In this document: one piece after another, positions 1-64,000 of the stretch
How positions within the stretch are numbered: the first letter of the stretch is position 1
Layout: every line of letters begins with the position of its first letter
NCBI GenBank assembly: GCA_030425505.1
Contig: JAUIAB010000011.1
Location: 1 to 64,000, forward strand
DNA from: Bacteroidia bacterium
GTDB lineage: Bacteria > Bacteroidota > Bacteroidia > Cytophagales > Flammeovirgaceae
DNA: 64,000 bases
Direction: 5' to 3'
Made by a program: the position numbers and the translations under genes
The notes under the pieces: model-generated
Database searches by the model: none
The model's input: the letters and a program-made list of their open reading frames with translations, nothing else
What the model was told of the DNA's origin: nothing

Positions 1-137
1 GATTTGAAACCTATCATTTCTAGTGAAATAAATACCACAGTTTTTACTCTTGAATCGCTGCTTTTCTAACTGTTTTCCCCACTTAATTACTTCTAAGCTA
101 CCGCATGCCCAACAGCGCTTTTTTTACGTTTTTCCAT
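1..137 (-). pseudogene. IS transposase N-terminus, frameshifted and cut by window edge
   Basis: From an ATG at 135-137 the minus strand reads only MEKRKKSAVGHAVA before a stop. Adding one base in the A7 run near 120-126 opens a frame that runs to the window edge as a basic zinc-ribbon peptide with CWACGS and QRFKSKNCG, the look of an IS transposase N-terminal finger. This is inference from a short piece; the IS family cannot be named. A strong hairpin (144-179) stands directly before the ATG. Confidence 0.45.
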
Positions 138-143
138 CAACAA

Positions 144-179
144 AAAAAGTTTAGTGAAACCCTTTTCACTAAACTTTTT
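144..179. terminator. 16-bp perfect hairpin with A/T-tract flanks
   Basis: Arms 144-159 and 164-179 are perfectly complementary around a 4-base loop, with A and T tracts at the two ends, so it can terminate in both directions. Lying just before the transposase ATG, it may instead shield the IS gene from outside transcription, as hairpins near IS ends often do. Confidence 0.6.
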
Positions 180-344
180 GAAAACACTTGTAAGATTCTG
201 ATAAACAATGGAATATAAGAGAAAAACCAAGCTTTTACCAACTATTTTTCAGTAATATGCCCTCAACTTTAATTTCATTCATTTTATCAATCTTGATTAA
301 TTTCAGATTAGGTAATAGATTTTTCCTTTCTTGAGTTCGAGTGG

Positions 345-382
345 TTAATGTTTATTAACGTTTCATATACATTGTTAGTAGC
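345..382. repeat. Right half of a degenerate attC-like site
   Basis: The box GTTAGTAGC (374-382) follows TATACATT as in intact sites and is complementary to GCTACTAAC at 1443-1451, the other end of the same cassette. No matching left arm is evident; a weak match starts near 204. It marks the distal, decayed end of the array next to the transposase remnant. Confidence 0.45.
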
Positions 383-1424
383 TTTTATTTTCTTTTGTAA
401 AGTATTCTATCGACCTGATAATATTTTTGTCATATAAGAGATTTTCAAAATTATCTCCTTTTAGCACATAAATATCCGGTTCAATTCTTTCATATGTAAT
501 TTGATTCCTATCACAATCAATACCAGTGGTTAATGCCATAAAAGCTCCAAAGGGCAAATCACGCTTTTCATTAGTGGTTGTCGCTCCATAAGTGTTTTGC
601 CCTATAAAGATTGTATTATCCCTACCTTTGAGAGACATAGCAACAATTTCACCTGAACTTGCAGTTGCACCACCCAATAGGACAGCTACTTTTGATTCTG
701 ATATTATCTTTCCATTAACATTAACATAAGAAATCATTTTATCGCCATCTAAATAAGTCCCGTTTATTAGCCTTATGTTACTTATTAGTTGACCATCTGG
801 GTCAAGGCTTCCCCATACTTTTCCATTTCCTAACAAGTCGTATATACCTAAAAGCATAGGATAGACATTCCCACCGAAATTCAGTCTTAAATCAATAATC
901 CATCCTTCAATTTTATAGTGTGTTTTGAGAGAATCAACTTGATTGTATAGTGGTTGAGCTAAATTGTGTATATTTTTCTCTCTGATGTTTTCAAAATTCC
1001 AGCCAGGCAGAAAAATATAGCCATATTTATCGTTCAGAAGTTTAACTTCAAATGCTCCATCTTCGTAGTTAGCATATTTTTTTATCCATTGTTTACTAAA
1101 GTCTTCTTCGGAGGGCTCCTGATGTAAAACACCGTATGAATTTTCTTTATAGAAGACCTGACAGTGAAAAGCGTTAGATTTTTCAAAAAGGGTTTTGACT
1201 TCTTTTAGTGAACCTTGGAAACTATTATAAGTAATAATAGTTTGGTTGACTTCTCTTTTGAGAGACTGCCAATCTACATCATTTTTATTTAGATACTCGG
1301 TTTCCATAAAATGAAACAACGAGTCATAAAACACTTTAATACTATCTTGAACAGTAAGTGTTTCTTGTGCATTAGATGGTAATGCAAATACAGTTAACAA
1401 TAGTAAAAGAAAAATCTTATTCAT
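375..1424 (-). CDS. Secreted S41-family peptidase
   Basis: Predicted exported serine peptidase of the S41 (C-terminal processing/tricorn-like) family, 349 residues. A hydrophobic signal peptide covers about residues 3-19. The fold is shown by a DLRLNFGG motif near 178-185 and by TASSGE at 254-259, where the nucleophilic serine lies, with K266 as the likely general base, followed by GQNTYG. No PDZ domain is obvious, so it is closer to the short interphotoreceptor/tricorn-like peptidases than to CtpA. It is the only gene of the outermost complete cassette (374-1451). Its TAA stop (375-377) lies inside the cassette core box GTTAGTAGC. The substrate is unknown. Confidence 0.8.
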   Translation of the reverse strand: MNKIFLLLLLTVFALPSNAQETLTVQDSIKVFYDSLFHFMETEYLNKNDVDWQSLKREVNQTIITYNSFQGSLKEVKTLFEKSNAFHCQVFYKENSYGVLHQEPSEEDFSKQWIKKYANYEDGAFEVKLLNDKYGYIFLPGWNFENIREKNIHNLAQPLYNQVDSLKTHYKIEGWIIDLRLNFGGNVYPMLLGIYDLLGNGKVWGSLDPDGQLISNIRLINGTYLDGDKMISYVNVNGKIISESKVAVLLGGATASSGEIVAMSLKGRDNTIFIGQNTYGATTTNEKRDLPFGAFMALTTGIDCDRNQITYERIEPDIYVLKGDNFENLLYDKNIIRSIEYFTKENKSY

Positions 1425-1442
1425 TTTTAAAGAGGTTTAATT

Positions 1443-1580
1443 GCTACTAACGGTCTCGTATAACCGTCAGTTACGGGTTAATATGCGTTAATTTTCGGTT
1501 TGGCACTGACTTTAGCAATTCCGAGTGGATTCGACTACGTCCGAATCCACTCGGAATTGCAGTTATACATTGTTGTAAAA
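1443..1580. repeat. attC-like site 1 (divergent)
   Basis: Boxes GCTACTAAC (1443-1451) and GTTGTAAAA (1572-1580) flank arms GTATAACCG / AGTTATAC that pair only in part. The loop carries a perfect 19-bp hairpin (1515-1533 with 1542-1560). Unlike the sites nearer the recombinase, it lacks the two conserved wobble positions. Confidence 0.6.
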
Positions 1581-1616
1581 TGTTTTTAAACTTAATAAAG
1601 CTAAATTATTTTAAAT

Positions 1617-2636
1617 TTATTTAAGAATAGAATTTTCTATTATATACTCCTCGATTAACATTCGCATTTCAGTTTGAGTCAATCCAACAGAAGTATCTGA
1701 TTGGTACAAAGCTTTAATGATTTCTACATCAAATGTATTAAAGTCAGGAGCTGTTCCAGAACACATAAAGCTAACATCTCCATTTTCACAATACTGATTA
1801 GAGGTATGACCTAATCCTAAAATATGCCCTAATTCATGAATAAAAATATCTACATCTTGGTTATTTACCCAAATACGACCTTTAAAAATATGATTACTTG
1901 CATCTGTATTGTATAGGGCATAACCTTGAAAGGTACTACCTGTAATTAAATTGAACATATCAGGCCATACTTGCTGAATGGATGACTGTAATCCCGAAAT
2001 TAAATGTATGTTAGATTCTTCAAATGTGTTTACAAGTGTTAATGTTGTTCCATCTGTAATGAGAGCATTGAATTCATCAAGACGGCTTTCTATCATTTGT
2101 TGATAAGTGGTGTTGATGTTTCCATCTATAAAAAGTTTGACTTCATTTTGCCATTTTTCACTTAGAGTACCACCGCTAGCGGTTGGAGACAATTTATAGG
2201 TTAAATATATATATTCGTCAACAAAACTTTTCTGTAAATTAGTCAAGGGGCCATCTTCTATATCTAATACATTGATCGTAATCGTTGCAGTTTTTTTTCC
2301 TCCTTTATTATCCTTTACACTAACATTAAAACTTAATGTGGTTTCATTTTCATAATCAAGAATAGAATTTTCCGTTGTTTTAATTGCTCCAGTTGATGAA
2401 TCAACTAATAATTCAATGTCAGATTCTAGTTGAAAGGTAAGATTATCATCATCTGCATCCGTCGCTTCCAAAATGCCAATTGTTTTCAGGTTGCCCAAGT
2501 CTTCAGGAACATCAAATTCTTGATTTGTCATTACAGGATTGCTATTAGGAGTAGGGTCAGAATCAGTACTACAAGAAATAGCAAGTAGTATTAAACCTAT
2601 TGTAAATATTTTTTGAAATAATTTTGGTGTTTTCAT
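1617..2636 (-). CDS. Cadherin-domain metzincin lipoprotein
   Basis: Predicted surface lipoprotein peptidase, 339 residues. The signal sequence ends in a lipobox with C22 (AISCS). A cadherin-like domain covers about 35-127 (calcium-type DADDDNLTF and a DYENETT motif). The C-terminal half holds the zinc site HELGHILGLGH (H267, H271, H277) followed by the Met-turn FMCSGT (M291), the metzincin signature. It probably acts outside the cell on an unknown protein. It is the sole gene of cassette 1572-2680. The gene starts at 2636, 36 bases from the terminal box; no promoter of the TTG/TAnnTTTG type was seen, so it may depend on read-through. Confidence 0.8.
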   Translation of the reverse strand: MKTPKLFQKIFTIGLILLAISCSTDSDPTPNSNPVMTNQEFDVPEDLGNLKTIGILEATDADDDNLTFQLESDIELLVDSSTGAIKTTENSILDYENETTLSFNVSVKDNKGGKKTATITINVLDIEDGPLTNLQKSFVDEYIYLTYKLSPTASGGTLSEKWQNEVKLFIDGNINTTYQQMIESRLDEFNALITDGTTLTLVNTFEESNIHLISGLQSSIQQVWPDMFNLITGSTFQGYALYNTDASNHIFKGRIWVNNQDVDIFIHELGHILGLGHTSNQYCENGDVSFMCSGTAPDFNTFDVEIIKALYQSDTSVGLTQTEMRMLIEEYIIENSILK

Positions 2637-2671
2637 TAGTCAAATTTAATGGTTAATACATTTCTTAAATG

Positions 2672-2733
2672 TTTTACAACGGTCAAGTATAAACGGCATT
2701 AAAACGACCGTTTATACTTGACCGTTGTAAACA
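2672..2733. repeat. attC-like site 2: 24-bp perfect palindrome
   Basis: Arms 2673-2696 and 2708-2731 are perfectly complementary around an 11-base loop, and include the AACGGTC/GACCGTT boxes. All other sites are imperfect with unequal spacers; this one has lost the asymmetry and most of the loop. Boxes TTTTACAAC (2672-2680) and GTTGTAAACA (2724-2733) belong to the two neighbouring cassettes. Confidence 0.65.
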
Positions 2734-2738
2734 GTTTA

Positions 2739-3370
2739 TTATTTTGATAAAAAATCATTTAATGGTTTTGCTGTTTTGTAATACTCTATAATTAATGGTA
2801 GTAACTCATCCGTCAAAAGAATGTCTGGCTTAAATTCCTTCACATAATAGAATTGTTTGTTAGCAATCAGAGGTTCAGATTCAAAAAAATCTATATACTC
2901 AGCTGGTATTCTTTTGATGCAGACTCCTTTAATTTCATTATAGTGCTCTTTGAACCTACTTGCGGAATAAAGCTTTTTAAACTCTCTCGGATTTCCTTTA
3001 ATCGTTCTATTTGAGGATTGTAAAATCCAGACATGATACCAATGTCTTTAGCACCCATTTGAAACGCCACAACAGGTGTAGGGTCTGATTTTTCACCTTT
3101 ATATATTTGAGCAAAAGAACGAATCTTGTAAGGTGTTTTATCCTTCGAAAATCGTATGTCTCTGTTGATTCTACCAATGCACTTTTTAGGTTCAATCACG
3201 ATTTCATTGTCCAGCTTTTGGAGTTCAGAAATAGTGTCAGAAACAAATTGAAACATGGGTTTCTTCACGAATGTCTCGTACTTCTTTTTGTTGCTGTGAA
3301 ACCATTCTTTATTGTTGTTGTTTTCCAGGTCGGTAAAAAACTGTATAAATCCTTTTTCGAAGTATTTCAT
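2739..3370 (-). pseudogene. DUF2461-type gene with a frameshift
   Basis: From 3370 the frame encodes a typical DUF2461 N-terminal part (FFTDLENNNNKEWF, then a conserved INRDIRFSKDKTPYK) but stops at 2891. Near 2955-2965 another frame continues the family sequence (RFKEHYNEIKG, KRIPAEYIDFF, QFYYVKEF) and ends with TAA at 2739-2741. So the gene is about 210 codons with one frameshift. The function of the family is not known. It is the last gene of the three-gene cassette 2724-4763. Either the gene is decaying or the base call is wrong; raw reads would decide. Confidence 0.75.
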
Positions 3371-3372
3371 AA

Positions 3373-3884
3373 TTATTGATTTATAGGGTTTAACGTATTG
3401 GGTTTTCCCGTTTCAATGAACTCTTTTAGTCCATTGTTCATAATTTCTACTTCCTTTGCCATTTTCTTTTTGATCATAGGATTCATCAGTTTAAGCATGA
3501 AGTTTTTAGGAGAAAAATGAGAGAGCATGGCAAACTCTGTTTCCGTGTCTGAAACTTTCTTGAGTTCAACAGCAAATGACATGTTAAGTAACATTTTCGT
3601 CATACCGAAAGAGTCCCTTTCAACACAAAATTCCGCTCTGTCTGTTCCAAACATAGCGACACATCTTGTCTCAATCGTTCCCCTTTTTCCATTAACTATA
3701 CACATTCATTTCTTCTGAGTTGACCAGGTGAAGACATTTGTTCGTCAAAATGAGAGACTTGAACATCTTGTGTCCATTTGGGTAAAAGTGATTGATCATT
3801 AAAGATTTCCCAAATTTTTTCTTTTGGAGCCTTAATAATTATTCTCTGATCTAGTTGTAATGGTGCTTTTAATTTTGTTTTCAT
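3373..3884 (-). pseudogene. SRPBCC (START-like) protein gene with a 2-base frameshift
   Basis: Two overlapping frames make up one SRPBCC ligand-binding protein. The first (3884 to 3696) has the family start, IIIKAPKEKIWEIFND, and SSPGQLRRNECV; the second (from 3705 to 3373) continues with IVNGKRGTIETRC and a C-terminal helix. Removing one GT from a TGTGT run near 3700 joins them as NECIVNGKRG. It lies between a sigma factor gene (upstream) and the DUF2461 gene, probably one transcript in cassette 2724-4763. SRPBCC proteins bind hydrophobic ligands; the ligand here is unknown. Confidence 0.7.
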
Positions 3885-3919
3885 GCTTCTATAATTTGTC
3901 TATTTATTACTTAGACAAA

Positions 3920-4747
3920 TTATAGATTGCTTTCGGACGGGTTTTCCAGAACTTTTTTCATTTTACCTTCTTCAACCCACTTTTCCGAGTTCTCTAAAAA
4001 GTATGAGGTGACCAATGTATTGTTTGAATTTAATGGGTCAATAGACTTTACCATTTCTAATCTGATATCTAACAACTTCTCAAAAGATTCCGAATTCTTT
4101 TTTTTCGCAAGTTTGAGTTGATTTACCTTTTCTTGAACTTTTTGTTTTGGATTTAATATTCCTGTCAATTCAGAGCATTGATTACATGCACCATTTTGAT
4201 TCACAATCGCACACCTTTTCTCGAATATTTCACTCAGATTTTTTCGAGCATTGGCAATTGCATGTTTAACCGTACCTTCGGAAAGATCCGTTATTATCAT
4301 AATTTCCTTGATTTGAAAGTCATATACCTCTTTCAACCACAAACAAATTTGTTGTTCTATTTCCAGCGTCTTGTTCATACAGTTAAAACAATAAACAAGG
4401 TGTTCTTTAACTGAATACTCTTGTTCAGGAGTTGAATCAAAAACCTGTTGAAAGGCATCCCAATGTTCTTTGGATTTCACATGTAACATTGCTCCATAGT
4501 CCTGAGCTTCGATAATCCATCTGTTTTGCTTTTTTAGCGAGTTTTTGGCAAGATTGATTGCAATAGAAAATGCCCATGTTTTAAATGATGAATTTCCTTT
4601 GAATGTATTAATTTTGGTTACCACTTTGATGTAAGTATCTTGCACAATGTCTTCAGATAATTCCCGGTCAGTAATCATCCTAAAAAGAAAAGAGGTTAAT
4701 TCATTTCTAAAATCTTGAAATTCTATATCTAATTGCTCTCTACTCAT
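3920..4747 (-). CDS. ECF-type sigma factor with C-terminal Cys extension
   Basis: A 275-residue sigma-70 family regulator. Region 2 is at about 8-75 (DIVQDTYIKVV, then FKTWAFSIAINLAKN), and region 4 with a helix-turn-helix at about 140-175 (IKEIMIITDLSEGTVKHAI). An unusual C-terminal part of about 90 residues follows with CAIVNQNGACNQCSE, a possible metal- or redox-sensitive Cys cluster. It is first in the cassette, followed by SRPBCC and DUF2461 genes, so it may switch on this small operon or a distant stress regulon (inference). No anti-sigma gene is adjacent; the Cys tail may do that job. Confidence 0.8.
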   Translation of the reverse strand: MSREQLDIEFQDFRNELTSFLFRMITDRELSEDIVQDTYIKVVTKINTFKGNSSFKTWAFSIAINLAKNSLKKQNRWIIEAQDYGAMLHVKSKEHWDAFQQVFDSTPEQEYSVKEHLVYCFNCMNKTLEIEQQICLWLKEVYDFQIKEIMIITDLSEGTVKHAIANARKNLSEIFEKRCAIVNQNGACNQCSELTGILNPKQKVQEKVNQLKLAKKKNSESFEKLLDIRLEMVKSIDPLNSNNTLVTSYFLENSEKWVEEGKMKKVLENPSESNL

Positions 4748-4753
4748 TTTAAT

Positions 4754-4917
4754 TGTTTACAACGGTCTAGTATAAGAATAGTAGCGGATTTTCACTCACT
4801 AACTTTTCGGTTAAACATAGACCTTTTTTATATTTACTTACTTTGGTTTTAGCGATTAAACCGCTATTATTTTTATACATTGTGCTTGTTGCGCAACAAA
4901 CACTTATGTTAAGCCAC
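4754..4917. repeat. attC-like site 3
   Basis: Boxes TGTTTACAAC (4754-4763) and GTTAAGCCAC (4908-4917). Arms 4770-4787 and 4861-4878 form an 18-bp stem with G.T wobbles at stem positions 7 and 12 on the plus strand; loop 73 nt. The right spacer is about 29 nt instead of 3 and contains a near-perfect palindrome TTGTTGCGCAACAA, perhaps a small insertion. Confidence 0.8.
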
Positions 4918-5205
4918 GTTGTTATAGGTGTGAATTTCATTCAAGTCCTTAAACGTCTTTTCCTTTTGATCTTCCAAGTCAAAATCGTCCTGAAGTCCCA
5001 TCCAGTATTTTGCAGTTGTCCCAAAAAACTTCGCGAACCGCAAGGCCGTATCGGCTGTAATCCGTCTGCGTCCGTGAATAATCTCACTTATCCTTGTCTG
5101 AGGTATAAAAGTCTCCTTCGATAATCGATAGGCACTAATTTCCAGTGGTTCAAGAAACTCTTCCTTTAGTATTTCGCCCGGATGTATATTTGCTAATTTT
5201 TCCAT
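4909..5205 (-). CDS. higA: HigA-family antitoxin
   Basis: XRE-type DNA-binding antitoxin, 98 residues. The N-terminus HPGEILKEEFLEPLEISAYR and the helix-turn-helix QTRISEIIHGRRRITADTAL are characteristic of HigA, followed by FFGTTAKYWMGLQ. It neutralises the HigB nuclease encoded just upstream and would repress the pair by binding its promoter. Toxin before antitoxin is the usual order of higBA. Its TAA stop (4909-4911) lies inside the cassette core GTTAAGCCAC. Toxin-antitoxin cassettes are common in large chromosomal integrons, where they are thought to stabilise the array. Confidence 0.92.
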   Translation of the reverse strand: MEKLANIHPGEILKEEFLEPLEISAYRLSKETFIPQTRISEIIHGRRRITADTALRFAKFFGTTAKYWMGLQDDFDLEDQKEKTFKDLNEIHTYNNVA

Positions 5206-5214
5206 TTTAATTGC

Positions 5215-5496
5215 TTAATGATAGTCAATAATCGAAACCTCAAATGCGTCATTATTGTCCCATTTGAATATGATACGCCATTGCTTATTAATTCTAACGC
5301 TATGAAATCCGTCGAGATTGCCACTTAGTTTTTCCAGCCTGTTTGCCGGTGGAATCCTTAAATCATTTATGTTTTGAGAATTATTAATCATTCTTAATTT
5401 ACGCCTAGCAATCTGTTGAATGTCACCAGGAAGTTTTTTCGAACGTGTACCCTCCCAAATTTTTTGAGTTTCCTTATCGGCAAATGCTTTAATCAA
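5215..5496 (-). CDS. higB: HigB-family mRNA interferase toxin
   Basis: RelE-superfamily toxin, 93 residues, full length. It starts MIKAFADKETQKIWEG and ends with GFHSVRINKQWRIIFKWDNNDAFEVSIIDYH, the conserved HigB core with Arg and His residues near the active site. It would cleave mRNA on the ribosome unless bound by HigA. The antitoxin gene follows 9 bases after. Three direct copies of an AATCAATTAAT-like motif (5493-5520) lie just before the start and could be the HigA operator (inference). Confidence 0.92.
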   Translation of the reverse strand: MIKAFADKETQKIWEGTRSKKLPGDIQQIARRKLRMINNSQNINDLRIPPANRLEKLSGNLDGFHSVRINKQWRIIFKWDNNDAFEVSIIDYH

Positions 5497-5560
5497 TTAA
5501 TAATCAATTAATAATCAATTACGTTAGTAACGTTAAAGATAAGCATTTAGTTCGAGAATT

Positions 5561-6123
5561 TCAATTTATCCAATTTTTTACTCGTCTTTTCAATAACCAC
5601 TTGTCATTTTCCTTTATAAAAATTGCTCCGTTTCCATAACCAAAAAACAATTCACGATAGTCATATTGGAGATATACCTGGGTACTATCACAATTAAATA
5701 ATGGGATGTAAAAGGAATAGAATTTGAAGTCATTTGATTCATGACTATTAACTCCATTTGCCGGAAGTTTATTTAGTTTAACTACTTTTTTAGAAAGTTT
5801 AAATTAATGTCGCAATCATTGGAAAAAAATGAATCATCCTTTTCCAAATGATTATTTATGTGTTCTAGAAAGACTTTTTCATTAAAGAATGAAAAACCAG
5901 GTTGAGGTGGAGAAGTTGGTGGGGCTACAAATCCGTCTATTAATTCTAATTCGTAATATTCATAAGTTAGAAAGGCTCCATGAAAGGAATTATTATCAAT
6001 CTGTAAAGAATCTTGCCTTATATATTCTTCAACTAATTCCTCATAGATGTCAATCTGTCTTGAGTTACTATCACCACAAGCTAAAATCACTAAAAATAAA
6101 ATTATTAGCTTAGAAATCTTCAT
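5561..6123 (-). pseudogene. Lipoprotein gene with a homopolymer frameshift
   Basis: The frame from 6123 encodes a lipoprotein signal with C16 (VILACGDS) and about 110 residues, then stops at 5782 just after a CTAAAAAAG run. The next frame continues without a stop for 75 codons (KVVKLNKLPANG... to WLLKRRVKNWIN) and ends with TGA at 5561-5563. One protein of about 187 residues with a frameshift in A6 is the simplest reading. No family recognised. It shares cassette 4908-6138 with higBA and is its first gene. Confidence 0.7.
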
Positions 6124-6128
6124 TTTAT

Positions 6129-6328
6129 GTGGCCTAACGGTTAGTATATGGCAAGTAGGGCTGTAGAAAGCGATGAACTTTCGAGTTTGTACTGAGCCAA
6201 AACGTTGTATTTTGTTTTTAATTTATTCATTCTTAAAAGCCAAATCAACGATTTGGCGGTGTTAATAAATAGCACTGAACTTTCGTAAACTACCGAACGC
6301 CCTATTTGCTATATACCGTGTTGTGTTT
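6129..6328. repeat. attC-like site 4 (long-loop type)
   Basis: Boxes GTGGCCTAAC (6129-6138; pairs 9/10 with 4908-4917) and GTTGTGTTT (6320-6328). Arms 6144-6161 and 6299-6316 pair fully with G.T at positions 7 and 12. The loop is 137 nt and closely resembles that of site 14, although the cassettes carry unrelated genes. Confidence 0.85.
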
Positions 6329-6358
6329 AGTTTTTAATTGTTAGAAATTCATACATTT

Positions 6359-6628
6359 TCACGAATTCCTTGGCTCTTCAATATTTTGCGGATAAGTCAC
6401 ATACATTCCATTTTCATCACTAACATGCTGAAAGTTAAATCCATTAGAAATAAGGAATTTTACGAGTTCCCATCCTTTTTTGTCGTTCTTTTTAGGTGGT
6501 CTGAACTTATGATTAACAAAAGTCATTTCATGGGAACATTCTGGACATTTACCTGTGCGGAAGTTTTCATGATCAGTTCCTAGATTCTCAACTCTTTTAC
6601 AGTTTAAACAAACATTTTTGTATCCCAT
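6359..6628 (-). CDS. Small zinc-ribbon protein
   Basis: An 89-residue soluble protein with a single zinc ribbon, CxxC at 7-10 and CxxC at 28-31 (CLNC and CPEC), then a basic stretch RPPKKNDKKGW and a C-terminal alpha/beta segment. No family name recognised. It is downstream of the DUF4265 gene and its ATG overlaps that gene's stop by one base, so the two are probably translated together. Function unknown. Confidence 0.7.
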   Translation of the reverse strand: MGYKNVCLNCKRVENLGTDHENFRTGKCPECSHEMTFVNHKFRPPKKNDKKGWELVKFLISNGFNFQHVSDENGMYVTYPQNIEEPRNS

Positions 6629-7107
6629 TACTCTTTAGTTAAATCAGTTCTGTGTTTTTCAGAAAGACAGGGTTCTGAATATTCAATTATCCCTTCTTTT
6701 TCTAATTCTTCTAATCGTTCTTGAATTGTTTTATAATTGATGGATTTCAATATTTCCATTGAAAAATAGGAATCATTCAATCCTTCTGATTTGCAATTCA
6801 AGCTCTTGAATTCCTCTCTAATTATTTCTTTATCGAATCCTTCTTTGGATATTAAAATTAGTACAATTGAATTACCTGAATGCTTAGTGGTTTTTCTATA
6901 GGTTAATCTTTGTTCTGATTCATCATATTCTGCAAAGAACTCGTCATCCGTAGCTATAAGAGGTCCATAAAATGGGATGCTGTCAAGTTTGTAAATACCA
7001 TTCTCTGGTTCGATTTTTTCAGCCCACATAGTTTCAACTGTGACTTCATCAAGCACATTACTATGATACCTAAAAAGTATTTTCTCGTATTTATCTTCTT
7101 CAGACAC
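6628..7107 (-). CDS. DUF4265 domain protein
   Basis: About 160 residues, matching DUF4265 along its length: ILFRYHSNVLDEVTVETMWA, then KLDSIPFYGPL and DDEFFAEYDESEQRLTYRKT. The role of the family is not established. The frame is open further up to an ATG at 7117-7119 that lies inside the attC-like site and past the core GTT, so the GTG at 7105-7107 is preferred; use of the outer ATG would make the N-terminus depend on the neighbouring site. Coupled to the zinc-ribbon gene in cassette 6320-7110. Confidence 0.75.
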   Translation of the reverse strand: MSEEDKYEKILFRYHSNVLDEVTVETMWAEKIEPENGIYKLDSIPFYGPLIATDDEFFAEYDESEQRLTYRKTTKHSGNSIVLILISKEGFDKEIIREEFKSLNCKSEGLNDSYFSMEILKSINYKTIQERLEELEKEGIIEYSEPCLSEKHRTDLTKE

Positions 7108-7236
7108 AACGGTTTGCATATGGCTTGTGGCGGTTTTAAAGAACCTTCCTGTCCGCAGAAACCAAGGCTAGCTACGGAGCAAAAGCCTTGCTGGCAGCGG
7201 TTCACCCGCCATAAGCTATATGTGTTGTTGTATGCC
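7102..7236. repeat. attC-like site 5
   Basis: Boxes AGACACAAC (7102-7110) and GTTGTATGCC (7227-7236). Arms 7116-7133 and 7206-7223, 18 bp, with G.T at positions 7 and 12 and a further G.T at position 1; spacers 5 and 3 nt; loop 72 nt. Confidence 0.85.
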
Positions 7237-7240
7237 GTTT

Positions 7241-7777
7241 TTATTTTTTCATTTTCACTATTTTCTGTGTCAAAACGTAACTTCCATCTCCTTCTTGATT
7301 TGGATTAATAATCAAATAATCAAGTCGTTTAATTTTTCGAAACTCGTTAATGTCAATTGTGTAATCGTCAGCAATAAAAAAACGTTTCGCAAAGATTTCA
7401 TAATCGTCTTCAGATTCTTTCATGTCATTATATTCCGCAACTGAAAGGAGTTTGTCAATCCGTGTTATTTTTCCAAAAGTTATGCTTGAACCTTTATTTA
7501 ATCTCCAAGCTCGATATGTCCCTGACTCAAATTCCATCTTGTTAGTTTTGATTCCAATTTCAAATGTCTTGGTTGAGTCAATTCTCGGAAATCGATAGGA
7601 CGCTCCAATTTTTTCGCCTTGAATTTTAGTTTCATCTACAATAATCCAAATTTCAGATACTCTAACGCTCTTTTCTTTATTGTTCTTAAAGAAATTTATC
7701 GAATGTATCGAGTAGTCAGTTTGACAAAAAGTCAAATTAGCCGAGATTGAGAATATTATTAGAAGTATCGTTTTCAT
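7241..7777 (-). CDS. Secreted protein of unknown function
   Basis: About 178 residues with a clear signal peptide (MKTILLIIFSISANLTFC) and a mature part rich in charged beta segments; no family recognised. The ATG at 7777 is preferred because the upstream in-frame ATG (7786) lies inside the terminal box GGCATACAAC of the cassette. It is the sole gene of cassette 7227-7791. The 13 residues before the stop are basic. It may be periplasmic; nothing in the context indicates a role. Confidence 0.65.
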   Translation of the reverse strand: MKTILLIIFSISANLTFCQTDYSIHSINFFKNNKEKSVRVSEIWIIVDETKIQGEKIGASYRFPRIDSTKTFEIGIKTNKMEFESGTYRAWRLNKGSSITFGKITRIDKLLSVAEYNDMKESEDDYEIFAKRFFIADDYTIDINEFRKIKRLDYLIINPNQEGDGSYVLTQKIVKMKK

Positions 7778-7781
7778 AAAT

Positions 7782-7800
7782 GGCATACAACGGATGGCGT
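7782..7800. repeat. Truncated attC-like site 6
   Basis: The box GGCATACAAC (7782-7791) that closes the cassette at 7227 is followed by only GGATGGCG, then directly by the TAA stop of the next gene (7801). The loop, the right arm and the next cassette's opening box are missing, so a deletion has fused two cassettes. Confidence 0.65.
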
Positions 7801-8382
7801 TTATTCATCTTTTTTATAAAATCCTCGGTTTTTTATCTCATCAATTAAATATCTTGCTTCTGCTTCATCTATTCCTATTCCTATTCCAAGTTTTATAGTT
7901 TTCATTCCGTAATCAAACCGCAACTTACCTCCTGTTATTCCCCAAAAATCACCTATCTTTTTCTTTTGTCCAAAGAAACTATTCATTCCAGTTGGTTCAG
8001 GATTGAGTTCCAAGTTCTTAATATTATTTAAATCATAATTTTTCTTTATAAGTCCAATATCCAAAATTCCTTTTGATACTGAGAAAACTCCTCGCTCAAT
8101 TTGAATTGTCTCTTGGCCAAATAAACTCCATAACAGAATCGTAATAGCAAATAATCCACCAATTGTCCAACCGACTAACCAAAACAACATGAAACTATTA
8201 ACACCAATATTATCACTAGATAACAACTCGTTTATCGCAGATGATTCTCCCATAAACCATCCTCCCATCCAAGCTGCTAAAAATAAAATAATGAACCAAT
8301 TTTTCCTTGATGGTATTTTAATCTGTAATGTAATTCCATCAAAATTGACTTTGGCTCTTCCTTCATAAGGTTTCTCAATCAT
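7801..8382 (-). CDS. Two-TM membrane protein
   Basis: A 193-residue protein with two membrane segments at about 28-45 (WFIILFLAAWMGGWF) and 65-90 (FMLFWLVGWTIGGLFAITILLW), and a C-terminal cytosolic domain of beta strands with GLIKKNYDLNNIKNLEL, which recalls PH-like bacterial membrane-anchored domains (tentative). Its start overlaps the end of the preceding reading frame by 8 bases. The cassette has lost its left attC-like site. Function unknown. Confidence 0.65.
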   Translation of the reverse strand: MIEKPYEGRAKVNFDGITLQIKIPSRKNWFIILFLAAWMGGWFMGESSAINELLSSDNIGVNSFMLFWLVGWTIGGLFAITILLWSLFGQETIQIERGVFSVSKGILDIGLIKKNYDLNNIKNLELNPEPTGMNSFFGQKKKIGDFWGITGGKLRFDYGMKTIKLGIGIGIDEAEARYLIDEIKNRGFYKKDE

Positions 8383-8780
8383 TTAATCTATGTTTTATGT
8401 AATCTATTAATTTATCAATTTCTGAATCTTGATATTTCAAAGGTTTAATCATTAATTCAGCATATTCGTATATTTGCTTTTCAGTCCAATTTTTTATTGT
8501 AGATATCATTTGTTTATCCCAATTGTCAATTCTATTTTTAAACATTAGTCCTGTATGACTATCCAACTCAAAAAAACATATTTTCAATTTGAGAATCATT
8601 AATGTATCCTTTTTCTTTTGACATTTCAATCCAATCCTTACTTACTCTTTCATGAATTTCAACGATTAGTGGACTTGTAGCAAAAAAATCAATATCATCA
8701 CTATCCAATTTATCAGAATATCTAATCTTACCTAATAATTTATGTAATGCATTTATATGTTTATATTCTTCAAGTTTCAT
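8375..8780 (-). pseudogene. Hypothetical cytosolic protein with a T7 frameshift
   Basis: The frame from 8780 encodes MKLEEYKHINALHKLL... up to SQIENMFF and stops at 8568. The next frame continues from the same place (FFELDSHTGLMFKNRID ... LIDYIKHRLND) to 8375. The join is at a run of seven T on the coding strand (near 8571-8577), so a single protein of about 134 residues with a homopolymer shift is likely. No family recognised. Mostly helical and charged. Confidence 0.6.
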
Positions 8781-8802
8781 ATTTGTAGGATGTTTCTTAC
8801 GC

Positions 8803-8940
8803 TTGCATACAACGTTCCTGGCTATGGCTAGTGCGGCTTTTGGAAACGTTTCCGTCCTCGCCAGCAGGATGGTTATTGAAAGTACAAAATATCATTTTTT
8901 ACTTTCAAGCCAGCATTAGCTATAGCCGTTGTTGTGTGTA
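8803..8940. repeat. attC-like site 7
   Basis: Boxes TTGCATACAAC (8803-8813) and GTTGTGTGTA (8931-8940). Arms 8820-8837 and 8910-8927 pair with G.T at positions 7 and 12 and one bulged A at the loop end; spacers 6 and 3 nt; loop 72 nt. From 8810 on it is identical to site 12. Confidence 0.85.
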
Positions 8941-9573
8941 GGCTTTTTATTTTTTCAATGATCCAAAAGAATATTCGTTCATTATTATAATATACTCTTC
9001 AATGGTTGATAGTCCAGCCTGTTTTCTTCGTTCATTTAAATGATCCGGATCGATTACGGGCTTTGGAACATAGGATGAACTATCTGCATTTAATGTCATT
9101 TGAGTTCCATACACTTGAAGTTGACCTGTATTTACATTTACTCGATCAATCAAATACACATAGTCAAAATTGTTCATGTTGCCACTTTCAGCGACAAGCT
9201 TCATCTTTTCCAACACTTGAATCTGAAAGTTTGGATGTTTATCTTGATGTTGTACCAATAGCCAATAGTTATGTGTTCCTTCATCACCGATTTCTTTGGT
9301 TCCTAGGTAGCCTTGCTCATTGAAAATGTCCTTTAATAAAAAGTAATTCAAGCTGTCCGTTCGTTGAAGGTTTCTACTAATGAACTTTTGATCAAGAGAG
9401 TCAATTTCATGATTGTGCAATTGTCTTAAAAGTCCACGCCATTTTTGGTCTTCCTTAACCATTGAATCCAATGTCATCTCAATTTTAGCGAATGATTGAC
9501 AGTATACTTTGGATGTCAGTATGATCAGAATGAATATCGTGATTTTGGTTTTCATTTTAGCTTACACACAACG
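8810..9573. repeat. 764-bp exact cassette duplicate, copy A
   Basis: Identical to 17353-18116 (offset 8543). The block begins and ends with CAACG; the bases outside differ at both ends. It equals one whole cassette: attC-like site plus DUF6624 gene plus closing box. Confidence 0.95.
8947..9555 (-). CDS. DUF6624-type secreted protein, copy A
   Basis: A 202-residue exported protein with a signal peptide at 1-19 (MKTKITIFILIILTSKVYC). The mature part has the family features: KWRGLLRQL near 39, LGTKEIGDEG, WLLVQHQD near 98-105, DYVYLIDRV and a late YGTQ, with RRKQAGL before the C-terminus. It matches the DUF6624 pattern known from Bacteroidota; function unknown. Sole gene of cassette 8931-9572. 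The nucleotide sequence is identical to that at 17490-18098, so the two copies parted very recently. Confidence 0.8.
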   Translation of the reverse strand: MKTKITIFILIILTSKVYCQSFAKIEMTLDSMVKEDQKWRGLLRQLHNHEIDSLDQKFISRNLQRTDSLNYFLLKDIFNEQGYLGTKEIGDEGTHNYWLLVQHQDKHPNFQIQVLEKMKLVAESGNMNNFDYVYLIDRVNVNTGQLQVYGTQMTLNADSSSYVPKPVIDPDHLNERRKQAGLSTIEEYIIIMNEYSFGSLKK

Positions 9574-9698
9574 GTCTCGTGTATGAGTAGTAGCGGATTT
9601 TCACTCACAAACCTTTCGGTTTTATACTGCCCTTTGTTTTATGTTTTTACTTTAGTTTTATCACCTAAACCGCTATTACTTATACACATTGTTGTGCT
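9563..9698. repeat. attC-like site 8
   Basis: Boxes TACACACAAC (9563-9572) and GTTGTGCT (9691-9698). Arms GTGTATGAGTAGTAGCGG (9579-9596) and 9670-9687, all 18 positions paired with G.T at 7 and 12; spacers 6 and 3 nt; loop 73 nt. Confidence 0.9.
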
Positions 9699-9706
9699 CT
9701 CGTGTT

Positions 9707-10051
9707 TTAAAAAGGTAAATCATCATCTTGTTCACCTGTTTCTTCAATTATTTCTTCTTCCGTTACATTTTCATTACTTTCATTATTAATTGAAAGATTA
9801 AACTTTTCATAGATTTCATTAATTGTATCTTTTATTAATCCAAGCTTTTCAACATTTTCTTGGTCATCAAAATTTTCAAATTCAATTTCAAGTTTATCAT
9901 TCTCGGGCATGACTTCTAATAAATAATCAACTAACATCTTGAAATTTACATCGGTAGCGACCGGAATACTAATTTCTTTTTTTGTTTCTGATTCTTTAGA
10001 AAAAGTAATCTCTAAAATACTGTCTTTAAACTTGTTTTTTACTTTTATCAT
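9707..10051 (-). CDS. Small acidic partner protein with SSB-like C-terminal tail
   Basis: A 114-residue protein. The first 80 residues form an alpha/beta domain; the last 25 are strongly acidic and end in DDDLPF. This is the form of the conserved C-terminal tip of single-stranded DNA-binding proteins (E. coli SSB ends DDDIPF), through which SSB recruits repair and replication enzymes. No OB fold is evident, so it is not itself an SSB. It is coupled to the PHP-AAA ATPase gene by an ATGA overlap. It may link that ATPase to SSB-binding partners or compete with host SSB (inference). Confidence 0.75.
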   Translation of the reverse strand: MIKVKNKFKDSILEITFSKESETKKEISIPVATDVNFKMLVDYLLEVMPENDKLEIEFENFDDQENVEKLGLIKDTINEIYEKFNLSINNESNENVTEEEIIEETGEQDDDLPF

Positions 10052-12426
10052 GAGTTAAGTAATTTTTTTATGTTGTATTTTCTAGAGCGCATATCAAAAA
10101 TATATTTACCGCCATCCAAATTATCTATTATTAATTTTTGATTTTCCTTACGTTCTAAAACTAATTGTTCGTATGAAATTTTTTCACCTTCATTTTTTGC
10201 TAAAATTATATTTTCAGCATCACCATAAACAACAATTGAAGGATTATGAGTTACAATAATTATCTGTTTCTTGAACTTATAATCTCTTAATAATTTAATT
10301 AGATCTTCATTTTTAAAACTATTCCCTAAATTATCTTCAGGTTGGTCAATCATCACAAGTTTACAATTCTCTTGTTGTAGAATAGTTTTCAAGTACATTT
10401 CTGAATTATAACCAGGCGATTTGTTTTTAGAATTTCCATTTTCACCATAATCTAAAAAAGAAGTTGGGGAATTAAATTTATCAATAATTGTCTTTGTTGA
10501 ACTAGTTATTTTATTCGATAAATTTTGCTTTGAGTATTCATTTTTATGCTTTATTTGAGAATTGTCTTTTACAAGATTTAAATAATTTATATAGATTGAG
10601 TTATTTATATTTCCACTGTTTAAACAATCAATAATTGCATTTGATAAATTAATGTTATTTTCAACTTCTAATATAAGTTTAACCGAATCATTAATTTCAA
10701 TATTTTCAATTGTTTGATAATTGTAATCTTCTAATTTTTTACTTGACTTGTGAAATTTTGACGCTGACTTAAACAATTTATCACATGAGGTAATTAAGTT
10801 GTTTTTTCGTTCATTTGAGGCATTTTTCGCTCGTGATGTAGAATTTAGTTGACTATTTTTTAGTGTAATAATGTCGTTAACATCATTGATGAAGTCATCT
10901 CTTTTTATTTGAATTTTCTTTTTATGTTGTATTAATTCTATCTTTTCTAAAATTAATTGTTCAAATTGTTCAATAGTGCTTATTTCTTCATCTGTAAATT
11001 CAAATACTTTATCTTCTTTTAAAGTTTCTGTATTGGATGATATTTCATTTAAGAGTGTTTTTTTTTCTTCAAAGTTTATAGGATTTGTAGTTGAGTTTAT
11101 TTGTTCTATGTAAAAACTATTACTTAACATATTTTCAAAGTCACCTTCTTGAACTGAAAAATCTTGATGATAAGAATTATTGAATTCATCAAATCTATTT
11201 ACAAACTCATCAAATTCATTTGATAATTCAAACCTTTTAGATTTGATACTATCTTCTGCAATTGTTAGTTCTTGATTTTTTTCTGACTCTTTAACTAATT
11301 TAGTTAAATCGCCTTCTTCAAAGTAATTAACTATGTCACCTTGATTTATATAGATTATTTCATCGCTGTTAAAATGTAAAGCACTCTGATAGCTTTGACT
11401 ATTTGATGATTTAATGAATGTGTTTGAATCATCTTTTTTATACCTTATAAATTTATGTTTATTGCTATCTATTTTTTTTCCAATAAGATTAAACAATAAA
11501 CTTTTTCCAGAGGAAGCTCCACCTATAATCGCATTTAAATTTGGACTGAATTCTATTTCGCAGTTTTCAACATCATTTATAGTATCAATTTTAATAGATG
11601 AAATGTATTTATCTACATTTTTAAGCAAATCCACATCAGATTGTTTTCTAATTCGAGATAATGGGTCTATTGATGCAAATCTTAAAGTTTCATAAGTTGG
11701 TTCTCCTTTTAAACAATAAAATTCATGTGGATTCCCACTTTTTGGTATAGGATAAATATTGCAATTATGGTTATCAGAAAAATTTAAAAATGCTTCATCT
11801 TCTTTATCTTGAAAATCAGGTTCCTTAAATTTATCAAATCCAGCATTAATGATTTGAACGCTTTTTTCTTTAACTTTTTCATGAGCACATTCCATTAATA
11901 ATACCATTTTTTGGGCAACTGAAATATCTGCTTTTTTATGTGCTTCTCTTATGTTTTTGTGTCCATCTGCATGAGGAATAAAGAAAAACTGATACAAATT
12001 AAATAGTTCAAAAACTTCGTCAATGGTTAAATTTCTATCTTTTTTATCAATACCATTGTCTGTAAAATGAGTCTCAATTTTGCCTGAAATTTCATTTGCC
12101 TTAACGGAATTCTTTTCATTAAATATTAGTAGAGTATGATAAGTTAAAAATGTGCCATCATTTTGCTTAACTTTTATATCAAATTCACAGCCAACTAAAA
12201 GTATTGGGTCGCCATCAGAATATGAGTTGTAATAATCTTCGTATGCTTTAGAATTTATAATATTATGGTCGGTTAAAGAAAATAATTTAACATCATTTTC
12301 TATTAATTTTGATTTTAAAATTGATAAGTCAAAAATACCATCATAATCATTCGTTTTTGTATGATTACTAAAGTCAGTGTGAATATGCAAATCCACTTTA
12401 AACCAATCAGAATATTTATTGTTCAT
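10048..12426 (-). CDS. PHP-domain AAA/ABC-type ATPase (TrlF-like)
   Basis: A 792-residue fusion. The N-terminal PHP phosphoesterase domain shows DLHIHTDFS (D12, H14, H16), LTDHN (D53, H54), PHADGH (H152, H156) and a late D218/H220, the usual metal ligands. An SMC/ABC-like ATPase follows: Walker A GGASSGKS (302-309), a long coiled-coil region (about 370-650), a signature-like SPGYNSE (670-676), Walker B VMIDQPEDN (D694, E697) and an H-loop His (H727). Such PHP-ATPase fusions occur in TrlF-type proteins and in defence loci; a nuclease or phosphatase gated by DNA-stimulated ATPase is a reasonable guess. Encoded with the small SSB-tailed protein in cassette 9691-12469. Confidence 0.82.
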   Translation of the reverse strand: MNNKYSDWFKVDLHIHTDFSNHTKTNDYDGIFDLSILKSKLIENDVKLFSLTDHNIINSKAYEDYYNSYSDGDPILLVGCEFDIKVKQNDGTFLTYHTLLIFNEKNSVKANEISGKIETHFTDNGIDKKDRNLTIDEVFELFNLYQFFFIPHADGHKNIREAHKKADISVAQKMVLLMECAHEKVKEKSVQIINAGFDKFKEPDFQDKEDEAFLNFSDNHNCNIYPIPKSGNPHEFYCLKGEPTYETLRFASIDPLSRIRKQSDVDLLKNVDKYISSIKIDTINDVENCEIEFSPNLNAIIGGASSGKSLLFNLIGKKIDSNKHKFIRYKKDDSNTFIKSSNSQSYQSALHFNSDEIIYINQGDIVNYFEEGDLTKLVKESEKNQELTIAEDSIKSKRFELSNEFDEFVNRFDEFNNSYHQDFSVQEGDFENMLSNSFYIEQINSTTNPINFEEKKTLLNEISSNTETLKEDKVFEFTDEEISTIEQFEQLILEKIELIQHKKKIQIKRDDFINDVNDIITLKNSQLNSTSRAKNASNERKNNLITSCDKLFKSASKFHKSSKKLEDYNYQTIENIEINDSVKLILEVENNINLSNAIIDCLNSGNINNSIYINYLNLVKDNSQIKHKNEYSKQNLSNKITSSTKTIIDKFNSPTSFLDYGENGNSKNKSPGYNSEMYLKTILQQENCKLVMIDQPEDNLGNSFKNEDLIKLLRDYKFKKQIIIVTHNPSIVVYGDAENIILAKNEGEKISYEQLVLERKENQKLIIDNLDGGKYIFDMRSRKYNIKKLLNS

Positions 12427-12461
12427 TAGATTTTAATTCAATGCGGTTGTTTTTTACATGA

Positions 12462-12594
12462 AGCACAACGTTGAGTATAAGAATAGTAGCCGATTGCGTG
12501 GCACTTTCCTGTCAAGCCGCAAGAAAGTTGAAGCGGGCTACAACCCTTGATTTTACTACTATTCCGGCTATTATTTTTATACATTGTTAGGCTT
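12462..12594. repeat. attC-like site 9
   Basis: Boxes AGCACAAC (12462-12469) and GTTAGGCTT (12586-12594). Arms GTATAAGAATAGTAGCCG (12475-12492) and 12565-12582 with G.T at 7 and 12; spacers 5 and 3 nt; loop 72 nt. GTTAGGC is the one box that fits the classical GTTRRRY core exactly. Confidence 0.88.
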
Positions 12595-12601
12595 TCGTGC
12601 T

Positions 12602-13681
12602 TTATTGTTTTAATATTTCTATCAGTTCTCTATTTATATACAAATTTTCTCTTCCTACTTTTTGAGATTCAACAATCCCGATATCTTCAAGCTCTTTTAA
12701 ATATCGAGAAGCTGCTTTTCTTTCAACACCCAATTTGTTTACCACAAATTCAATTTTCGAATATGGTTGTTCGAAAAGTAATTCAACAAGTTCTTTTCTA
12801 TAGAGTTTGGGAGCTTTCGCTTGAACTTTTATTATTGTGGAATCAAGTTGGTCTTTGATATTTGTAATCCTTGTGATTGTGTCTTTTGATGTACTCTCAA
12901 CCGCTTTAAGCATAAACATTATCCATTCTTCCCATTTTCCTACTCGATTTGTTTGATTTAAGAGTCGATAATATTCTGGTTTATTAGCAATTATATATGA
13001 ACTCAAATATAAAATCGGAACATCAATCAATTCGTTAAGTATCAGATACAAAATATTTAAAATCCGACCTGTTCTGCCGTTTCCGTCATAAAAGGGGTGA
13101 ATGCTCTCAAACTGACAATGCAATATTGCCAAGTTTATCAATGGAGACAAGTCATCCTGTTGATTAAAATGGTTAATAAAATTTGTCAATAAGTCAAGTA
13201 TTTCCGCTTTGTCTTGAGGTGGAGTATAAACAATTTCTCCGGTAGTGTCATTTTTCAAAACGGTTCCAGGCGTACTTCTAAGCCCAGCAGTATTATCAAC
13301 TAGTTCCTGTTGAATACTCACAATGTCGTTAACTCTTAAAAATCCTTGTTTTTTCGCAAGGTCATATCCTTGAAATATAGCTTTACGATAATTTACAACT
13401 TCCTTAGTCTCTGGAGATATGTGGGGTTTATTAGCAGTCAATGCTTTATAAAGTTCATCTTGGGTTGTAATAATATTTTCAATTTCCGAACTGTCTTTTG
13501 CTTCCTGTAAAACTATTGCATTAATCAACATAGCTTGGTTAGGAATTGTCTTTGCAATCCCTTTCAATTCAGCCAATGCAGCTGTTGACTTATTTGTTTG
13601 TCTTAATATTTCAATGGTTTCCACTTTTTCTCTAAGAGGTGGAAGTTTTTCCAATTGAAAATGTGGTGCATTTTGTCCCAT
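12602..13681 (-). CDS. Fic family AMPylase with inhibitory motif and winged helix
   Basis: A 359-residue Fic protein that would transfer AMP (or a related group) to target proteins. The Fic_N part carries the self-inhibitory motif SSEIEN (64-69), which fits (S/T)xxxE(G/N), class II. The catalytic loop HPFYDGNGRTGR is at 195-206 with all key residues (H195, GNGR). The C-terminal 80 residues form a winged helix (KIEFVVNKLGVERKAASRYL). Sole gene of cassette 12586-13762. It has its own promoter with an overlapping palindrome, so the winged helix may repress the gene (inference). May act as toxin, regulator or defence protein. Confidence 0.9.
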   Translation of the reverse strand: MGQNAPHFQLEKLPPLREKVETIEILRQTNKSTAALAELKGIAKTIPNQAMLINAIVLQEAKDSSEIENIITTQDELYKALTANKPHISPETKEVVNYRKAIFQGYDLAKKQGFLRVNDIVSIQQELVDNTAGLRSTPGTVLKNDTTGEIVYTPPQDKAEILDLLTNFINHFNQQDDLSPLINLAILHCQFESIHPFYDGNGRTGRILNILYLILNELIDVPILYLSSYIIANKPEYYRLLNQTNRVGKWEEWIMFMLKAVESTSKDTITRITNIKDQLDSTIIKVQAKAPKLYRKELVELLFEQPYSKIEFVVNKLGVERKAASRYLKELEDIGIVESQKVGRENLYINRELIEILKQ

Positions 13682-13693
13682 ATTCTTTTTATA

Positions 13694-13728
13694 TGTACCA
13701 AAATTACAAATTATGGTACAATTGTCAA
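13694..13728 (-). promoter_or_regulatory. fic promoter with overlapping TGTACCA palindrome
   Basis: On the minus strand TTG (13726-13728), 19 bp and TAATTTTG (13699-13706) fit the Bacteroidota promoter. The inverted repeat TGTACCA/TGGTACA (13694-13700 and 13714-13720) overlaps the -7 box and is a plausible operator. Confidence 0.6.
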
Positions 13729-13753
13729 TATTTGCAGGGTTCTTTTCGCATGA

Positions 13754-13888
13754 AGCCTAACGGTCTCGTGTATGAGCAGTAGCGGATTTATAGCTACTAC
13801 TTTTAATTAAGCAAGATACTTAATTAAACGCAAAAACGGTTCAAGTTTGCACTTAAACCGCTATTGCTTATACACAATGTTGGCGGTA
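13754..13888. repeat. attC-like site 10
   Basis: Boxes AAGCCTAAC (13754-13762) and GTTGGCGGTA (13879-13888). Arms GTGTATGAGCAGTAGCGG (13769-13786) and 13858-13875 pair at all 18 positions with G.T at 7 and 12; spacers 6 and 3 nt; loop 71 nt with an inner ACTTTTAATTAAGC-type inverted repeat. Confidence 0.9.
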
Positions 13889-13896
13889 GTATTTTT

Positions 13897-14475
13897 TCAT
13901 CTTTCGTTGTGTCCTTTTCCGTCAAAGATTTTCGGTTTCGCCTTTTCAATTCTTGAACTTCTCGTTTTGGATTGTTTGGCTTCTGAAAAATAGAGCAAAT
14001 ATCCTCTTTGTCGTCCTGGTGTCAGATTGTAAAATGCAGTTTTAAATTCCGAGTCGTTCTCAAATTCTTGTTCAAGTTCTTCGGGCATTTCATATTGAGA
14101 AGTCTTTTTCATTTTAACTTCCAAACCTGCTTTTTCTACCTCTATTGCCTCAAAAATATAGGTTTTGATAATTGCTTTAGTGTCAATAATTTGCTCTTTG
14201 TTTGTAAATCGCATTTGTCGAGCCGATTGTACGTTTTCGGTCTGTTGCACCAATATATTTTCCTTGTCATTTAGCAATGCTCCCTTGTGAAAAAGTAAAG
14301 CACAATATTCTTTAAATCCGTGGATAAGAACTATATTCTTGCCTTGAAAAGTATAGCAAGGGTGCATCCACTTAAAATCTTCGTCAAGTCCACATTCCAA
14401 GCAAATTTCTCGTAGTAAAATGCTTTCTTCTTTCCAATTCTTGATTTTTTCTATGTATCTGTCAACCTTTTCCAT
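13897..14475 (-). CDS. YdeI/OmpD-associated family protein
   Basis: A 192-residue soluble protein. The N-terminal DUF1801-like part has MEKVDRYIEKIKNWKEE and GKNIVLIHGFKEYCALLF, and the C-terminal part the YdeI-type segment with YNLTPGRQRGYLLYFSEAKQ and a very basic end. The biochemical role of the family is not settled. It is the last of four genes in cassette 13879-15779 (ArsR, SRPBCC, DoxX-like, this one), spaced by 2-7 bases, so one transcript is likely. Confidence 0.85.
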   Translation of the reverse strand: MEKVDRYIEKIKNWKEESILLREICLECGLDEDFKWMHPCYTFQGKNIVLIHGFKEYCALLFHKGALLNDKENILVQQTENVQSARQMRFTNKEQIIDTKAIIKTYIFEAIEVEKAGLEVKMKKTSQYEMPEELEQEFENDSEFKTAFYNLTPGRQRGYLLYFSEAKQSKTRSSRIEKAKPKIFDGKGHNER

Positions 14476-14477
14476 AT

Positions 14478-14867
14478 TTAGCTTTGTTTTTGTAATTCAA
14501 TTATTTTTCGGTCGTTCGGTCTGAAATACCAAGACGCAATTGTTACTAAAAGCAAAATAATTGAAGGCATTGCTTCTGTTGTGGGTTGTCCACCTGCTAA
14601 ATGTGAAATGGTTGCTCCGGACATTGCAAAGAAAAATCCTGCATAAGCCCATTCTTTTAGCAAGGGCTTTTTAGGAATTAAAATGGCGATTACGCCCAAA
14701 ATTTTCCAAGTCCCAAGAATTGACAACAAGTAGAGTGGATAGCCTAGTTGGGTAACTATTTCGTTGTATCCACCAGTTTGAAGCATTTGCTGTATTCCGC
14801 CTGCCAACATTCCGAATGATAGGAAGATTGTTGAAACCCAATAGGTTATTTTTTCTGTCTTTGTCAT
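14478..14867 (-). CDS. DoxX-like membrane protein
   Basis: A 129-residue protein with four predicted membrane helices, starting at about 8, 43, 72 and 100, and the DoxX-like features GGIQQMLQTGG and LGTWKILGVIAILIP. DoxX family members are small inner-membrane proteins tied to redox or respiratory functions, with no single agreed role. Third gene of the ArsR-led operon, 7 bases after the SRPBCC gene and 2 before the YdeI-type gene. Confidence 0.85.
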   Translation of the reverse strand: MTKTEKITYWVSTIFLSFGMLAGGIQQMLQTGGYNEIVTQLGYPLYLLSILGTWKILGVIAILIPKKPLLKEWAYAGFFFAMSGATISHLAGGQPTTEAMPSIILLLVTIASWYFRPNDRKIIELQKQS

Positions 14868-14874
14868 TTTACGG

Positions 14875-15339
14875 TTATTTTGATTTTGTCAATATTTCTT
14901 CCAATCGGTTATGTGCCCAATTGATACCTTGCTTGAATGGAAGTTTTAGATTTTGGTCTCTGTGGTTTACGGATTGATAGATTACATTCTGCATTAATCT
15001 GCTTGTGTTTTTGGTCAATTTCTCGAACTCGTAAATTTCAAGTTGAACGCCAAAAGGCATATTTTCCATTTCAAAAGTCCTTATGATTTTTTGGTTTGTT
15101 GTGAAGTCGTGTATTGTACCATTAAAGACTATTTTGTTGCCTTTTGGGTCGGAAGTTGAGAACTGGAAATTACCGTGTTTCTGAAAGTTAAATTTTAGCA
15201 CTTTTGTTCCCATCCATTGTTCAATTATTTCTGGCTCTGTGTAAGCTTTGAACAAAAGTTCTACTGGCAAGTCAAAAGTTCTTGTAATCAGAATTTCCTG
15301 TTTGCCGTCTTCGGCTATGACGTTTGTTTTTTGTTCCAT
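14875..15339 (-). CDS. SRPBCC (AHSA1-like) protein
   Basis: A 154-residue START-like protein. ILITRTFDLPVELLFKAYTE near the start and IIEQWMGTK are typical of the Aha1-C-like SRPBCC group that often stands beside ArsR regulators; EQGINWAHNRLEEIL-like C-terminal helix is present. It would bind a hydrophobic ligand in its cavity. Second gene of the cassette operon. A paralogous arrangement (ArsR followed by SRPBCC) occurs in the next cassette, which suggests both came from related sources. Confidence 0.85.
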   Translation of the reverse strand: MEQKTNVIAEDGKQEILITRTFDLPVELLFKAYTEPEIIEQWMGTKVLKFNFQKHGNFQFSTSDPKGNKIVFNGTIHDFTTNQKIIRTFEMENMPFGVQLEIYEFEKLTKNTSRLMQNVIYQSVNHRDQNLKLPFKQGINWAHNRLEEILTKSK

Positions 15340-15342
15340 ATT

Positions 15343-15666
15343 TTACTTTTTTGATTGATAGTTCTTCATTACCGATTCTAATTTGTTAAATCGGTCGTCC
15401 CATAGTTTTCTGAAAGGTTCAATAAATTCGGCTATTTCTTTCATTCCGTTTGGGTTTAGTTGATAGTAGATTTCTCGCCCTTTTTGCTCCTGTTTCAATA
15501 TTTCACATTCGATTAGGATTTGTATGTGTTTGGAAATGGTTTGTCTTGAATAGTCAAAATTTTCGGCTATGGCTGTCGGTGTCATTGCTTGTAGAGCAAC
15601 CAAAGAAATGATTGTTCTGCGAGTTGGGTCGGCAATGGCTTGGAAAACATCTCGTCTTAATTTCAT
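15343..15666 (-). CDS. ArsR-family winged-helix repressor
   Basis: A 107-residue DNA-binding repressor that begins [17 protein letters not shown]; the recognition helix is in [17 protein letters not shown]. No metal-binding ELCVC motif, so it belongs to the ArsR group linked to SRPBCC/AHSA1 genes rather than to arsenic sensors. The frame is open 11 codons further up, but that stretch overlaps the operator, and the start at 15666 matches its paralogue at 17223. It heads the cassette operon and likely represses it. Confidence 0.88.
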
Positions 15667-15680
15667 TACGCAGTTATTTG

Positions 15681-15715
15681 ACTGCAAATATATACGCAAT
15701 CATTTAACTGCACAA
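15681..15715 (-). promoter_or_regulatory. ArsR promoter and operator, cassette 13879-15779
   Basis: TTG (15713-15715), 20 bp, TATATTTG (15685-15692) on the minus strand. The overlapping sequence (15681-15713) is a repeat of TGCA half-sites that is also found, with few changes, before the second arsR gene (17246-17279), so it is probably the repressor's operator. Confidence 0.65.
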
Positions 15716-15769
15716 ATTTTTCACTTTAAAATTTTGGAAATTAGCGGTCGGTTTTCGGTTCTGTTATAT

Positions 15770-15907
15770 TACCGCCAACGGTCTTGTGTATGAGCAGTAG
15801 CGGACTTATACCCACCTGCTTTTCAGATTACAATATACCTTATTTAAATGAATTAGCGGTTCGGGCTAGCACCCAAACCGCTATTGCTTATACACGTTGT
15901 TGGCGGT
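15770..15907. repeat. attC-like site 11
   Basis: Boxes TACCGCCAAC (15770-15779) and GTTGGCGGT (15899-15907). Arms 15786-15803 and 15878-15895 pair at all 18 positions with G.T at 7 and 12; spacers 6 and 3 nt; loop 74 nt. The arms equal those of site 10. Confidence 0.9.
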
Positions 15908-15925
15908 TCGTTGTTTTTTCTTTGC

Positions 15926-16900
15926 TTACTTCTCTTGATAATTAATCATCCAATTGATTCCATATTTGTCTGTAAAACTTCCGTAATACGCACCCCAAAA
16001 CATATCTTGAATTGGCATTTCTACTTTGCCATCAATTGAAAGTTCATCAAACAGCCGTTGTGCTTCTTCTTTTGAATCGGGTTCGAGTTGGATATGCATA
16101 TTATTGCCTTGTGTCAGAGTGAATCCCATTTCTTTAGGTGCGTCAGTCCCCATTAAAATGTGTCCGCCAAGTAATGGTAGTTCAATATGTAAGACCATCT
16201 TTTTTACTGGTTCTGCAATAGGTGGGTGGTTGGGATCGGCAGGAAGGTCTCCAAAACGTTTGATGCCGTTGATAAAATCTGTTTTAAAAACTGATTTGTA
16301 GAAATTGAATGCTTCTTCAGTGTTCCCCTGAAAATTTACATAACTTGATACTCTTGCCATATTGTTTGATTTATTTTGTTTGCGAAGTTTAAATTGTGTT
16401 TCTATGTATTGGTCTAGATTTTCCATAGCCATTGTAAAGCCTTCTTTAAAACCCATTTCAATGATTTTTTCTAAGTCAGCAAGGCTCTCGTATTTGGCAG
16501 TAATGGTTACAAGGGTTTTTTCTCCATTTTCATTGAACTCATTTGTCCACTCAGTTCGGGGCATTTCTTGATTTACTAATCCGTTTTCGTCACAAAAAGC
16601 ATCTAAACCTGAAAACATAGACTGATGCTTAATTTTGATGTAATCATTTTTACACCAATGACATTCTTCTTGGCTTTGACTTTCGGTATTATACATTTCG
16701 TAGAGCCACATTCCACCTTCTCTAAAGTCCATTGACTTGGTTCTGGTCTGATAGGGTTTGGGTGCCCACCACTGGTCAAGAATTTCGGGATTTGTCCACG
16801 CTTCCCACACCAATTTGAGGTTTGCAGAAAACTCTCTTTTCACGTTTACGGTGTTATTTTCCTTGTTGACTATGAAGTCAAATTTTAAGTTTGGGTTCAT
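15926..16900 (-). CDS. SRPBCC-VOC (PhnB-like) fusion protein
   Basis: A 324-residue fusion. Residues 1-165 are an AHSA1-type SRPBCC domain ([32 protein letters not shown]). Residues 180-324 form a complete PhnB-like VOC domain starting at [18 protein letters not shown] and ending [11 protein letters not shown]. The internal Met, preceded by NKSNN, looks like the former start of a separate gene, so the fusion may come from loss of a stop. The ATG overlaps the stop of the upstream arsR gene (ATGA). VOC domains of this group are seldom assigned a reaction. Confidence 0.85.
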
Positions 16901-17223
16901 TTTCTTTTTGATTTTAATTGTTCTAAAACGGTGTCCAATTGGTCAAAACGTTTGGCTAGTAATTTCTTAAACTGTTCGAGCCATTTTTCTATGTCTTTCA
17001 TTTTGTCTGCATTTAAGTGATAATGAATTTCTCTGCCTTGTTGCTCTTGTTTTACAATTTCACACTCCGTAAGTATTCGCAAATGTTTTGAAACAGCTTG
17101 TCTGCTTGAATCAAAATGTTCGGCTATGGCATTTGGTGTCAAAGCACCAACAGCTAAAAGCATAATAATGGCTCGTCTTGTTGGGTCTGCTATTGCTTGA
17201 AAAACGTCTCGTCTTGTTTCCAT
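16897..17223 (-). CDS. ArsR-family winged-helix repressor
   Basis: A 108-residue paralogue of the protein at 15343-15666: [20 protein letters not shown] at the start and [20 protein letters not shown] as the DNA-binding helix. It ends in a basic tail. It is translationally coupled to the SRPBCC-VOC gene and controls it, most likely through the operator at 17246-17279. First gene of cassette 15899-17356. Confidence 0.88.
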
Positions 17224-17245
17224 TTCTTATTATTTGCAATTAAGT

Positions 17246-17281
17246 AGTTGCAAACATATATGCAATTATTTAGTTGCACAA
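17246..17281 (-). promoter_or_regulatory. ArsR promoter and operator, cassette 15899-17356
   Basis: TTG (17279-17281), 20 bp, TATGTTTG (17251-17258) on the minus strand; spacing is the same as before the other arsR gene and the overlapping half-site pattern (GTTGCA... TGCAAT... GTTGCA) is shared. Confidence 0.65.
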
Positions 17282-17347
17282 TATTTCTCTAAGAAATTTT
17301 ATTGTTTTTTAATGAATTTGTGCGGTGTAGAAGTGTCTTTTTCAATG

Positions 17348-17483
17348 ACCGCCAACGTTCCTGGCTATGGCTAGTGCGGCTTTTGGAAACGTTTCCGTCC
17401 TCGCCAGCAGGATGGTTATTGAAAGTACAAAATATCATTTTTTACTTTCAAGCCAGCATTAGCTATAGCCGTTGTTGTGTGTA
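17348..17483. repeat. attC-like site 12
   Basis: Boxes ACCGCCAAC (17348-17356) and GTTGTGTGTA (17474-17483). Arms 17363-17380 and 17453-17470; identical to site 7 from 17353 on, loop 72 nt. Confidence 0.88.
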
Positions 17484-18116
17484 GGCTTTTTATTTTTTCA
17501 ATGATCCAAAAGAATATTCGTTCATTATTATAATATACTCTTCAATGGTTGATAGTCCAGCCTGTTTTCTTCGTTCATTTAAATGATCCGGATCGATTAC
17601 GGGCTTTGGAACATAGGATGAACTATCTGCATTTAATGTCATTTGAGTTCCATACACTTGAAGTTGACCTGTATTTACATTTACTCGATCAATCAAATAC
17701 ACATAGTCAAAATTGTTCATGTTGCCACTTTCAGCGACAAGCTTCATCTTTTCCAACACTTGAATCTGAAAGTTTGGATGTTTATCTTGATGTTGTACCA
17801 ATAGCCAATAGTTATGTGTTCCTTCATCACCGATTTCTTTGGTTCCTAGGTAGCCTTGCTCATTGAAAATGTCCTTTAATAAAAAGTAATTCAAGCTGTC
17901 CGTTCGTTGAAGGTTTCTACTAATGAACTTTTGATCAAGAGAGTCAATTTCATGATTGTGCAATTGTCTTAAAAGTCCACGCCATTTTTGGTCTTCCTTA
18001 ACCATTGAATCCAATGTCATCTCAATTTTAGCGAATGATTGACAGTATACTTTGGATGTCAGTATGATCAGAATGAATATCGTGATTTTGGTTTTCATTT
18101 TAGCTTACACACAACG
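17353..18116. repeat. 764-bp exact cassette duplicate, copy B
   Basis: Identical to 8810-9573. Flanks differ immediately outside CAACG at both ends: ACCGC before and ACCC after in this copy, TTGCATA before and GTCTC after in copy A. Confidence 0.95.
17490..18098 (-). CDS. DUF6624-type secreted protein, copy B
   Basis: Identical in nucleotide sequence to the gene at 8947-9555: a 202-residue exported protein with signal peptide and the WLLVQHQD and YGTQ motifs. Function unknown. It lies in cassette 17474-18115, four cassettes closer to the recombinase than copy A. As new cassettes enter integrons next to attI, this position would make copy B the later arrival, but both now lie inside the array (inference). 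Confidence 0.8.
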   Translation of the reverse strand: MKTKITIFILIILTSKVYCQSFAKIEMTLDSMVKEDQKWRGLLRQLHNHEIDSLDQKFISRNLQRTDSLNYFLLKDIFNEQGYLGTKEIGDEGTHNYWLLVQHQDKHPNFQIQVLEKMKLVAESGNMNNFDYVYLIDRVNVNTGQLQVYGTQMTLNADSSSYVPKPVIDPDHLNERRKQAGLSTIEEYIIIMNEYSFGSLKK

Positions 18117-18306
18117 ACCCGGCTAAGAAACGTAGGGGAGTTTGAAACACTGCCCTTTCGGTTTACCACTTAGCCAAGCCAAATATTTTTATAATTTACT
18201 TTTCTTTTTTCATTATCAAAATTTTGATTTGGCGGTCTATAATCGAAGCTTAAAACTTCCAATTTACCACCAAAACCCCTATGTTTTTTAGCCATTGTTG
18301 TATGCC
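18106..18306. repeat. attC-like site 13 (long-loop type)
   Basis: Boxes TACACACAAC (18106-18115) and GTTGTATGCC (18297-18306). Arms GGCTAAGAAACGTAGGGG (18121-18138) and 18276-18293, 18 of 18 paired with G.T at 7 and 12; spacers 5 and 3 nt; loop exactly 137 nt. The arm sequence differs from the other sites, yet the wobble positions are kept. Confidence 0.88.
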
Positions 18307-18338
18307 TGTGCTTTCTTTTTCGGAGCGGAGGCAAAAGA

Positions 18339-18400
18339 CATACTTATTGCCAAGTTTGGGCTCGGGCTGTTGGCTTTTGAGCGACTTGGCAATGTGTATG
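18339..18400. repeat. Second-family hairpin, copy a (downstream of nuclease-helicase)
   Basis: Arms CATACTTATTGCCAAGT (18339-18355) and 18384-18400, 17 bp with mismatches near the sixth and seventh positions; inside lies GGGCTGTTGGCTTTTGAGCG. Same plan as the copies at 23389, 24368 and 28360. Confidence 0.65.
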
Positions 18401-18420
18401 GCTTTGTAGCGTTGCTACTT

Positions 18421-21400
18421 TTATTCATTTTCAATTTCTTTTAATTCATCAATAGGAAAGCTAATTGTTGAAAGCTTAGTAATATTTACTTTCGAAGTTC
18501 CCTTTTTACGGATGTTATAAATCCAGTAATATAAACCGTCAAACTCTTTGTCAGATTGTTTCACATTAAAGTGTCCGTATTTTTCATAGAACTCTTTAAG
18601 TAGATTGAGTTTAGTGTCCCACTCATGTTCCTTCATGTCCCAAATCACACCTAATTCCTCTAAAAAAGCTTCTCTTTCCTCACTCAAATAAGTAATTTCT
18701 CCCTTCGTATTTTTTCTCCCTTTTTTATAAACTCGTTGATCATTTAGCCAACGACCTAATTTTTTGTACTTCGGGTCAATTTGGGAAACATTTGTATGTC
18801 CGAATTCTTCTTTGTACTTTTTTAATTCAATCAACTTATCAAACCAATCATCATCTCGTGGTGATGCCCCTTTACTGTTAGGCTCCCAAATGAATTTTAT
18901 TGAATTTAGTTTAGCAATTTTATCAGAGGCTAGTTTGTTTTTACGTTTAGCAACCCTTTGACCTAGAATCCAGTGATAAATACTCGGATTACCATCACTT
19001 TTCTGGTAATTGCTATGACCATTTTTTTTGAAAAAAGTCTCTAACTCTTCAAATTTATTATTCCAAGCATTTGATTTTGGTGCAGTAAATTCGAATTGCA
19101 GTAATTTTAACTTTTCAATTTTTTCAGTTTCTAATTCACCTTTTTTGTATAGGAATCTGTTTCTCGTTACGAAGTTTGCAAGAGTTTTATTTTCAAAGCT
19201 TCTAGGAACATTACAGTGTCCTTCAGAGATCTTAAAATTCAAAAGAAGTAAGTAGGTTTGTTCCCAACTATCAAATGATGTGCTTTTTGTGTTGGTCTTG
19301 GTTGGACGAGAACTAGGGTTTACTTCGAATTCAAACTTTTTACCTTGATAGTTAACATCAAATGAGTAACCAATTTTGTTTAATTTCTCTAACTTCTCAT
19401 CAGTTAATCGGTTATTCTTATATAGTCTCTTTTGCTCAACCAGCCATTTTTTAAGGTCTTGATATTGAGGTAGGCTTTTAGGAATGAGAAAGGTATTATA
19501 TTTGGAAAAATAGAAACTTAACTCTTCTAATTTTTCTTCCCAATCAATTAAGTTGTTTTGTGGTTTTCGACCTCTAAAATCTAAATCGAAGGAATATCCT
19601 ATTTCAGTTAGTTTGGATACTTTGTCTTCATTTAGTTTGCCATTTCTAAATAGTTGTCTTTGATATTGTAACCAAGCTTTAAGTGACTTATATTCCTCCG
19701 AATCGGTAGGAATGAGCCATGTTTTAAATTCGTCATAATAGCTTTTTAATACGTTGAGATTATCTAGCCAGACTTCATCAACAGATTGTTTTTCTTCGGA
19801 AGACCGACCTATTGAGCTAAGTGTTTTACCTCTGTAACTTTCTTCAAATGGAAAACCAATACCCAATAGTTTGGCTTCTCTATCTGAGGATAAATTATCT
19901 TCTCGCCATAGTTTCTTTTGATATTGAAGCCATGGAATTAGGTGTGAGTATTCTTCATTTGATTTAGGAATTAGAAATGTGCCGTTCTTCTCAGAGTATT
20001 CCTTTAAATCGGCAAGTTTCTGTAACCATTGTTCTTCATTTCTTGGTTTGGAGTTATTTCCTTTACCTCTGTAAGTATGGGTAAAAGAGTAACCTAGTTC
20101 AAGTAGCCTTTTTCTTTTTTCTTCATCTAATTTGCCCTCTTTTTCTAACTTTTTTTGGTAACGTAGCCATGATAGCAGAGGACGGTTATCTATATCGGTA
20201 GAGGAAATAAAGAATGAACCTGTGTTATTATAAAGTTCTTTTACTGCTTCAAATTTCTTCTCCCATTCTTGTTCTGTGAATGATAGAAAATCAGTGTCGA
20301 AGTCTAATCCAATTGATTTAAGTTTTTTTAATTTTTCTGCGTCTAGAGTTTCATTATTGAATAATCGTCTTTGATAAACAAGCCAATCGTAAAGACCTTC
20401 AAAAACTTCGTTTTCTGGAGTTATATCAAAATTTTCATTTTCGTCTTTAAAGAGCTTTAATTGAGTTAATCGCTCCATCCAATTTTGAGTACTTCCTGAA
20501 CGACTGTATTTTGAGTCAAATGAAAAATCAAAATCTAAAGCTTCAAGGAGTTTAGTCTGTTCATCTGTTAAATCTTCTTGATTCTTTCTGTTTTTGTAAA
20601 CCCAATAATACAATTGTGGTTCTTCTGATTGTATAGGTCGTGAATGACCATGATTATCGTAAAACTCTTTTAAATCATTATAATAATCTTCCCATCTAGT
20701 TTTACGAACAGAGTTTTTGAAACCAAGTGATTTAAGTCTCTCTAATTGTTTTTTACTGAGTGAAGAGCCGCTGTATTTAATTGAACCATTTGGTTGTAGC
20801 TCTCCATTATTTATTATTGACCGATATTTATTAGTCCATTTTCCAAGTTTTGGGAAATCCGCTGAAATTGTAGGAACGTTTGTATGACCATATTTCTGTT
20901 TGAATTCAATTAGCTTTTGGCAGAACTGGTCAAAAATTTTCACTTTGGCGTCCCAGCTAAAATCTAATTCGTCTAGGAGGTCAATACGGTCTTTGTTCAA
21001 TTCGTTTTTTCTTCTTTTCGCTCTTTGAGCAACCACCCATGTTCCTAAGGGTTTGTCCTTTTTATATCTTGCAGGTATATCAGAGTTTCCATGCTCCTTG
21101 TAGTATGCTACCAGTTTAATGTAACTATCCCACCAAATGTCATCATAATCAGTATCCTCTCTAAATTCTTCACTTTTCCAGTCAAATCCAATTGAATCAA
21201 GTTTATTCCGTTTTAGCAGATTTAATTTTTTTGCTCTGTTTTGTCTTCGTTGCTCGTATATCCAGTTACATAATTGAGGATTTTCTTTTCGAGATACTTC
21301 TAAGTGTTGAAATTCTTTTTGATAATCAACAAGCTGCATGAACATTACTTGCCAAAAATCTTTTGTTTTTTCAATTATTTCATCAAATAGAACGTTTTGT

Positions 21401-23364
21401 AGTTTTTTTTCTAACCCTTCTAATTTGATAATCTTTTCAATTTCATTGTCTTTGAAATCTATGAGTAGTCTTGAATTAGACCGCTTTCCTTTTCTAGACG
21501 CTATATCGTTAATCTCAGCTTCCAATCTTTCATCTTGGTCACACATGGCTCTCACCACTTGAATTAGATAATTGAAAATTGGTTTCCTTTTGATTTCATC
21601 TTCTAGATTCTCTTCAATATGATGAAATATTGGAATAACAATATAACCTCTTTTCTTGCTTCCTTTTGGGTCTTTCCTTAATGCTCTGCCTGAGGCTTGC
21701 ACTATATCAATTTTAGAAGTCTTAGGGTCACAGAAATAAATTAAATCGATTGTCGGAACGTCAACGCCTTCAGTTAAACACCGAGCATTTGAAACAATCC
21801 CTTTAGCACTATTCTTAAATTCGTCTAGAACCTTTTTTCTATAGGTTGTAGATTGCTTTCCGTTTACACTTTCTGAATATATGCTCTCGAAGAATCTAGA
21901 ATGCCGACTAGCGAATTCTTGTGCTAATATTACTTTCGAATGAAAAGTTAATCCATGAAATGCTTTGTATTTGTTCATTACCAGTTCGAGCGCAAAATTA
22001 TGAGCTAAATCTTCTGCCGTTATTTGCCCTATAAATTCACGTTCTTCAATATACTTTTTAACTTCCTTGTCTGTAACCCCAATTCCGATAATTTTATAGT
22101 CAACTAATATTTTATTGTGAATGGCTTCCCCAAAACTCATTCTGTAAGCTTCTTCTCCAAAAACAGTAGGATTACTCATATCACATAGTAATTCGTACTC
22201 GTCTCCAAGTTTAGTTTTTAAACTTGTTGAAGCAACTTTCGGAGTTGCAGTCATATAAAGCCTTTTTGAAGCTCGTAGTTTGTCATTGTCGTGTACAATT
22301 GTAAACGTGTTTTTCTTTGTGCTTCCCGCAGTCCTGTGAGCTTCATCACATATAATCAAACCGAATTCAAAATTTGGAATTTGTAAACTTGCTATTGATA
22401 CAACTTCAATAGATTGATATGTAGAGAAGATTATTTTATCACCCTCTTTTTCCAGAAATGCCCTAACCTTTTTATAATCTGTTGTAACTGGACCTTGAAT
22501 CTCATAGGAATGCGTAACTGCACTATCATCACCCTTATTAATGTCCTTTTCAGAGCAAACATATAAGGGGCGAAAAGAAGTGTTTTTTTGTCTAGCCCAA
22601 TCAGTTTTTATTTGTCTTAGTAAGGCTAAAGAGGGAACTAAAACAAGTGTTGTTTTAGGTTTTAACCCTTCTTTTATCCATAAAGCAGTTAGAGTTTTGC
22701 CAGCACCACAAGGCAGGATTAATTGTCCTCTACTTTCATTTTTAAAGTGTGTTACAACTTTTTCGATTGCAATTTTTTGATGGTCACGAGGTTTAAATTT
22801 CTCAATACTTGGAAGTTGATTTCCTTTTGCTATTGATAGAATGCGGTTAAAAGCATTTTCATCTAATTCTAAAAGAGTGTCATTAAGGATTTGTTCATAT
22901 TTATCTCCAAATGCTTTTGCGACCTTCGTAACATCAGCAACATTTGAAAAGACTATAATTTTTTGGCAATTTGTGCCCAATGCAAATACATTGGCGATTT
23001 TGTCTCCCGACCAACTTAGACTTTTGAGTTCATCATTTTTAAATTTGCATTGGACAGCATGATATCCTGAGTCAATATCTTTAAGAAGAATGTCAATTCC
23101 ATGATCAATAGAGGGTAAGTTTAATTTCTTTCTAATGTTTAGAGGTATTTCTTCATAAAGCCAAACATCTGTGTATAAATCAATTTTTTCTGGGTCGGTT
23201 TGGAAATAGTATTTACAGAAGTATTCAAATATTTTTCCTGCTAAAGTCTTTTTGGATGTTGTTTCAGTTTGGGTGGTGTTAAATTGTTCTAACTTGTTTT
23301 TTATGTCAGACCACTTAGATACACCATCTAGCAATTCAATTAATATTTGATTTTCTTTAGTCAT
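18421..23364 (-). CDS. Nuclease-helicase with about 13 helicase-associated repeats
   Basis: A 1647-residue fusion. Residues 40-140 are an Mrr-like PD-(D/E)xK nuclease domain (HGIDILL with D91, AVQCKFK with Q105/K107). An SF2 helicase core follows: Walker A PCGAGKT (218-224), DEAHR (340-344), MTATPK, and motif VI QASGRALRKD. From about 680 to the end come some 13 copies of a 65-75 residue helicase-associated domain (W..K...L..Y....G...V.......L..W...QR), several alike (FLIPKS..EY...L..WL). This is the make-up of large helicases in restriction or defence loci; HA repeats bind nucleic acid. Sole gene of cassette 18297-23483, bracketed by second-family hairpins. A stand-alone defence enzyme is a likely role (inference). 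Confidence 0.88.
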   Translation of the reverse strand: MTKENQILIELLDGVSKWSDIKNKLEQFNTTQTETTSKKTLAGKIFEYFCKYYFQTDPEKIDLYTDVWLYEEIPLNIRKKLNLPSIDHGIDILLKDIDSGYHAVQCKFKNDELKSLSWSGDKIANVFALGTNCQKIIVFSNVADVTKVAKAFGDKYEQILNDTLLELDENAFNRILSIAKGNQLPSIEKFKPRDHQKIAIEKVVTHFKNESRGQLILPCGAGKTLTALWIKEGLKPKTTLVLVPSLALLRQIKTDWARQKNTSFRPLYVCSEKDINKGDDSAVTHSYEIQGPVTTDYKKVRAFLEKEGDKIIFSTYQSIEVVSIASLQIPNFEFGLIICDEAHRTAGSTKKNTFTIVHDNDKLRASKRLYMTATPKVASTSLKTKLGDEYELLCDMSNPTVFGEEAYRMSFGEAIHNKILVDYKIIGIGVTDKEVKKYIEEREFIGQITAEDLAHNFALELVMNKYKAFHGLTFHSKVILAQEFASRHSRFFESIYSESVNGKQSTTYRKKVLDEFKNSAKGIVSNARCLTEGVDVPTIDLIYFCDPKTSKIDIVQASGRALRKDPKGSKKRGYIVIPIFHHIEENLEDEIKRKPIFNYLIQVVRAMCDQDERLEAEINDIASRKGKRSNSRLLIDFKDNEIEKIIKLEGLEKKLQNVLFDEIIEKTKDFWQVMFMQLVDYQKEFQHLEVSRKENPQLCNWIYEQRRQNRAKKLNLLKRNKLDSIGFDWKSEEFREDTDYDDIWWDSYIKLVAYYKEHGNSDIPARYKKDKPLGTWVVAQRAKRRKNELNKDRIDLLDELDFSWDAKVKIFDQFCQKLIEFKQKYGHTNVPTISADFPKLGKWTNKYRSIINNGELQPNGSIKYSGSSLSKKQLERLKSLGFKNSVRKTRWEDYYNDLKEFYDNHGHSRPIQSEEPQLYYWVYKNRKNQEDLTDEQTKLLEALDFDFSFDSKYSRSGSTQNWMERLTQLKLFKDENENFDITPENEVFEGLYDWLVYQRRLFNNETLDAEKLKKLKSIGLDFDTDFLSFTEQEWEKKFEAVKELYNNTGSFFISSTDIDNRPLLSWLRYQKKLEKEGKLDEEKRKRLLELGYSFTHTYRGKGNNSKPRNEEQWLQKLADLKEYSEKNGTFLIPKSNEEYSHLIPWLQYQKKLWREDNLSSDREAKLLGIGFPFEESYRGKTLSSIGRSSEEKQSVDEVWLDNLNVLKSYYDEFKTWLIPTDSEEYKSLKAWLQYQRQLFRNGKLNEDKVSKLTEIGYSFDLDFRGRKPQNNLIDWEEKLEELSFYFSKYNTFLIPKSLPQYQDLKKWLVEQKRLYKNNRLTDEKLEKLNKIGYSFDVNYQGKKFEFEVNPSSRPTKTNTKSTSFDSWEQTYLLLLNFKISEGHCNVPRSFENKTLANFVTRNRFLYKKGELETEKIEKLKLLQFEFTAPKSNAWNNKFEELETFFKKNGHSNYQKSDGNPSIYHWILGQRVAKRKNKLASDKIAKLNSIKFIWEPNSKGASPRDDDWFDKLIELKKYKEEFGHTNVSQIDPKYKKLGRWLNDQRVYKKGRKNTKGEITYLSEEREAFLEELGVIWDMKEHEWDTKLNLLKEFYEKYGHFNVKQSDKEFDGLYYWIYNIRKKGTSKVNITKLSTISFPIDELKEIENE

Positions 23365-23388
23365 TCATTAAGTCAAGCGTTGGCTAAA

Positions 23389-23450
23389 AAATAGCTCTTT
23401 TGGTTTTTTAGCGTTTGCCTGTGTGTTGGCAAAAACCAAATGTGCTATTT
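23389..23450. repeat. Second-family hairpin, copy b (upstream of nuclease-helicase)
   Basis: Arms AAATAGCTCTTTTGGTTTTT (23389-23408) and 23431-23450, 18 of 20 paired; the two mismatches fall in TCT against TGT, as in copy c. GCGTTGGC motifs flank the hairpin (23378-23384 region and 23453-23460). Confidence 0.65.
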
Positions 23451-23473
23451 GTGCGTTGGCTCTTTTTTTGCAT

Positions 23474-23674
23474 GGCATACAACGGTTAGTATATGGCATG
23501 TAGGGCAGTAGAAAGCGATAAACTTTCAGTTTTGCACTGAGCCAAATCGTTGTATTTTGTTTTTAATTTATTCATTCTTAAAAGCCAAATCAACGATTTG
23601 GCGGGATTTGTTAATAGCACTGAACTTTCGTAAACCACCAAACGCCCTATTTGCTATATACCATGTTGGCAGTA
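23474..23674. repeat. attC-like site 14 (long-loop type)
   Basis: Boxes GGCATACAAC (23474-23483) and GTTGGCAGTA (23665-23674). Arms GTATATGGCATGTAGGGC (23489-23506) and 23644-23661 with G.T at 7 and 12 and a T.T at 11; spacers 5 and 3 nt; loop 137 nt, closely alike to site 4. Confidence 0.88.
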
Positions 23675-24187
23675 GGTTTTTAATTTTTTATCCATCACAA
23701 CAATATTTCTACTTTCAATTTGAAGTCTTTCAATCCTTACCCACCCAAGTCTTTCATAAAGTCTTTCATAAAGTCTTTCCGCTGTGTCCGTATATAAATG
23801 AAGTTGTTCAAGTCCTAAATTCTCTGAATGTTTTTGAATGAAATCACAGATTAATGCTCCATATCCTTTTTTTCTTTGTTCTGGGATTGTATAAACTAGT
23901 GCTAACCAATTCTTATGAATTTTAAATCTAGGTTCTTTATCAAGTAATCCTACGTGATTATAAATTCCGCCTGTGGTAATTGGTAATCCGTTAAGTGTCA
24001 TTAAAGCTTGAAATTGGTACTTATCATTCGTAATTTTTTTGAGCTTCTCAATTGTTTTAGTTGCCGGTATATCCCATTCATTCAAATACCAATTAGCAAT
24101 CAATTCAAAATGTTCTACATCATTCGGTTTAAGTATGTCAAATTTTATTTCCGACATTTCTGATTCCAATTTTTTTTTTGTTTTCAA
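23654..24187 (-). CDS. GNAT-family acetyltransferase
   Basis: A 177-residue N-acetyltransferase. The acetyl-CoA loop is EQRKKGYGALICDF near 103-116 (R/Q-x-x-G-x-G/A type), preceded by the beta strand WLALVYTIPE and followed by LEQLHLYTDT. Near the C-terminus, ERLYERLYERLGW contains an in-frame tandem repeat. The coding frame runs through the cassette's core box and ends at 23654 inside site 14, so the last residues (about YCQHGI) are encoded by recombination-site DNA. The start may also be at codon 11. Sole gene of cassette 23665-24199; substrate unknown, small-molecule resistance is a common role. Confidence 0.85.
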   Translation of the reverse strand: MKTKKKLESEMSEIKFDILKPNDVEHFELIANWYLNEWDIPATKTIEKLKKITNDKYQFQALMTLNGLPITTGGIYNHVGLLDKEPRFKIHKNWLALVYTIPEQRKKGYGALICDFIQKHSENLGLEQLHLYTDTAERLYERLYERLGWVRIERLQIESRNIVVMDKKLKTYCQHGI

Positions 24188-24189
24188 CT

Positions 24190-24325
24190 TACTGCCAACG
24201 GTTTTGTATATGAAAAGTAGCGGATTTTATACACTAACTTTTCGGATTATTACAGACCTTTAATTTATTCATTTTGTTTCGTTTAAGCGACTAAACCGCT
24301 ATTTTTTATATACGTTGTTGTACAC
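24190..24325. repeat. attC-like site 15
   Basis: Boxes TACTGCCAAC (24190-24199) and GTTGTACAC (24317-24325). Arms GTATATGAAAAGTAGCGG (24206-24223) and 24296-24313, all 18 positions paired with G.T at 7 and 12; spacers 6 and 3 nt; loop 72 nt. This is the site nearest the recombinase. Confidence 0.9.
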
Positions 24326-24367
24326 TGGCTTTTTTCCATTCAGATTGTCATTCAGCGTTGGCAAAGA

Positions 24368-24426
24368 CATACTCTTTTGCAATTTTGGGCTTGAGCATTG
24401 GCTGAAGCGAATTGCAAATGTGTATG
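24368..24426. repeat. Second-family hairpin, copy c (downstream of R-M genes)
   Basis: Arms CATACTCTTTTGCAATT (24368-24384) and 24410-24426, 15 of 17 paired with mismatches in TCT against TGT. Flanked by AGCGTTGGC on both sides (about 24354-24362 and 24432-24440). Confidence 0.65.
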
Positions 24427-24439
24427 GCTTTAGCGTTGG

Positions 24440-25909
24440 CTATAATTCAATCTTTATAGGTTTTTCATTTATTATCTTGTCAATTATTTCTTTTAACTTG
24501 TTTTTTAATTCAATTATTTCTGTGTTCAATTGAAATATTCCAATTTCTCTATTTCGATTTTTTTCTTTTACTAAATAGTCTTTCAGTTCATATTCAGTTT
24601 TAGGTTTTTCGAAATAGTATAAGCTCTTTATTTTTTGTTTTAACTCTTTCTTAAAATTTGGATATTTTAATGTTGCAAAATCATATGATTTCATTTCTTT
24701 CATTTTAGAACCTATGGAAATATTACCACATAACTTTCTCATAATTTTCGAATTCATAAATGCAGAAATAAAAAGTAGTTCATCTTTTTTTAAATGGTCA
24801 ATTCTATATAGACCTTGATTATGTTGTCCAAGTCCATAATATCCAAAATCATAAAAGCAAGTTATTCCAACGTATTCGCCTTTTTTCCCTTTTGAAGTTC
24901 TATTAATAAAAAGAATACAATCCTTATTTAAGTTATTTACTTTTGGTGTTGAAATGGTATCTACTGGAACAAAAAAACCTTCATCTGTAATGTTGGTAGG
25001 TGTAACCCATTGATATTTAAATTTTGTACCATTAAAAATTCTAATTCTTGGTGTAGAACCGCTTTTAAATTTATCGGCTGGTATTTGGAAATATCCTTGT
25101 TTATAATTCTCAATTAGGTGGTTTTCTTTTTTGTACTTTTTTGTATATAAACCAGTATCAATTCGTTTGTGATTTAGTAAATCACTTTTTTTAGGAAGAT
25201 TATATTTAAATGTAGATTTTTGATTTTCTAATAACTCTGAATAAATTAAATCATCAATTAAACTTTGCCGTTTTTCAATCTGTTCTTCTTTATCAATAAT
25301 ATTTTGAGTTAGTATTGATACATATTCTCTAACTAAATCTGGATTTTCGTAATTCTTATTAGTTGGTAATGGAATCTTTGTATCCAATAAGTTCTGTCTT
25401 TTTGCATTTTTTTGAGTACCACCACCAGAAGTTAAAACCTTTAAATAATCAGCTCCATATTCCAACAAAAAGAAAGCAAAAGCGTAATATTTATAACTAT
25501 CATTAAATCTTAAGTAAGAAATACCACCATTTAAAATACCTTTAAAACTTTTGTTGACTAAAGTTATTTTACCAAGAGATGCATTTCTACTTATTAGAAC
25601 ATCTCCTTCCTTTAATTTTTTTGATGAAGAATTATAAATATTAGGCGAAATTTTTTCACCTTTTGAAACATCTATTATACACTTATTCATATTTGATATA
25701 GTTACCAAAGTATAATTTGATTCAAAATTTAAATAATCGTCAACATCAATTTGCTCTCCAACACCTTCGTCAATTAAAAATGATTTAATTGCGGACTGTT
25801 CTTTATTTTTAATATTTATTTGCTTGTGTTCAGCAGGATGAAATGAATAAACTTTACTAATAATTTCCGACTTTTTGATGCTTTTAGGTTTGCTTAAAAA
25901 ACTACTCAT
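24440..25909 (-). CDS. Restriction-modification specificity (S) subunit
   Basis: A 489-residue HsdS-like protein with two target-recognition domains. The first (about 20-200) has the typical DVLISRNASLGKI and NGGISYLRF; the second (about 270-430) has KFKSGSTPRI and QHNQGLYRI with FISAFMNSKIM. Coiled-coil helices follow each (EEQIEKRQSLIDDLIYSE; the C-terminal NTEIIELKNKLKEII). It would give DNA sequence specificity to the fused nuclease-methyltransferase encoded 2 bases upstream. Last gene of cassette 24317-28440. Confidence 0.9.
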   Translation of the reverse strand: MSSFLSKPKSIKKSEIISKVYSFHPAEHKQINIKNKEQSAIKSFLIDEGVGEQIDVDDYLNFESNYTLVTISNMNKCIIDVSKGEKISPNIYNSSSKKLKEGDVLISRNASLGKITLVNKSFKGILNGGISYLRFNDSYKYYAFAFFLLEYGADYLKVLTSGGGTQKNAKRQNLLDTKIPLPTNKNYENPDLVREYVSILTQNIIDKEEQIEKRQSLIDDLIYSELLENQKSTFKYNLPKKSDLLNHKRIDTGLYTKKYKKENHLIENYKQGYFQIPADKFKSGSTPRIRIFNGTKFKYQWVTPTNITDEGFFVPVDTISTPKVNNLNKDCILFINRTSKGKKGEYVGITCFYDFGYYGLGQHNQGLYRIDHLKKDELLFISAFMNSKIMRKLCGNISIGSKMKEMKSYDFATLKYPNFKKELKQKIKSLYYFEKPKTEYELKDYLVKEKNRNREIGIFQLNTEIIELKNKLKEIIDKIINEKPIKIEL

Positions 25910-25911
25910 TA

Positions 25912-28065
25912 CTAACTGATTTTAAAGTTAAAAGCATTTTTAATTTCTAATTCTTGACGTTTAAGAAATTCTTTAAATTCATCCTGCATTGTAGAAAAGT
26001 CTTCTTCCAATTTACTTGTATGCTCAAATGTTTCTTCATTAATCAGAAATTGAGGCTTAAATGTAATTGTTCTTTTTACAGTTTTTACTTCATAGCCTAT
26101 GTTCTCAACTTCCTTAATGAAAACTTCGTAATCAGCATCTAATAAATGTTTTTCACTTGATTTTGGTTTGTATGCAATTATTACTGTAGTAGCAACACCA
26201 GTTTCTCCAAAAGTATTTGCTGGTAAGTCAAATAGACCAACAATTCTAACACGTTCAATTAGCCATTTTCGAATATTTTCCCATTCAGCAATTGAAGCAA
26301 TAGAATTTGATAGAACTATCCCAAAACGACCACCTTCTTCAAGTAATTTATAAGCATTTTCTAAAAATATCACACCTTTATCTATTGATTTAGGTAATGT
26401 TATTTTTCCTTGAGCATTTGGTTTTGGTTTAGCTTTATAAGTTTCATAAAGATTTACAGTTTCTTTTGCTTCTTCCCATTTACCGTCTTTTCCTGTTTTT
26501 AAGTCTCTTCCTTTACCAAATGGTGGATTTGTAGCTATTATTTTAAACTTCTTTAAATCTTTATCTGAATCGTCTTTATGTGACCAATCTTTTGAGTTGT
26601 AATTCTTTTCAACAAATTCACCAACTTTTAAAATTTCACCATTTTGGGTTAGCTTTTGAGAAATTGAATTTAGGTTCTTTAAAACAGCACCACCATCTCC
26701 ATTTAAGACTAAATTTAATTCAGCAAGTTTCAAGTTGTTATTTTCAATATCGAAACCAAAGTAATGACTTGCGTTTGGTGGATATTCCTCATCATTTCTA
26801 TGCGCGTGTCTAAATGCCATTGCTGGAAAATCACAAATTCCGCAACAAGGGTCGCACAGTTCTTCGCCTTTGATTGGATTCAGCATTTGAATAATTGCTT
26901 TTACAACTGGAATAGGTGTAAAGAATTGACCTTTGTCTGCTTTTTGTTTATCATCACCAAAATTGTTAAATATTATTTGGTTGAAACTTTCATTTTTAGC
27001 TTTTAAGATTGCTCTTTTTTGTAATGCCTCAACCAAAAGAATTAAGAATCTTTCTTCATTTGCATTTGATGGTCTAAATGATGAATCATAGCTAAAATAA
27101 GGTGTTGACATTACATTCTTGTACTCCTTTTTCGCATCCTTATACAATTCGTCAATTCTTTCTCTGAAAGATTTCTCTGCTAAACCGTCTTTCTTTTTCT
27201 CTTTCTTCTCGATGTAGAATTTTAGATTTGACTTTTCTCTTTTACTTCTTTTCTCATCAAATACTTTTAAAGTCAAAAACTCTACAATTAAATCTCTTTC
27301 TGAATGTTTTGGTTTAACACTGTCAGCAACTCTTTTTAGTTCAGCAAGAAAATCTTCGAACGCAGATTCATCAATTGCATCAAGTGCATCTGTCGTAAGT
27401 TTTGTTACATCAGATATACTTTCGTTGTTAATTCTAAAATCTTCATAAGATGGAAAATCAATTAAAAAATCTCTTTTATCAAAATTTAGATTGATGATTC
27501 CTGAACCTGATAATTCGATAGATTCATCAAATCTTCGTATTGGCGAATTACCAATTTTTTTAAAAACTAAAATATCTGGTTTATCATCAAAATAAACTCC
27601 AAAAACTCTTTCTTCAGATTCGTTCTCTGCAAGTGCTGGTCTTAATTGGTTTTCAATTGCACTTTCTAAAGATTTGTTATTCTTTTTAGTTTCAAAAACA
27701 ACAAGATAATTTTGTCTTAACTTTTTAAAATCCTTTTTTGCTTTAGCGTCTTCATATATATCTAACCATTCTTTAGTTTTAAAAGCAACTACATCAGGTT
27801 TTAATGCTTTTCCATTATTACCTTTAGGTATATTAAATTCGATACATAAAAATTCTTTTGGAAAAAGACCACTGTTTACAAGAGCGTAAACAAAACGTGA
27901 GCGAATATATTCTTCACTAAAATTTCCTTTCGTATCTTTTGTTTTTGCTTTACTTGCAAAGGATTTTACTCCTATTTCTTCTTCGTGAAATTTTTTATCA
28001 ATTGTGACAACATCTTTGTATTTCTTATCAAAGTCAGCAAAGTATTCTTTTAGATTTTTACTCAT
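25912..28065 (-). CDS. Fused restriction nuclease / N6-adenine methyltransferase
   Basis: A 717-residue protein joining a PD-(D/E)xK-type domain to a type I-like methyltransferase. N-terminal nuclease motifs are LKPDVV (D91) and VVFETKKNN (E125, K127). The helical M-subunit part follows, then motif X KGQFFTP (378-384), the SAM site DPCCGICDF (405-413) and catalytic NPPF (513-516). With a separate S subunit and no HsdR, this looks like a BcgI-like (type IIB/IIG) system that both cuts and methylates. It lies between a small XRE regulator (2 bases upstream) and the S gene. Confidence 0.85.
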   Translation of the reverse strand: MSKNLKEYFADFDKKYKDVVTIDKKFHEEEIGVKSFASKAKTKDTKGNFSEEYIRSRFVYALVNSGLFPKEFLCIEFNIPKGNNGKALKPDVVAFKTKEWLDIYEDAKAKKDFKKLRQNYLVVFETKKNNKSLESAIENQLRPALAENESEERVFGVYFDDKPDILVFKKIGNSPIRRFDESIELSGSGIINLNFDKRDFLIDFPSYEDFRINNESISDVTKLTTDALDAIDESAFEDFLAELKRVADSVKPKHSERDLIVEFLTLKVFDEKRSKREKSNLKFYIEKKEKKKDGLAEKSFRERIDELYKDAKKEYKNVMSTPYFSYDSSFRPSNANEERFLILLVEALQKRAILKAKNESFNQIIFNNFGDDKQKADKGQFFTPIPVVKAIIQMLNPIKGEELCDPCCGICDFPAMAFRHAHRNDEEYPPNASHYFGFDIENNNLKLAELNLVLNGDGGAVLKNLNSISQKLTQNGEILKVGEFVEKNYNSKDWSHKDDSDKDLKKFKIIATNPPFGKGRDLKTGKDGKWEEAKETVNLYETYKAKPKPNAQGKITLPKSIDKGVIFLENAYKLLEEGGRFGIVLSNSIASIAEWENIRKWLIERVRIVGLFDLPANTFGETGVATTVIIAYKPKSSEKHLLDADYEVFIKEVENIGYEVKTVKRTITFKPQFLINEETFEHTSKLEEDFSTMQDEFKEFLKRQELEIKNAFNFKIS

Positions 28066-28067
28066 CT

Positions 28068-28262
28068 TTATTTGTTTCTTTTTTCAAGTAGTTCGTTGAT
28101 TTCTACGTCCAGAATTTCTGCGATTTTATATAAATCCTCTAAACTTGGTTGTCGTTTGTTTCTCGCATATTCATTTATGGTTGGATAGCTTTTATCCATT
28201 TTCTTCGCGAGCCAAGTCTGACTTATACCTTTTTCTTTAAGAACTTCTTTAATTCGGTTCAT
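28068..28262 (-). CDS. XRE-family controller-like regulator
   Basis: A 64-residue helix-turn-helix protein (LKEKGISQTWLAKKMDKSYP, then INEYARNKRQPSLEDLYKI). Its size and place directly before the restriction-modification genes fit a controller protein that times expression. First gene of the cassette nearest the recombinase. An imperfect inverted repeat at 28304-28331 is a candidate operator. Confidence 0.85.
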   Translation of the reverse strand: MNRIKEVLKEKGISQTWLAKKMDKSYPTINEYARNKRQPSLEDLYKIAEILDVEINELLEKRNK

Positions 28263-28303
28263 TTTAAACCTTTTATTTATTCAACTGGAAAGGTAATAAA
28301 AGT

Positions 28304-28331
28304 CATTGAATAATAATGATAATATTCATTG
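28304..28331. promoter_or_regulatory. Candidate controller operator upstream of the XRE gene
   Basis: CATTGAATA (28304-28312) and TATTCATTG (28323-28331) form an inverted repeat matching at 8 of 9 positions, about 42 bases before the XRE start. Controller proteins usually bind such sites at their own promoter; no clear -7 box was found here. Confidence 0.4.
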
Positions 28332-28359
28332 TATTTTCATTAGTAGCGTAGGATAGAGG

Positions 28360-28406
28360 CAAGCTCTTTTTATTTTGTGAGGAACGAGCAAAATGAAATG
28401 TGCTTG
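28360..28406. repeat. Second-family hairpin, copy d (upstream of R-M genes)
   Basis: Arms CAAGCTCTTTTTATTTTG (28360-28377) and 28389-28406, 15 of 18 paired, with mismatches at TCT as in copies b and c; followed by GCGTTGGC (about 28412-28419). Confidence 0.6.
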
Positions 28407-28431
28407 ACTGCGCGTTGGCTTTTCAGAGCTT

Positions 28432-28482
28432 GTGTACAACTTATTGTTAATCCAAATATACCCAAAAACTTATTTTTAACAA
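28432..28482. other. Probable attI-like insertion site
   Basis: GTGTACAAC (28432-28440) is the closing box of the first cassette, complementary to GTTGTACAC at 24317-24325. To its right there is no palindrome and no cassette, only about 95 bases before the recombinase gene, the place of attI in integrons. GTTAATC occurs twice (28446-28452, 28494-28500) and may be recombinase-binding repeats (inference). Confidence 0.6.
28453..28482 (-). promoter_or_regulatory. Leftward cassette promoter (Pc-like)
   Basis: On the minus strand TTG (28480-28482), exactly 19 bp, then TATATTTG (28453-28460) is a full match to the Bacteroidota TTG-N19-TAnnTTTG pattern. Transcription would begin about 28445, some 5 bases before the insertion point, and run into the array. 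Confidence 0.7.
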
Positions 28483-28502
28483 CTCTAAACACAGTTAATC
28501 TG

Positions 28503-28531
28503 TTGTAATACTTAAAAAAGCATTATTTTTG
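28503..28531 (+). promoter_or_regulatory. Weak candidate recombinase promoter
   Basis: TTG (28503-28505), 18 bp, TATTTTTG (28524-28531) fits the Bacteroidota pattern, but transcription would start at or past the ATG at 28536, so a leaderless message or another start would be needed. Confidence 0.3.
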
Positions 28532-28535
28532 ATGA

Positions 28536-29363
28536 ATGGACATTATAGCAGAATTTGTTAAAATACTAGAGTTAAAACGTTATAGTAAACAAACCATTAA
28601 CAGTTATAAGGGTCATTTGCTAATGGTTAAAACCCACTTTAATGACAGAACCTTTAAGCAAATAACTGATAAAGAGTTGTTTGAATATATTTATCACTTG
28701 GTAAATACAAAAGGAATTTCTGCTTCGTATCAAAGACAAATTGTAGGCAGTTTAAAACTGTTTTATAAGGAAATTCATAACCGTTCAATTCCTTTTGAAT
28801 ACTTAAAAGTTACTCAACGAGAAAATAAACTACCAGTTGTTTTAAGTAAAAAAGAAGCTGTTTTAATAATCGAAAACACTAATAACTTAAAGCACAAAGC
28901 CATTCTTTCAGTAATATATAGTGCTGGTTTAAGAATAGGAGAATTAATAGAATTAAAGAAAACAGATATTGACTCTGAAAGAATGTTAATACATGTTAGG
29001 GGAGCAAAAGGAAAAAAAGATAGATATACTGTTTTATCAAAAAAAGTATTAGAACTGTTAAGAGAATATTACAAAGAATATAAACCTATCGTTTATTTAT
29101 TTGAAGGGCAAAAAGGAGGTAAATATTCTGCCGAAAGCACAAGCCAATTTTTTAAAAGGGCATTAAAAAAATCCACAATAAACAAATCAGCCACACTACA
29201 TACATTAAGGCATAGTTTTGCAACACACTTACTAGAAGAAGGGATAAGTATTGCCCACATCCAAAAACTTTTAGGGCATAGTAATATTTCGACTACCTTG
29301 ATTTATACCCATATAGCAAAAGATACTCTAATAAATATAAAAAGCCCACTGGATACCTTCTAA
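28536..29363 (+). CDS. Tyrosine recombinase, candidate cassette integrase
   Basis: A 275-residue Xer/IntI-like recombinase. The SAM-like core-binding domain covers about 1-88; the catalytic domain has R133 (GLRIGEL), K158 (RGAKGKKDR), H222 and R225 (LHTLRHSFATHLL), H248 (LLGHSN) and the nucleophile Y257 (IYTH). The C-terminus NIKSPLDTF resembles the R/VSPLD end of IntI proteins. The extra patch of about 20 residues that marks IntI, just before the HxxR region, is absent; YKPIVYLFEG runs straight on. It stands at the array end and reads away from it, as intI does in most integrons. It is the best candidate for moving these cassettes; this is not proven. Confidence 0.85.
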   Translation: MDIIAEFVKILELKRYSKQTINSYKGHLLMVKTHFNDRTFKQITDKELFEYIYHLVNTKGISASYQRQIVGSLKLFYKEIHNRSIPFEYLKVTQRENKLPVVLSKKEAVLIIENTNNLKHKAILSVIYSAGLRIGELIELKKTDIDSERMLIHVRGAKGKKDRYTVLSKKVLELLREYYKEYKPIVYLFEGQKGGKYSAESTSQFFKRALKKSTINKSATLHTLRHSFATHLLEEGISIAHIQKLLGHSNISTTLIYTHIAKDTLINIKSPLDTF

Positions 29364-29546
29364 AAAGCAAAAAACTTTCCATTTGAATTTTCAATTGAAC
29401 TATCCAAATTTCATAACCTGTTTTTATTACTGAGTATTAGAACTCTTCATGCAAAGAACCTCTTGACTTTGACAGTAGAGGAAAGAGGAAAAGGCGTGAA
29501 TAAAAAAAGAGGACAAGCAGCCAAATAGGCTAAATGCCTTCTTTTG

Positions 29547-29621
29547 TGGGCATTACTGGATTCGAACCAGTGACCCCTACCCTGTCAAGGTAGTGCTCTA
29601 AACCAACTGAGCTAAATGCCC
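29547..29621 (-). tRNA. tRNA-Val(GAC)
   Basis: The minus strand folds as a full cloverleaf: acceptor GGGCATT/AATGCCC, D arm GCTC-GAGC, anticodon stem CTACC/GGTAG with loop TTGACAG (anticodon GAC), T arm ACTGG TTCGAAT CCAGT, discriminator A. CCA is not encoded. It is the first core-genome gene to the right of the recombinase. Confidence 0.93.
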
Positions 29622-29645
29622 CTTATTTCTTTAGAAAAGGTAAGT

Positions 29646-30635
29646 TTAACTTTTTGTTTTCAAAAAATGATCTTTTCCTTTAAATAATTTTTGAACGATC
29701 CTCTCCTGCTCATCAGAAAACAACGACTCTTCATTAAAAGAAGAATTTATAATCCATTTTTTATCACTATTCGAATATGCTTTTATTTCTACAGGCTCGG
29801 ACTTGCCAGCTTCTTTTATCAATAAAGTATACGTTTCTTTCCCAAGAGAATTTTTTGAAACCTCATCTTCAAAGTTGCTACCATTCGTATACCCAAGCGT
29901 TTGAAGATATTTGGCTACACTAGAAGAGTCTGCTGCTACATTATCAATCATCCACTTTCCTTCTGATTTCTCTAAAACAAAAGAACTATCTGCGGGATAG
30001 ACAAAGCTAATCTGCTTTACAGAATCTTTCTTTATATCCAAAAGCTTACTATTCCTATAAGAACTCGCATCCGTAGAAATGCTCATACTCATGAAATTAT
30101 CACTTGCATAAACTTCATTGTCTTTTTTCAATCTTACCGCCGTATAGTATTGTTGCTGCTGGCGGGCATAAGGATTCCCAAACTGATTCTGGTTTCCAGA
30201 GTTATTGAAATTAAACTTTCCCAAATAAATATCAACTGCCTTATCACCATTCACATATACCATTGCCCTTGTTGCAAGAGAATCTGTTACCTCATATTCT
30301 TTCCATTTACTCTCACTTTTCGCAATAATTCTGCTTGGCTTAATGTCCTTTAACGAGTTTAGTAGTCCCTTCACTTTATCAGAAGATGCATTAACTGTTT
30401 TATTCTTATCACTCAGCAAAACCTTCCAATTATCCCCCTCTTTTTTGAGAATAGTCTCTTCCCCACCTTTCTTTTTGAGAACTACCTTATCCACTTTCTC
30501 ATTGTCATAGTCTACAAGAACTTCTCGAAAAGTGCTACTCCTAGACTTACCTCCAAAAAACTCAATTCCTAAATAAACTCCTAGCAATACTGCCAAAAGA
30601 ACAATCAATTTTACATTTGAAGCTTTACCAAACAT
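29646..30635 (-). CDS. DUF4340 domain protein of the gliding cluster
   Basis: About 329 residues with one N-terminal membrane anchor (NVKLIVLLAVLLGVYLGIEFF) and a large extracytoplasmic beta-rich domain with several DUF4340 units (EGDNWKVLL, GKWMIDN). The start MFGKASNVKL at 30635 is chosen: the open frame extends to 30680, but that stretch lies in an intergenic repeat shared with the gldF leader. It follows gldG by about 135 bases; in Bacteroidota this gene type often accompanies gldG-like ABC components. Function not established. Confidence 0.85.
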   Translation of the reverse strand: MFGKASNVKLIVLLAVLLGVYLGIEFFGGKSRSSTFREVLVDYDNEKVDKVVLKKKGGEETILKKEGDNWKVLLSDKNKTVNASSDKVKGLLNSLKDIKPSRIIAKSESKWKEYEVTDSLATRAMVYVNGDKAVDIYLGKFNFNNSGNQNQFGNPYARQQQQYYTAVRLKKDNEVYASDNFMSMSISTDASSYRNSKLLDIKKDSVKQISFVYPADSSFVLEKSEGKWMIDNVAADSSSVAKYLQTLGYTNGSNFEDEVSKNSLGKETYTLLIKEAGKSEPVEIKAYSNSDKKWIINSSFNEESLFSDEQERIVQKLFKGKDHFLKTKS

Positions 30636-30657
30636 TTTTTTATCTGTTTTTAATTTG

Positions 30658-30745
30658 TGACCTGTCTTTTTGTTTAGCATACATCTTAATCATTGCTTCG
30701 TGTGTGCCTCAATTTTAAATCAGACATGGTCAGATTCGTTTTTTA
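30658..30745. repeat. Gliding-cluster intergenic repeat, copy 1
   Basis: About 88 bases that align with 33054-33143: shared blocks are CCTGTCTTTTTGTTT, ATTGCTTCGTGTGTG and ATTTTAAATCA. One copy stands before each of two genes of the same cluster, so it may be a shared leader or a spread intergenic element. Confidence 0.65.
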
Positions 30746-30770
30746 AAGTTCTACTTGTAATTATTTTCAG

Positions 30771-32285
30771 TTAAAAATTTCCTTCTATCCAAGCCTGTCT
30801 TTTTCTCGACTGCCTATGCGCTCTAAATAGTGCATATAAAATTATAAGCAAAATTGGAGCGAATACATTCGCATACTTAAGCATCGTTCTAGTACTATCT
30901 TCCAATTTTTCAATAGGTCTTGAGGTAATTCCTTTCGTACGAAGATCTATCAAGCCAGTATCATCAGAAAGCCAATCGATACCGTTTACTGCAAAAAAGG
31001 CATTGTCTTGTTGCACCTGTCTTTGTTCCTGACCTTTTCCGTTGATTGCAAAATCACCATTGGCTACTACTACCAACTTAGATTTTTTTCCTCCTACTAA
31101 TTTCCCTTCAAAAGCTACTGCTACAGGCTGCGCAGGTTGGTTGAAATCTTGCTCCGTCCATTCTTTTTGGATATTAGCAAAAGATGGAGGGGTAATAAAG
31201 CCAGTATTTTCTGATGTCAATGCCAAAGGAGTAGCAACTACGGAAGAATCCATTCCAGTGAAGTTAATAGACGACACAAAAGTAAGAATTACAGATTCTA
31301 AACCTTTTGAAGCAGGGTGGTCTGCAAAATTGCTTATCTGTGGAAAGTACGGAAATGGAATAGGTGTATTAAAAACAAAAGGCCCTTGTCGCTGCTGTAC
31401 AGTTACAGAAGCACTTTGCGCATCTACCAAAAAGTCTCCTCCAAACTCTATCCCCTTATCCGATAACCAGTTTCTAATGCCTATATCATCAGCTTTAGAT
31501 AAACTACCTGTTTGTAAATCTCCTTTCAACGGACTATAGGCTAAATATACTCCTCCTCCATTTTGAAGGTAATTGTCCAACTTTCTCAAATGAGAATCCG
31601 GGATACTATCTGTAGGATTTATAATTGCTACTGCTTTGTACGTTTGTGGTATTTCGCTAGTGTCTGATATCGTATAAGTGTCTATATTGTACAATACGGA
31701 CAATTCCTCCACTACCTGTAGCAGTTCATCTATGCCTGGCTCTCCATTTCCTTGCAATAGTGCAATCGAAGGCTTATTGGCAAGAGATATTTTCTTAACG
31801 GCAGTTGTTAAGGAATATTCCATAGCTGCACCAGGCTGAACAACGGGTATGATTTCTTTCCTGCCTGACATCTGCAGTACCACTCCCAAATATGCTTTAA
31901 GCTGTTTCTGCTGATCGCTTTCTACAACATTAATTAGTAAGGGTTGAATACCAGCCATTTGCGCTTCTCTCTCCTTATCTTCATTTTCATTAGGGTTAAT
32001 AAACTCATAATAAATATTCCCTCCAGACCTGGTCTCATACTCCATTAGCAAATCCTCAAAATCCTTTTTCGTAGAAAGGAGCTGTGGTGGTAAATCTTCT
32101 GTAAAATACGCTTTTACAGTCACTACATCATCCAAATCTTCTAGTATGTCTTCTGTTGCTTTACTTAAGGTATACCTTTTATCAGAAGTAAAGTCTAAGC
32201 GAAAAAAAGCCTTACTTACAATCAGGTTTACTACTACTATAATTCCAATAAATATCAGTACTCGAGTAAATATTTTCTGTTTCAT
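30771..32285 (-). CDS. gldG: Gliding motility ABC component GldG
   Basis: A 504-residue membrane protein of the ABC_transp_aux type. An N-terminal helix (VLIFIGIIVVVNLIVSKAFF, 9-28) is followed by FTSDKRYTLSKATEDIL, the classic GldG opening, a long periplasmic part, and a C-terminal helix (FAPILLIILYALFRAHR). With GldA and GldF it forms an ABC complex required for gliding in Flavobacterium; in Cytophagales its precise task is less clear. Start 29 bases after the gldF stop. Confidence 0.93.
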   Translation of the reverse strand: MKQKIFTRVLIFIGIIVVVNLIVSKAFFRLDFTSDKRYTLSKATEDILEDLDDVVTVKAYFTEDLPPQLLSTKKDFEDLLMEYETRSGGNIYYEFINPNENEDKEREAQMAGIQPLLINVVESDQQKQLKAYLGVVLQMSGRKEIIPVVQPGAAMEYSLTTAVKKISLANKPSIALLQGNGEPGIDELLQVVEELSVLYNIDTYTISDTSEIPQTYKAVAIINPTDSIPDSHLRKLDNYLQNGGGVYLAYSPLKGDLQTGSLSKADDIGIRNWLSDKGIEFGGDFLVDAQSASVTVQQRQGPFVFNTPIPFPYFPQISNFADHPASKGLESVILTFVSSINFTGMDSSVVATPLALTSENTGFITPPSFANIQKEWTEQDFNQPAQPVAVAFEGKLVGGKKSKLVVVANGDFAINGKGQEQRQVQQDNAFFAVNGIDWLSDDTGLIDLRTKGITSRPIEKLEDSTRTMLKYANVFAPILLIILYALFRAHRQSRKRQAWIEGNF

Positions 32286-32313
32286 AGTTCTTCGATGTTA
32301 TATCTACTACAAA

Positions 32314-33039
32314 TTAGTTTTGCCAATTTCTTTTGGAAAGTGATACCTGAGACAATAAAACCCCTATTATGATTAGAGAAGCAAAGTAGATCAAATCTCT
32401 GGCGTCAATCACACCACGAGAGATAGAGTCATAATGGGTTCTTAAACTGAGATAGTCGAATATGCTACCTATTCCTCCAGTAAATGAACTTGCAATAAGC
32501 CCGAAAATAAAGTGGAAGAAAACGCCAATACTCAGTGTAATCAAAAAAGCTACAATCTGATTATTTGTAGTTCCACTAGCAAAGATCCCCAAACTTATAT
32601 ACGTAGCGCTCATTAAAATCAAGCCTATATACCCTCCTATTACTGCTCCATGGTCTATGCTGCCGATTTGGCTAACCGAGATATAATAAGGCAACGTACA
32701 AACCAACGCTATCAAAATCATCATTAGTGACCCGAGAAATTTCCCTAAAATTATCTGTACATCACTAATGGATTTCGTGAGTAACAGCTCTATCGTTCCT
32801 GCTTTATTCTCTTCCGCAAGACTTCGCATGGTAATAGCAGGAATGAAGAAAAAAAGTGTCAAGAATGAAATTTCAAAAAACACATACAAGCTTGCCTGCC
32901 CTCTAACGAAGATGTTATTCCCAAAAAACCACGTAAAAAAGCCTGTCAACCCTAAAAAAAGGATGATTAGAACGTACGCTATCAGAGAATCAAAAAAGGA
33001 AGCCAATTCTCTTTTCGCAATTATCCAAATACTTTTCAT
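32314..33039 (-). CDS. gldF: Gliding motility ABC permease GldF
   Basis: About 241 residues with six membrane helices; ABC-2 type permease. The start MKSIWIIAKRELASFFDSL at 33039 is the family start; the frame is open to 33108 through a repeat element and that extension is rejected. NNIFVRGQAS, ITMRSLAEENKAGTIELLLT and the final RDLIYFASLIIIGVLLS match GldF. It pairs with the GldA ATPase encoded upstream. Confidence 0.93.
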   Translation of the reverse strand: MKSIWIIAKRELASFFDSLIAYVLIILFLGLTGFFTWFFGNNIFVRGQASLYVFFEISFLTLFFFIPAITMRSLAEENKAGTIELLLTKSISDVQIILGKFLGSLMMILIALVCTLPYYISVSQIGSIDHGAVIGGYIGLILMSATYISLGIFASGTTNNQIVAFLITLSIGVFFHFIFGLIASSFTGGIGSIFDYLSLRTHYDSISRGVIDARDLIYFASLIIIGVLLSQVSLSKRNWQN

Positions 33040-33053
33040 CTTTTTAAAAATTT

Positions 33054-33143
33054 GTAACCTGTCTTTTTGTTTGGTACACATCTTATATTGCTTCGTGTGT
33101 GACTCCATTTTAAATCAAACAAGGTCTGTTTCAATTTTTCTAT
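33054..33143. repeat. Gliding-cluster intergenic repeat, copy 2
   Basis: Homologous to 30658-30745. It lies between gldA and gldF and gives the false N-terminal extension of gldF. Confidence 0.65.
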
Positions 33144-33164
33144 CGTTTTAAATCCCTTTTATTT

Positions 33165-34091
33165 TTAGTTAGTCAACTCTCTAAAGACATCTTCCAGCTT
33201 CGTCTCATTTCCTGTCATTTCCATGAGATACCACTTGTTTTTGACACACATATCAAACACTTCTTTTCTAGAAGACAAATCAGGTTTGCTTTGAACCTGA
33301 TAATATCCTTTTCTTTCTGCTACTGGTGTCACCTTTTCAACCGTAGAAAGAGTCAGAATTTCTTTTTCTACATCCGAATCAGCCTCAGCCTCAACAGCAA
33401 TAGTCAGAAGCTCCTGCCCTTGCGCCTGGTTTCTCAACGTCTCAGAGTTTCCATCCGCAACTATTTTTCCTCTATTGATAATCAAAATCCGATCGCAAGT
33501 CGCTTCTACCTCTGACAAAATGTGAGAGCTTAAAATTACCGTTTTCTCTTTACCCAATTCCTTAATCAACTTCCTAATCTCCACGATCTGATTGGGATCT
33601 AAACCCGTAGTAGGCTCATCCAATATTAACACTTCCGGATCGTGGATCATAGCTTGTGCTAAACCAACCCTTTGCCTATATCCCTTAGACAGCTGATTGA
33701 TCTTTTTGTGCCTCTCTAGGTTCAAGCCACATATATCGATCATTTTCCGAATCCTCTCTCCTATCTTTTCTTGCTCAACCCCCTGTATTTCAGCGCAAAA
33801 CTTAAGGTAATCTATAATCGCCATATCTGTGTAAAGCGGATTATTTTCTGGGAGATAGCCTATCTTTTTCTTAATGGCTTCCTGATCTGTATGAATGCTC
33901 AAATCATCCAGCCTGATATCCCCTGAAGTTGGAGCCATGTAGCATGTTATCATCTTCATTGTTGTACTCTTTCCTGCTCCATTGGGACCTAGAAAGCCTA
34001 CTACTTCTCCCGTTTTTACTTCAAATGAAATGCCATCAACTGCCTTTTGAGGACCGTATTGCTTCAATAAATTATCTACAACTATGGCCAT
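33165..34091 (-). CDS. gldA: Gliding motility ABC ATPase GldA
   Basis: A 308-residue ABC ATPase. Walker A GPNGAGKST (35-43), Q-loop region GYLPENNPLY, signature LSKGYRQR (134-141), Walker B VLILDEPTTGLDP, H-loop SSHILSEVEATCD. The C-terminal 90 residues match the GldA extension (MEMTGNETKLEDVFRELTN). It energises the GldF/GldG complex and is the first gene of the cluster. Confidence 0.94.
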   Translation of the reverse strand: MAIVVDNLLKQYGPQKAVDGISFEVKTGEVVGFLGPNGAGKSTTMKMITCYMAPTSGDIRLDDLSIHTDQEAIKKKIGYLPENNPLYTDMAIIDYLKFCAEIQGVEQEKIGERIRKMIDICGLNLERHKKINQLSKGYRQRVGLAQAMIHDPEVLILDEPTTGLDPNQIVEIRKLIKELGKEKTVILSSHILSEVEATCDRILIINRGKIVADGNSETLRNQAQGQELLTIAVEAEADSDVEKEILTLSTVEKVTPVAERKGYYQVQSKPDLSSRKEVFDMCVKNKWYLMEMTGNETKLEDVFRELTN

Positions 34092-34189
34092 TTTAAACTA
34101 ACTATTTTTTCCAACCGCAATTTTAAAGCCTTTGCTTAAAAACTTCAATATTCTCATAATCAACCCTCTATTTAAAAAATGTTAAAAAA

Positions 34190-34345
34190 TAGGACACGCT
34201 CACACAGGCTCATCCCGGAGAGTCAAGCCTGCCACCCTACTAAGGCTCTTTCGGTCTTGCCTTTCGCCTCTTAGCCCAGGGTGCTGACCATACCAAAGTA
34301 TGGTTCAATAACTCTTCCAAGCGAGGCACATTTGCAAACCATTAG
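34190..34345. repeat. Structured intergenic element, copy 1
   Basis: A GC-richer block in an AT-rich gap (34092-34399), otherwise without a gene. It shares with 39641-39765 a GGnCACnCTC start, TTCGGTCTT in the middle, AGGGT, and a closing hairpin, here CCATACCAAAGTATGG. It may be a REP-like element or an ncRNA. Confidence 0.5.
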
Positions 34346-34399
34346 AGAACTTCTAAAATAAACTTCTATTTTAGTCCTTCAAATGGAGATCATAAACTT

Positions 34400-35398
34400 T
34401 TGGAAAGCGTAAACAACATTGGAGTAATAGGTGGCGGAAGCTGGGCGACCGCACTAATAAAAATTTTCAACGAAAAAGATATTCAAATTAACTGGTGGCT
34501 TAGAAATGAAGAGGATGTAAAGCATATTCAAAAATATAACCACAACCCCAGATACTTAAGTGCTGTTAGCTTTAGAAAAGACAAGTTCTTTGTTTCATCT
34601 AACCTACAAGAAGTGATACAAAACTCCGAAGTGATAATTATTGCTATCCCTTCTGCTTTTATAAAAGATGTAGTTGACAAGTTGCCAAAAGAAATTTTTG
34701 CTAAAAAGAAGATTGTTTCTGCCGTCAAAGGAATGATCCCTGAAGAAAATATTCTTATCACACAGTTTTTCGAAAAAGAGTTTTCTGTTTCAACAAGTGA
34801 TACAGCTGTAATTGGCGGGCCTTGCCATGCAGAAGAAGTAGCTCTAGAAAAACAAGCCTACCTGACAATAGCCTCTGAAAATAAGGAGTTTAGAGTAGCT
34901 TTTGCAGATGCTATGGAGTGCCGCTTTATCAATACCAATAACGTAAAAGATGTTATCGGAGTAGAATATTGTGCTATTATCAAAAATATTATTGCAATTG
35001 CCTGCGGTATAGCAAGAGGGTTAAACTATGGGGATAACTTTCAGGCAGTACTCGTTTCCAATGCTATGAGGGAGATTAGGAGGCTACTAAAAACAGCCTA
35101 CCAAATCAAGAAGAATCTAACTGCCTCTGTCTACCTGGGCGACCTTCTCGTTACATCTTACTCACAGTTTAGTAGAAATAGAACTTTTGGTAATATGCTT
35201 GGAAGGGGTTACTCAGTCAAATCTGCCCAAGTAGAAATGGAAATGGTTGCAGAAGGTTATTACGCTGTAAAAAGCGTTTTTGATGTTATGCAAAAACACG
35301 AAGTAGAAATGCCAATTACAGAAGCCGTATATAGAATTATTTACGAGAAAATCTCCCCAGTTGTAGAGTTCAAAATTTTGGAAGGTAAGCTGAAATAA
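34400..35398 (+). CDS. gpsA: NAD(P)H-dependent glycerol-3-phosphate dehydrogenase
   Basis: A 332-residue enzyme that reduces dihydroxyacetone phosphate to sn-glycerol-3-phosphate, the head of phospholipid synthesis. The Rossmann motif GVIGGGSWATAL is at 8-19, SAVKGMIPE and GGPCHAEEV mark the substrate region, and EYCAIIKNIIAIACGI has the catalytic lysine. NRTFGNMLGRGYSVKSA is the conserved Arg-rich loop. Length is normal. Monocistronic, divergent from gldA across the structured element. Confidence 0.95.
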   Translation: MESVNNIGVIGGGSWATALIKIFNEKDIQINWWLRNEEDVKHIQKYNHNPRYLSAVSFRKDKFFVSSNLQEVIQNSEVIIIAIPSAFIKDVVDKLPKEIFAKKKIVSAVKGMIPEENILITQFFEKEFSVSTSDTAVIGGPCHAEEVALEKQAYLTIASENKEFRVAFADAMECRFINTNNVKDVIGVEYCAIIKNIIAIACGIARGLNYGDNFQAVLVSNAMREIRRLLKTAYQIKKNLTASVYLGDLLVTSYSQFSRNRTFGNMLGRGYSVKSAQVEMEMVAEGYYAVKSVFDVMQKHEVEMPITEAVYRIIYEKISPVVEFKILEGKLK

Positions 35399-35466
35399 TA
35401 TACCCTATTTCCTGAAAGTATATATCACCTTTCAAAGCATGGCGATCTTATGAAAACATTCCTTTT

Positions 35467-35504
35467 CCTTCATTGCAAAAAATCGAGAAGTTTTGCAATG
35501 AAGG
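35467..35504. terminator. 14-bp perfect hairpin between convergent genes
   Basis: Arms 35467-35480 and 35491-35504 pair perfectly around a 10-base loop, between gpsA and the convergent SPOR gene. No long T tract follows on either strand, so termination is likely but not certain. Confidence 0.5.
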
Positions 35505-35652
35505 AGGGTAAAAGTCTCATTCTTTACTTTTTAATCTAGTATTCTGATCAATAAATATCAATTAAAAACTTTGGTTGAAAAAAATTGACAGCTTTCGTCT
35601 AATACAAAGTATCGAAAAAGTGGGTAGAGTAAGATATACTAGCTTACATTAA

Positions 35653-36180
35653 CTACATCCTAATACTTGTCTCTAAGATTATAGACCTAGGAAACTTGTT
35701 TTTCAAATTAGCATAAGCCTGATATACTTCCAGCTTAGAGAAAAAATTACCTACTTTAACATCATAGTGTGGTGGTCGGTAGTTTAGATAAACTTTGTAC
35801 TCAAAATCTCTTTGTGTATAAGCCACAGCTGTATCTGCCAAAGCTCTGCTTGTACCAGAGTATATTTGTACTCTATACCCTTTTACTCTGCTGTCCCTTT
35901 TATTTTTTCTTGCAATACCTTCTAATCTTTTGTTAGCTTCTTTATTAGAAGAATAAGTAGGTTGAATAGCAACACTCTCAACCTTGATAGTTCTCCCTTC
36001 ACTATCAATTTTATCACCATTTACTAAGTCGTCAGAAATAGCATCTTCTAGCGAAAGATATTTTGAAAGATCTTCTTGGATAGTTACCGTTTCATTTTGC
36101 TTAGGCTGGAATACTTTACAAGCTGCCGCAAATAAAACTGAAGATAATAAAACTAACTTTAAACCCTTTGAGCAGTTCAT
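35653..36180 (-). CDS. SPOR-domain lipoprotein
   Basis: About 175 residues with a lipobox (VLFAAACKVF) and a C-terminal SPOR domain (KGYRVQIYSGTSRALADTA, then VKVGNFFSKLEVYQAYANL). SPOR domains bind denuded peptidoglycan at division sites. The ATG at 36180 (MNCSKGLKL) is preferred because the upstream ATG (36192) would overlap the secA end. It follows secA directly. Confidence 0.88.
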   Translation of the reverse strand: MNCSKGLKLVLLSSVLFAAACKVFQPKQNETVTIQEDLSKYLSLEDAISDDLVNGDKIDSEGRTIKVESVAIQPTYSSNKEANKRLEGIARKNKRDSRVKGYRVQIYSGTSRALADTAVAYTQRDFEYKVYLNYRPPHYDVKVGNFFSKLEVYQAYANLKNKFPRSIILETSIRM

Positions 36181-36181
36181 A

Positions 36182-39100
36182 TTATTCGACAATTATACAT
36201 TTTCCTTCTAAAATATCTTTCTCCACCTGCTTAAATTTCACTCCATCTTTTACAGTTCCATCATTGTATTTAACAGATACTTTGTCATTTCTTCCTCTTA
36301 CTTTTTGAGACTTAAGAGGTTTTGTTACTTCTACATTTTGCCTTGGGGCATTAGCACTTACACCTCCTCCTTGCAAGAGTGACCCAGACTCTTCTTTTTT
36401 CTCATTTAATTTTTGTCTTGCTCTTTTTTGAGATTCTGCAGCTCTTACATCTTCTGAGTCATTAACAGCAATCTCTGTTTTAGATAAAAATGAGGTTACT
36501 TCTTCATTAATATTTTTCATCAGCTGCTTAAAGAGCTCAAAAGCTTCAAACTTATAGATCATCAAAGGCTCTTTTTGCTCGTGAACAGCTGTTCGGACTT
36601 CCTCTTTAAGCTGATCCATCTCCCTTAGGTGCTCTTTCCAATGATGGTCAATTACGGCAAGGCTGAGTCTCTTTTCTAAAGACGTGACTACCTCAGCACC
36701 TTTCGTATCTACAGAACCTTTGAGGTTAGCTACTACTTGCAGCATTTTTTTTCCATCTGTAAGTGGTATAGCAATCTCTTCTACTACACCTCCCCTATTT
36801 TCCAAAACCTGCTTTAAAACTGGGAGTGTTTTTTCTTTTAACCTTGTTGTTTTTTCTTGATAATGCTGATATGCATGATCATACATTTTATCCGTTAACT
36901 CTTGTTCTTTGATAACCTTAAACTCTTCTTCTGAAACGAATGAGCTAATTCCAAATGTGGTGAGCAGATCTATCTTGAACTCTTCATAATCTTTAATATC
37001 TTTATGTTGACCAGCAATGCTTTCTGCTACTTCGTAAAACATATTCATGATATCAAAGCTCAGCCTTTCACCAAATAAAGCATTGTGCCTTCGTTTGTAG
37101 ATCAGCTCTCTCTGTGAGTTCATCACATCATCATATTCCAAAAGCCTTTTTCTGATGGCAAAATTATTTTCCTCTACCTTTTTCTGAGCTCTTTCAATAG
37201 ACTTAGTAATTAAAGAATGTTGAATAACTTCTCCCTCTTTCAAGCCTAAGCGATCCATTACTTTTGCCATTCGGTCAGAGCTAAAAAGCCGCATTAAGTT
37301 ATCTTCTAAGCTCACAAAAAACTGTGAAGAACCAGGGTCTCCCTGCCTACCCGAACGACCTCTAAGCTGTCTATCCACCCTTCTGGATTCGTGTCTTTCC
37401 GTACCAATTATGGCAAGACCACCAGCCTGCTTAGCCTCATCTGTTAACTTGATATCCGTTCCCCTACCCGCCATGTTAGTAGCAATAGTTACCGCTTTAG
37501 GCAGACCTGCACTAGCTACAACTTCTGCTTCTCGCGCATGTTGCTTCGCATTCAATACCTGGTGCTTAATCTTCCTCATGGTTAAAAACCGGCTCAAAAG
37601 CTCAGATATTTCTACAGATGTAGTACCAACAAGTACTGGCCTGTTTGCTTCTACCATTTCTTGGATTTCTTCTACCACCGCATTAAACTTCTCTCGCATG
37701 GTCTTATAAACCTTATCCTCTCTATCTTTTCTAATTATAGGTCTATTGGTAGGTATTACTACCACATCTAACTTATAAATCTCCCAAAACTCTCCTGCTT
37801 CTGTTTCCGCAGTACCAGTCATACCTGCCAGCTTGTGGTACATCCTAAAATAATTCTGTAAGGTTACAGTAGCATATGTTTGAGTTGCCTCTTCAATATT
37901 AACATTTTCTTTTGCCTCCAGTGCTTGGTGCAAGCCATCCGAATATCTCCTTCCCTCCATCACACGACCTGTCTGCTCATCAACAATCTTTACCTTATCC
38001 TCAACGAGGATATAGTCGACATCTTTCTCAAATAAGGCATAGGCCTTAAGCAACTGGTTAACAGTATGTATTCTTTGTGACTTAGCATTATACTCCGTTA
38101 TCAACTGATCTTTTTGCTTATTTTTCTCTATCTCATCTATATCTTCCTTATTTTCTATTATTGCTACATCAGAACCTATATCTGGCAATACAAAGAAGTG
38201 TTTATCTTCCCCTTCCTTAGTAATTAACTCAAGCCCTTTCTCAGTCAAGTCTATCGAATTACTTTGCTCATCTATAGTAAAAAATAAAGGTTCATCTGCC
38301 TCAGGCATTCTTTTCGAGTTTTCCTGAAGATATATTCCCTCCGTCTTTTGGAGCAATTGTCTCATCCCCGGCTCTCCAAGAAATTTGATCAAAGGCTTAT
38401 ACTTAGGCAGCCCTCTATGTACTCTAAATAAAGCTAATCCACCATCGCCCTTTTTTCCCTCTTTAATAAGCTTTTTAGCCTCATTCAAATATTGCATAAC
38501 CAACGTCCTTTGAGCATTCACGAGTTTTTCAATCCTGGGCTTCAGCTGGAAAAACTCTTGCTCATCGCCTTTTGGAACAGGTCCAGAGATAATCAAAGGA
38601 GTCCTTGCCTCATCAATAAGAACGGAGTCTACCTCATCCACCATTGCAAAATGATGCTTTCGCTGTACCAACTCATCAGGATGGTGCGACATATTATCCC
38701 TCAAGTAATCAAAACCAAACTCGTTATTAGTTCCATAAGTAATATCCGCTCTATAAGCAGCCATTCTTTCAGGAGAATGAGGTTGATACTTGTCGATACA
38801 ATCTACTTTTAACTTATGAAACTCCATTAAAGGAGCCATCCACTCCGCATCCCTTTTTGCCAGATAGTCATTCACCGTTACGATATGTACCCCCCTTTGT
38901 GCGAGAGCATTCAAAAAAGAAGGTAATGTTGCTACCAGTGTTTTTCCCTCTCCCGTTGCCATCTCTGCTACCTTACCCTGATGCAAAACAACTCCACCAA
39001 CTAGTTGCACATCATAATGCAGCATATTCCATTCTATTTCATGCCCCGCAACATTCCATTTATTTTTCCAGACTGCTTTTTCTCCTTCAATTACTACATT

Positions 39101-39544
39101 TTCCTTTTTCGCTGCTATCTCCCTATCATAGTCTGTAGCCTCTACAATTAACTCCTTATTTTCTTTTAGTCTTCTCGCAGTTTCTTTAACAATTGCAAAG
39201 CCTTGAGGAAGTACATCAAGCAAAACCTTTTCTAATTCCCTATCCCTATCTTTCTCCAGTTTATCTATCTCCAAAAAAATCTCCTCTTTCTCATGAATAT
39301 CCAGCTTATTATTATTTGCTAACTCCTTTTCATGATTTTTTATTTGACTATCTAAGCCTTCTAGATCTTTTGATATATAATCTTTTAGCTTCTGGGTCTC
39401 ATTTCTAAGCTCATCATCAGAGATACCCTTCAACTTTGCATATTCTACATTCGTTTTCTCTACATAAGGATATACCGTTTTTAAATCCCTATCTGTTTTC
39501 GTCCCAAATAATTTACCTACTACTTTGGTTATTGATCCTATCAT
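36182..39544 (-). CDS. secA: Preprotein translocase ATPase SecA
   Basis: A 1120-residue translocase motor. N-terminal MIGSITKVVGKLFGTKTDRD, Walker A ATGEGKT (196-202), VNDYLAKRD, DEVDSVLIDEARTPLIISG and ATNMAGRGTDIKL are standard; the length of about 1100, with insertions compared with E. coli (901), is usual for Bacteroidota. The C-terminal Cys-rich zinc-binding end is absent; the protein ends in a basic region and KCIIVE. It drives export of the many signal-peptide proteins seen here. Confidence 0.97.
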   Translation of the reverse strand: MIGSITKVVGKLFGTKTDRDLKTVYPYVEKTNVEYAKLKGISDDELRNETQKLKDYISKDLEGLDSQIKNHEKELANNNKLDIHEKEEIFLEIDKLEKDRDRELEKVLLDVLPQGFAIVKETARRLKENKELIVEATDYDREIAAKKENVVIEGEKAVWKNKWNVAGHEIEWNMLHYDVQLVGGVVLHQGKVAEMATGEGKTLVATLPSFLNALAQRGVHIVTVNDYLAKRDAEWMAPLMEFHKLKVDCIDKYQPHSPERMAAYRADITYGTNNEFGFDYLRDNMSHHPDELVQRKHHFAMVDEVDSVLIDEARTPLIISGPVPKGDEQEFFQLKPRIEKLVNAQRTLVMQYLNEAKKLIKEGKKGDGGLALFRVHRGLPKYKPLIKFLGEPGMRQLLQKTEGIYLQENSKRMPEADEPLFFTIDEQSNSIDLTEKGLELITKEGEDKHFFVLPDIGSDVAIIENKEDIDEIEKNKQKDQLITEYNAKSQRIHTVNQLLKAYALFEKDVDYILVEDKVKIVDEQTGRVMEGRRYSDGLHQALEAKENVNIEEATQTYATVTLQNYFRMYHKLAGMTGTAETEAGEFWEIYKLDVVVIPTNRPIIRKDREDKVYKTMREKFNAVVEEIQEMVEANRPVLVGTTSVEISELLSRFLTMRKIKHQVLNAKQHAREAEVVASAGLPKAVTIATNMAGRGTDIKLTDEAKQAGGLAIIGTERHESRRVDRQLRGRSGRQGDPGSSQFFVSLEDNLMRLFSSDRMAKVMDRLGLKEGEVIQHSLITKSIERAQKKVEENNFAIRKRLLEYDDVMNSQRELIYKRRHNALFGERLSFDIMNMFYEVAESIAGQHKDIKDYEEFKIDLLTTFGISSFVSEEEFKVIKEQELTDKMYDHAYQHYQEKTTRLKEKTLPVLKQVLENRGGVVEEIAIPLTDGKKMLQVVANLKGSVDTKGAEVVTSLEKRLSLAVIDHHWKEHLREMDQLKEEVRTAVHEQKEPLMIYKFEAFELFKQLMKNINEEVTSFLSKTEIAVNDSEDVRAAESQKRARQKLNEKKEESGSLLQGGGVSANAPRQNVEVTKPLKSQKVRGRNDKVSVKYNDGTVKDGVKFKQVEKDILEGKCIIVE

Positions 39545-39640
39545 TTTCTGCCTTCCTTAATTTTGCTTGCAAATTTAATGGATTTAATATAGAGATTTAT
39601 ACCTTGAAACTACTATTCAGTTCTAGAGCAAAAAAAACTA

Positions 39641-39765
39641 AAATGGGCACCCTCCGCAATGCTCGTTCCGGCTGCCAAAGTCGACCTCACCCAATCCATT
39701 CGGTCTTTGGCTTAACCTCTTTCCCTAGGGTACAGATCATGCTTTCAGCATGACTAAATCCTATC
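39641..39765. repeat. Structured intergenic element, copy 2
   Basis: Related to 34190-34345. GCCAAAG can pair with CTTTGGC, ACCCT with AGGGT, and the closing hairpin is TCATGC/GCATGA. It lies in the gap before secA (39545-40023), which otherwise holds only the terminator at 39973-39998. Confidence 0.5.
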
Positions 39766-39972
39766 TAATCTGTATTATTCATGAACAGGTCGTTTGTTTT
39801 AGATTAAATAATTGATTACTAGATTTTTGTGATTTAAATCGCACAATATTTTATTCCTCAAATTTGAGGATTAGTTAGCTCAAGTCTTTCATAATCAATT
39901 ATCTTGTAATCAGAGAGTTATCTACTTAAATTAAATCCAGAATTATTTGGGTTAAGCTTTTCTACACAAAAA

Positions 39973-39998
39973 AAGCTGATCCTTTAACGAATCAGCTT
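39973..39998 (-). terminator. Terminator after the T9SS cargo gene
   Basis: AAGCTGAT (39973-39980) and ATCAGCTT (39991-39998) pair perfectly; on the minus strand a run of T follows. It lies 25 bases beyond the stop of the gene at 40024. Confidence 0.8.
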
Positions 39999-40023
39999 GA
40001 ATATTTTTAAGGCTTATAATCTT

Positions 40024-41667
40024 CTACTTCAAAACTAACTTCTTGCTGCTTTTAAAGTCTTTTCCACTTAGCTCTACGAAATATAACCCTTTGCTTTCTT
40101 TACTTAGATCCAAATCAAGGCTAGTATCGAAACCATTCAACTCTTTTTGATAAACAACTTCTCCTGAAATCGAATATACTTTTATCAAATTTGCATTAGA
40201 TTTTTGACTAACACTTACCTTACCTGTTGTTGGGTTTGGATAAATACTTAGCATAGCCTTACTATCTCCAGAAACCCTGCTTGAGTTATCACCATCAGCA
40301 TAAACTGTTATATCTTTTGTAAATGTCGCCCCGTGATTATCTGTAGCTATTACTCTTGCTACATAATGTCTTCCCGCTCTTAACTGAATATCGCTTCTTA
40401 CTTTTAAGTAATAGTTCATTTGCCCATCAACCAGTGATCTATAAATCTCAAAATGATCGTTATGATTTGAGTTAGCACCATTTATCAATGCAAAAGTATG
40501 CGTATCAAAATTATCAGCATCTACAGCCTCCAGCTTACTTACTCCAACTCCGTTTCTGTTTGCTGCTACTCTATCTCCAAATGGCAATAGTATATCTGTA
40601 GGAGCTTCATTTTCTTCAGATGCAAAACCAAGGTCTCTAGTAAATGTAGCGCCATGATTATCTGTAACTCTAACTCTTACTGAATAAACTCTATCTACAC
40701 TCAAAGGTATTGTTGTGAAAAGTGCAAAGTCTCCACCTCTTATAAACCTTATCTCAAAATGATCATTGTGATTCAAATTAGCACCGTTTACTAACTCAAA
40801 AGAATGTGTATCATTTGCATCACCATCAACAGCTAGTAAATTTCCTACTTTAACCCCTACTGCATCTGCTATTACTTTAGGGTGGATTAATGAAATTTGT
40901 ATATCACTAGGAGCTTCATTTTCTTCTGAAGAAAAACCAAGATCTCTTGTAAATGTAGCACCATGGCTATCAGTAGCTTTTACTCTAATTGAGAAAATTC
41001 TATCTACGCCAAGTGGCATTACGGTATAAACTCTGAATTTTCCTTGGGCAAATCTGATTTCAAAATGGTCATTATGGTTTGCATTTGCACCATTAACTAA
41101 CTCAAACATATGACTGTCAAAAAGATCATCATCAACCGCAGTAAGTGACCCTACTTCAACTCCTACCATATCTGCAGTTACCTTAGGGTTATTCAAAGTG
41201 ATTTGTATGTCACTAGGAGCAGAGTTATTATCAGCTGGGTTAACTACACTTACTGTAAGGTCTTTTATAAAGCTCAAGCCACCTTTGTCTGTAGTTTTTA
41301 TCTTAACAACATACTTACCTTTTTTCAAAGGTTTTTTGGTTAAAAGCGCATAAGAAGGCTTTTTATCTTTAGACAAATATGAGTTCTTGACTATAGGCAA
41401 AATTTGAAAATTGCCTTCAGAACTATTTTTGTGATTTTTTACCAGTTCATACTTATGACTATCATTTAAGTCTGTGTCAATAGTACGTAAATATCCAATT
41501 GTGGTATTCTTTAATCCAGCCTCAACTTCATAACTTGATAACTGAATGTCAATTGGTTTGTGATTTTTAGTAAAACTAGACCCTCCGATAAATTGTGCGC
41601 TGGCTGAATAAAATCCTACTGTTACAAGTAAAAAAACAAAATTAAATATTACAGTACCTTTTTTCAT
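40024..41667 (-). CDS. Cadherin-like repeat protein with T9SS C-terminal domain
   Basis: A 547-residue secreted protein. Signal peptide 1-24 ends in SASA. Four cadherin-like units of about 108 residues follow, with recurring ELVNGANxNHNDHFEIRF, SFTRDLGF-type and SEENEAPSDI segments; the middle ones are close to identical. The last 75 residues (LSIYPNPTTGKVSV ... GLYFVELSGKDFKSSKKLVLK) form a type A sorting domain of the type IX secretion system. Probably a cell-surface adhesin; its ligand is unknown. Confidence 0.88.
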   Translation of the reverse strand: MKKGTVIFNFVFLLVTVGFYSASAQFIGGSSFTKNHKPIDIQLSSYEVEAGLKNTTIGYLRTIDTDLNDSHKYELVKNHKNSSEGNFQILPIVKNSYLSKDKKPSYALLTKKPLKKGKYVVKIKTTDKGGLSFIKDLTVSVVNPADNNSAPSDIQITLNNPKVTADMVGVEVGSLTAVDDDLFDSHMFELVNGANANHNDHFEIRFAQGKFRVYTVMPLGVDRIFSIRVKATDSHGATFTRDLGFSSEENEAPSDIQISLIHPKVIADAVGVKVGNLLAVDGDANDTHSFELVNGANLNHNDHFEIRFIRGGDFALFTTIPLSVDRVYSVRVRVTDNHGATFTRDLGFASEENEAPTDILLPFGDRVAANRNGVGVSKLEAVDADNFDTHTFALINGANSNHNDHFEIYRSLVDGQMNYYLKVRSDIQLRAGRHYVARVIATDNHGATFTKDITVYADGDNSSRVSGDSKAMLSIYPNPTTGKVSVSQKSNANLIKVYSISGEVVYQKELNGFDTSLDLDLSKESKGLYFVELSGKDFKSSKKLVLK

Positions 41668-42169
41668 GATTGAAAGAAATTTTAACCTTTTTACCTACTC
41701 TTTATTTTAGCTTTTCGGTTTCCGCTTTTAGCCTATGCTTAAATAACGGCAGGTAAAAAATTTGGTTGTAATAAATACCTTAAAAAACTTAAATTTTTTT
41801 ACAAAAAACCACTTATTTACATTAAAAAAAACTAAATGGACTTTATAAAAAGTGCTTACGCCATGTAATTTGTTTGCTTTGTTGAATAAAAACAAAATAC
41901 ACACCCCTCCATTGAAAGTTTACATTTAAACACTAAGAAGCCTAAAAGATAAAGGATTGAAATATTTTTACTCAAACATTATTTTACATTTGCTATAAAT
42001 AATAGAGTTTCTTGAAACGGAACTATCCTAAAGTCTAAGTCATAGAGGCATTTCACTAATTTCGCTTAAAAAAAGTGCGCTATTTTGAACTAGATATTGT
42101 TGTTGATTGAATAAAAAAAGGTACTTATAAATTGATAATTTAGTGCTTTAATTATCCTTAAATATTAAA
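41668..42169. other. Gene-free gap upstream of era
   Basis: About 500 AT-rich bases between divergent genes. No open frame, tRNA or repeat was found. TACATTTG at 41985-41992 resembles a -7 box toward era, but the nearest TTG is 25 bases upstream, too far for a good match. Confidence 0.4.
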
Positions 42170-43048
42170 ATGACGGAAAATAAACATAAGGCTGGATTTG
42201 TAAGCATTATCGGAAGACCAAATGTGGGCAAGTCTACTTTAATGAATAGTATTGTTGGAGAAAATCTTTCGATCATAACTTCTAAAGCACAAACTACCCG
42301 GCATAGAATAATGGGTATTATCAATCAAGATGATTTGCAGATTGTATATTCTGATACTCCTGGTATTTTATCCCCAAAATATGAATTGCATAACTCGATG
42401 ATGAGTTTTGTACACCAATCTTTAGAGGATGCAGATGTAATCTTATTCATTACCGAGCCAAATTCTAAAGACGAAATAGCTTTAGAATTTATCGAAAATA
42501 CTCAAATACCAATCATAGTTTTAATCAACAAGATTGATCTTTCAGATGAAGTTAAAATTAAAGAAGAGATTGAAAAATGGACTCAAAAACTTACTACTGC
42601 AAAAGCTGTAATTCCTATTTCAGCACTTCACAAGTTTAATTTAAACTATGTTTTTGAAGCTATAAGAAATCATGTTCCAGAACATCCACCATTTTTCCCT
42701 AAAGATGAGCTGACAGATAAATCGATGCGCTTTTTTGCTTCTGAGATACTAAGAGAAAAAATTATGCTCAATTACAGAGAAGAAGTTCCTTATTCTTGCG
42801 AGGTTCTCATAGAGCGGTTTAAAGATAGTGATGATATTATTAGAATATCTGCTGTCATTTTAGTGGAAAGAGACTCTCAAAAAAGTATTGTAATTGGCAA
42901 ACAAGGTAATATGCTTCAAATTATAGGAAAAAAAGCTCGTTTGGATATGGAAAAGTTTTTTGGAAAAAAGGTTTTTTTAGAGCAATATGTAAAAGTCGAG
43001 CCTGATTGGAGGAAAAATAAATACAAGCTATCTAAACTGGGTTATTAA
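42170..43048 (+). CDS. era: GTPase Era
   Basis: A 292-residue essential GTPase for small-subunit ribosome maturation. G1 GRPNVGKST (14-22), G3 DTPG, G4 NKID, and a C-terminal KH domain with VIGKQGNMLQIIGKKAR that binds the 3' end of 16S rRNA. Length is normal. It stands alone on the plus strand, followed by a small frame and a bidirectional terminator. Confidence 0.96.
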   Translation: MTENKHKAGFVSIIGRPNVGKSTLMNSIVGENLSIITSKAQTTRHRIMGIINQDDLQIVYSDTPGILSPKYELHNSMMSFVHQSLEDADVILFITEPNSKDEIALEFIENTQIPIIVLINKIDLSDEVKIKEEIEKWTQKLTTAKAVIPISALHKFNLNYVFEAIRNHVPEHPPFFPKDELTDKSMRFFASEILREKIMLNYREEVPYSCEVLIERFKDSDDIIRISAVILVERDSQKSIVIGKQGNMLQIIGKKARLDMEKFFGKKVFLEQYVKVEPDWRKNKYKLSKLGY

Positions 43049-43127
43049 TCTATCTTTTTTTTTGTCATAATATTAAACTTATTTGTCCGTAATAGAAAGG
43101 TAAGTTCAATATTAAAAACTAGTGAAA

Positions 43128-43301
43128 ATGGTTATAAAGAAGAATTTCAAGAAATTAGTGAATTTTAAATCTACTCAAAATAAATATATTGAGCGTTTTA
43201 ACATGGTGGTTAAAACTTTTGAGGAGTTTATAGAAGAAGAAAATAATAGACCTAATCAGGAAATAAAAAATAGATATAGTTTAATACAACAAATGCTCTA
43301 A
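43128..43301 (+). CDS. Small basic protein, 57 residues
   Basis: An open frame from ATG 43128 to TAA 43301 with a basic first half (MVIKKNFKKLVNFKSTQNKY) and an acidic-helical second half (KTFEEFIEEENNRP). It ends 4 bases before a strong terminator and shares era's strand, which supports a real gene. No family recognised. Confidence 0.5.
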   Translation: MVIKKNFKKLVNFKSTQNKYIERFNMVVKTFEEFIEEENNRPNQEIKNRYSLIQQML

Positions 43302-43304
43302 AAG

Positions 43305-43339
43305 AAAGCCTTTCTATATTTAGGTTTTAGAAAGGCTTT
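43305..43339. terminator. Bidirectional terminator between the small gene and rho
   Basis: AAAGCCTTTCTA (43305-43316) and its exact complement (43328-43339) around an 11-base loop, with T-rich sequence on the plus side and near T tracts on the other. Confidence 0.8.
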
Positions 43340-43347
43340 TTCATGTA

Positions 43348-44964
43348 TTATCTATTCATGGATATTAGGAACTCTTCGTTGTTTCTCGTACCATTCATGT
43401 TATTTAATAAGTAGTCCATTGCTTCATTAGAATGCATATCAGACATAAATTTCCTTAGTATCCAAACTCTGGATAAGCTTTCTTTATCTAAAAGAAGATC
43501 TTCTCTTCTTGTTCCAGAAGCTGGGACATCAATAGCAGGATAAACTCTCTTATTAGCAAGTTTTCTATCTAACTGAAGCTCCATGTTACCAGTACCCTTA
43601 AATTCTTCGAAAATCACTTCATCCATCTTAGAACCAGTCTCAATAAGAGCTGTTGCAATTATCGTTAATGATCCCCCATTTTCTACGTTTCTAGCAGCAC
43701 CAAAAAACCGTTTTGGCTTATGTAATGCGTTAGCATCAACACCACCAGTTAATATTTTTCCTGAAGAAGGTGCAACAGTATTATATGCTCTTGCAAGCCT
43801 TGTTATCGAATCAAGTAAAATCACAACATCATGACCACACTCTACCATTCTTTTTGCTTTTTCTAAAACGATAGATGATACTTTCACGTGCTTATCTGCC
43901 TGCTCATCAAAAGTGGATGCTACTACTTCACCTTGTACACTCCTAGCCATATCTGTTACTTCTTCTGGCCTTTCATCTACTAGTAGTACTATCAGGTAGC
44001 ACTCAGGGTGATTTTTGGCAATTGCATTAGCTACTTCCTTTAAAAGTACTGTTTTACCCGTTTTGGGCTGAGCCACAATCATACCTCTTTGTCCTTTTCC
44101 AATAGGTGCAAAAAGGTCTAGTATTCTTGTAGAATAGACATTTGGTTTAGTACTTAGGTTTAACCTTTCATTGGGAAATAAAGGAGTAAGGTATTCAAAA
44201 GGTACTCTATCTCTTATTTCATCTGTAGTTTTCCCGTTAACATTATTTACTTTAAGAAGGGCAAAGTACTTTTCCCCATCTTTAGGGGGTCTTATTTGAC
44301 CATTAACTGTGTCACCTGTTTTTAGTCCAAATAACTTAATTTGAGATGGAGAAACATATATATCATCTGGGCTTGCCAAATAGTTGTAATCCGATGATCT
44401 TAAAAACCCATATCCATCTTGCATTATTTCAAGCACACCCTCGTTTTCAATAGCACCGTCAAATTCTTTTATATTGAAGCTTGGAGTGTTTCCAAAACTT
44501 TGTATTCGCTTATTTTGGTGCGAATTTGTATTTTCCTGGCTATTATTATTGGACTTAGATACAGGTTTTCTATCAGGCATCTTTATTTTACGAGCCCTCT
44601 CTTCCATCTCTTTGATTTTCTTTTTCTCTGCATCCTCTTTTTCAGTAGACTCCTGTTCTTTTACTGTTTTCTTTTCTGGGTGTGTCTTTTTAATTGGCAC
44701 AACTGGTGAGGCTTTTACGTCTCTTTTTTTCAACTGTGGCTTTTTTACAGGATTTTCTTCCTTAGCTAAATTTTCTTCTGAAACTCTAGAACTCTCAGTT
44801 GTTTTCTTTGGTAGCTTGCTATCTGGAAGTATAGCTTGTTTATCTAATATCTTATAGATTAAGTCTTTCTTAGGAGTTTTGGTATTGTATTTTATTTCTA
44901 ACTCATCTGCTATCTTTTTAAGCTCTGATAGCAACCTTACTTCTAATTCTTCTAATGTATACAT
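43348..44964 (-). CDS. rho: Transcription termination factor Rho
   Basis: A 538-residue RNA helicase. N-terminal helical SAP-like part ([19 protein letters not shown]), then an insertion of about 110 charged residues rich in Lys and Glu, the RNA-binding domain ([20 protein letters not shown]), the P-loop [11 protein letters not shown] near 300, and [33 protein letters not shown]. The long charged insertion is frequent in Bacteroidota Rho. Catalyses RNA release at Rho-dependent ends. Confidence 0.96.
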
Positions 44965-45122
44965 ATATAGGTCTAAATATTTTTATTCTGTTTAATACTC
45001 ATAGCGGTCGGCTTGACATTTAAATTCTTTATAATGTTAAAAGCTTAAGCCAACAATCCAAAATTTAGTTTGAAAGGATAATATTGGCAATTTAAGTTTT
45101 GATTTCAATAAAGAAAGAAGAG

Positions 45123-45196
45123 CGGAACAGACGGGATTCGAACCCGCGACCTCCTGCGTGACAGGCAGGCATTCTAACCAGCTGAACTACTGCTCC
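45123..45196 (-). tRNA. tRNA-Asp(GTC)
   Basis: Minus strand cloverleaf: acceptor GGAGCAG/CTGTTCC (one G.T pair), D arm GTTC-GAAT type, anticodon stem CCTGC/GCAGG with loop CTGTCAC (anticodon GTC), T arm CGGGTTCGAATCCCG, discriminator G. CCA not encoded. Confidence 0.93.
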
Positions 45197-45365
45197 AACG
45201 GAATGCAAATATAGGTCTTTGTTTAAATAAACAAAAAAAATTATCAATAATATTTTTATTCATCTCATTTTCTAACATCAAGTACTTTTTAACTCACTTA
45301 TATTCTAGGATTTATTTCTTTTTCTACGTAATGTGCCTATTATTGTGTTTTAAAAAACCAAAAAA

Positions 45366-46286
45366 ATGAGCTTATTAACAATCGGTTCTGTTGCATTCGA
45401 CGCTATAGAAACCCCCTTTGGCAAAGTAGATAAAATAATCGGAGGAGCTGCCAGCTATATCTCTATAGCTGCTTCTTATTTTGTAAAGCCTGTTAATGTT
45501 GTAGCTGTGATTGGTGAAGATTTTACTTCTAAGGAAATGGAGGTTTTTCATAACCGAAGTGTTAATACTGATGGTATTAATGTGAAGAAAGGGGAAAAGT
45601 CTTTTTTTTGGTCAGGGCGATATCATAACGACATGAACTCTAGAGATACATTAGTTACAGAACCTAATGTTATGGAAGACTTTAATCCAGAAATTCCTGA
45701 ATCTTACCAAGACTGTGAGTTTTTAATGTTAGGGAATTTAGATCCTATAATCCAGATGAGGGCTCTCAAAAATTTAAAAAAAAGGCCTTCTTTAGTTGTA
45801 CTAGATACTATGAATTTTTGGATGGATACCAAAAGAGAGTATTTGGACGAAATCTTAAAAGAAGTTGACATTTTATCTCTTAATGATGAAGAAGCAAGAC
45901 AACTAACTTCTGAATACTCACTAGTCAAAGCTGCTAAGAAAATTTTAAGCTTAGGCTTAAAATATGTAGTGATCAAGAAAGGTGAGCATGGCGCTCTTTT
46001 ATTTGGAAAAGAAAATATCTTTTTTGTTCCTGCTATTCCTCTTGAGGAAGTTTTCGACCCTACAGGTGCTGGGGATACTTTTGCTGGTGGCTTTATAGGC
46101 TACTTAGCTAAAACAAAAGACTTAAGTTTTCAAAGTATTAAAAAGGCAGTAATTCACGGTACTACTATGGCCTCTTTTTGTGTAGAAAAGTTTGGTCCAG
46201 AAAGACTACTAGACCTAACTGACTTAGAAATAAAAAATAGATATCAAGAAGTAATTAACCTCACCCAAGTAGAGTATACTGTTTAG
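45366..46286 (+). CDS. PfkB-family sugar kinase
   Basis: A 306-residue ribokinase-like kinase. GGAASYISIAAS near 27-38 is the N-terminal glycine signature, and DPTGAGDTFAGGFIGYL (about 231-247) the C-terminal one with the catalytic Asp. It binds ATP and phosphorylates a sugar or nucleoside; the sequence does not tell which. Followed 19 bases on by idi, perhaps cotranscribed. Confidence 0.9.
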   Translation: MSLLTIGSVAFDAIETPFGKVDKIIGGAASYISIAASYFVKPVNVVAVIGEDFTSKEMEVFHNRSVNTDGINVKKGEKSFFWSGRYHNDMNSRDTLVTEPNVMEDFNPEIPESYQDCEFLMLGNLDPIIQMRALKNLKKRPSLVVLDTMNFWMDTKREYLDEILKEVDILSLNDEEARQLTSEYSLVKAAKKILSLGLKYVVIKKGEHGALLFGKENIFFVPAIPLEEVFDPTGAGDTFAGGFIGYLAKTKDLSFQSIKKAVIHGTTMASFCVEKFGPERLLDLTDLEIKNRYQEVINLTQVEYTV

Positions 46287-46305
46287 TTAAATTATTTCAT
46301 ACCCT

Positions 46306-46812
46306 ATGAATGAGCAGGTCATTCTAGTTAATAATGATGATGAGGTTGTTGGTTATGAAGATAAGTTAATTGCCCACGAAAAGGGACTGCTCCACAGAGC
46401 TATTTCTGTTTTAATTTTCGGGGAAAAAGGTTGGCTACTCCAACAAAGAGCTTCTGAGAAGTATCATTGCGGAAACTTATGGACAAATACCTGCTGCACC
46501 CATCCTAGAAAAGCAGAAGATAACCTCTCTTCTGCTAAAAGAAGGCTATGGGAAGAAATGGGAATTACAAATGTAAAGCTTCACTATGCATTTTCTTTTA
46601 TTTATAAGACTACTTTCAATAATGACTTAACTGAACATGAGTTAGATCATGTTTTTATCGGTTACTCAAATAATACCCCTCAAGTAAATTTAAGTGAAGT
46701 AAAAGATTATAAGTGGATTCAAAACAACATTCTTGCTGAAGAGATTCAAGTCTCGCCCAACTTATTCACGCCATGGTTTAAAGCTATTGCTATAAAGTTT
46801 TTTTTGTTATGA
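46306..46812 (+). CDS. idi: Isopentenyl-diphosphate delta-isomerase, type I
   Basis: A 168-residue Nudix enzyme that interconverts IPP and DMAPP for isoprenoid synthesis. AHEKGLLHRA has the metal-binding His residues, WTNTCCTHPR the catalytic Cys (63/64), AKRRLWEEMG the Nudix helix, and LTEHELDHVF the second metal site. The length fits the short bacterial type. Downstream of the PfkB kinase gene. Confidence 0.94.
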   Translation: MNEQVILVNNDDEVVGYEDKLIAHEKGLLHRAISVLIFGEKGWLLQQRASEKYHCGNLWTNTCCTHPRKAEDNLSSAKRRLWEEMGITNVKLHYAFSFIYKTTFNNDLTEHELDHVFIGYSNNTPQVNLSEVKDYKWIQNNILAEEIQVSPNLFTPWFKAIAIKFFLL

Positions 46813-46821
46813 CAAATAAAA

Positions 46822-46848
46822 AAGGCTTTATCAATCTAATAAAGCCTT
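46822..46848. terminator. Terminator between idi and the adenosyltransferase gene
   Basis: AAGGCTTTAT (46822-46831) and ATAAAGCCTT (46839-46848) pair over 10 bp between convergent genes; a T tract follows on the minus strand. Confidence 0.75.
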
Positions 46849-46951
46849 AGTCTAGTAAATATGAAAATGAAAAAACTATAATTTCTACATTATATTTTGT
46901 TTTCTTGAACGAGAGTTTTCTTCTTTAAGTTTCTTTATCAGTATTATTTTT

Positions 46952-47503
46952 TCATCCTATCCAAATATTCTCCTCTACTTTGAGCTCACAACTCATCTTT
47001 CTAGATAAGACAAATAAATAATCCGATAATCTATTAAGATAGGTATTATATATATAAAATTTCTCGTCAACTCTGCTCTCCAAACCTACAAGCCTTCTTT
47101 CTGCTCTCCTGCATACAACTCTTGCAATATGGGCGAAAGCCACATCTTTATGACCTCCTGGCAATATGAAGTTTTTCAAAGCTGGCAAAGTTAGTTGCAT
47201 TTCATCTACATGATTCTCTAAAGCAGAGATAGAGTCTTTATCCATATTTGGCAAGCTCGCTTTAACTTTTTCTGAAGCATTTCCTGCAGCAATTCTAGAA
47301 CCGATTATAAATAAGTTTTCCTGTATTGAATTAAGGAAATATTTTCTTTTACTATTAATTTTTAATTCTTTAAGTAAACCAATGTAGCAGTTTAACTCGT
47401 CAATAGTTCCATAGCACTCTATTCTTTCATCAGATTTATCAACTCTTTCCCCACTCAATAGAGATGTTTTGCCAGTATCCCCTGTCTTTGTATATATTTT
47501 CAT
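46952..47503 (-). CDS. PduO-type corrinoid adenosyltransferase
   Basis: A 183-residue ATP:cob(I)alamin adenosyltransferase. The ATP loop KIYTKTGDTGKTSLL is at the N-terminus, then ECYGTIDELNCYIGLL, and ARVVCRRAERRLV with the conserved Arg/Glu pair. It makes adenosylcobalamin, needed by B12-dependent enzymes. Monocistronic; no other cobalamin gene is nearby, so it probably serves salvage. Confidence 0.93.
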   Translation of the reverse strand: MKIYTKTGDTGKTSLLSGERVDKSDERIECYGTIDELNCYIGLLKELKINSKRKYFLNSIQENLFIIGSRIAAGNASEKVKASLPNMDKDSISALENHVDEMQLTLPALKNFILPGGHKDVAFAHIARVVCRRAERRLVGLESRVDEKFYIYNTYLNRLSDYLFVLSRKMSCELKVEENIWIG

Positions 47504-47592
47504 TTTAATAAGTTTTGTGCTAAATAAACTACATTGAAGCCAAATAATCTATATAAAATCTGATGTTACTTAATAGATCTCAACTAAACTAT

Positions 47593-47622
47593 TATGCTTT
47601 TATGCTTTTATGCTTTTATGCT
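47593..47622. repeat. Octamer tandem repeat
   Basis: TATGCTTT is repeated 3.75 times in the gap between the rplT terminator and the adenosyltransferase gene. Possibly slippage-prone DNA; no function seen. Confidence 0.8.
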
Positions 47623-47628
47623 AAAAAA

Positions 47629-47660
47629 AAGGTAGAGCTAATAGTAATCAGCTCTACCTT
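47629..47660 (-). terminator. Terminator of the infC-rpmI-rplT operon
   Basis: AAGGTAGAGCT (47629-47639) pairs with AGCTCTACCTT (47650-47660); on the minus strand eight T follow. It is 28 bases past the rplT stop. Confidence 0.88.
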
Positions 47661-47688
47661 CACTTTAAAAAAAAAAGTAAAATTCTAC

Positions 47689-48036
47689 TTATCCTTTTAC
47701 TTTCTCTACAACTGCTTTAAATGCTTCTGGATCATTCATTGCAAGGTTAGCAAGAGTTTTTCTATTTAACTCCAACCCTAGGCTGTTAACCTTGCCCATA
47801 AATTCTGAATATGACATATCGTATTGTCTTACTCCTGCATTTATTCTTTGAATCCAAAGGCTTCTAAATTCTCTTTTTTTCTGCTTTCTATCTCTGTAAG
47901 CATACTGCAAACCTTTCTCAACTGCATTTTTTGCAACTGTCCAAACATTTTTCCTTCTTCCCCAATACCCTTTGGCCTGCTTTAGTATTTTTTTTCTTCT
48001 CGCTCTTGACGCTACGTGATTTACTGATCGTGGCAT
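47689..48036 (-). CDS. rplT: 50S ribosomal protein L20
   Basis: A 115-residue ribosomal protein, full length: [46 protein letters not shown]. An early assembly protein of the large subunit. Last gene of infC-rpmI-rplT, 14 bases after rpmI; the strong terminator follows. Confidence 0.97.
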
Positions 48037-48050
48037 GACACTTTAGTTTT

Positions 48051-48245
48051 TCAAATTCTCAATAATGCTTTAATATTAGGAACATCTGACTTATCAACTA
48101 AAGTTGAATGTGTCAACCTCCTTTTTTGTTTTGTAGTTTTTTTAGTCAGTATATGACTTTTATAAGCGTGCTTTCTCTTGATTTTTCCAGAGCCAGTAAG
48201 CTTAAATCTTTTCTTTGCTCCTGAATTTGTCTTTACTTTCGGCAT
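48051..48245 (-). CDS. rpmI: 50S ribosomal protein L35
   Basis: A 64-residue basic ribosomal protein, full length ([20 protein letters not shown] ... [16 protein letters not shown]). Middle gene of the conserved infC-rpmI-rplT operon. Confidence 0.96.
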
Positions 48246-48307
48246 CTTTAATCTCTATTTTTCAAAGAAGACTGCGAAGTTAATAATTGTATCTCGTTAT
48301 ATAAAAT

Positions 48308-48826
48308 TTATTTTTTTTGAAGAAGCGGTGTCATGATAAGAATCATTCTCCTACCCTCCATTTTAATCGGCTGTTCTACTTTACCATAATCTTTTAATTC
48401 TTCTACAAAACGTTGTAATAAAGCTCTCCCCCTATCCTTAAATACTATAGTTCTACCATAGAAATGCACAAATGTTTTTACTTTATTTCCTGCCTTTAGG
48501 AAGTTTTGTGCATGTTTTAGCTTAAAAGAAAAATCATGATCATCTGTATTAGGACCAAATCTTATTTCTTTTAAAATTGTTTTGTGTGACTTAGCTTTCA
48601 GTTCTTTTTGCTTTTTCTTCTGCATGTATTTAAACTTTGAGTAGTCTACTACTCTACATACAGGTGGGTTAGCTTTAGGGGATATTTCTACCAAATCCAA
48701 TCCTAGTTCGCCTGCTATTTCTAATGCTTCTTCTATGGGATGTATAGCACTTTCAATATCGTCTCCAACAATTCTTACTTCTTTTGCCCTTATTTGTTTA
48801 TTAACTCTATATCTTATTTGCGACAT
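48308..48826 (-). CDS. infC: Translation initiation factor IF-3
   Basis: A 172-residue factor that keeps ribosomal subunits apart and proofreads the start codon. N-domain RVNKQIRAKEVRIVGDD, linker CRVVDYSKFKYMQKKKQKEL, C-domain ILKEIRFGPNTDDHDF and VKTFVHFYGRTIVFKDRG. It begins with ATG rather than the rare AUU of enterobacteria, so start-codon autoregulation of that kind is not expected. Confidence 0.96.
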   Translation of the reverse strand: MSQIRYRVNKQIRAKEVRIVGDDIESAIHPIEEALEIAGELGLDLVEISPKANPPVCRVVDYSKFKYMQKKKQKELKAKSHKTILKEIRFGPNTDDHDFSFKLKHAQNFLKAGNKVKTFVHFYGRTIVFKDRGRALLQRFVEELKDYGKVEQPIKMEGRRMILIMTPLLQKK

Positions 48827-48917
48827 TAAATTTTTTAGTGATGTTTTATTATATTTTTTGCAAATATAGCCTATCTCTTAATATTACTAGTAGTTAGATA
48901 CTAACTTTTATTAAAAG

Positions 48918-51236
48918 CTACTTAGTAGACTTTCTTCCTTTTTTCGATTTTGAAACGGTTTTACTAGCTAACTCTTCACATTTTTCAAATGTAATTGTTT
49001 CTGCTTCTTCCTCTTTTGGCATTTTTACATTCTTACCTTTGAAGTATATATACGGTCCCCACCTTCCATTTAAGATCTTCACTTCAGGATCTTCTTCAAA
49101 TACTCTTATTATTTTCTTGGCATCTTTTTCCCTTTTCTCTAAGATGAGGCTTTTTGCAGTTTCCAGGTTTACAGATAGAGGGTCATGTTCTTTTCCTAAA
49201 GAAGTAAATTTTCCATCATGCTTTAAGTAAGGCCCAAATCTTCCTATAGCCGCTGTTACTTCTTTATCTTCAAAAATGCCAATTATTCTTGGAAGCTTAA
49301 ATAACTCTAGTGCTTCTTCCAATGTTATTTTCTCCAGATATTGCCCTTTTAGGAGAGAAGCATATTTTGGCTTTTCTTCATCCTCATTATCGCCTATTTG
49401 TACATAAGGTCCATACTTTCCTAATTTTGCAAATACTTCTTTTCCTGTTACAGGATCAACACCGAGTTTTCTAGTTGCTTGACCTGTCGCTCTTTCAGCA
49501 TTTTGAATCGTATCTTCCACTTTAGGGTGAAAATCTTTATAAAAAGTGTCTAGCATACTGCTCCATGCAGAAGTTCCTTTTGCTATCTGATCAAATTGTT
49601 CTTCTACCTTAGCCGTAAAGGAATAATTAACGATTGAAGGAAAGTATTTAACCAAAAAATCGTTTACCACTATGCCTATGTCTGTTGGGTATAGCTTGTT
49701 CTTTTCAGTGCCAGTTATTTCGGTTAGTTCGTTTCTTTTTATCGAATCTTTTTCTAGTGATAGCTCAATGTATTTTCTTTCTTTTCCCTCTCTGGGTTCT
49801 TTTATTACGTAATTTCTCTTTTGTATTGTAGATATTACTGGAGCATATGTAGAAGGTCTACCTATACCCATTTCTTCTAGTTTTTTTACTAAACTAGCTT
49901 CTCCATATCTTGCAGAAGGTCTTGAAAACCTTTGCGTTGATTTAATATTTCTAAGATCTAAATTTTGACCTATTTTTAACGGAGGAAGCATTCCTTTTTC
50001 ATCTTCCGCTTCGTCGTCGTCTACAGACTCCATATATACTTTCAAAAAACCATCAAATACCAGTACCTCTCCTGTTGCCTGAAAGGCTTCACTTGTTGTT
50101 GATATTTCAATATCGGCTATTGTTCTTTCTATTTTAGCTTCTGCCATTTGAGAGGCTACTGCTCTCTTCCAAATAAGATCATATAGTCGACCCTCATCAT
50201 TTGCTGCGCCCTGAATATGCTGGGCAGCAAAATTGGTAGGTCGTATAGCTTCATGGGCTTCTTGCGCACTTGCAGATTTACTTTTATACCTTCTAGGTTC
50301 AGCATATTTCTCACCATAATTGGACTTTATTTCACGGTTTGCAGATGCTATTGCCTCTTCTGAGAGGTTGACTGAGTCGGTTCTCATGTATGATATATGC
50401 CCAGCTTCATAAAGCTTCTGAGCGACAATCATTGTTTTACTTACTGAGTATCCCAACTTTCTACTTGCTTCTTGTTGTAGTGTAGATGTAGTAAAAGGGG
50501 CAGCAGGGGACTTTTTACCTGGTTTTTTTACTAGATCTTTAATTTTAAACTCTGCTCCAGTACACTTTTCTAAGAAAGATTTTGCTTCTTCTTCGCTCTT
50601 AAAGTTTTTTGGAAGTTCTGCCCTTAATGTTTTGTTCTCTTCAACATTAAAGAGTGCAACGACTTTAAAGGATGCTTCAGGGTTAAATTTATCTATCTCT
50701 CTTTCTCTTTCTACGACAAGCCGTACTGCTACTGACTGTACTCTTCCTGCTGACAAGCCTCCTTTTACTTTCTTCCAAAGTACTGGAGAAAGCTCAAAGC
50801 CAACAATTCGATCTAAAATCCTTCTTGCTTGCTGTGCATTAACCAAGTTTATATCTATTGACCTTGGAGAACTTATAGCATTTTGAATAGCTGATTTAGT
50901 AATTTCCCTAAATACTATTCTTCTTGTTTCTTTGTCACTTAAATCCAAAGCTTCATGAAGATGCCATGATATTGCCTCCCCTTCTCTATCATCATCCGTT
51001 GCCAGCCATATTGTTTCAGCTCCTTTAGAAAGTTTCTTCAATTCGTTTACAAGCTGCTTTTTATCACTTGATATTTCGTATTTTGGCTCAAACCCATTAT
51101 CAATATCTATTGCTTTATCTCCCTTAGGTAAGTCTCTTACATGTCCATAGCTTGACTTTACTATGTAATCTTTGCCTAAATATTTTTCAATAGTTTTCGC
51201 TTTTGCAGGAGACTCAACGATAACGAGGTTTTTCAT
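48918..51236 (-). CDS. topA: DNA topoisomerase I
   Basis: A 772-residue type IA topoisomerase that relaxes negative supercoils. Toprim LVIVESPAKAKTIEKYLG at the start and TDDDREGEAISWHL; GGLSAGRVQSVAVRLVVERE; catalytic Tyr in GHISYMRTDS near 283. In place of zinc fingers the C-terminus has topoisomerase C-terminal repeats (KLGKYGPYVQIGD, IGRFGPYLKHDGK, NGRWGPYIYFKGK) and a basic tail, as is common in Bacteroidota. Confidence 0.96.
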   Translation of the reverse strand: MKNLVIVESPAKAKTIEKYLGKDYIVKSSYGHVRDLPKGDKAIDIDNGFEPKYEISSDKKQLVNELKKLSKGAETIWLATDDDREGEAISWHLHEALDLSDKETRRIVFREITKSAIQNAISSPRSIDINLVNAQQARRILDRIVGFELSPVLWKKVKGGLSAGRVQSVAVRLVVEREREIDKFNPEASFKVVALFNVEENKTLRAELPKNFKSEEEAKSFLEKCTGAEFKIKDLVKKPGKKSPAAPFTTSTLQQEASRKLGYSVSKTMIVAQKLYEAGHISYMRTDSVNLSEEAIASANREIKSNYGEKYAEPRRYKSKSASAQEAHEAIRPTNFAAQHIQGAANDEGRLYDLIWKRAVASQMAEAKIERTIADIEISTTSEAFQATGEVLVFDGFLKVYMESVDDDEAEDEKGMLPPLKIGQNLDLRNIKSTQRFSRPSARYGEASLVKKLEEMGIGRPSTYAPVISTIQKRNYVIKEPREGKERKYIELSLEKDSIKRNELTEITGTEKNKLYPTDIGIVVNDFLVKYFPSIVNYSFTAKVEEQFDQIAKGTSAWSSMLDTFYKDFHPKVEDTIQNAERATGQATRKLGVDPVTGKEVFAKLGKYGPYVQIGDNEDEEKPKYASLLKGQYLEKITLEEALELFKLPRIIGIFEDKEVTAAIGRFGPYLKHDGKFTSLGKEHDPLSVNLETAKSLILEKREKDAKKIIRVFEEDPEVKILNGRWGPYIYFKGKNVKMPKEEEAETITFEKCEELASKTVSKSKKGRKSTK

Positions 51237-51452
51237 TTATTTTTTATTTGATCTAAAAATATCAGTTTGCGATATATTTAATGTAATTAATTAAACTTTT
51301 GTTTCGAAGTTGCTTAATATTTCAAACAAAAGTATTTGAAAGACTTCAATTCCAAAATCTTTTTTTGATTTTGTGACTAAAATCTTAGTGTAGCAAGACT
51401 TTTTTAAAGCTCATACTAAGGTCCAATAAAACGCTCATCTATGTGATATTTT

Positions 51453-51503
51453 AGCATAAAAAAAGACATTTAGCTGTAATAGCTAAATGTCTTTTTTTAT
51501 GCT
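51453..51503. terminator. Strong bidirectional terminator after rpoC
   Basis: Arms 51453-51475 and 51481-51503 are perfectly complementary over 23 bp with a 5-base loop; inner A and T tracts serve either strand. It is 15 bases past the rpoC stop. Confidence 0.9.
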
Positions 51504-51517
51504 GTATTTTAAACCTA

Positions 51518-54500
51518 CTAGTGAGAAACTACTTCAGAGTCTTTTTCAAACTCTTGTTTGGAGTTAACTAATTTATCAAACTCTTCTTGTGAACCAACTC
51601 TTATACTCTCATACTCTCTAAGCCCTGTTCCAGCAGGTATTAGATGACCTACTATCACATTTTCCTTCAGACCATTAAGGGTATCTTCCTTACCTCTTAC
51701 TGCTGCTTCGCTGAGTACTTTCGTTGTCTCTTGGAAACTCGCAGCAGAAATAAAGCTCTTTGTATCTAATGAGGCCTGCGTAATACCTTGTAAGGTTGGC
51801 TTAGATACAGCAGGTTGAGCATCTCTTACTTCTATCAGCTCAAGGTCGTTTCTTTTTAGTTTAGAATTTTCCTCACGCAATTCTCTTTGAGAAATTAACA
51901 TACCTGGTTTCATTCTTCTTGAGTCACCTGATTTTACTACTATCTTTTTATCTAGGATAACATCGTTAGCTTCGATGAATCCAAATCTATCTACTACCTG
52001 ATTTACCAGGAATGTAGTATCTCCACTGTCTACAATGATTACTTTCTGCATCATTTGCCTTACAATGGTCTCAATGTGCTTATCATTGATTTTCACACCT
52101 TGCAAACGATATACATCTTGTATTTCATTTACTAAGTATTCTTGCACTGCTGTTGGCCCTTGTATGGCCAAAATATCTGAAGGAGTTATTGCACCATCAG
52201 AAAGTGGCATACCAGCTTTTATGTAATCGTTTTCTTGTACAAGTATATGTTTTGAAAGTGAAACCATATACTTCTTCTTAATTCCATCTTTAGACTCTAC
52301 AAAGATCTCTTTGTTTCCTCTTTTTATACCACCATAAGAAACTATACCATCTATTTCTGATACTACTGCAGGATTGGAAGGGTTTCTTGCCTCAAATAAT
52401 TCTGTTACTCTAGGAAGACCTCCAGTAATATCTCTATTTTTACCTATAGATCTTGGTATTTTTACTAAAACCTGACCAGCTTTTACTTCATCTCCATCAG
52501 CAACTGCCAAGTGAGCTCCTACCGGAATGTTACTGCTAAACGTTTTACTCTTTCCTTCTATGTGTATTACAGGGTTTTTAGTTTTATCCTTAGTTTCTGT
52601 TATTACAACTTCTCTATGCCCTGTTTGCTCATCAAATTCTTCTCTACATGTAATTCCTTCCTCTATAGATTCGAATTGGATAATCCCGTCTTGTTGAGAA
52701 AGAATTACTGCGTTGTATGGATCCCAATTACATATAGTATCTCCTTTTTGAACTTCTTGACCTTTTTTCACTTTCAAGAATGATCCATATGGTAAGTGAT
52801 TGCTAATAAGCATTCTACCTGTCCCCTTCTCTATAATTCTCACTTCACTTGTTCGGGACATCACTACTGGAGCTTTTTTACCTTCCAGATCTTTTGTATT
52901 TACTGACTTTAGATCCTCAAATTCTATAGTCCCTGAAAACTTAGCTTTTATAGTTGCTTCTACTGCTATGTTAGAAGCAGTACCCCCAACGTGGAAGGTT
53001 CTTAAAGTCAACTGTGTTCCAGGCTCCCCAATAGATTGAGCTGCAATAACTCCCACTGCTTCTCCCTGCTCTACCAGTTTACCTTTTGCCAGGTTTCTTC
53101 CATAGCATAAGGCACAAACTCCTTGTTTTGTCTCACAGGTCAATACCGATCTGATTTCTACTTGATCGATTGAAGTCTCTTCAATTCTAGAAACTAATAC
53201 TTCATCAATTTCTTGTCCTGATTCTACAATTAACTCATCTGTCAAAGGATCATAGATATCATGGACACTTACTCTACCTAAAATTCTTTCTCCTAGAGAT
53301 TCTATTATCTCATCATTTTCTTTTAAGGCTTCAACCACTAGTCCCCTTAGGGTTTCACAGTCATGCTCATTAATTACAACATCTTGAGCTACGTCTACCA
53401 ATCTTCTTGTTAGATAACCTGCATCTGCCGTTTTGAGTGCTGTATCCGCCAAACCTTTTCTAGCACCGTGAGTAGAGATAAAGTACTCCAATACATCAAG
53501 CCCTTCTTTAAAGTTGGAAAGGATAGGGTTTTCAATTATTTCCCCTACTGATCCTTGAAGGTTTTTCTGTGGTTTTGCCATCAGCCCCCTCATTCCACCT
53601 AGCTGCCGAATTTGCTCTCTTGAACCCCTTGCACCTGAGTGCATCATCATATAAATGGAGTTAAACCCTTGACGGTCTGTTTCCATCTTTTCCATTAATG
53701 TGTTAGTAAGACCCGTGTTTATTCTAGTCCACACATCAATTACCTGATTGTATCTCTCATTATCTGTGATAAGACCCATCATATAGTTTTGTGTGATGGA
53801 GTCTACTTCTTGCTTAGCTTCCTGAATTAACTCTTCTTTTGATTTAGGTATCATGATATCATCTAAACCAAAGGACAGTCCTCCTTTGTATGCATTCATG
53901 AAACCTAGCTTCTTAATGTCATCCAAGAATTTAGCCGCAGAAGACATTCCAGCTATTTTGAATACCTTGGAAATGATTTGCTGAAGTTTCTTTTTTGTTA
54001 ATAATTCATTGATAAAACCTACCTCTTTAGGAACTACTTCATTGAATAGTACTCTTCCAGCTACTGTTTCTATTAGCTGAGTACTTATTTCTCCAGTTTT
54101 ATCATCTCTTACTTCTGTTCTTAACTTAACCCAAGCATGCTTATTAATGATTTTCTCATTAATAGCTATTGTTACCTCATCTGCATTATAAAAAGTCATA
54201 CCCTCTCCAGCTACTGGCTCTTTTTTGGTAGACTTTTTCCCTTTGGTAAGATAGTATAAACCTAATACCATATCTTGCGATGGCACTGTGATTGGAGCAC
54301 CATTTGCAGGATTAAGAATATTATGAGAAGAAAGCATTAATAAAGAAGCTTCCAGTATTGCTTCATGCCCTAAAGGAACATGTACAGCCATTTGATCTCC
54401 ATCAAAGTCAGCATTAAATGCTGTACATACTAGTGGGTGTAACTGTATTGCTTTACCTTCTATAAGCTTTGGCTGGAAAGCCTGAATGCCAAGCCTGTGA

Positions 54501-55828
54501 AGTGTAGGCGCTCTGTTTAGCAACACTGGGTGTCCTTGCAGTACAAATTCTAGAATATCCCAAACAACAGATACTTTTTTATCTACTAGTTTCTTGGCTG
54601 ATTTTACTGTCTTTACAATCCCTCTTTCGATTAGTTTTCTAATAACAAAAGGCTTATAAAGCTCTGCAGCCATATCTTTAGGAATACCGCATTCATGCAT
54701 TTTAAGCTCAGGACCTACAACTATTACAGATCGACCAGAGTAGTCAACTCTCTTACCTAAGAGGTTTTGACGAAATCTACCTTGCTTACCTTTAAGCATA
54801 TCACTTAAAGATTTTAGAGGTCTGTTTCCATCTGCTCTTACTGCATTTACTTTTCTTGAGTTATCAAAAAGAGCATCTACTGCTTCCTGAAGCATTCTTT
54901 TTTCATTTCTCAAGATTACTTCAGGAGCTTTAATATCTATTAATCTCTTAAGTCTGTTGTTTCTATTAAGCACTCTTCTGTAGAGGTCGTTAAGATCTGA
55001 GGTAGCAAAACGACCTCCATCTAACGGAACAAGAGGTCTCAACTCTGGAGGAATAACTGGAACCATTTTTATTATCATCCACTCTGGTCTGTTTTCTATC
55101 CTCGTTTTAGCCTCCCGAAAAGCTTCGACAACTTTTAGTCTTTTCAATGCCTCAGCTTTTCTCTGCTGAGATGTATCATTTGCAGCACTATCTCTTAACT
55201 GATATGATAGCTCATCTAGGTTTGTTCTTGCAAGAAGCATTTCCAATGCCTCAGCTCCCATTTTAGCAATAAACTTATCTGGATCACTATCATCTAACTG
55301 TTGGTTTTCAACAGGCAGTTTGTCCAATATATCTAAATACTCATCTTCCGTTAGGAAATCTAAGTAGCTAATTCCTTCTGCTTCTTTTACTCCTGCTTGT
55401 ATAACTACATATCTTTCATAATAGATAATTTGGTCTAACTTTTTGGTTGGCATTCCAAGCACATAACCTATTTTGTTAGGCAGTGATCTGAAGTACCAGA
55501 TATGAGCAACAGGTACTACTAGCTGAATATGACCCATCCTTTCCCTTCTCACTTTTTTCTCGGTCACTTCAACACCGCATCTATCGCAAATAATCCCTTT
55601 ATATCTTATTCTTTTGTATTTACCGCAATGACACTCATAGTCTTTTACCGGCCCAAAGATTCTTTCACAAAACAACCCTCCCATTTCTGGTTTGTATGTT
55701 CTATAATTTATTGTCTCAGGTTGCGTTACTTCTCCAAACGAGCTTTCTAAAATGGACTCCGGTGATGAAAGGCTAATCGTAATTTTTTTGAAATCGTTAT
55801 TAATTTTCTTATTTCTTCTAAAAGCCAT
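51518..55828 (-). CDS. rpoC: RNA polymerase subunit beta'
   Basis: A 1436-residue subunit. The zinc site [19 protein letters not shown] is at about 66-86, the metal-binding [12 protein letters not shown] at about 470, and the second zinc cluster [15 protein letters not shown] near 880-895. The length is usual for the phylum. rpoB should be upstream, but here the 5' side at 55829 faces an AraC gene on the other strand, so rpoC is not directly preceded by rpoB in this window. Confidence 0.97.
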
Positions 55829-55980
55829 TATTTAGCAGGATTAAATTTCAACCTGCAAATATAAGAAAAGGTATTCAGAAAGCTTTGATTTTCAGAGTTA
55901 TTTTTAGTTAAATATACGTTTTTATTTTTTGGATTTTCATTCTCAAAATTAAAACTTTGATATGATGGATTTTTAAGCCA

Positions 55981-56952
55981 ATGCTAAACGAAGATTTTGA
56001 TAAAATTCTAGAATCTCTCCGAGTAAAACTTATTGGAGGAACTTCTTACGAGATAATTAAACCAATAAAGATCCAAAATTACTACGATGTGCAAAACACT
56101 ATCATTTTGCTGAATTTTGGATTCCTGAATCACAACAAGGAAAATCATGGTCTAAACTCTGGAGATATTCTTTTTATTCCCGGAGGGAAAAAAATTAATA
56201 TAACGCTAGGAGTTAATAATCATACTATTATTGAAAATGAAGTTTTTCAGAAGGAAAAGCAGAGTTTTCTCAAAAAAACGGATACTAACTCAAAAATTGT
56301 AAGTAGTGGTGCGCTGAAAAAAACAAATATTTTTTTTCTCATTTTTGATGCCAGAGCATACAATACAATTAACTTTTTTTCTTCTCTAAATATTCCACCT
56401 TTCTCCATCAACAAAAATGTAAAGCCAGTACAGTCTGTTCTAGAAAAAATACAGGATGAGCAAAGTGGTAATTTGACTGGAAAGGAAAAGCTGGTTGAGC
56501 TTTTAACTCAACAGTTAGGCATTGAGCTTTTTAGACATATTTTATACGAAAAACTTGATTTAGAGCAGCTTTCAGAAAACAACAACTATTTTAAAGATGC
56601 CAGATTGATGGATATTTTTAATTATATCCAAGAAAACTTAAATAATGATCTTTCTAATAAAATTTTAGCTAATGTAGCAGGTGTAGCTCCCGAGTATATG
56701 AGCCAGTTTTTTAAGACTCTTACTGGAATTAGTCCTCAAGAGTATGTTGAGTATCAAAGGATGGAAAAATCTATCGAACTTTTAAAAACTACTGAACTAT
56801 CTGTTCATGAAATATCGGGTTCTTTAGGGTTTAATAATACGTCTTATTTCTGCAAAAGATTTAAGATGATGTTTGGCGTTACTCCTAAAAAGATGAGAAA
56901 AGAAAACGCATACTCTTCGTCCAATGCTCTTAATAAAGGTTTAGGGTATTAA
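55981..56952 (+). CDS. AraC-family transcriptional regulator
   Basis: A 323-residue regulator. The N-terminal 190 residues contain a cupin-like sensing part (NSGDILFIPGGKKINI) and a helical linker. The C-terminal AraC DNA-binding domain is at about 210-310, with the first helix-turn-helix KILANVAGVAPEYMSQFFKT and the second VHEISGSLGFNNTSYFCKRF and PKKMR end. It is convergent with the TonB receptor gene, 7 bases apart. The target is unknown. Confidence 0.88.
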   Translation: MLNEDFDKILESLRVKLIGGTSYEIIKPIKIQNYYDVQNTIILLNFGFLNHNKENHGLNSGDILFIPGGKKINITLGVNNHTIIENEVFQKEKQSFLKKTDTNSKIVSSGALKKTNIFFLIFDARAYNTINFFSSLNIPPFSINKNVKPVQSVLEKIQDEQSGNLTGKEKLVELLTQQLGIELFRHILYEKLDLEQLSENNNYFKDARLMDIFNYIQENLNNDLSNKILANVAGVAPEYMSQFFKTLTGISPQEYVEYQRMEKSIELLKTTELSVHEISGSLGFNNTSYFCKRFKMMFGVTPKKMRKENAYSSSNALNKGLGY

Positions 56953-56958
56953 GGGGGG

Positions 56959-59540
56959 CTAAAACTCCATCCTGTATTTAATGGAAGGGGTAATATCAAA
57001 TAAAGATCTTTTTTCAATGCTTACGCGTCCATTTTCTTCAACAACTATATTTGCTTGGTATACATTCTTCTTTCGGTAAGCATTATAGCAGTTTACAGCC
57101 CAAATTCTAACCCAGTGCTTCTTTTTCTTACGGAAATTAATAGAAAAATCTAACCGATGAGCAGAACTTAATCTATAGTTGTTTACTTTTTCAAAAGTAA
57201 GAATAGGATAAGTATCTAATGGATCGGTCGGCAAGTAGAACCTAGAAGACCTAGTTATGTTTTCTCCACTTGAGCAAAACCAAGAAAAGCTAAATGTTAT
57301 ATTCTTTCCAAAATCTTGCATAAATACCACTGAAAGGTCATGGGGTCTATCAAACCTATAAGGATGGTATCCCTCTTGGTTAAATTCAGAATTGAGTATT
57401 TTTCTAAAGCTTCTGGAATAGGTATAGTTAATCCACCCTCTCATCTTTCCTTGCTTTTTGTTCACACTAAACTCAAACCCATAGCCATATCCTTTGCTTC
57501 TCAGGTCAAAAATATTTTCAAACTTATTGGGTTCATTTCCAAGACCTACATTACTTAAAAATGACTGCCCCTGAGAAACTAAGCTAGAAAAATTTTTATG
57601 ATAAGAGTTAAAAGAAAAGCCCCATTTTTCTAACTGCCAGTCTATTCCTATCGAACCTTCATAAACAGTTTGAGGTTTTAGTTTATCACTTGATGGAATC
57701 CACATTTCATTATCAACGATGCTAATTGCATTATTAAATGCCATTAGATGGAAGAATTGGTTCATTTTTGAAGCACTCCCTTTGAGTGCTAAATTTTCTT
57801 TGAGCAGCAAGGAAAATGTTAACCTGGGTTGTAAAGAAAAAAACTGATACGCTTTTCTTAAAGAACTATTTACTCTTATTCCTGCAGTAATGTTAAAAGC
57901 ATTGTTAAATTCTATTTTATCTTCTGCAAAGACATTAACACCTAGTGCTTTTGTTCTAAGGCTATTTTGCTGGTTATTTGCCTGAGATGAAAACCTCTTT
58001 TCAAATTCTGGCTTTAAGTCAAAGTAATTACTCTCCAGTCCAAAGTTTAAAGTATGATTATAAGAAGGATAAAAGTCGAAAAGTACTCTCGCTGTACATC
58101 CTCTTATATATATTTCTGGGTTGTAACTTCTTGTAGGCTGAATTTTATTTAAAGGGTCAGACTCAAATACTGAGTAATTATTAAAGTTCAAGTTTAGGTT
58201 TGCAAATAATTTATTTGATAGTTGGCGGTTCATTTCTATAGCCACGATAGTATTTCGCCAACTATTATCTTTTTCTGTACTATTATTGCTACTTCGAAAA
58301 TTAAATCCAGTAAGTAAATTATCTCCTCCATAGTAGAAACTCAGATTAACTTGTGTTTTAGAGTTAGGCTCATAGCTAACCTTACTATATACATCAAAAA
58401 ACTGGTTACAAAAGTATTCTGCAAGTCGTAAACTGCATAGAGAAAATCATTAAAAATACTTATAAAGCTTCTTCTTGCTGACACTAAAAAAGAAAGTTTA
58501 TTTTTCACAATAGGCCCTTCTATTAATCCTTTAAAATTGGAGTCATTAATATCTAGGCTTCCAGAAAACTTCTTTTTATTCCCATCTCTTAAGATTACAT
58601 CTAATACAGATGAAGTTCGCCCTCCATACATAGCAGGGAAACCACTTTTTATCAAACGTACTTTTTTAATAGCATCGCTGTTAAAAACAGAAAAAACTCC
58701 AAACAAATGGTATGGCTGATATATCATTGTTCCATCTACTAGCATTAAGTTTTGATCTTTACCACCACCTCTAACGTGCAAGTGACCAGTGTCACCCCTA
58801 CCTGACTGAACCCCAGGAAATAGTTGTAAAGCCTTTAGGGGGTCTGCATCACCGTAGACAAGTGGCAGCATCTTAATTTTCTGCATGGTAAAATCAATCT
58901 CTCCAGGTGTCGCATTCCTTAAGTACTCATATTTTTTATTGCTGTTTATCTTAAGTTCGTCTAAAATAACCTGATCCAAGTCAATGTTTAATTCTTTGAA
59001 AGAACTTGAGCTATTATCAGATATAAATTGAAAATATTTTGGCTTATATCCAACATAAGAAAACCTTAGGTTTACTGTATCCGCAAAATAGGTAATACTA
59101 TAAAACCCATGATCATTTGAAGTTACTCCTTGTTCACTGATTATATCATATACATTAGCGTTGACTAAAGTTTCTCCCGTTCCACTATCTCTAATAACTC
59201 CACTAATAGTAATTTTTTTGACTTTTTTTGAACGCTTCGACAAAATAATCTGCTTCTCTAATATTCTAAATTCAATTTGTATTGGATTTAATACCTCTTT
59301 TAAAAAAGTCTCTAGATCTAGGTTCTCTCGAGGGAGGCTTATAATGTTATCTTGCTTTAAAAGTTTATTCGTATAAACGAATGTATACTCAGTATTTTTT
59401 TCAATTTGCGTTATTATTGAAGATACCTTGACTTTTTTTTCTGTAATAAAATCAATTATTGGATAATCAATATCTTGCCCTCTTGTGTGTACTATACTTA
59501 AGACGATAAGGATTAAAAATATAATACTAGCTTTTTGCAT
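56959..59540 (-). pseudogene. TonB-dependent receptor gene with a frameshift
   Basis: Two frames make one outer-membrane receptor of about 860 residues. From 59540: signal peptide, STN domain (about 30-95), carboxypeptidase-regulatory beta sandwich (ISGVIRDSGTGETLVNANVY), and plug (LQLFPGVQSGRG, HVRGGGKDQNLMLVDG). The frame stops at 58341 after a non-family tail. Near 58425-58440 the other frame takes over with YFCNQFFDVYSKVSYEPN and YYGGDN, reaching the long barrel that ends at 56959. The barrel part alone has a start-like ATG at 58245 but lacks a signal. Likely imports a siderophore, glycan or similar; broken or misread. Confidence 0.85.
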
Positions 59541-59660
59541 TTTTAAGCATCGAGGGTTATGCTAAAAAGTTTAACTACAGCTCAAAAAATATCTTTAGGT
59601 TGATGATAATACTTGTAGAGAAAGTTGGTGCATCAAAAAAACTAGTTATAAAGTAAAAGC

Positions 59661-60026
59661 CTATATCTTTTCAATGGCTATATCTTCCACAGAAGGATTA
59701 ACTGCCTTGTCAGAACAGGAGTTAAAAGTATGTAAAACAAATGCTCCATTTGCATCCAATGAAAACATCTCTTTCTCTAAAGCTTGGCTTTCCTTACCGG
59801 GGCAATTTATTTTGGGTTGGTACGTAACTTTTACCCCAAAAGCGTTTTCATTAATAATCTTTATTGTAGTAGTAACTATATCACTTACCCTTGAACTCTT
59901 AACATTATAATAGAAAGAAACATTGTCTTGATTGGTGATAAGTATCCAATCATTCTTTTTACTGAAAGAAGCTGTAAGTAAGGTCAACATAGTAAATGAT
60001 ACTATAATTTTAATTTTTTTACTCAT
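59661..60026 (-). CDS. Secreted protein of unknown function
   Basis: A 121-residue protein with a signal peptide (IKIIVSFTMLTLLTASFS) and a small beta-rich domain with two Cys (NCPGKES and FNSCSDKA) that could form a disulphide. WILITNQDNVSFYYNV at the start of the mature part suggests a beta sandwich. No family recognised. It lies between the TonB receptor and the DUF3857 gene. Confidence 0.7.
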   Translation of the reverse strand: MSKKIKIIVSFTMLTLLTASFSKKNDWILITNQDNVSFYYNVKSSRVSDIVTTTIKIINENAFGVKVTYQPKINCPGKESQALEKEMFSLDANGAFVLHTFNSCSDKAVNPSVEDIAIEKI

Positions 60027-60119
60027 AATTTTAATATTTCAAATAATGTCTAATAATGATTGTAACTAATTTATTTTATTATAGCAGAAAACCACTTATA
60101 ATTAAAAGTACTGTACTTT

Positions 60120-62105
60120 TTAATTTGCTACTTTTTCTAAAACCAACGTTACCTTATTAAAATTCGCTGCAGCATTAATAACTCTTCTAAACTCGTCAAA
60201 TTTCTCTTTCGGAAATTCAAGTTTTTTATAATATTCATTTATTGTCAAAATCAGCTTATTATTCTCGTATATATAGGAAGACTCAAAACCAAAGATTTTA
60301 CTTTTATCCTCCTCATATATAGTACTAAAAATCAAGTCCTCTGGGTTTTTAATAATGTAATTTTTGGGAATAGCTAACTCAACTCTCCTTTTGTAAACTC
60401 TATTAAAGTCATTTTCAATATCGTAAACCCTCTCTTTTTCCTGATATAGCTCTACTTGTGGTCCAATTGCTTGACCTATTTTTATCAAATACTTATTTCC
60501 AGCCTTTTCTATTAGACTCTTTACTGTTACTTCTCCTTCAACGACAAATGGTTTATTGTTCTTTATTCCATCCAAATTGCCATTTTTAACTTCATATTTA
60601 TTAATTAGTGCGTCTTCCGCTAAAAATTTCATTAAAGTTTCTACGATATTCTTCTTTTGATCTTCGTTTACAATTGCATAATAAGGTTGAATATTACTAG
60701 CAAAGTATCCCTTCATTTCTCTTTTAACAGCAGCTTTCACTTCCTTTTTTGAAAGATCAAAATTTAATATCAAGCTGAGACTATCCGTATTTTCTGAATA
60801 AGAAGGTGGAGCAATAAACTTAATTTTCGACTCCATTTCACTTTGTTTTTTATCTAGGCGATTAGGGATAAAAAGCGCATTATTATTTGTAAACTGAAAA
60901 GGCACAGACCCTAGTCTGAAAAAAGGGTTGTAAGGAATCAAAAGCTTTTCTAAGCCACTGAAATACAACAGGTAATGATCAAGAAAGCTCCAAGACTCAA
61001 AAGATTCATCAAATTTAATTTCTGTTCTATTTGTCGTCAATACCAGTTGAGGGTAAATCTTCACTTGCGATAAAAGAGCAAGCATCAGTTTGGTAAAGCC
61101 CTTTTCATTTGCAAAGTTATTTTTCAAGACTTTTTCGATTTCTTCAAAGTCTTTGCCAATACCTTTCTGAAAAACAATTTTTGATTTTACATAGCTCTCA
61201 ATTCCTTTTATCTTTTCTAAATCAGACTTTAGTTTTTTTAGCTTTAGATGTTTAATTTCTTTATCTAAAAGCTTTTGTTCACTTTCAGTAATGGTAAAAA
61301 AAGCTTTTCCTAAATTTTCAGACGCATCTTCCCAAGTTAGTATTTTGTCAAAACCATTTAAAGAGTTGTAGGTAAGTTTCCACTCTACTCTCATTTGATT
61401 AGAAGTAAGATAAGAATAGGGTTCAACAACAGATTTAGGAATAGATGCGAGCTCTGCATACAAGATTTGCCTCTCGTTTTCTACCATAGCAGCAGGCACT
61501 GGAAAACCATTATACCCTTTTGCTTCAAAGACCAAATTTGAAGGTGAAATCAGCTCAAATGATGCATTACGTATAGGTATCTGCAATTGCATGAATTCTC
61601 TATCAAAAAGAGTAGGGTATATTTTCTGAACATACATATATTCTATTTCAGACCCTAATTCTATACCACTGATTGCCATGCCTTTAAAGCTGATCCCATC
61701 TTCACCCTTCATATCAAGTAACTGATCTTGATCCTGCATCAGAACAGAGTTATTTTTTTTAATCACTCTTGCCTTAAAACGAACTAGATCGATTACATTA
61801 TCTTTTGGCAAATAGATTCTGTTAAATTGTTGAACTGCATCTGGAGTGTTAACTTTTGCAATTACATGCACAATTTGAAGAGCTGCTAAGTCTTTATTGT
61901 CATAAGTATATTCAAACGCCCTGTGGTATTTCAAAACTATTGAAGGTAGTAGGCTATCTTCCGAGCTAAGAGTATACTGAACTCTTTCCTTTTTCCAGTC
62001 ATAGTTACTCCTCAAAAAAACACTTTCTCCATCTAAGTCTGAGCCTTGGCTAAACCCCAAAAAGCTAGTAAAAAATAATATCGCACCAAAGAGTAGTCTA
62101 TTCAT
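60120..62105 (-). CDS. DUF3857 / transglutaminase-like protein
   Basis: A 661-residue exported protein. Signal peptide 1-19 (LLFGAILFFTSFLGFS). The DUF3857 domain covers about 55-240 (VIDLVRFKARVIKKN), followed by a transglutaminase-like fold (about 290-400) and a DUF3858-type C-terminal part. The usual catalytic Cys segment (G-x-C-x-D/G) is replaced by NEKGFTKLMLALLSQVKIYP, so peptidase or transferase activity is doubtful. Such proteins are common in Bacteroidota; role unknown. Confidence 0.82.
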   Translation of the reverse strand: MNRLLFGAILFFTSFLGFSQGSDLDGESVFLRSNYDWKKERVQYTLSSEDSLLPSIVLKYHRAFEYTYDNKDLAALQIVHVIAKVNTPDAVQQFNRIYLPKDNVIDLVRFKARVIKKNNSVLMQDQDQLLDMKGEDGISFKGMAISGIELGSEIEYMYVQKIYPTLFDREFMQLQIPIRNASFELISPSNLVFEAKGYNGFPVPAAMVENERQILYAELASIPKSVVEPYSYLTSNQMRVEWKLTYNSLNGFDKILTWEDASENLGKAFFTITESEQKLLDKEIKHLKLKKLKSDLEKIKGIESYVKSKIVFQKGIGKDFEEIEKVLKNNFANEKGFTKLMLALLSQVKIYPQLVLTTNRTEIKFDESFESWSFLDHYLLYFSGLEKLLIPYNPFFRLGSVPFQFTNNNALFIPNRLDKKQSEMESKIKFIAPPSYSENTDSLSLILNFDLSKKEVKAAVKREMKGYFASNIQPYYAIVNEDQKKNIVETLMKFLAEDALINKYEVKNGNLDGIKNNKPFVVEGEVTVKSLIEKAGNKYLIKIGQAIGPQVELYQEKERVYDIENDFNRVYKRRVELAIPKNYIIKNPEDLIFSTIYEEDKSKIFGFESSYIYENNKLILTINEYYKKLEFPKEKFDEFRRVINAAANFNKVTLVLEKVAN

Positions 62106-62293
62106 TCAAATTATAGAATAAAAAGGAAAGAAACATTGGTTGAAGCTATTCAACACTATTAAAGGTAACGAAAAAATGAGTACTTGTAAAGGTTATAACA
62201 GTAAGTGACTTTAAGCACTCACTTTTAAACAAAAAAAATGCTTTACCTATCGGCAAAACATTGATTTTCTTACTAGTAAGTATGTTGTAATTC

Positions 62294-62545
62294 TTACAAT
62301 GAATTTACGTACTTAGCTAATTTCGATTTATTGTTCGCAGCTTTATTGCTATGAATAATATTTCTTTTTGCAAGCTTATCGATCATTGAAGCCACTTCGC
62401 CATAAAGCTTTTCAGCTTCTTCTTTGTCAGATGTATTCCTTAGCTTTTTTACGAAAGTTCTCGCAGTTTTTAATTGATATCTATTTCTCAGCCTTTTAGC
62501 TTCACTTGAACGAATTCTTTTCTTCGAAGACTTATGATTTGCCAT
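62294..62545 (-). CDS. rpsT: 30S ribosomal protein S20
   Basis: An 83-residue basic helical protein, full length ([20 protein letters not shown] ... [17 protein letters not shown]). It binds 16S rRNA early in small-subunit assembly. Monocistronic between serS and the DUF3857 gene. Confidence 0.96.
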
Positions 62546-62690
62546 ACTCTATATTATTTCGGTTTGCAAAAGTAAGAAAACCACACTCAATATAAAAACA
62601 TCTATATATAGATATTTAAAAAAAATACAAATTTGAGAATTTAGAATAAATAGAACTGGTGTTTAAATACCAGGTATTTTCTCTCTAAAC

Positions 62691-63968
62691 TTAACTTATG
62701 GTTTTAAAACCACAATAATCTACTAGTACTTCAGGAATACTGATACCTTCTTTTGTTTGACCATTTTCTAAAATAGCAGCAACAATTCTTGGTAGAGCAA
62801 GACCACTACCATTTAGAGTGTGTGCTAAATGGCTTTTCCCCGACTTATCTTTATATTTCAAATTCATCCTATTCGCTTGATAAGATTCAAAGTTGCTTAC
62901 AGAGCTTACCTCTAACCATCTTTTTTGAGCTCCAGAGTATACTTCCATATCATAGCACAAAGCTGCGTTGAAGCTTATATCCCCGCCACAAAGGAGTAAC
63001 TTTCTAAAAGGCAGCTCCAGCTTTCTAATCAAACCTTCAATATATTCGCTCATTCTCTCTAAAGCTTCATACGACTCCTCTGGTTTATGAATTTCAACTA
63101 TTTCTACCTTATCAAATTGATGCAAACGATTTAACCCTCTTACATTAGCTCCCCAAGAACCTGCTTCTCTTCTAAAGCATGGAGTATATCCGCAAAACTT
63201 TAATGGTATTTCTTCTTCTCGCACCGTTTCCTTTCGTAACATATTTGTAATGGGAACTTCTGCTGTAGGAATGAGGTAATAGTTTTCGTTCTGCAAATGA
63301 TACATTTGCCCTTCTTTATCAGGCAACTGACCTGTAGCATAACCCGATTCTTCATTAATCAAAATCGGTGGCTGTATCTCCAAATAACCTTCTTGTTCTG
63401 CCTGGTCTAAGAAAAACTGTATTAAGCCTCTTTGAAGCTTAGCTCCTTTGCCCTTGTAAAAGGGGAAGCCTGCTCCTGTCACTTTATTTCCAAGATCAAA
63501 GTCTGCTAAATCGTATTTTTTCAATAAATCCCAATGAGGCAGTAAGTTTTTATCCTCAAAAAAACTTATATCTCCCTCTCTAAAAATCTCAATATTGTCA
63601 TCAGCGGAAGATCCTTCAGGCACTTTTTGATGAGGAATATTGGGAATCTTGTAAAGCAACAGTTTTAATTCTTCTTCTATATCACCTACTAGGCTTTCTA
63701 ATTCCTGCACTTCAGACTTCAATGCTCCCGCTTTCTTTTTTGCGCCTTCAGCCTGAGAAATATTACCTTCTTTTATTAAAGTGCCAATTTTCTTTGCCTC
63801 ACTGTTAGCTGTAAACTGAACATCATCTCTTTCTTTTTGGGTTTTTTTTCTCTTATTGTCTAAAGAAATTACTTCTTCTATCAGTGCATCTGCTTCTTTA
63901 AGCCTTTTCTTTTTTAATCCACTTAATACTAAATCTCTATTCTCTCTTATAAATGATATGGATAGCAT
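62691..63968 (-). CDS. serS: Serine-tRNA ligase
   Basis: A 425-residue class II aminoacyl-tRNA synthetase. The N-terminal antiparallel coiled coil (about 28-105) grips the long variable arm of tRNA-Ser. Motif 2 lies in FRREAGSWGANVRGLNRLHQF and motif 3 in LNGSGLALPRIVAAILE; the TAEVP segment holds the Ser-AMP site. Full length; the window ends 32 bases upstream of the start. Confidence 0.96.
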   Translation of the reverse strand: MLSISFIRENRDLVLSGLKKKRLKEADALIEEVISLDNKRKKTQKERDDVQFTANSEAKKIGTLIKEGNISQAEGAKKKAGALKSEVQELESLVGDIEEELKLLLYKIPNIPHQKVPEGSSADDNIEIFREGDISFFEDKNLLPHWDLLKKYDLADFDLGNKVTGAGFPFYKGKGAKLQRGLIQFFLDQAEQEGYLEIQPPILINEESGYATGQLPDKEGQMYHLQNENYYLIPTAEVPITNMLRKETVREEEIPLKFCGYTPCFRREAGSWGANVRGLNRLHQFDKVEIVEIHKPEESYEALERMSEYIEGLIRKLELPFRKLLLCGGDISFNAALCYDMEVYSGAQKRWLEVSSVSNFESYQANRMNLKYKDKSGKSHLAHTLNGSGLALPRIVAAILENGQTKEGISIPEVLVDYCGFKTIS

Positions 63969-64000
63969 CGGTTACTATTTTTTTTTACAAAGCTATCTAT

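Follow-up and report, generated by a model that had tools for sequence, protein, structure and literature searches.

The integron, known from class 1 and chromosomal examples (IntI/attI/attC), is among the described systems closest to the locus reported here. The two share an integrase gene lying divergently beside attI, cassettes in a common orientation, recombination sites with the plan R''-L''-L'-R', a crossover at G^TT and cassette ends that match each other. They differ in that the recombinase of our locus (P0001) has no I2 patch and lies outside the IntI clade, and in that its hairpins carry A·C (G·T) mismatches, not extrahelical bases. The I2 patch has been held necessary for cassette capture, as the innovation that opened single-stranded DNA to integrases (PMC7790495), and strand choice has been held to depend mainly on extrahelical bases (PMC2727003). 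In the available part of a study on the "Integron-like" subgroup of tyrosine recombinases, the insertion is called essential for integron function, and arrays or sites of I2-less members are not described there (PMC8138268). XerC/XerD acting at dif, and the pdif modules, offer a tyrosine recombinase of similar length; P0001 belongs to another clade, and in place of 28-bp duplex sites it has long, covarying hairpins. The NCBI family NF040815 (XerA), named "site-specific tyrosine recombinase/integron integrase", lends its name to plasmid relatives of P0001, while P0001 itself falls under the family cut-off and the name covers neither an array nor sites. An earlier integron survey picked genes by the intI patch (PMC2426708), and IntegronFinder 2.0 listed one complete integron in Bacteroidota (Salinibacter), besides those of Chlorobi and Ignavibacteriae (PMC9024848).

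The P0001 gene occupies 28536..29363 (+) of the window, the 64,000-nucleotide stretch of a Bacteroidia genome that was analysed. Its frame is intact, with 275 amino acids and no internal stops, on the strand and at the coordinates given in the earlier note; the reverse strand of the same region has many stops. Pfam profiles identified P0001 as a two-domain tyrosine recombinase (Phage_integrase, 2.8e-39, and an N-terminal SAM-like domain). The catalytic set that the earlier note had called complete (R133, K158, H222, R225, H248, and Y257) indeed occupies all six aligned RKHRHY columns, and the C-terminal KSPLDTF aligns with SPL of IntI4, as had been proposed from the likeness of SPLD to IntI. 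The spacing from K158 to H222 is 64 residues in the alignment. The corresponding spacing ranges from 62 to 75 in 100 relatives (64 or 65 in 79 of them), is 66–73 in XerC/XerD/XerA, and is 106 in 11 of 11 canonical IntI sequences, including IntI1. The I2 patch is thus absent from P0001, and the AlphaFold2 model (mean pLDDT 89) shows H169-182 and H199-213 without a further helix between them. Both results uphold the earlier description of an enzyme without the IntI-specific patch and with an Xer-like length between the lysine hairpin and HxxR; if anything, the segment is slightly shorter than in Xer. In fold comparison, the model was close to XerA and also to IntI4 (2a3v, TM 0.81). P0001 scored 182.4 bits against the canonical IntI profile TIGR02249 (cut-off 265), and its best NCBIfam match, NF040815, reached 206.7 bits (cut-off 220). 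Taken with the domain profiles, the predicted structure and the alignment, the gene was annotated as an I2-less integron-type tyrosine recombinase.

In a recombinase tree of 124 rows, IntI forms a single clade (100%) with P0001 outside it, and the host XerC and XerD are separated from P0001 by a branch with 96% support; the support of the deep branches is only moderate. The neighbors of P0001 are recombinases of five loci (L173, L045, L080, L027, and L053) within a Bacteroidota group. The host's own XerD and XerC genes were located on other contigs (C19 and C35, respectively). The tree and these genes give no orthology of P0001 to either protein, and the grouping with host XerC/XerD that the earlier note had named as refuting its reading is contradicted by the 96% branch. 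Tyrosine recombinases gave 13 matches in the genome, and no canonical IntI was found in it. Two contigs each carry a pair of tyrosine recombinase genes (C33, 237818 and 246703; C38, 2154 and 10670) with spacings of about 8.9 and 8.5 kb and identical scores; the pairs look like a duplicated mobile element.

To the left of the P0001 gene lies a cassette array (375..28065, −) of 28 kb with at least 13 attC-like sites, which runs past the contig start. Its larger ORFs all lie on one strand, divergent from the recombinase, and are parted by imperfect palindromes of about 120–190 bp. On the gene strand, each site reads ...AAC-3 nt-L''-AGCGG...loop...CCGCT-L'-about 6 nt-GTT..., and every cassette ends in an imperfect palindrome of the plan R''-spacer-L''-loop-L'-spacer-R'. 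A covariance model (R1) built from 12 sites gave 13 matches in the window (E<1e-16), all on the − strand and all left of the gene, or 14 sites including one short site. No sites were found in shuffled sequence; the hairpin-site array presupposed by the earlier note is real. In a MAFFT alignment, 12 of the 16 stem pairs had changed on both sides and 95% of cells were paired, and the covariation score was 0.602, against 0.158 for shuffled alignments and at most 0.081 with the register slid. A direct-repeat search alone did not reveal the sites, because their common structure exceeds their common sequence, and a search of the sites against Rfam returned no match.

The R1 matches, all on the − strand, are designated from the recombinase outward as R (24189..24325), Q (23473..23673), P (18105..18305), O (17346..17482), N (15769..15907), L (13751..13887), K (12459..12594), J (9562..9699), I (8803..8939), G (7100..7235), F (6128..6328), D (4753..4890), and A (1441..1580). 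The left R box of D is degenerate, the upper stem of A is divergent, and the bottom strand of N folds as a single continuous stem. The short site B (2671..2734, −) is a nearly perfect palindrome of 64 bp with an R' match of 10 bp. It stands in a site's place without the A·C pattern described below, and its R boxes match the flanking cassettes. The first cassette (24440-28262, −), which ends at site R, encodes an HTH regulator, an N6 methylase and a specificity-type subunit resembling MADS parts. From its predicted products, it looks like a defense-like module in the position nearest attI. Site Q ends a GNAT acetyltransferase cassette, site K a SoFic-type Fic cassette, and site P a single cassette of nearly 5 kb whose 1647-residue restriction/helicase-like protein (18421-23364, −) has 13 helicase-associated domains. 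The adjacent cassettes at 14875-15699 and 15926-17223 (−) each contain an AHSA1 protein and an ArsR-type regulator. The genome has further R1 matches on four contigs besides this one (C21, 285765-296315; C39, 7064; C22, 48774; C17, 81923; loci L123–L126). On C21, six sites stand in a row and no recombinase gene was found on that contig, an array without an integrase.

The stems carry a regular mismatch pattern. Whatever the stem sequence, an A faces a C at positions 7 and 12 of the stem, counted on the gene strand (as in site R), with sites A and B as exceptions; in G, the A·C positions come one register step earlier. Read on the other strand, these two positions, which lie 5 bp apart, are G·T wobbles. 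When 36 array regions were searched with an unbiased detector that penalized A·C, C·A, G·T, and T·G equally, 93 sites were found (4 in shuffled sequence), with counts of 162 AC, 25 TG, 4 GT, and 2 CA. Random decay of a palindrome should give equal counts, whereas AC was observed 162 times and CA twice. Whole-site folding energy favors the bottom strand in 9 of the 14 window sites; it separates the strands poorly because the loops dominate. Subtypes of the pattern exist. In the Flavobacterium/Arundinibacter subtype, A·C lies near positions 10 and 13 and T·G at 4, and a short-hairpin subtype occurs in Rufibacter and one further genome (G052). Two loci (L132 and L052) hold arrays of far shorter hairpins (about 56–80 bp) in which the A·C positions are still present.

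One gap-allowing aligner was applied to the sites of canonical IntI arrays and of I2-less arrays. The 40 sites from canonical arrays of the same phylum contained 90 single-base bulges (89 in L'') and 3 A·C mismatches, while the I2-less arrays (76 sites) had 126 A·C mismatches and 29 bulges. Therefore, extrahelical bases go with I2 and A·C mismatches with its absence. In our sites, A·C mismatches take the place of the extrahelical bases in L'' that characterize canonical attC. That the A·C sites are the canonical attC of the phylum was considered and rejected, as canonical arrays have bulges with almost no A·C; also against it, the sites track the I2-less gene in genomes that bear IntI.

The array shows signs of cassette-wise mobility. 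Sites I and O belong to copies of one DUF6624 cassette of 764 bp (copy 1, 17353..18116, −; copy 2, 8810..9573, −), which are 100% identical and bordered by CAACG/CGTTG. For each of 14 cassettes, the bases directly following G^TT were compared with the R'' at the cassette's own end. Own ends shared a mean of 8.6 contiguous complementary bases. The hairpin now present at the junction gave 4.4 and other pairs 4.2, and a match this good did not arise in 20,000 permutations. Because the first bases of a cassette complement its own last R box, the cassettes appear to move as circles cut at G^TT; self-matching ends are the pattern expected for circles that are cut there and then re-inserted. Single-orientation cassettes, R''/R' sites and cassette-wise mobility, the features of an integron-type array, were all found.

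End matching alone places the putative attI of the window at 28428..28443 (−), with the crossover TAAG^TTGTACACAAGC joined to cassette 1, whose start matches its own R'' over 9 contiguous bp. This sequence has one exact occurrence in the genome and lies beside the start of the recombinase gene. Upstream of it, TATATTTG (28453..28460, −) is a candidate Bacteroidota-type −7 box and, judged by its letters, a possible cassette promoter (Pc) reading into the array. Comparison of two plasmids, from Flagellimonas marinaquae (L173) and Arenibacter algicola (L174), revealed an attI beside the integrase. Both encode the same recombinase (53% identity to P0001) within a stretch of identical DNA. Their identity upstream of the gene ends at ...CCGGATATCCAGTAG^TT (...CAGTAG^TT), and different cassettes follow. 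The cassette ends in these plasmids also match (TTGTAGTGC.../GCACTACAAC, TTATGCGG.../CCGCATAAC, and TTGGCATTC.../AATGCCAAC).

The distribution of sites and recombinases was surveyed in 247 Bacteroidia genomes with thresholds of E<=1e-4 for R1 sites and E<=1e-60 for the recombinase. Sites were present in 156 genomes, the recombinase in 133, and both in 108; the co-occurrence has an odds ratio of 5.9 (p=1.6e-10), counted without regard to phylogeny. This speaks against the other outcome that the earlier note had named as refuting, a lack of association with such arrays in other genomes. Sites but no detected recombinase were recorded in 48 genomes, and the recombinase but no sites in 25; draft assemblies and thresholds may account for some of these cases, not surely for all. 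Canonical IntI exceeded its cut-off in 84 of 296 genomes of the whole phylum, only one of which is in the same class. I2-less recombinases with such sites are thus common in Bacteroidia, and canonical IntI is nearly absent there. Fifty genomes from outside the class all had canonical IntI; of these, 16 of the 20 that also carry the I2-less gene (E<1e-80) had sites, as did 8 of the 30 lacking it. Near the genes themselves, R1 matched in 29 of 78 loci of P0001 relatives, and in individual loci the array starts beside the gene. Of the loci of host XerC/XerD and of 32 remoter relatives, most of them from other phyla, one gave a match, a Bacteroidota contig; none lay near host XerC/XerD. The divergent layout of the window recurs in four loci (L027, L045, L087, and L173); in most others, the array lies downstream on the gene's own strand.

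Resistance genes are among the cassettes. A·C-type sites flank each of five resistance genes, blaOXA-347, erm(F), tet(X2), estT, and ere(D), in Sphingobacterium faecium pWB8 (L216) and Riemerella anatipestifer (L218); for every one of the five cassettes, self-matching ends of 9–10 bp were found in one or both of these sequences. The ends of the estT-floR stretch of pWB8 do not match, and it may be a fused or deleted cassette. Both ends of the erm(F) unit of the F. marinaquae plasmid are identical in plasmids of Myroides, Sphingobacterium, Riemerella, and Parabacteroides, and one end is common to Bacteroides and Salmonella. In the plasmids examined (L216, L218, L213, L173, L219, and L220), erm(F) and ere(D) are oriented against the array direction. 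A "xerD" gene beside tet(X) had been noted earlier, when no integron was found and the question was asked whether "xerD" mobilizes tet(X) (PMC7473080). In Acinetobacter, the "xerD"/TnpF beside tet(X3) belongs to the P0001 recombinase family and is 5'-truncated, and tet(X3) there begins with the same cassette start, GTTATGTGCC.

We consider it most likely that the locus is an integron-type platform for gene capture, in which an I2-less integrase recombines folded single strands and the mismatches determine the choice of strand. In this mechanism, P0001 would synapse a hairpin extruded from one strand of a cassette site, probably the bottom strand with its stem closed by G·T wobbles, with the double-stranded attI beside its own gene, and a single strand exchange would insert the cassette. 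The strand, and hence the orientation of the cassette, would be selected by the A·C/G·T asymmetry, which would stand in for extrahelical bases and an I2 pocket. The conserved mismatches are thereby a candidate for the other way of handling folded sites that an enzyme without I2 must have. The single-strand substrate is suggested by covariation and strand asymmetry, which also fit a double-stranded or cruciform substrate. The same cassettes might accordingly be recombined as duplex or cruciform DNA by two exchanges, like Xer at dif/pdif, with the A/G difference between the arms serving as a half-site asymmetry. An enzyme of Xer-like length would suit such a reaction, as would the lack of I2, the part credited with single-strand recombination (PMC7790495). 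However, the stem sequence differs from site to site within one array while the 16 pairs remain paired, leaving no fixed duplex sequence to recognize; hardly any mismatches other than A·C occur on the gene strand, the cassettes keep one orientation, and their ends match each other rather than the neighbor. We regard recombination of duplex sites as unlikely.

An explanation that makes P0001 a mere neighbor of an array moved by host XerC/XerD or by a lost canonical IntI could draw on the further tyrosine recombinases of the genome (13 matches) and on the 48 sampled genomes with sites and no detected P0001 relative. It is very improbable given that the genome has no canonical IntI and its XerC/XerD genes no nearby sites, that sites adjoin the clade of P0001 in many genera, and that in the L173/L174 plasmids the array abuts a P0001-family gene and differs exactly at attI. 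Least credible of all, and close to negligible, is the view that the hairpins are ordinary intergenic repeats or terminators without recombination. Their placement after genes and their palindromes with G+C-rich stretches would be in keeping with it, but not the exact duplication of a cassette with borders at the site, the self-matching ends, the identical ends of the erm(F) unit in many plasmids, the strand-specific mismatches or the absence of an Rfam match.

With P0001 taken as the integrase of the array, the system explains why Bacteroidota have seemed almost empty of integrons. No description of such I2-less arrays was found in the open-access literature, a scope that leaves preprints and most subscription journals outside, and we judge the system to be novel relative to that literature only. 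On balance, though with less assurance than for the platform itself, we favor the view that it represents a second, independent solution to structure-guided recombination: an I2-less lineage that reads the strand from A·C/G·T mismatches, is widespread in Bacteroidota, was missed by I2-based surveys, and is an unrecognized vehicle for erm(F), tet(X), estT, ere(D), and blaOXA-347. The existence of a common cassette system lacking both I2 and extrahelical bases makes the claim about I2 directly testable and provides a natural pair for comparison with canonical integrons. It would also offer a route of mobilization for resistance genes of Bacteroidota, including those with the unexplained "xerD" beside tet(X).
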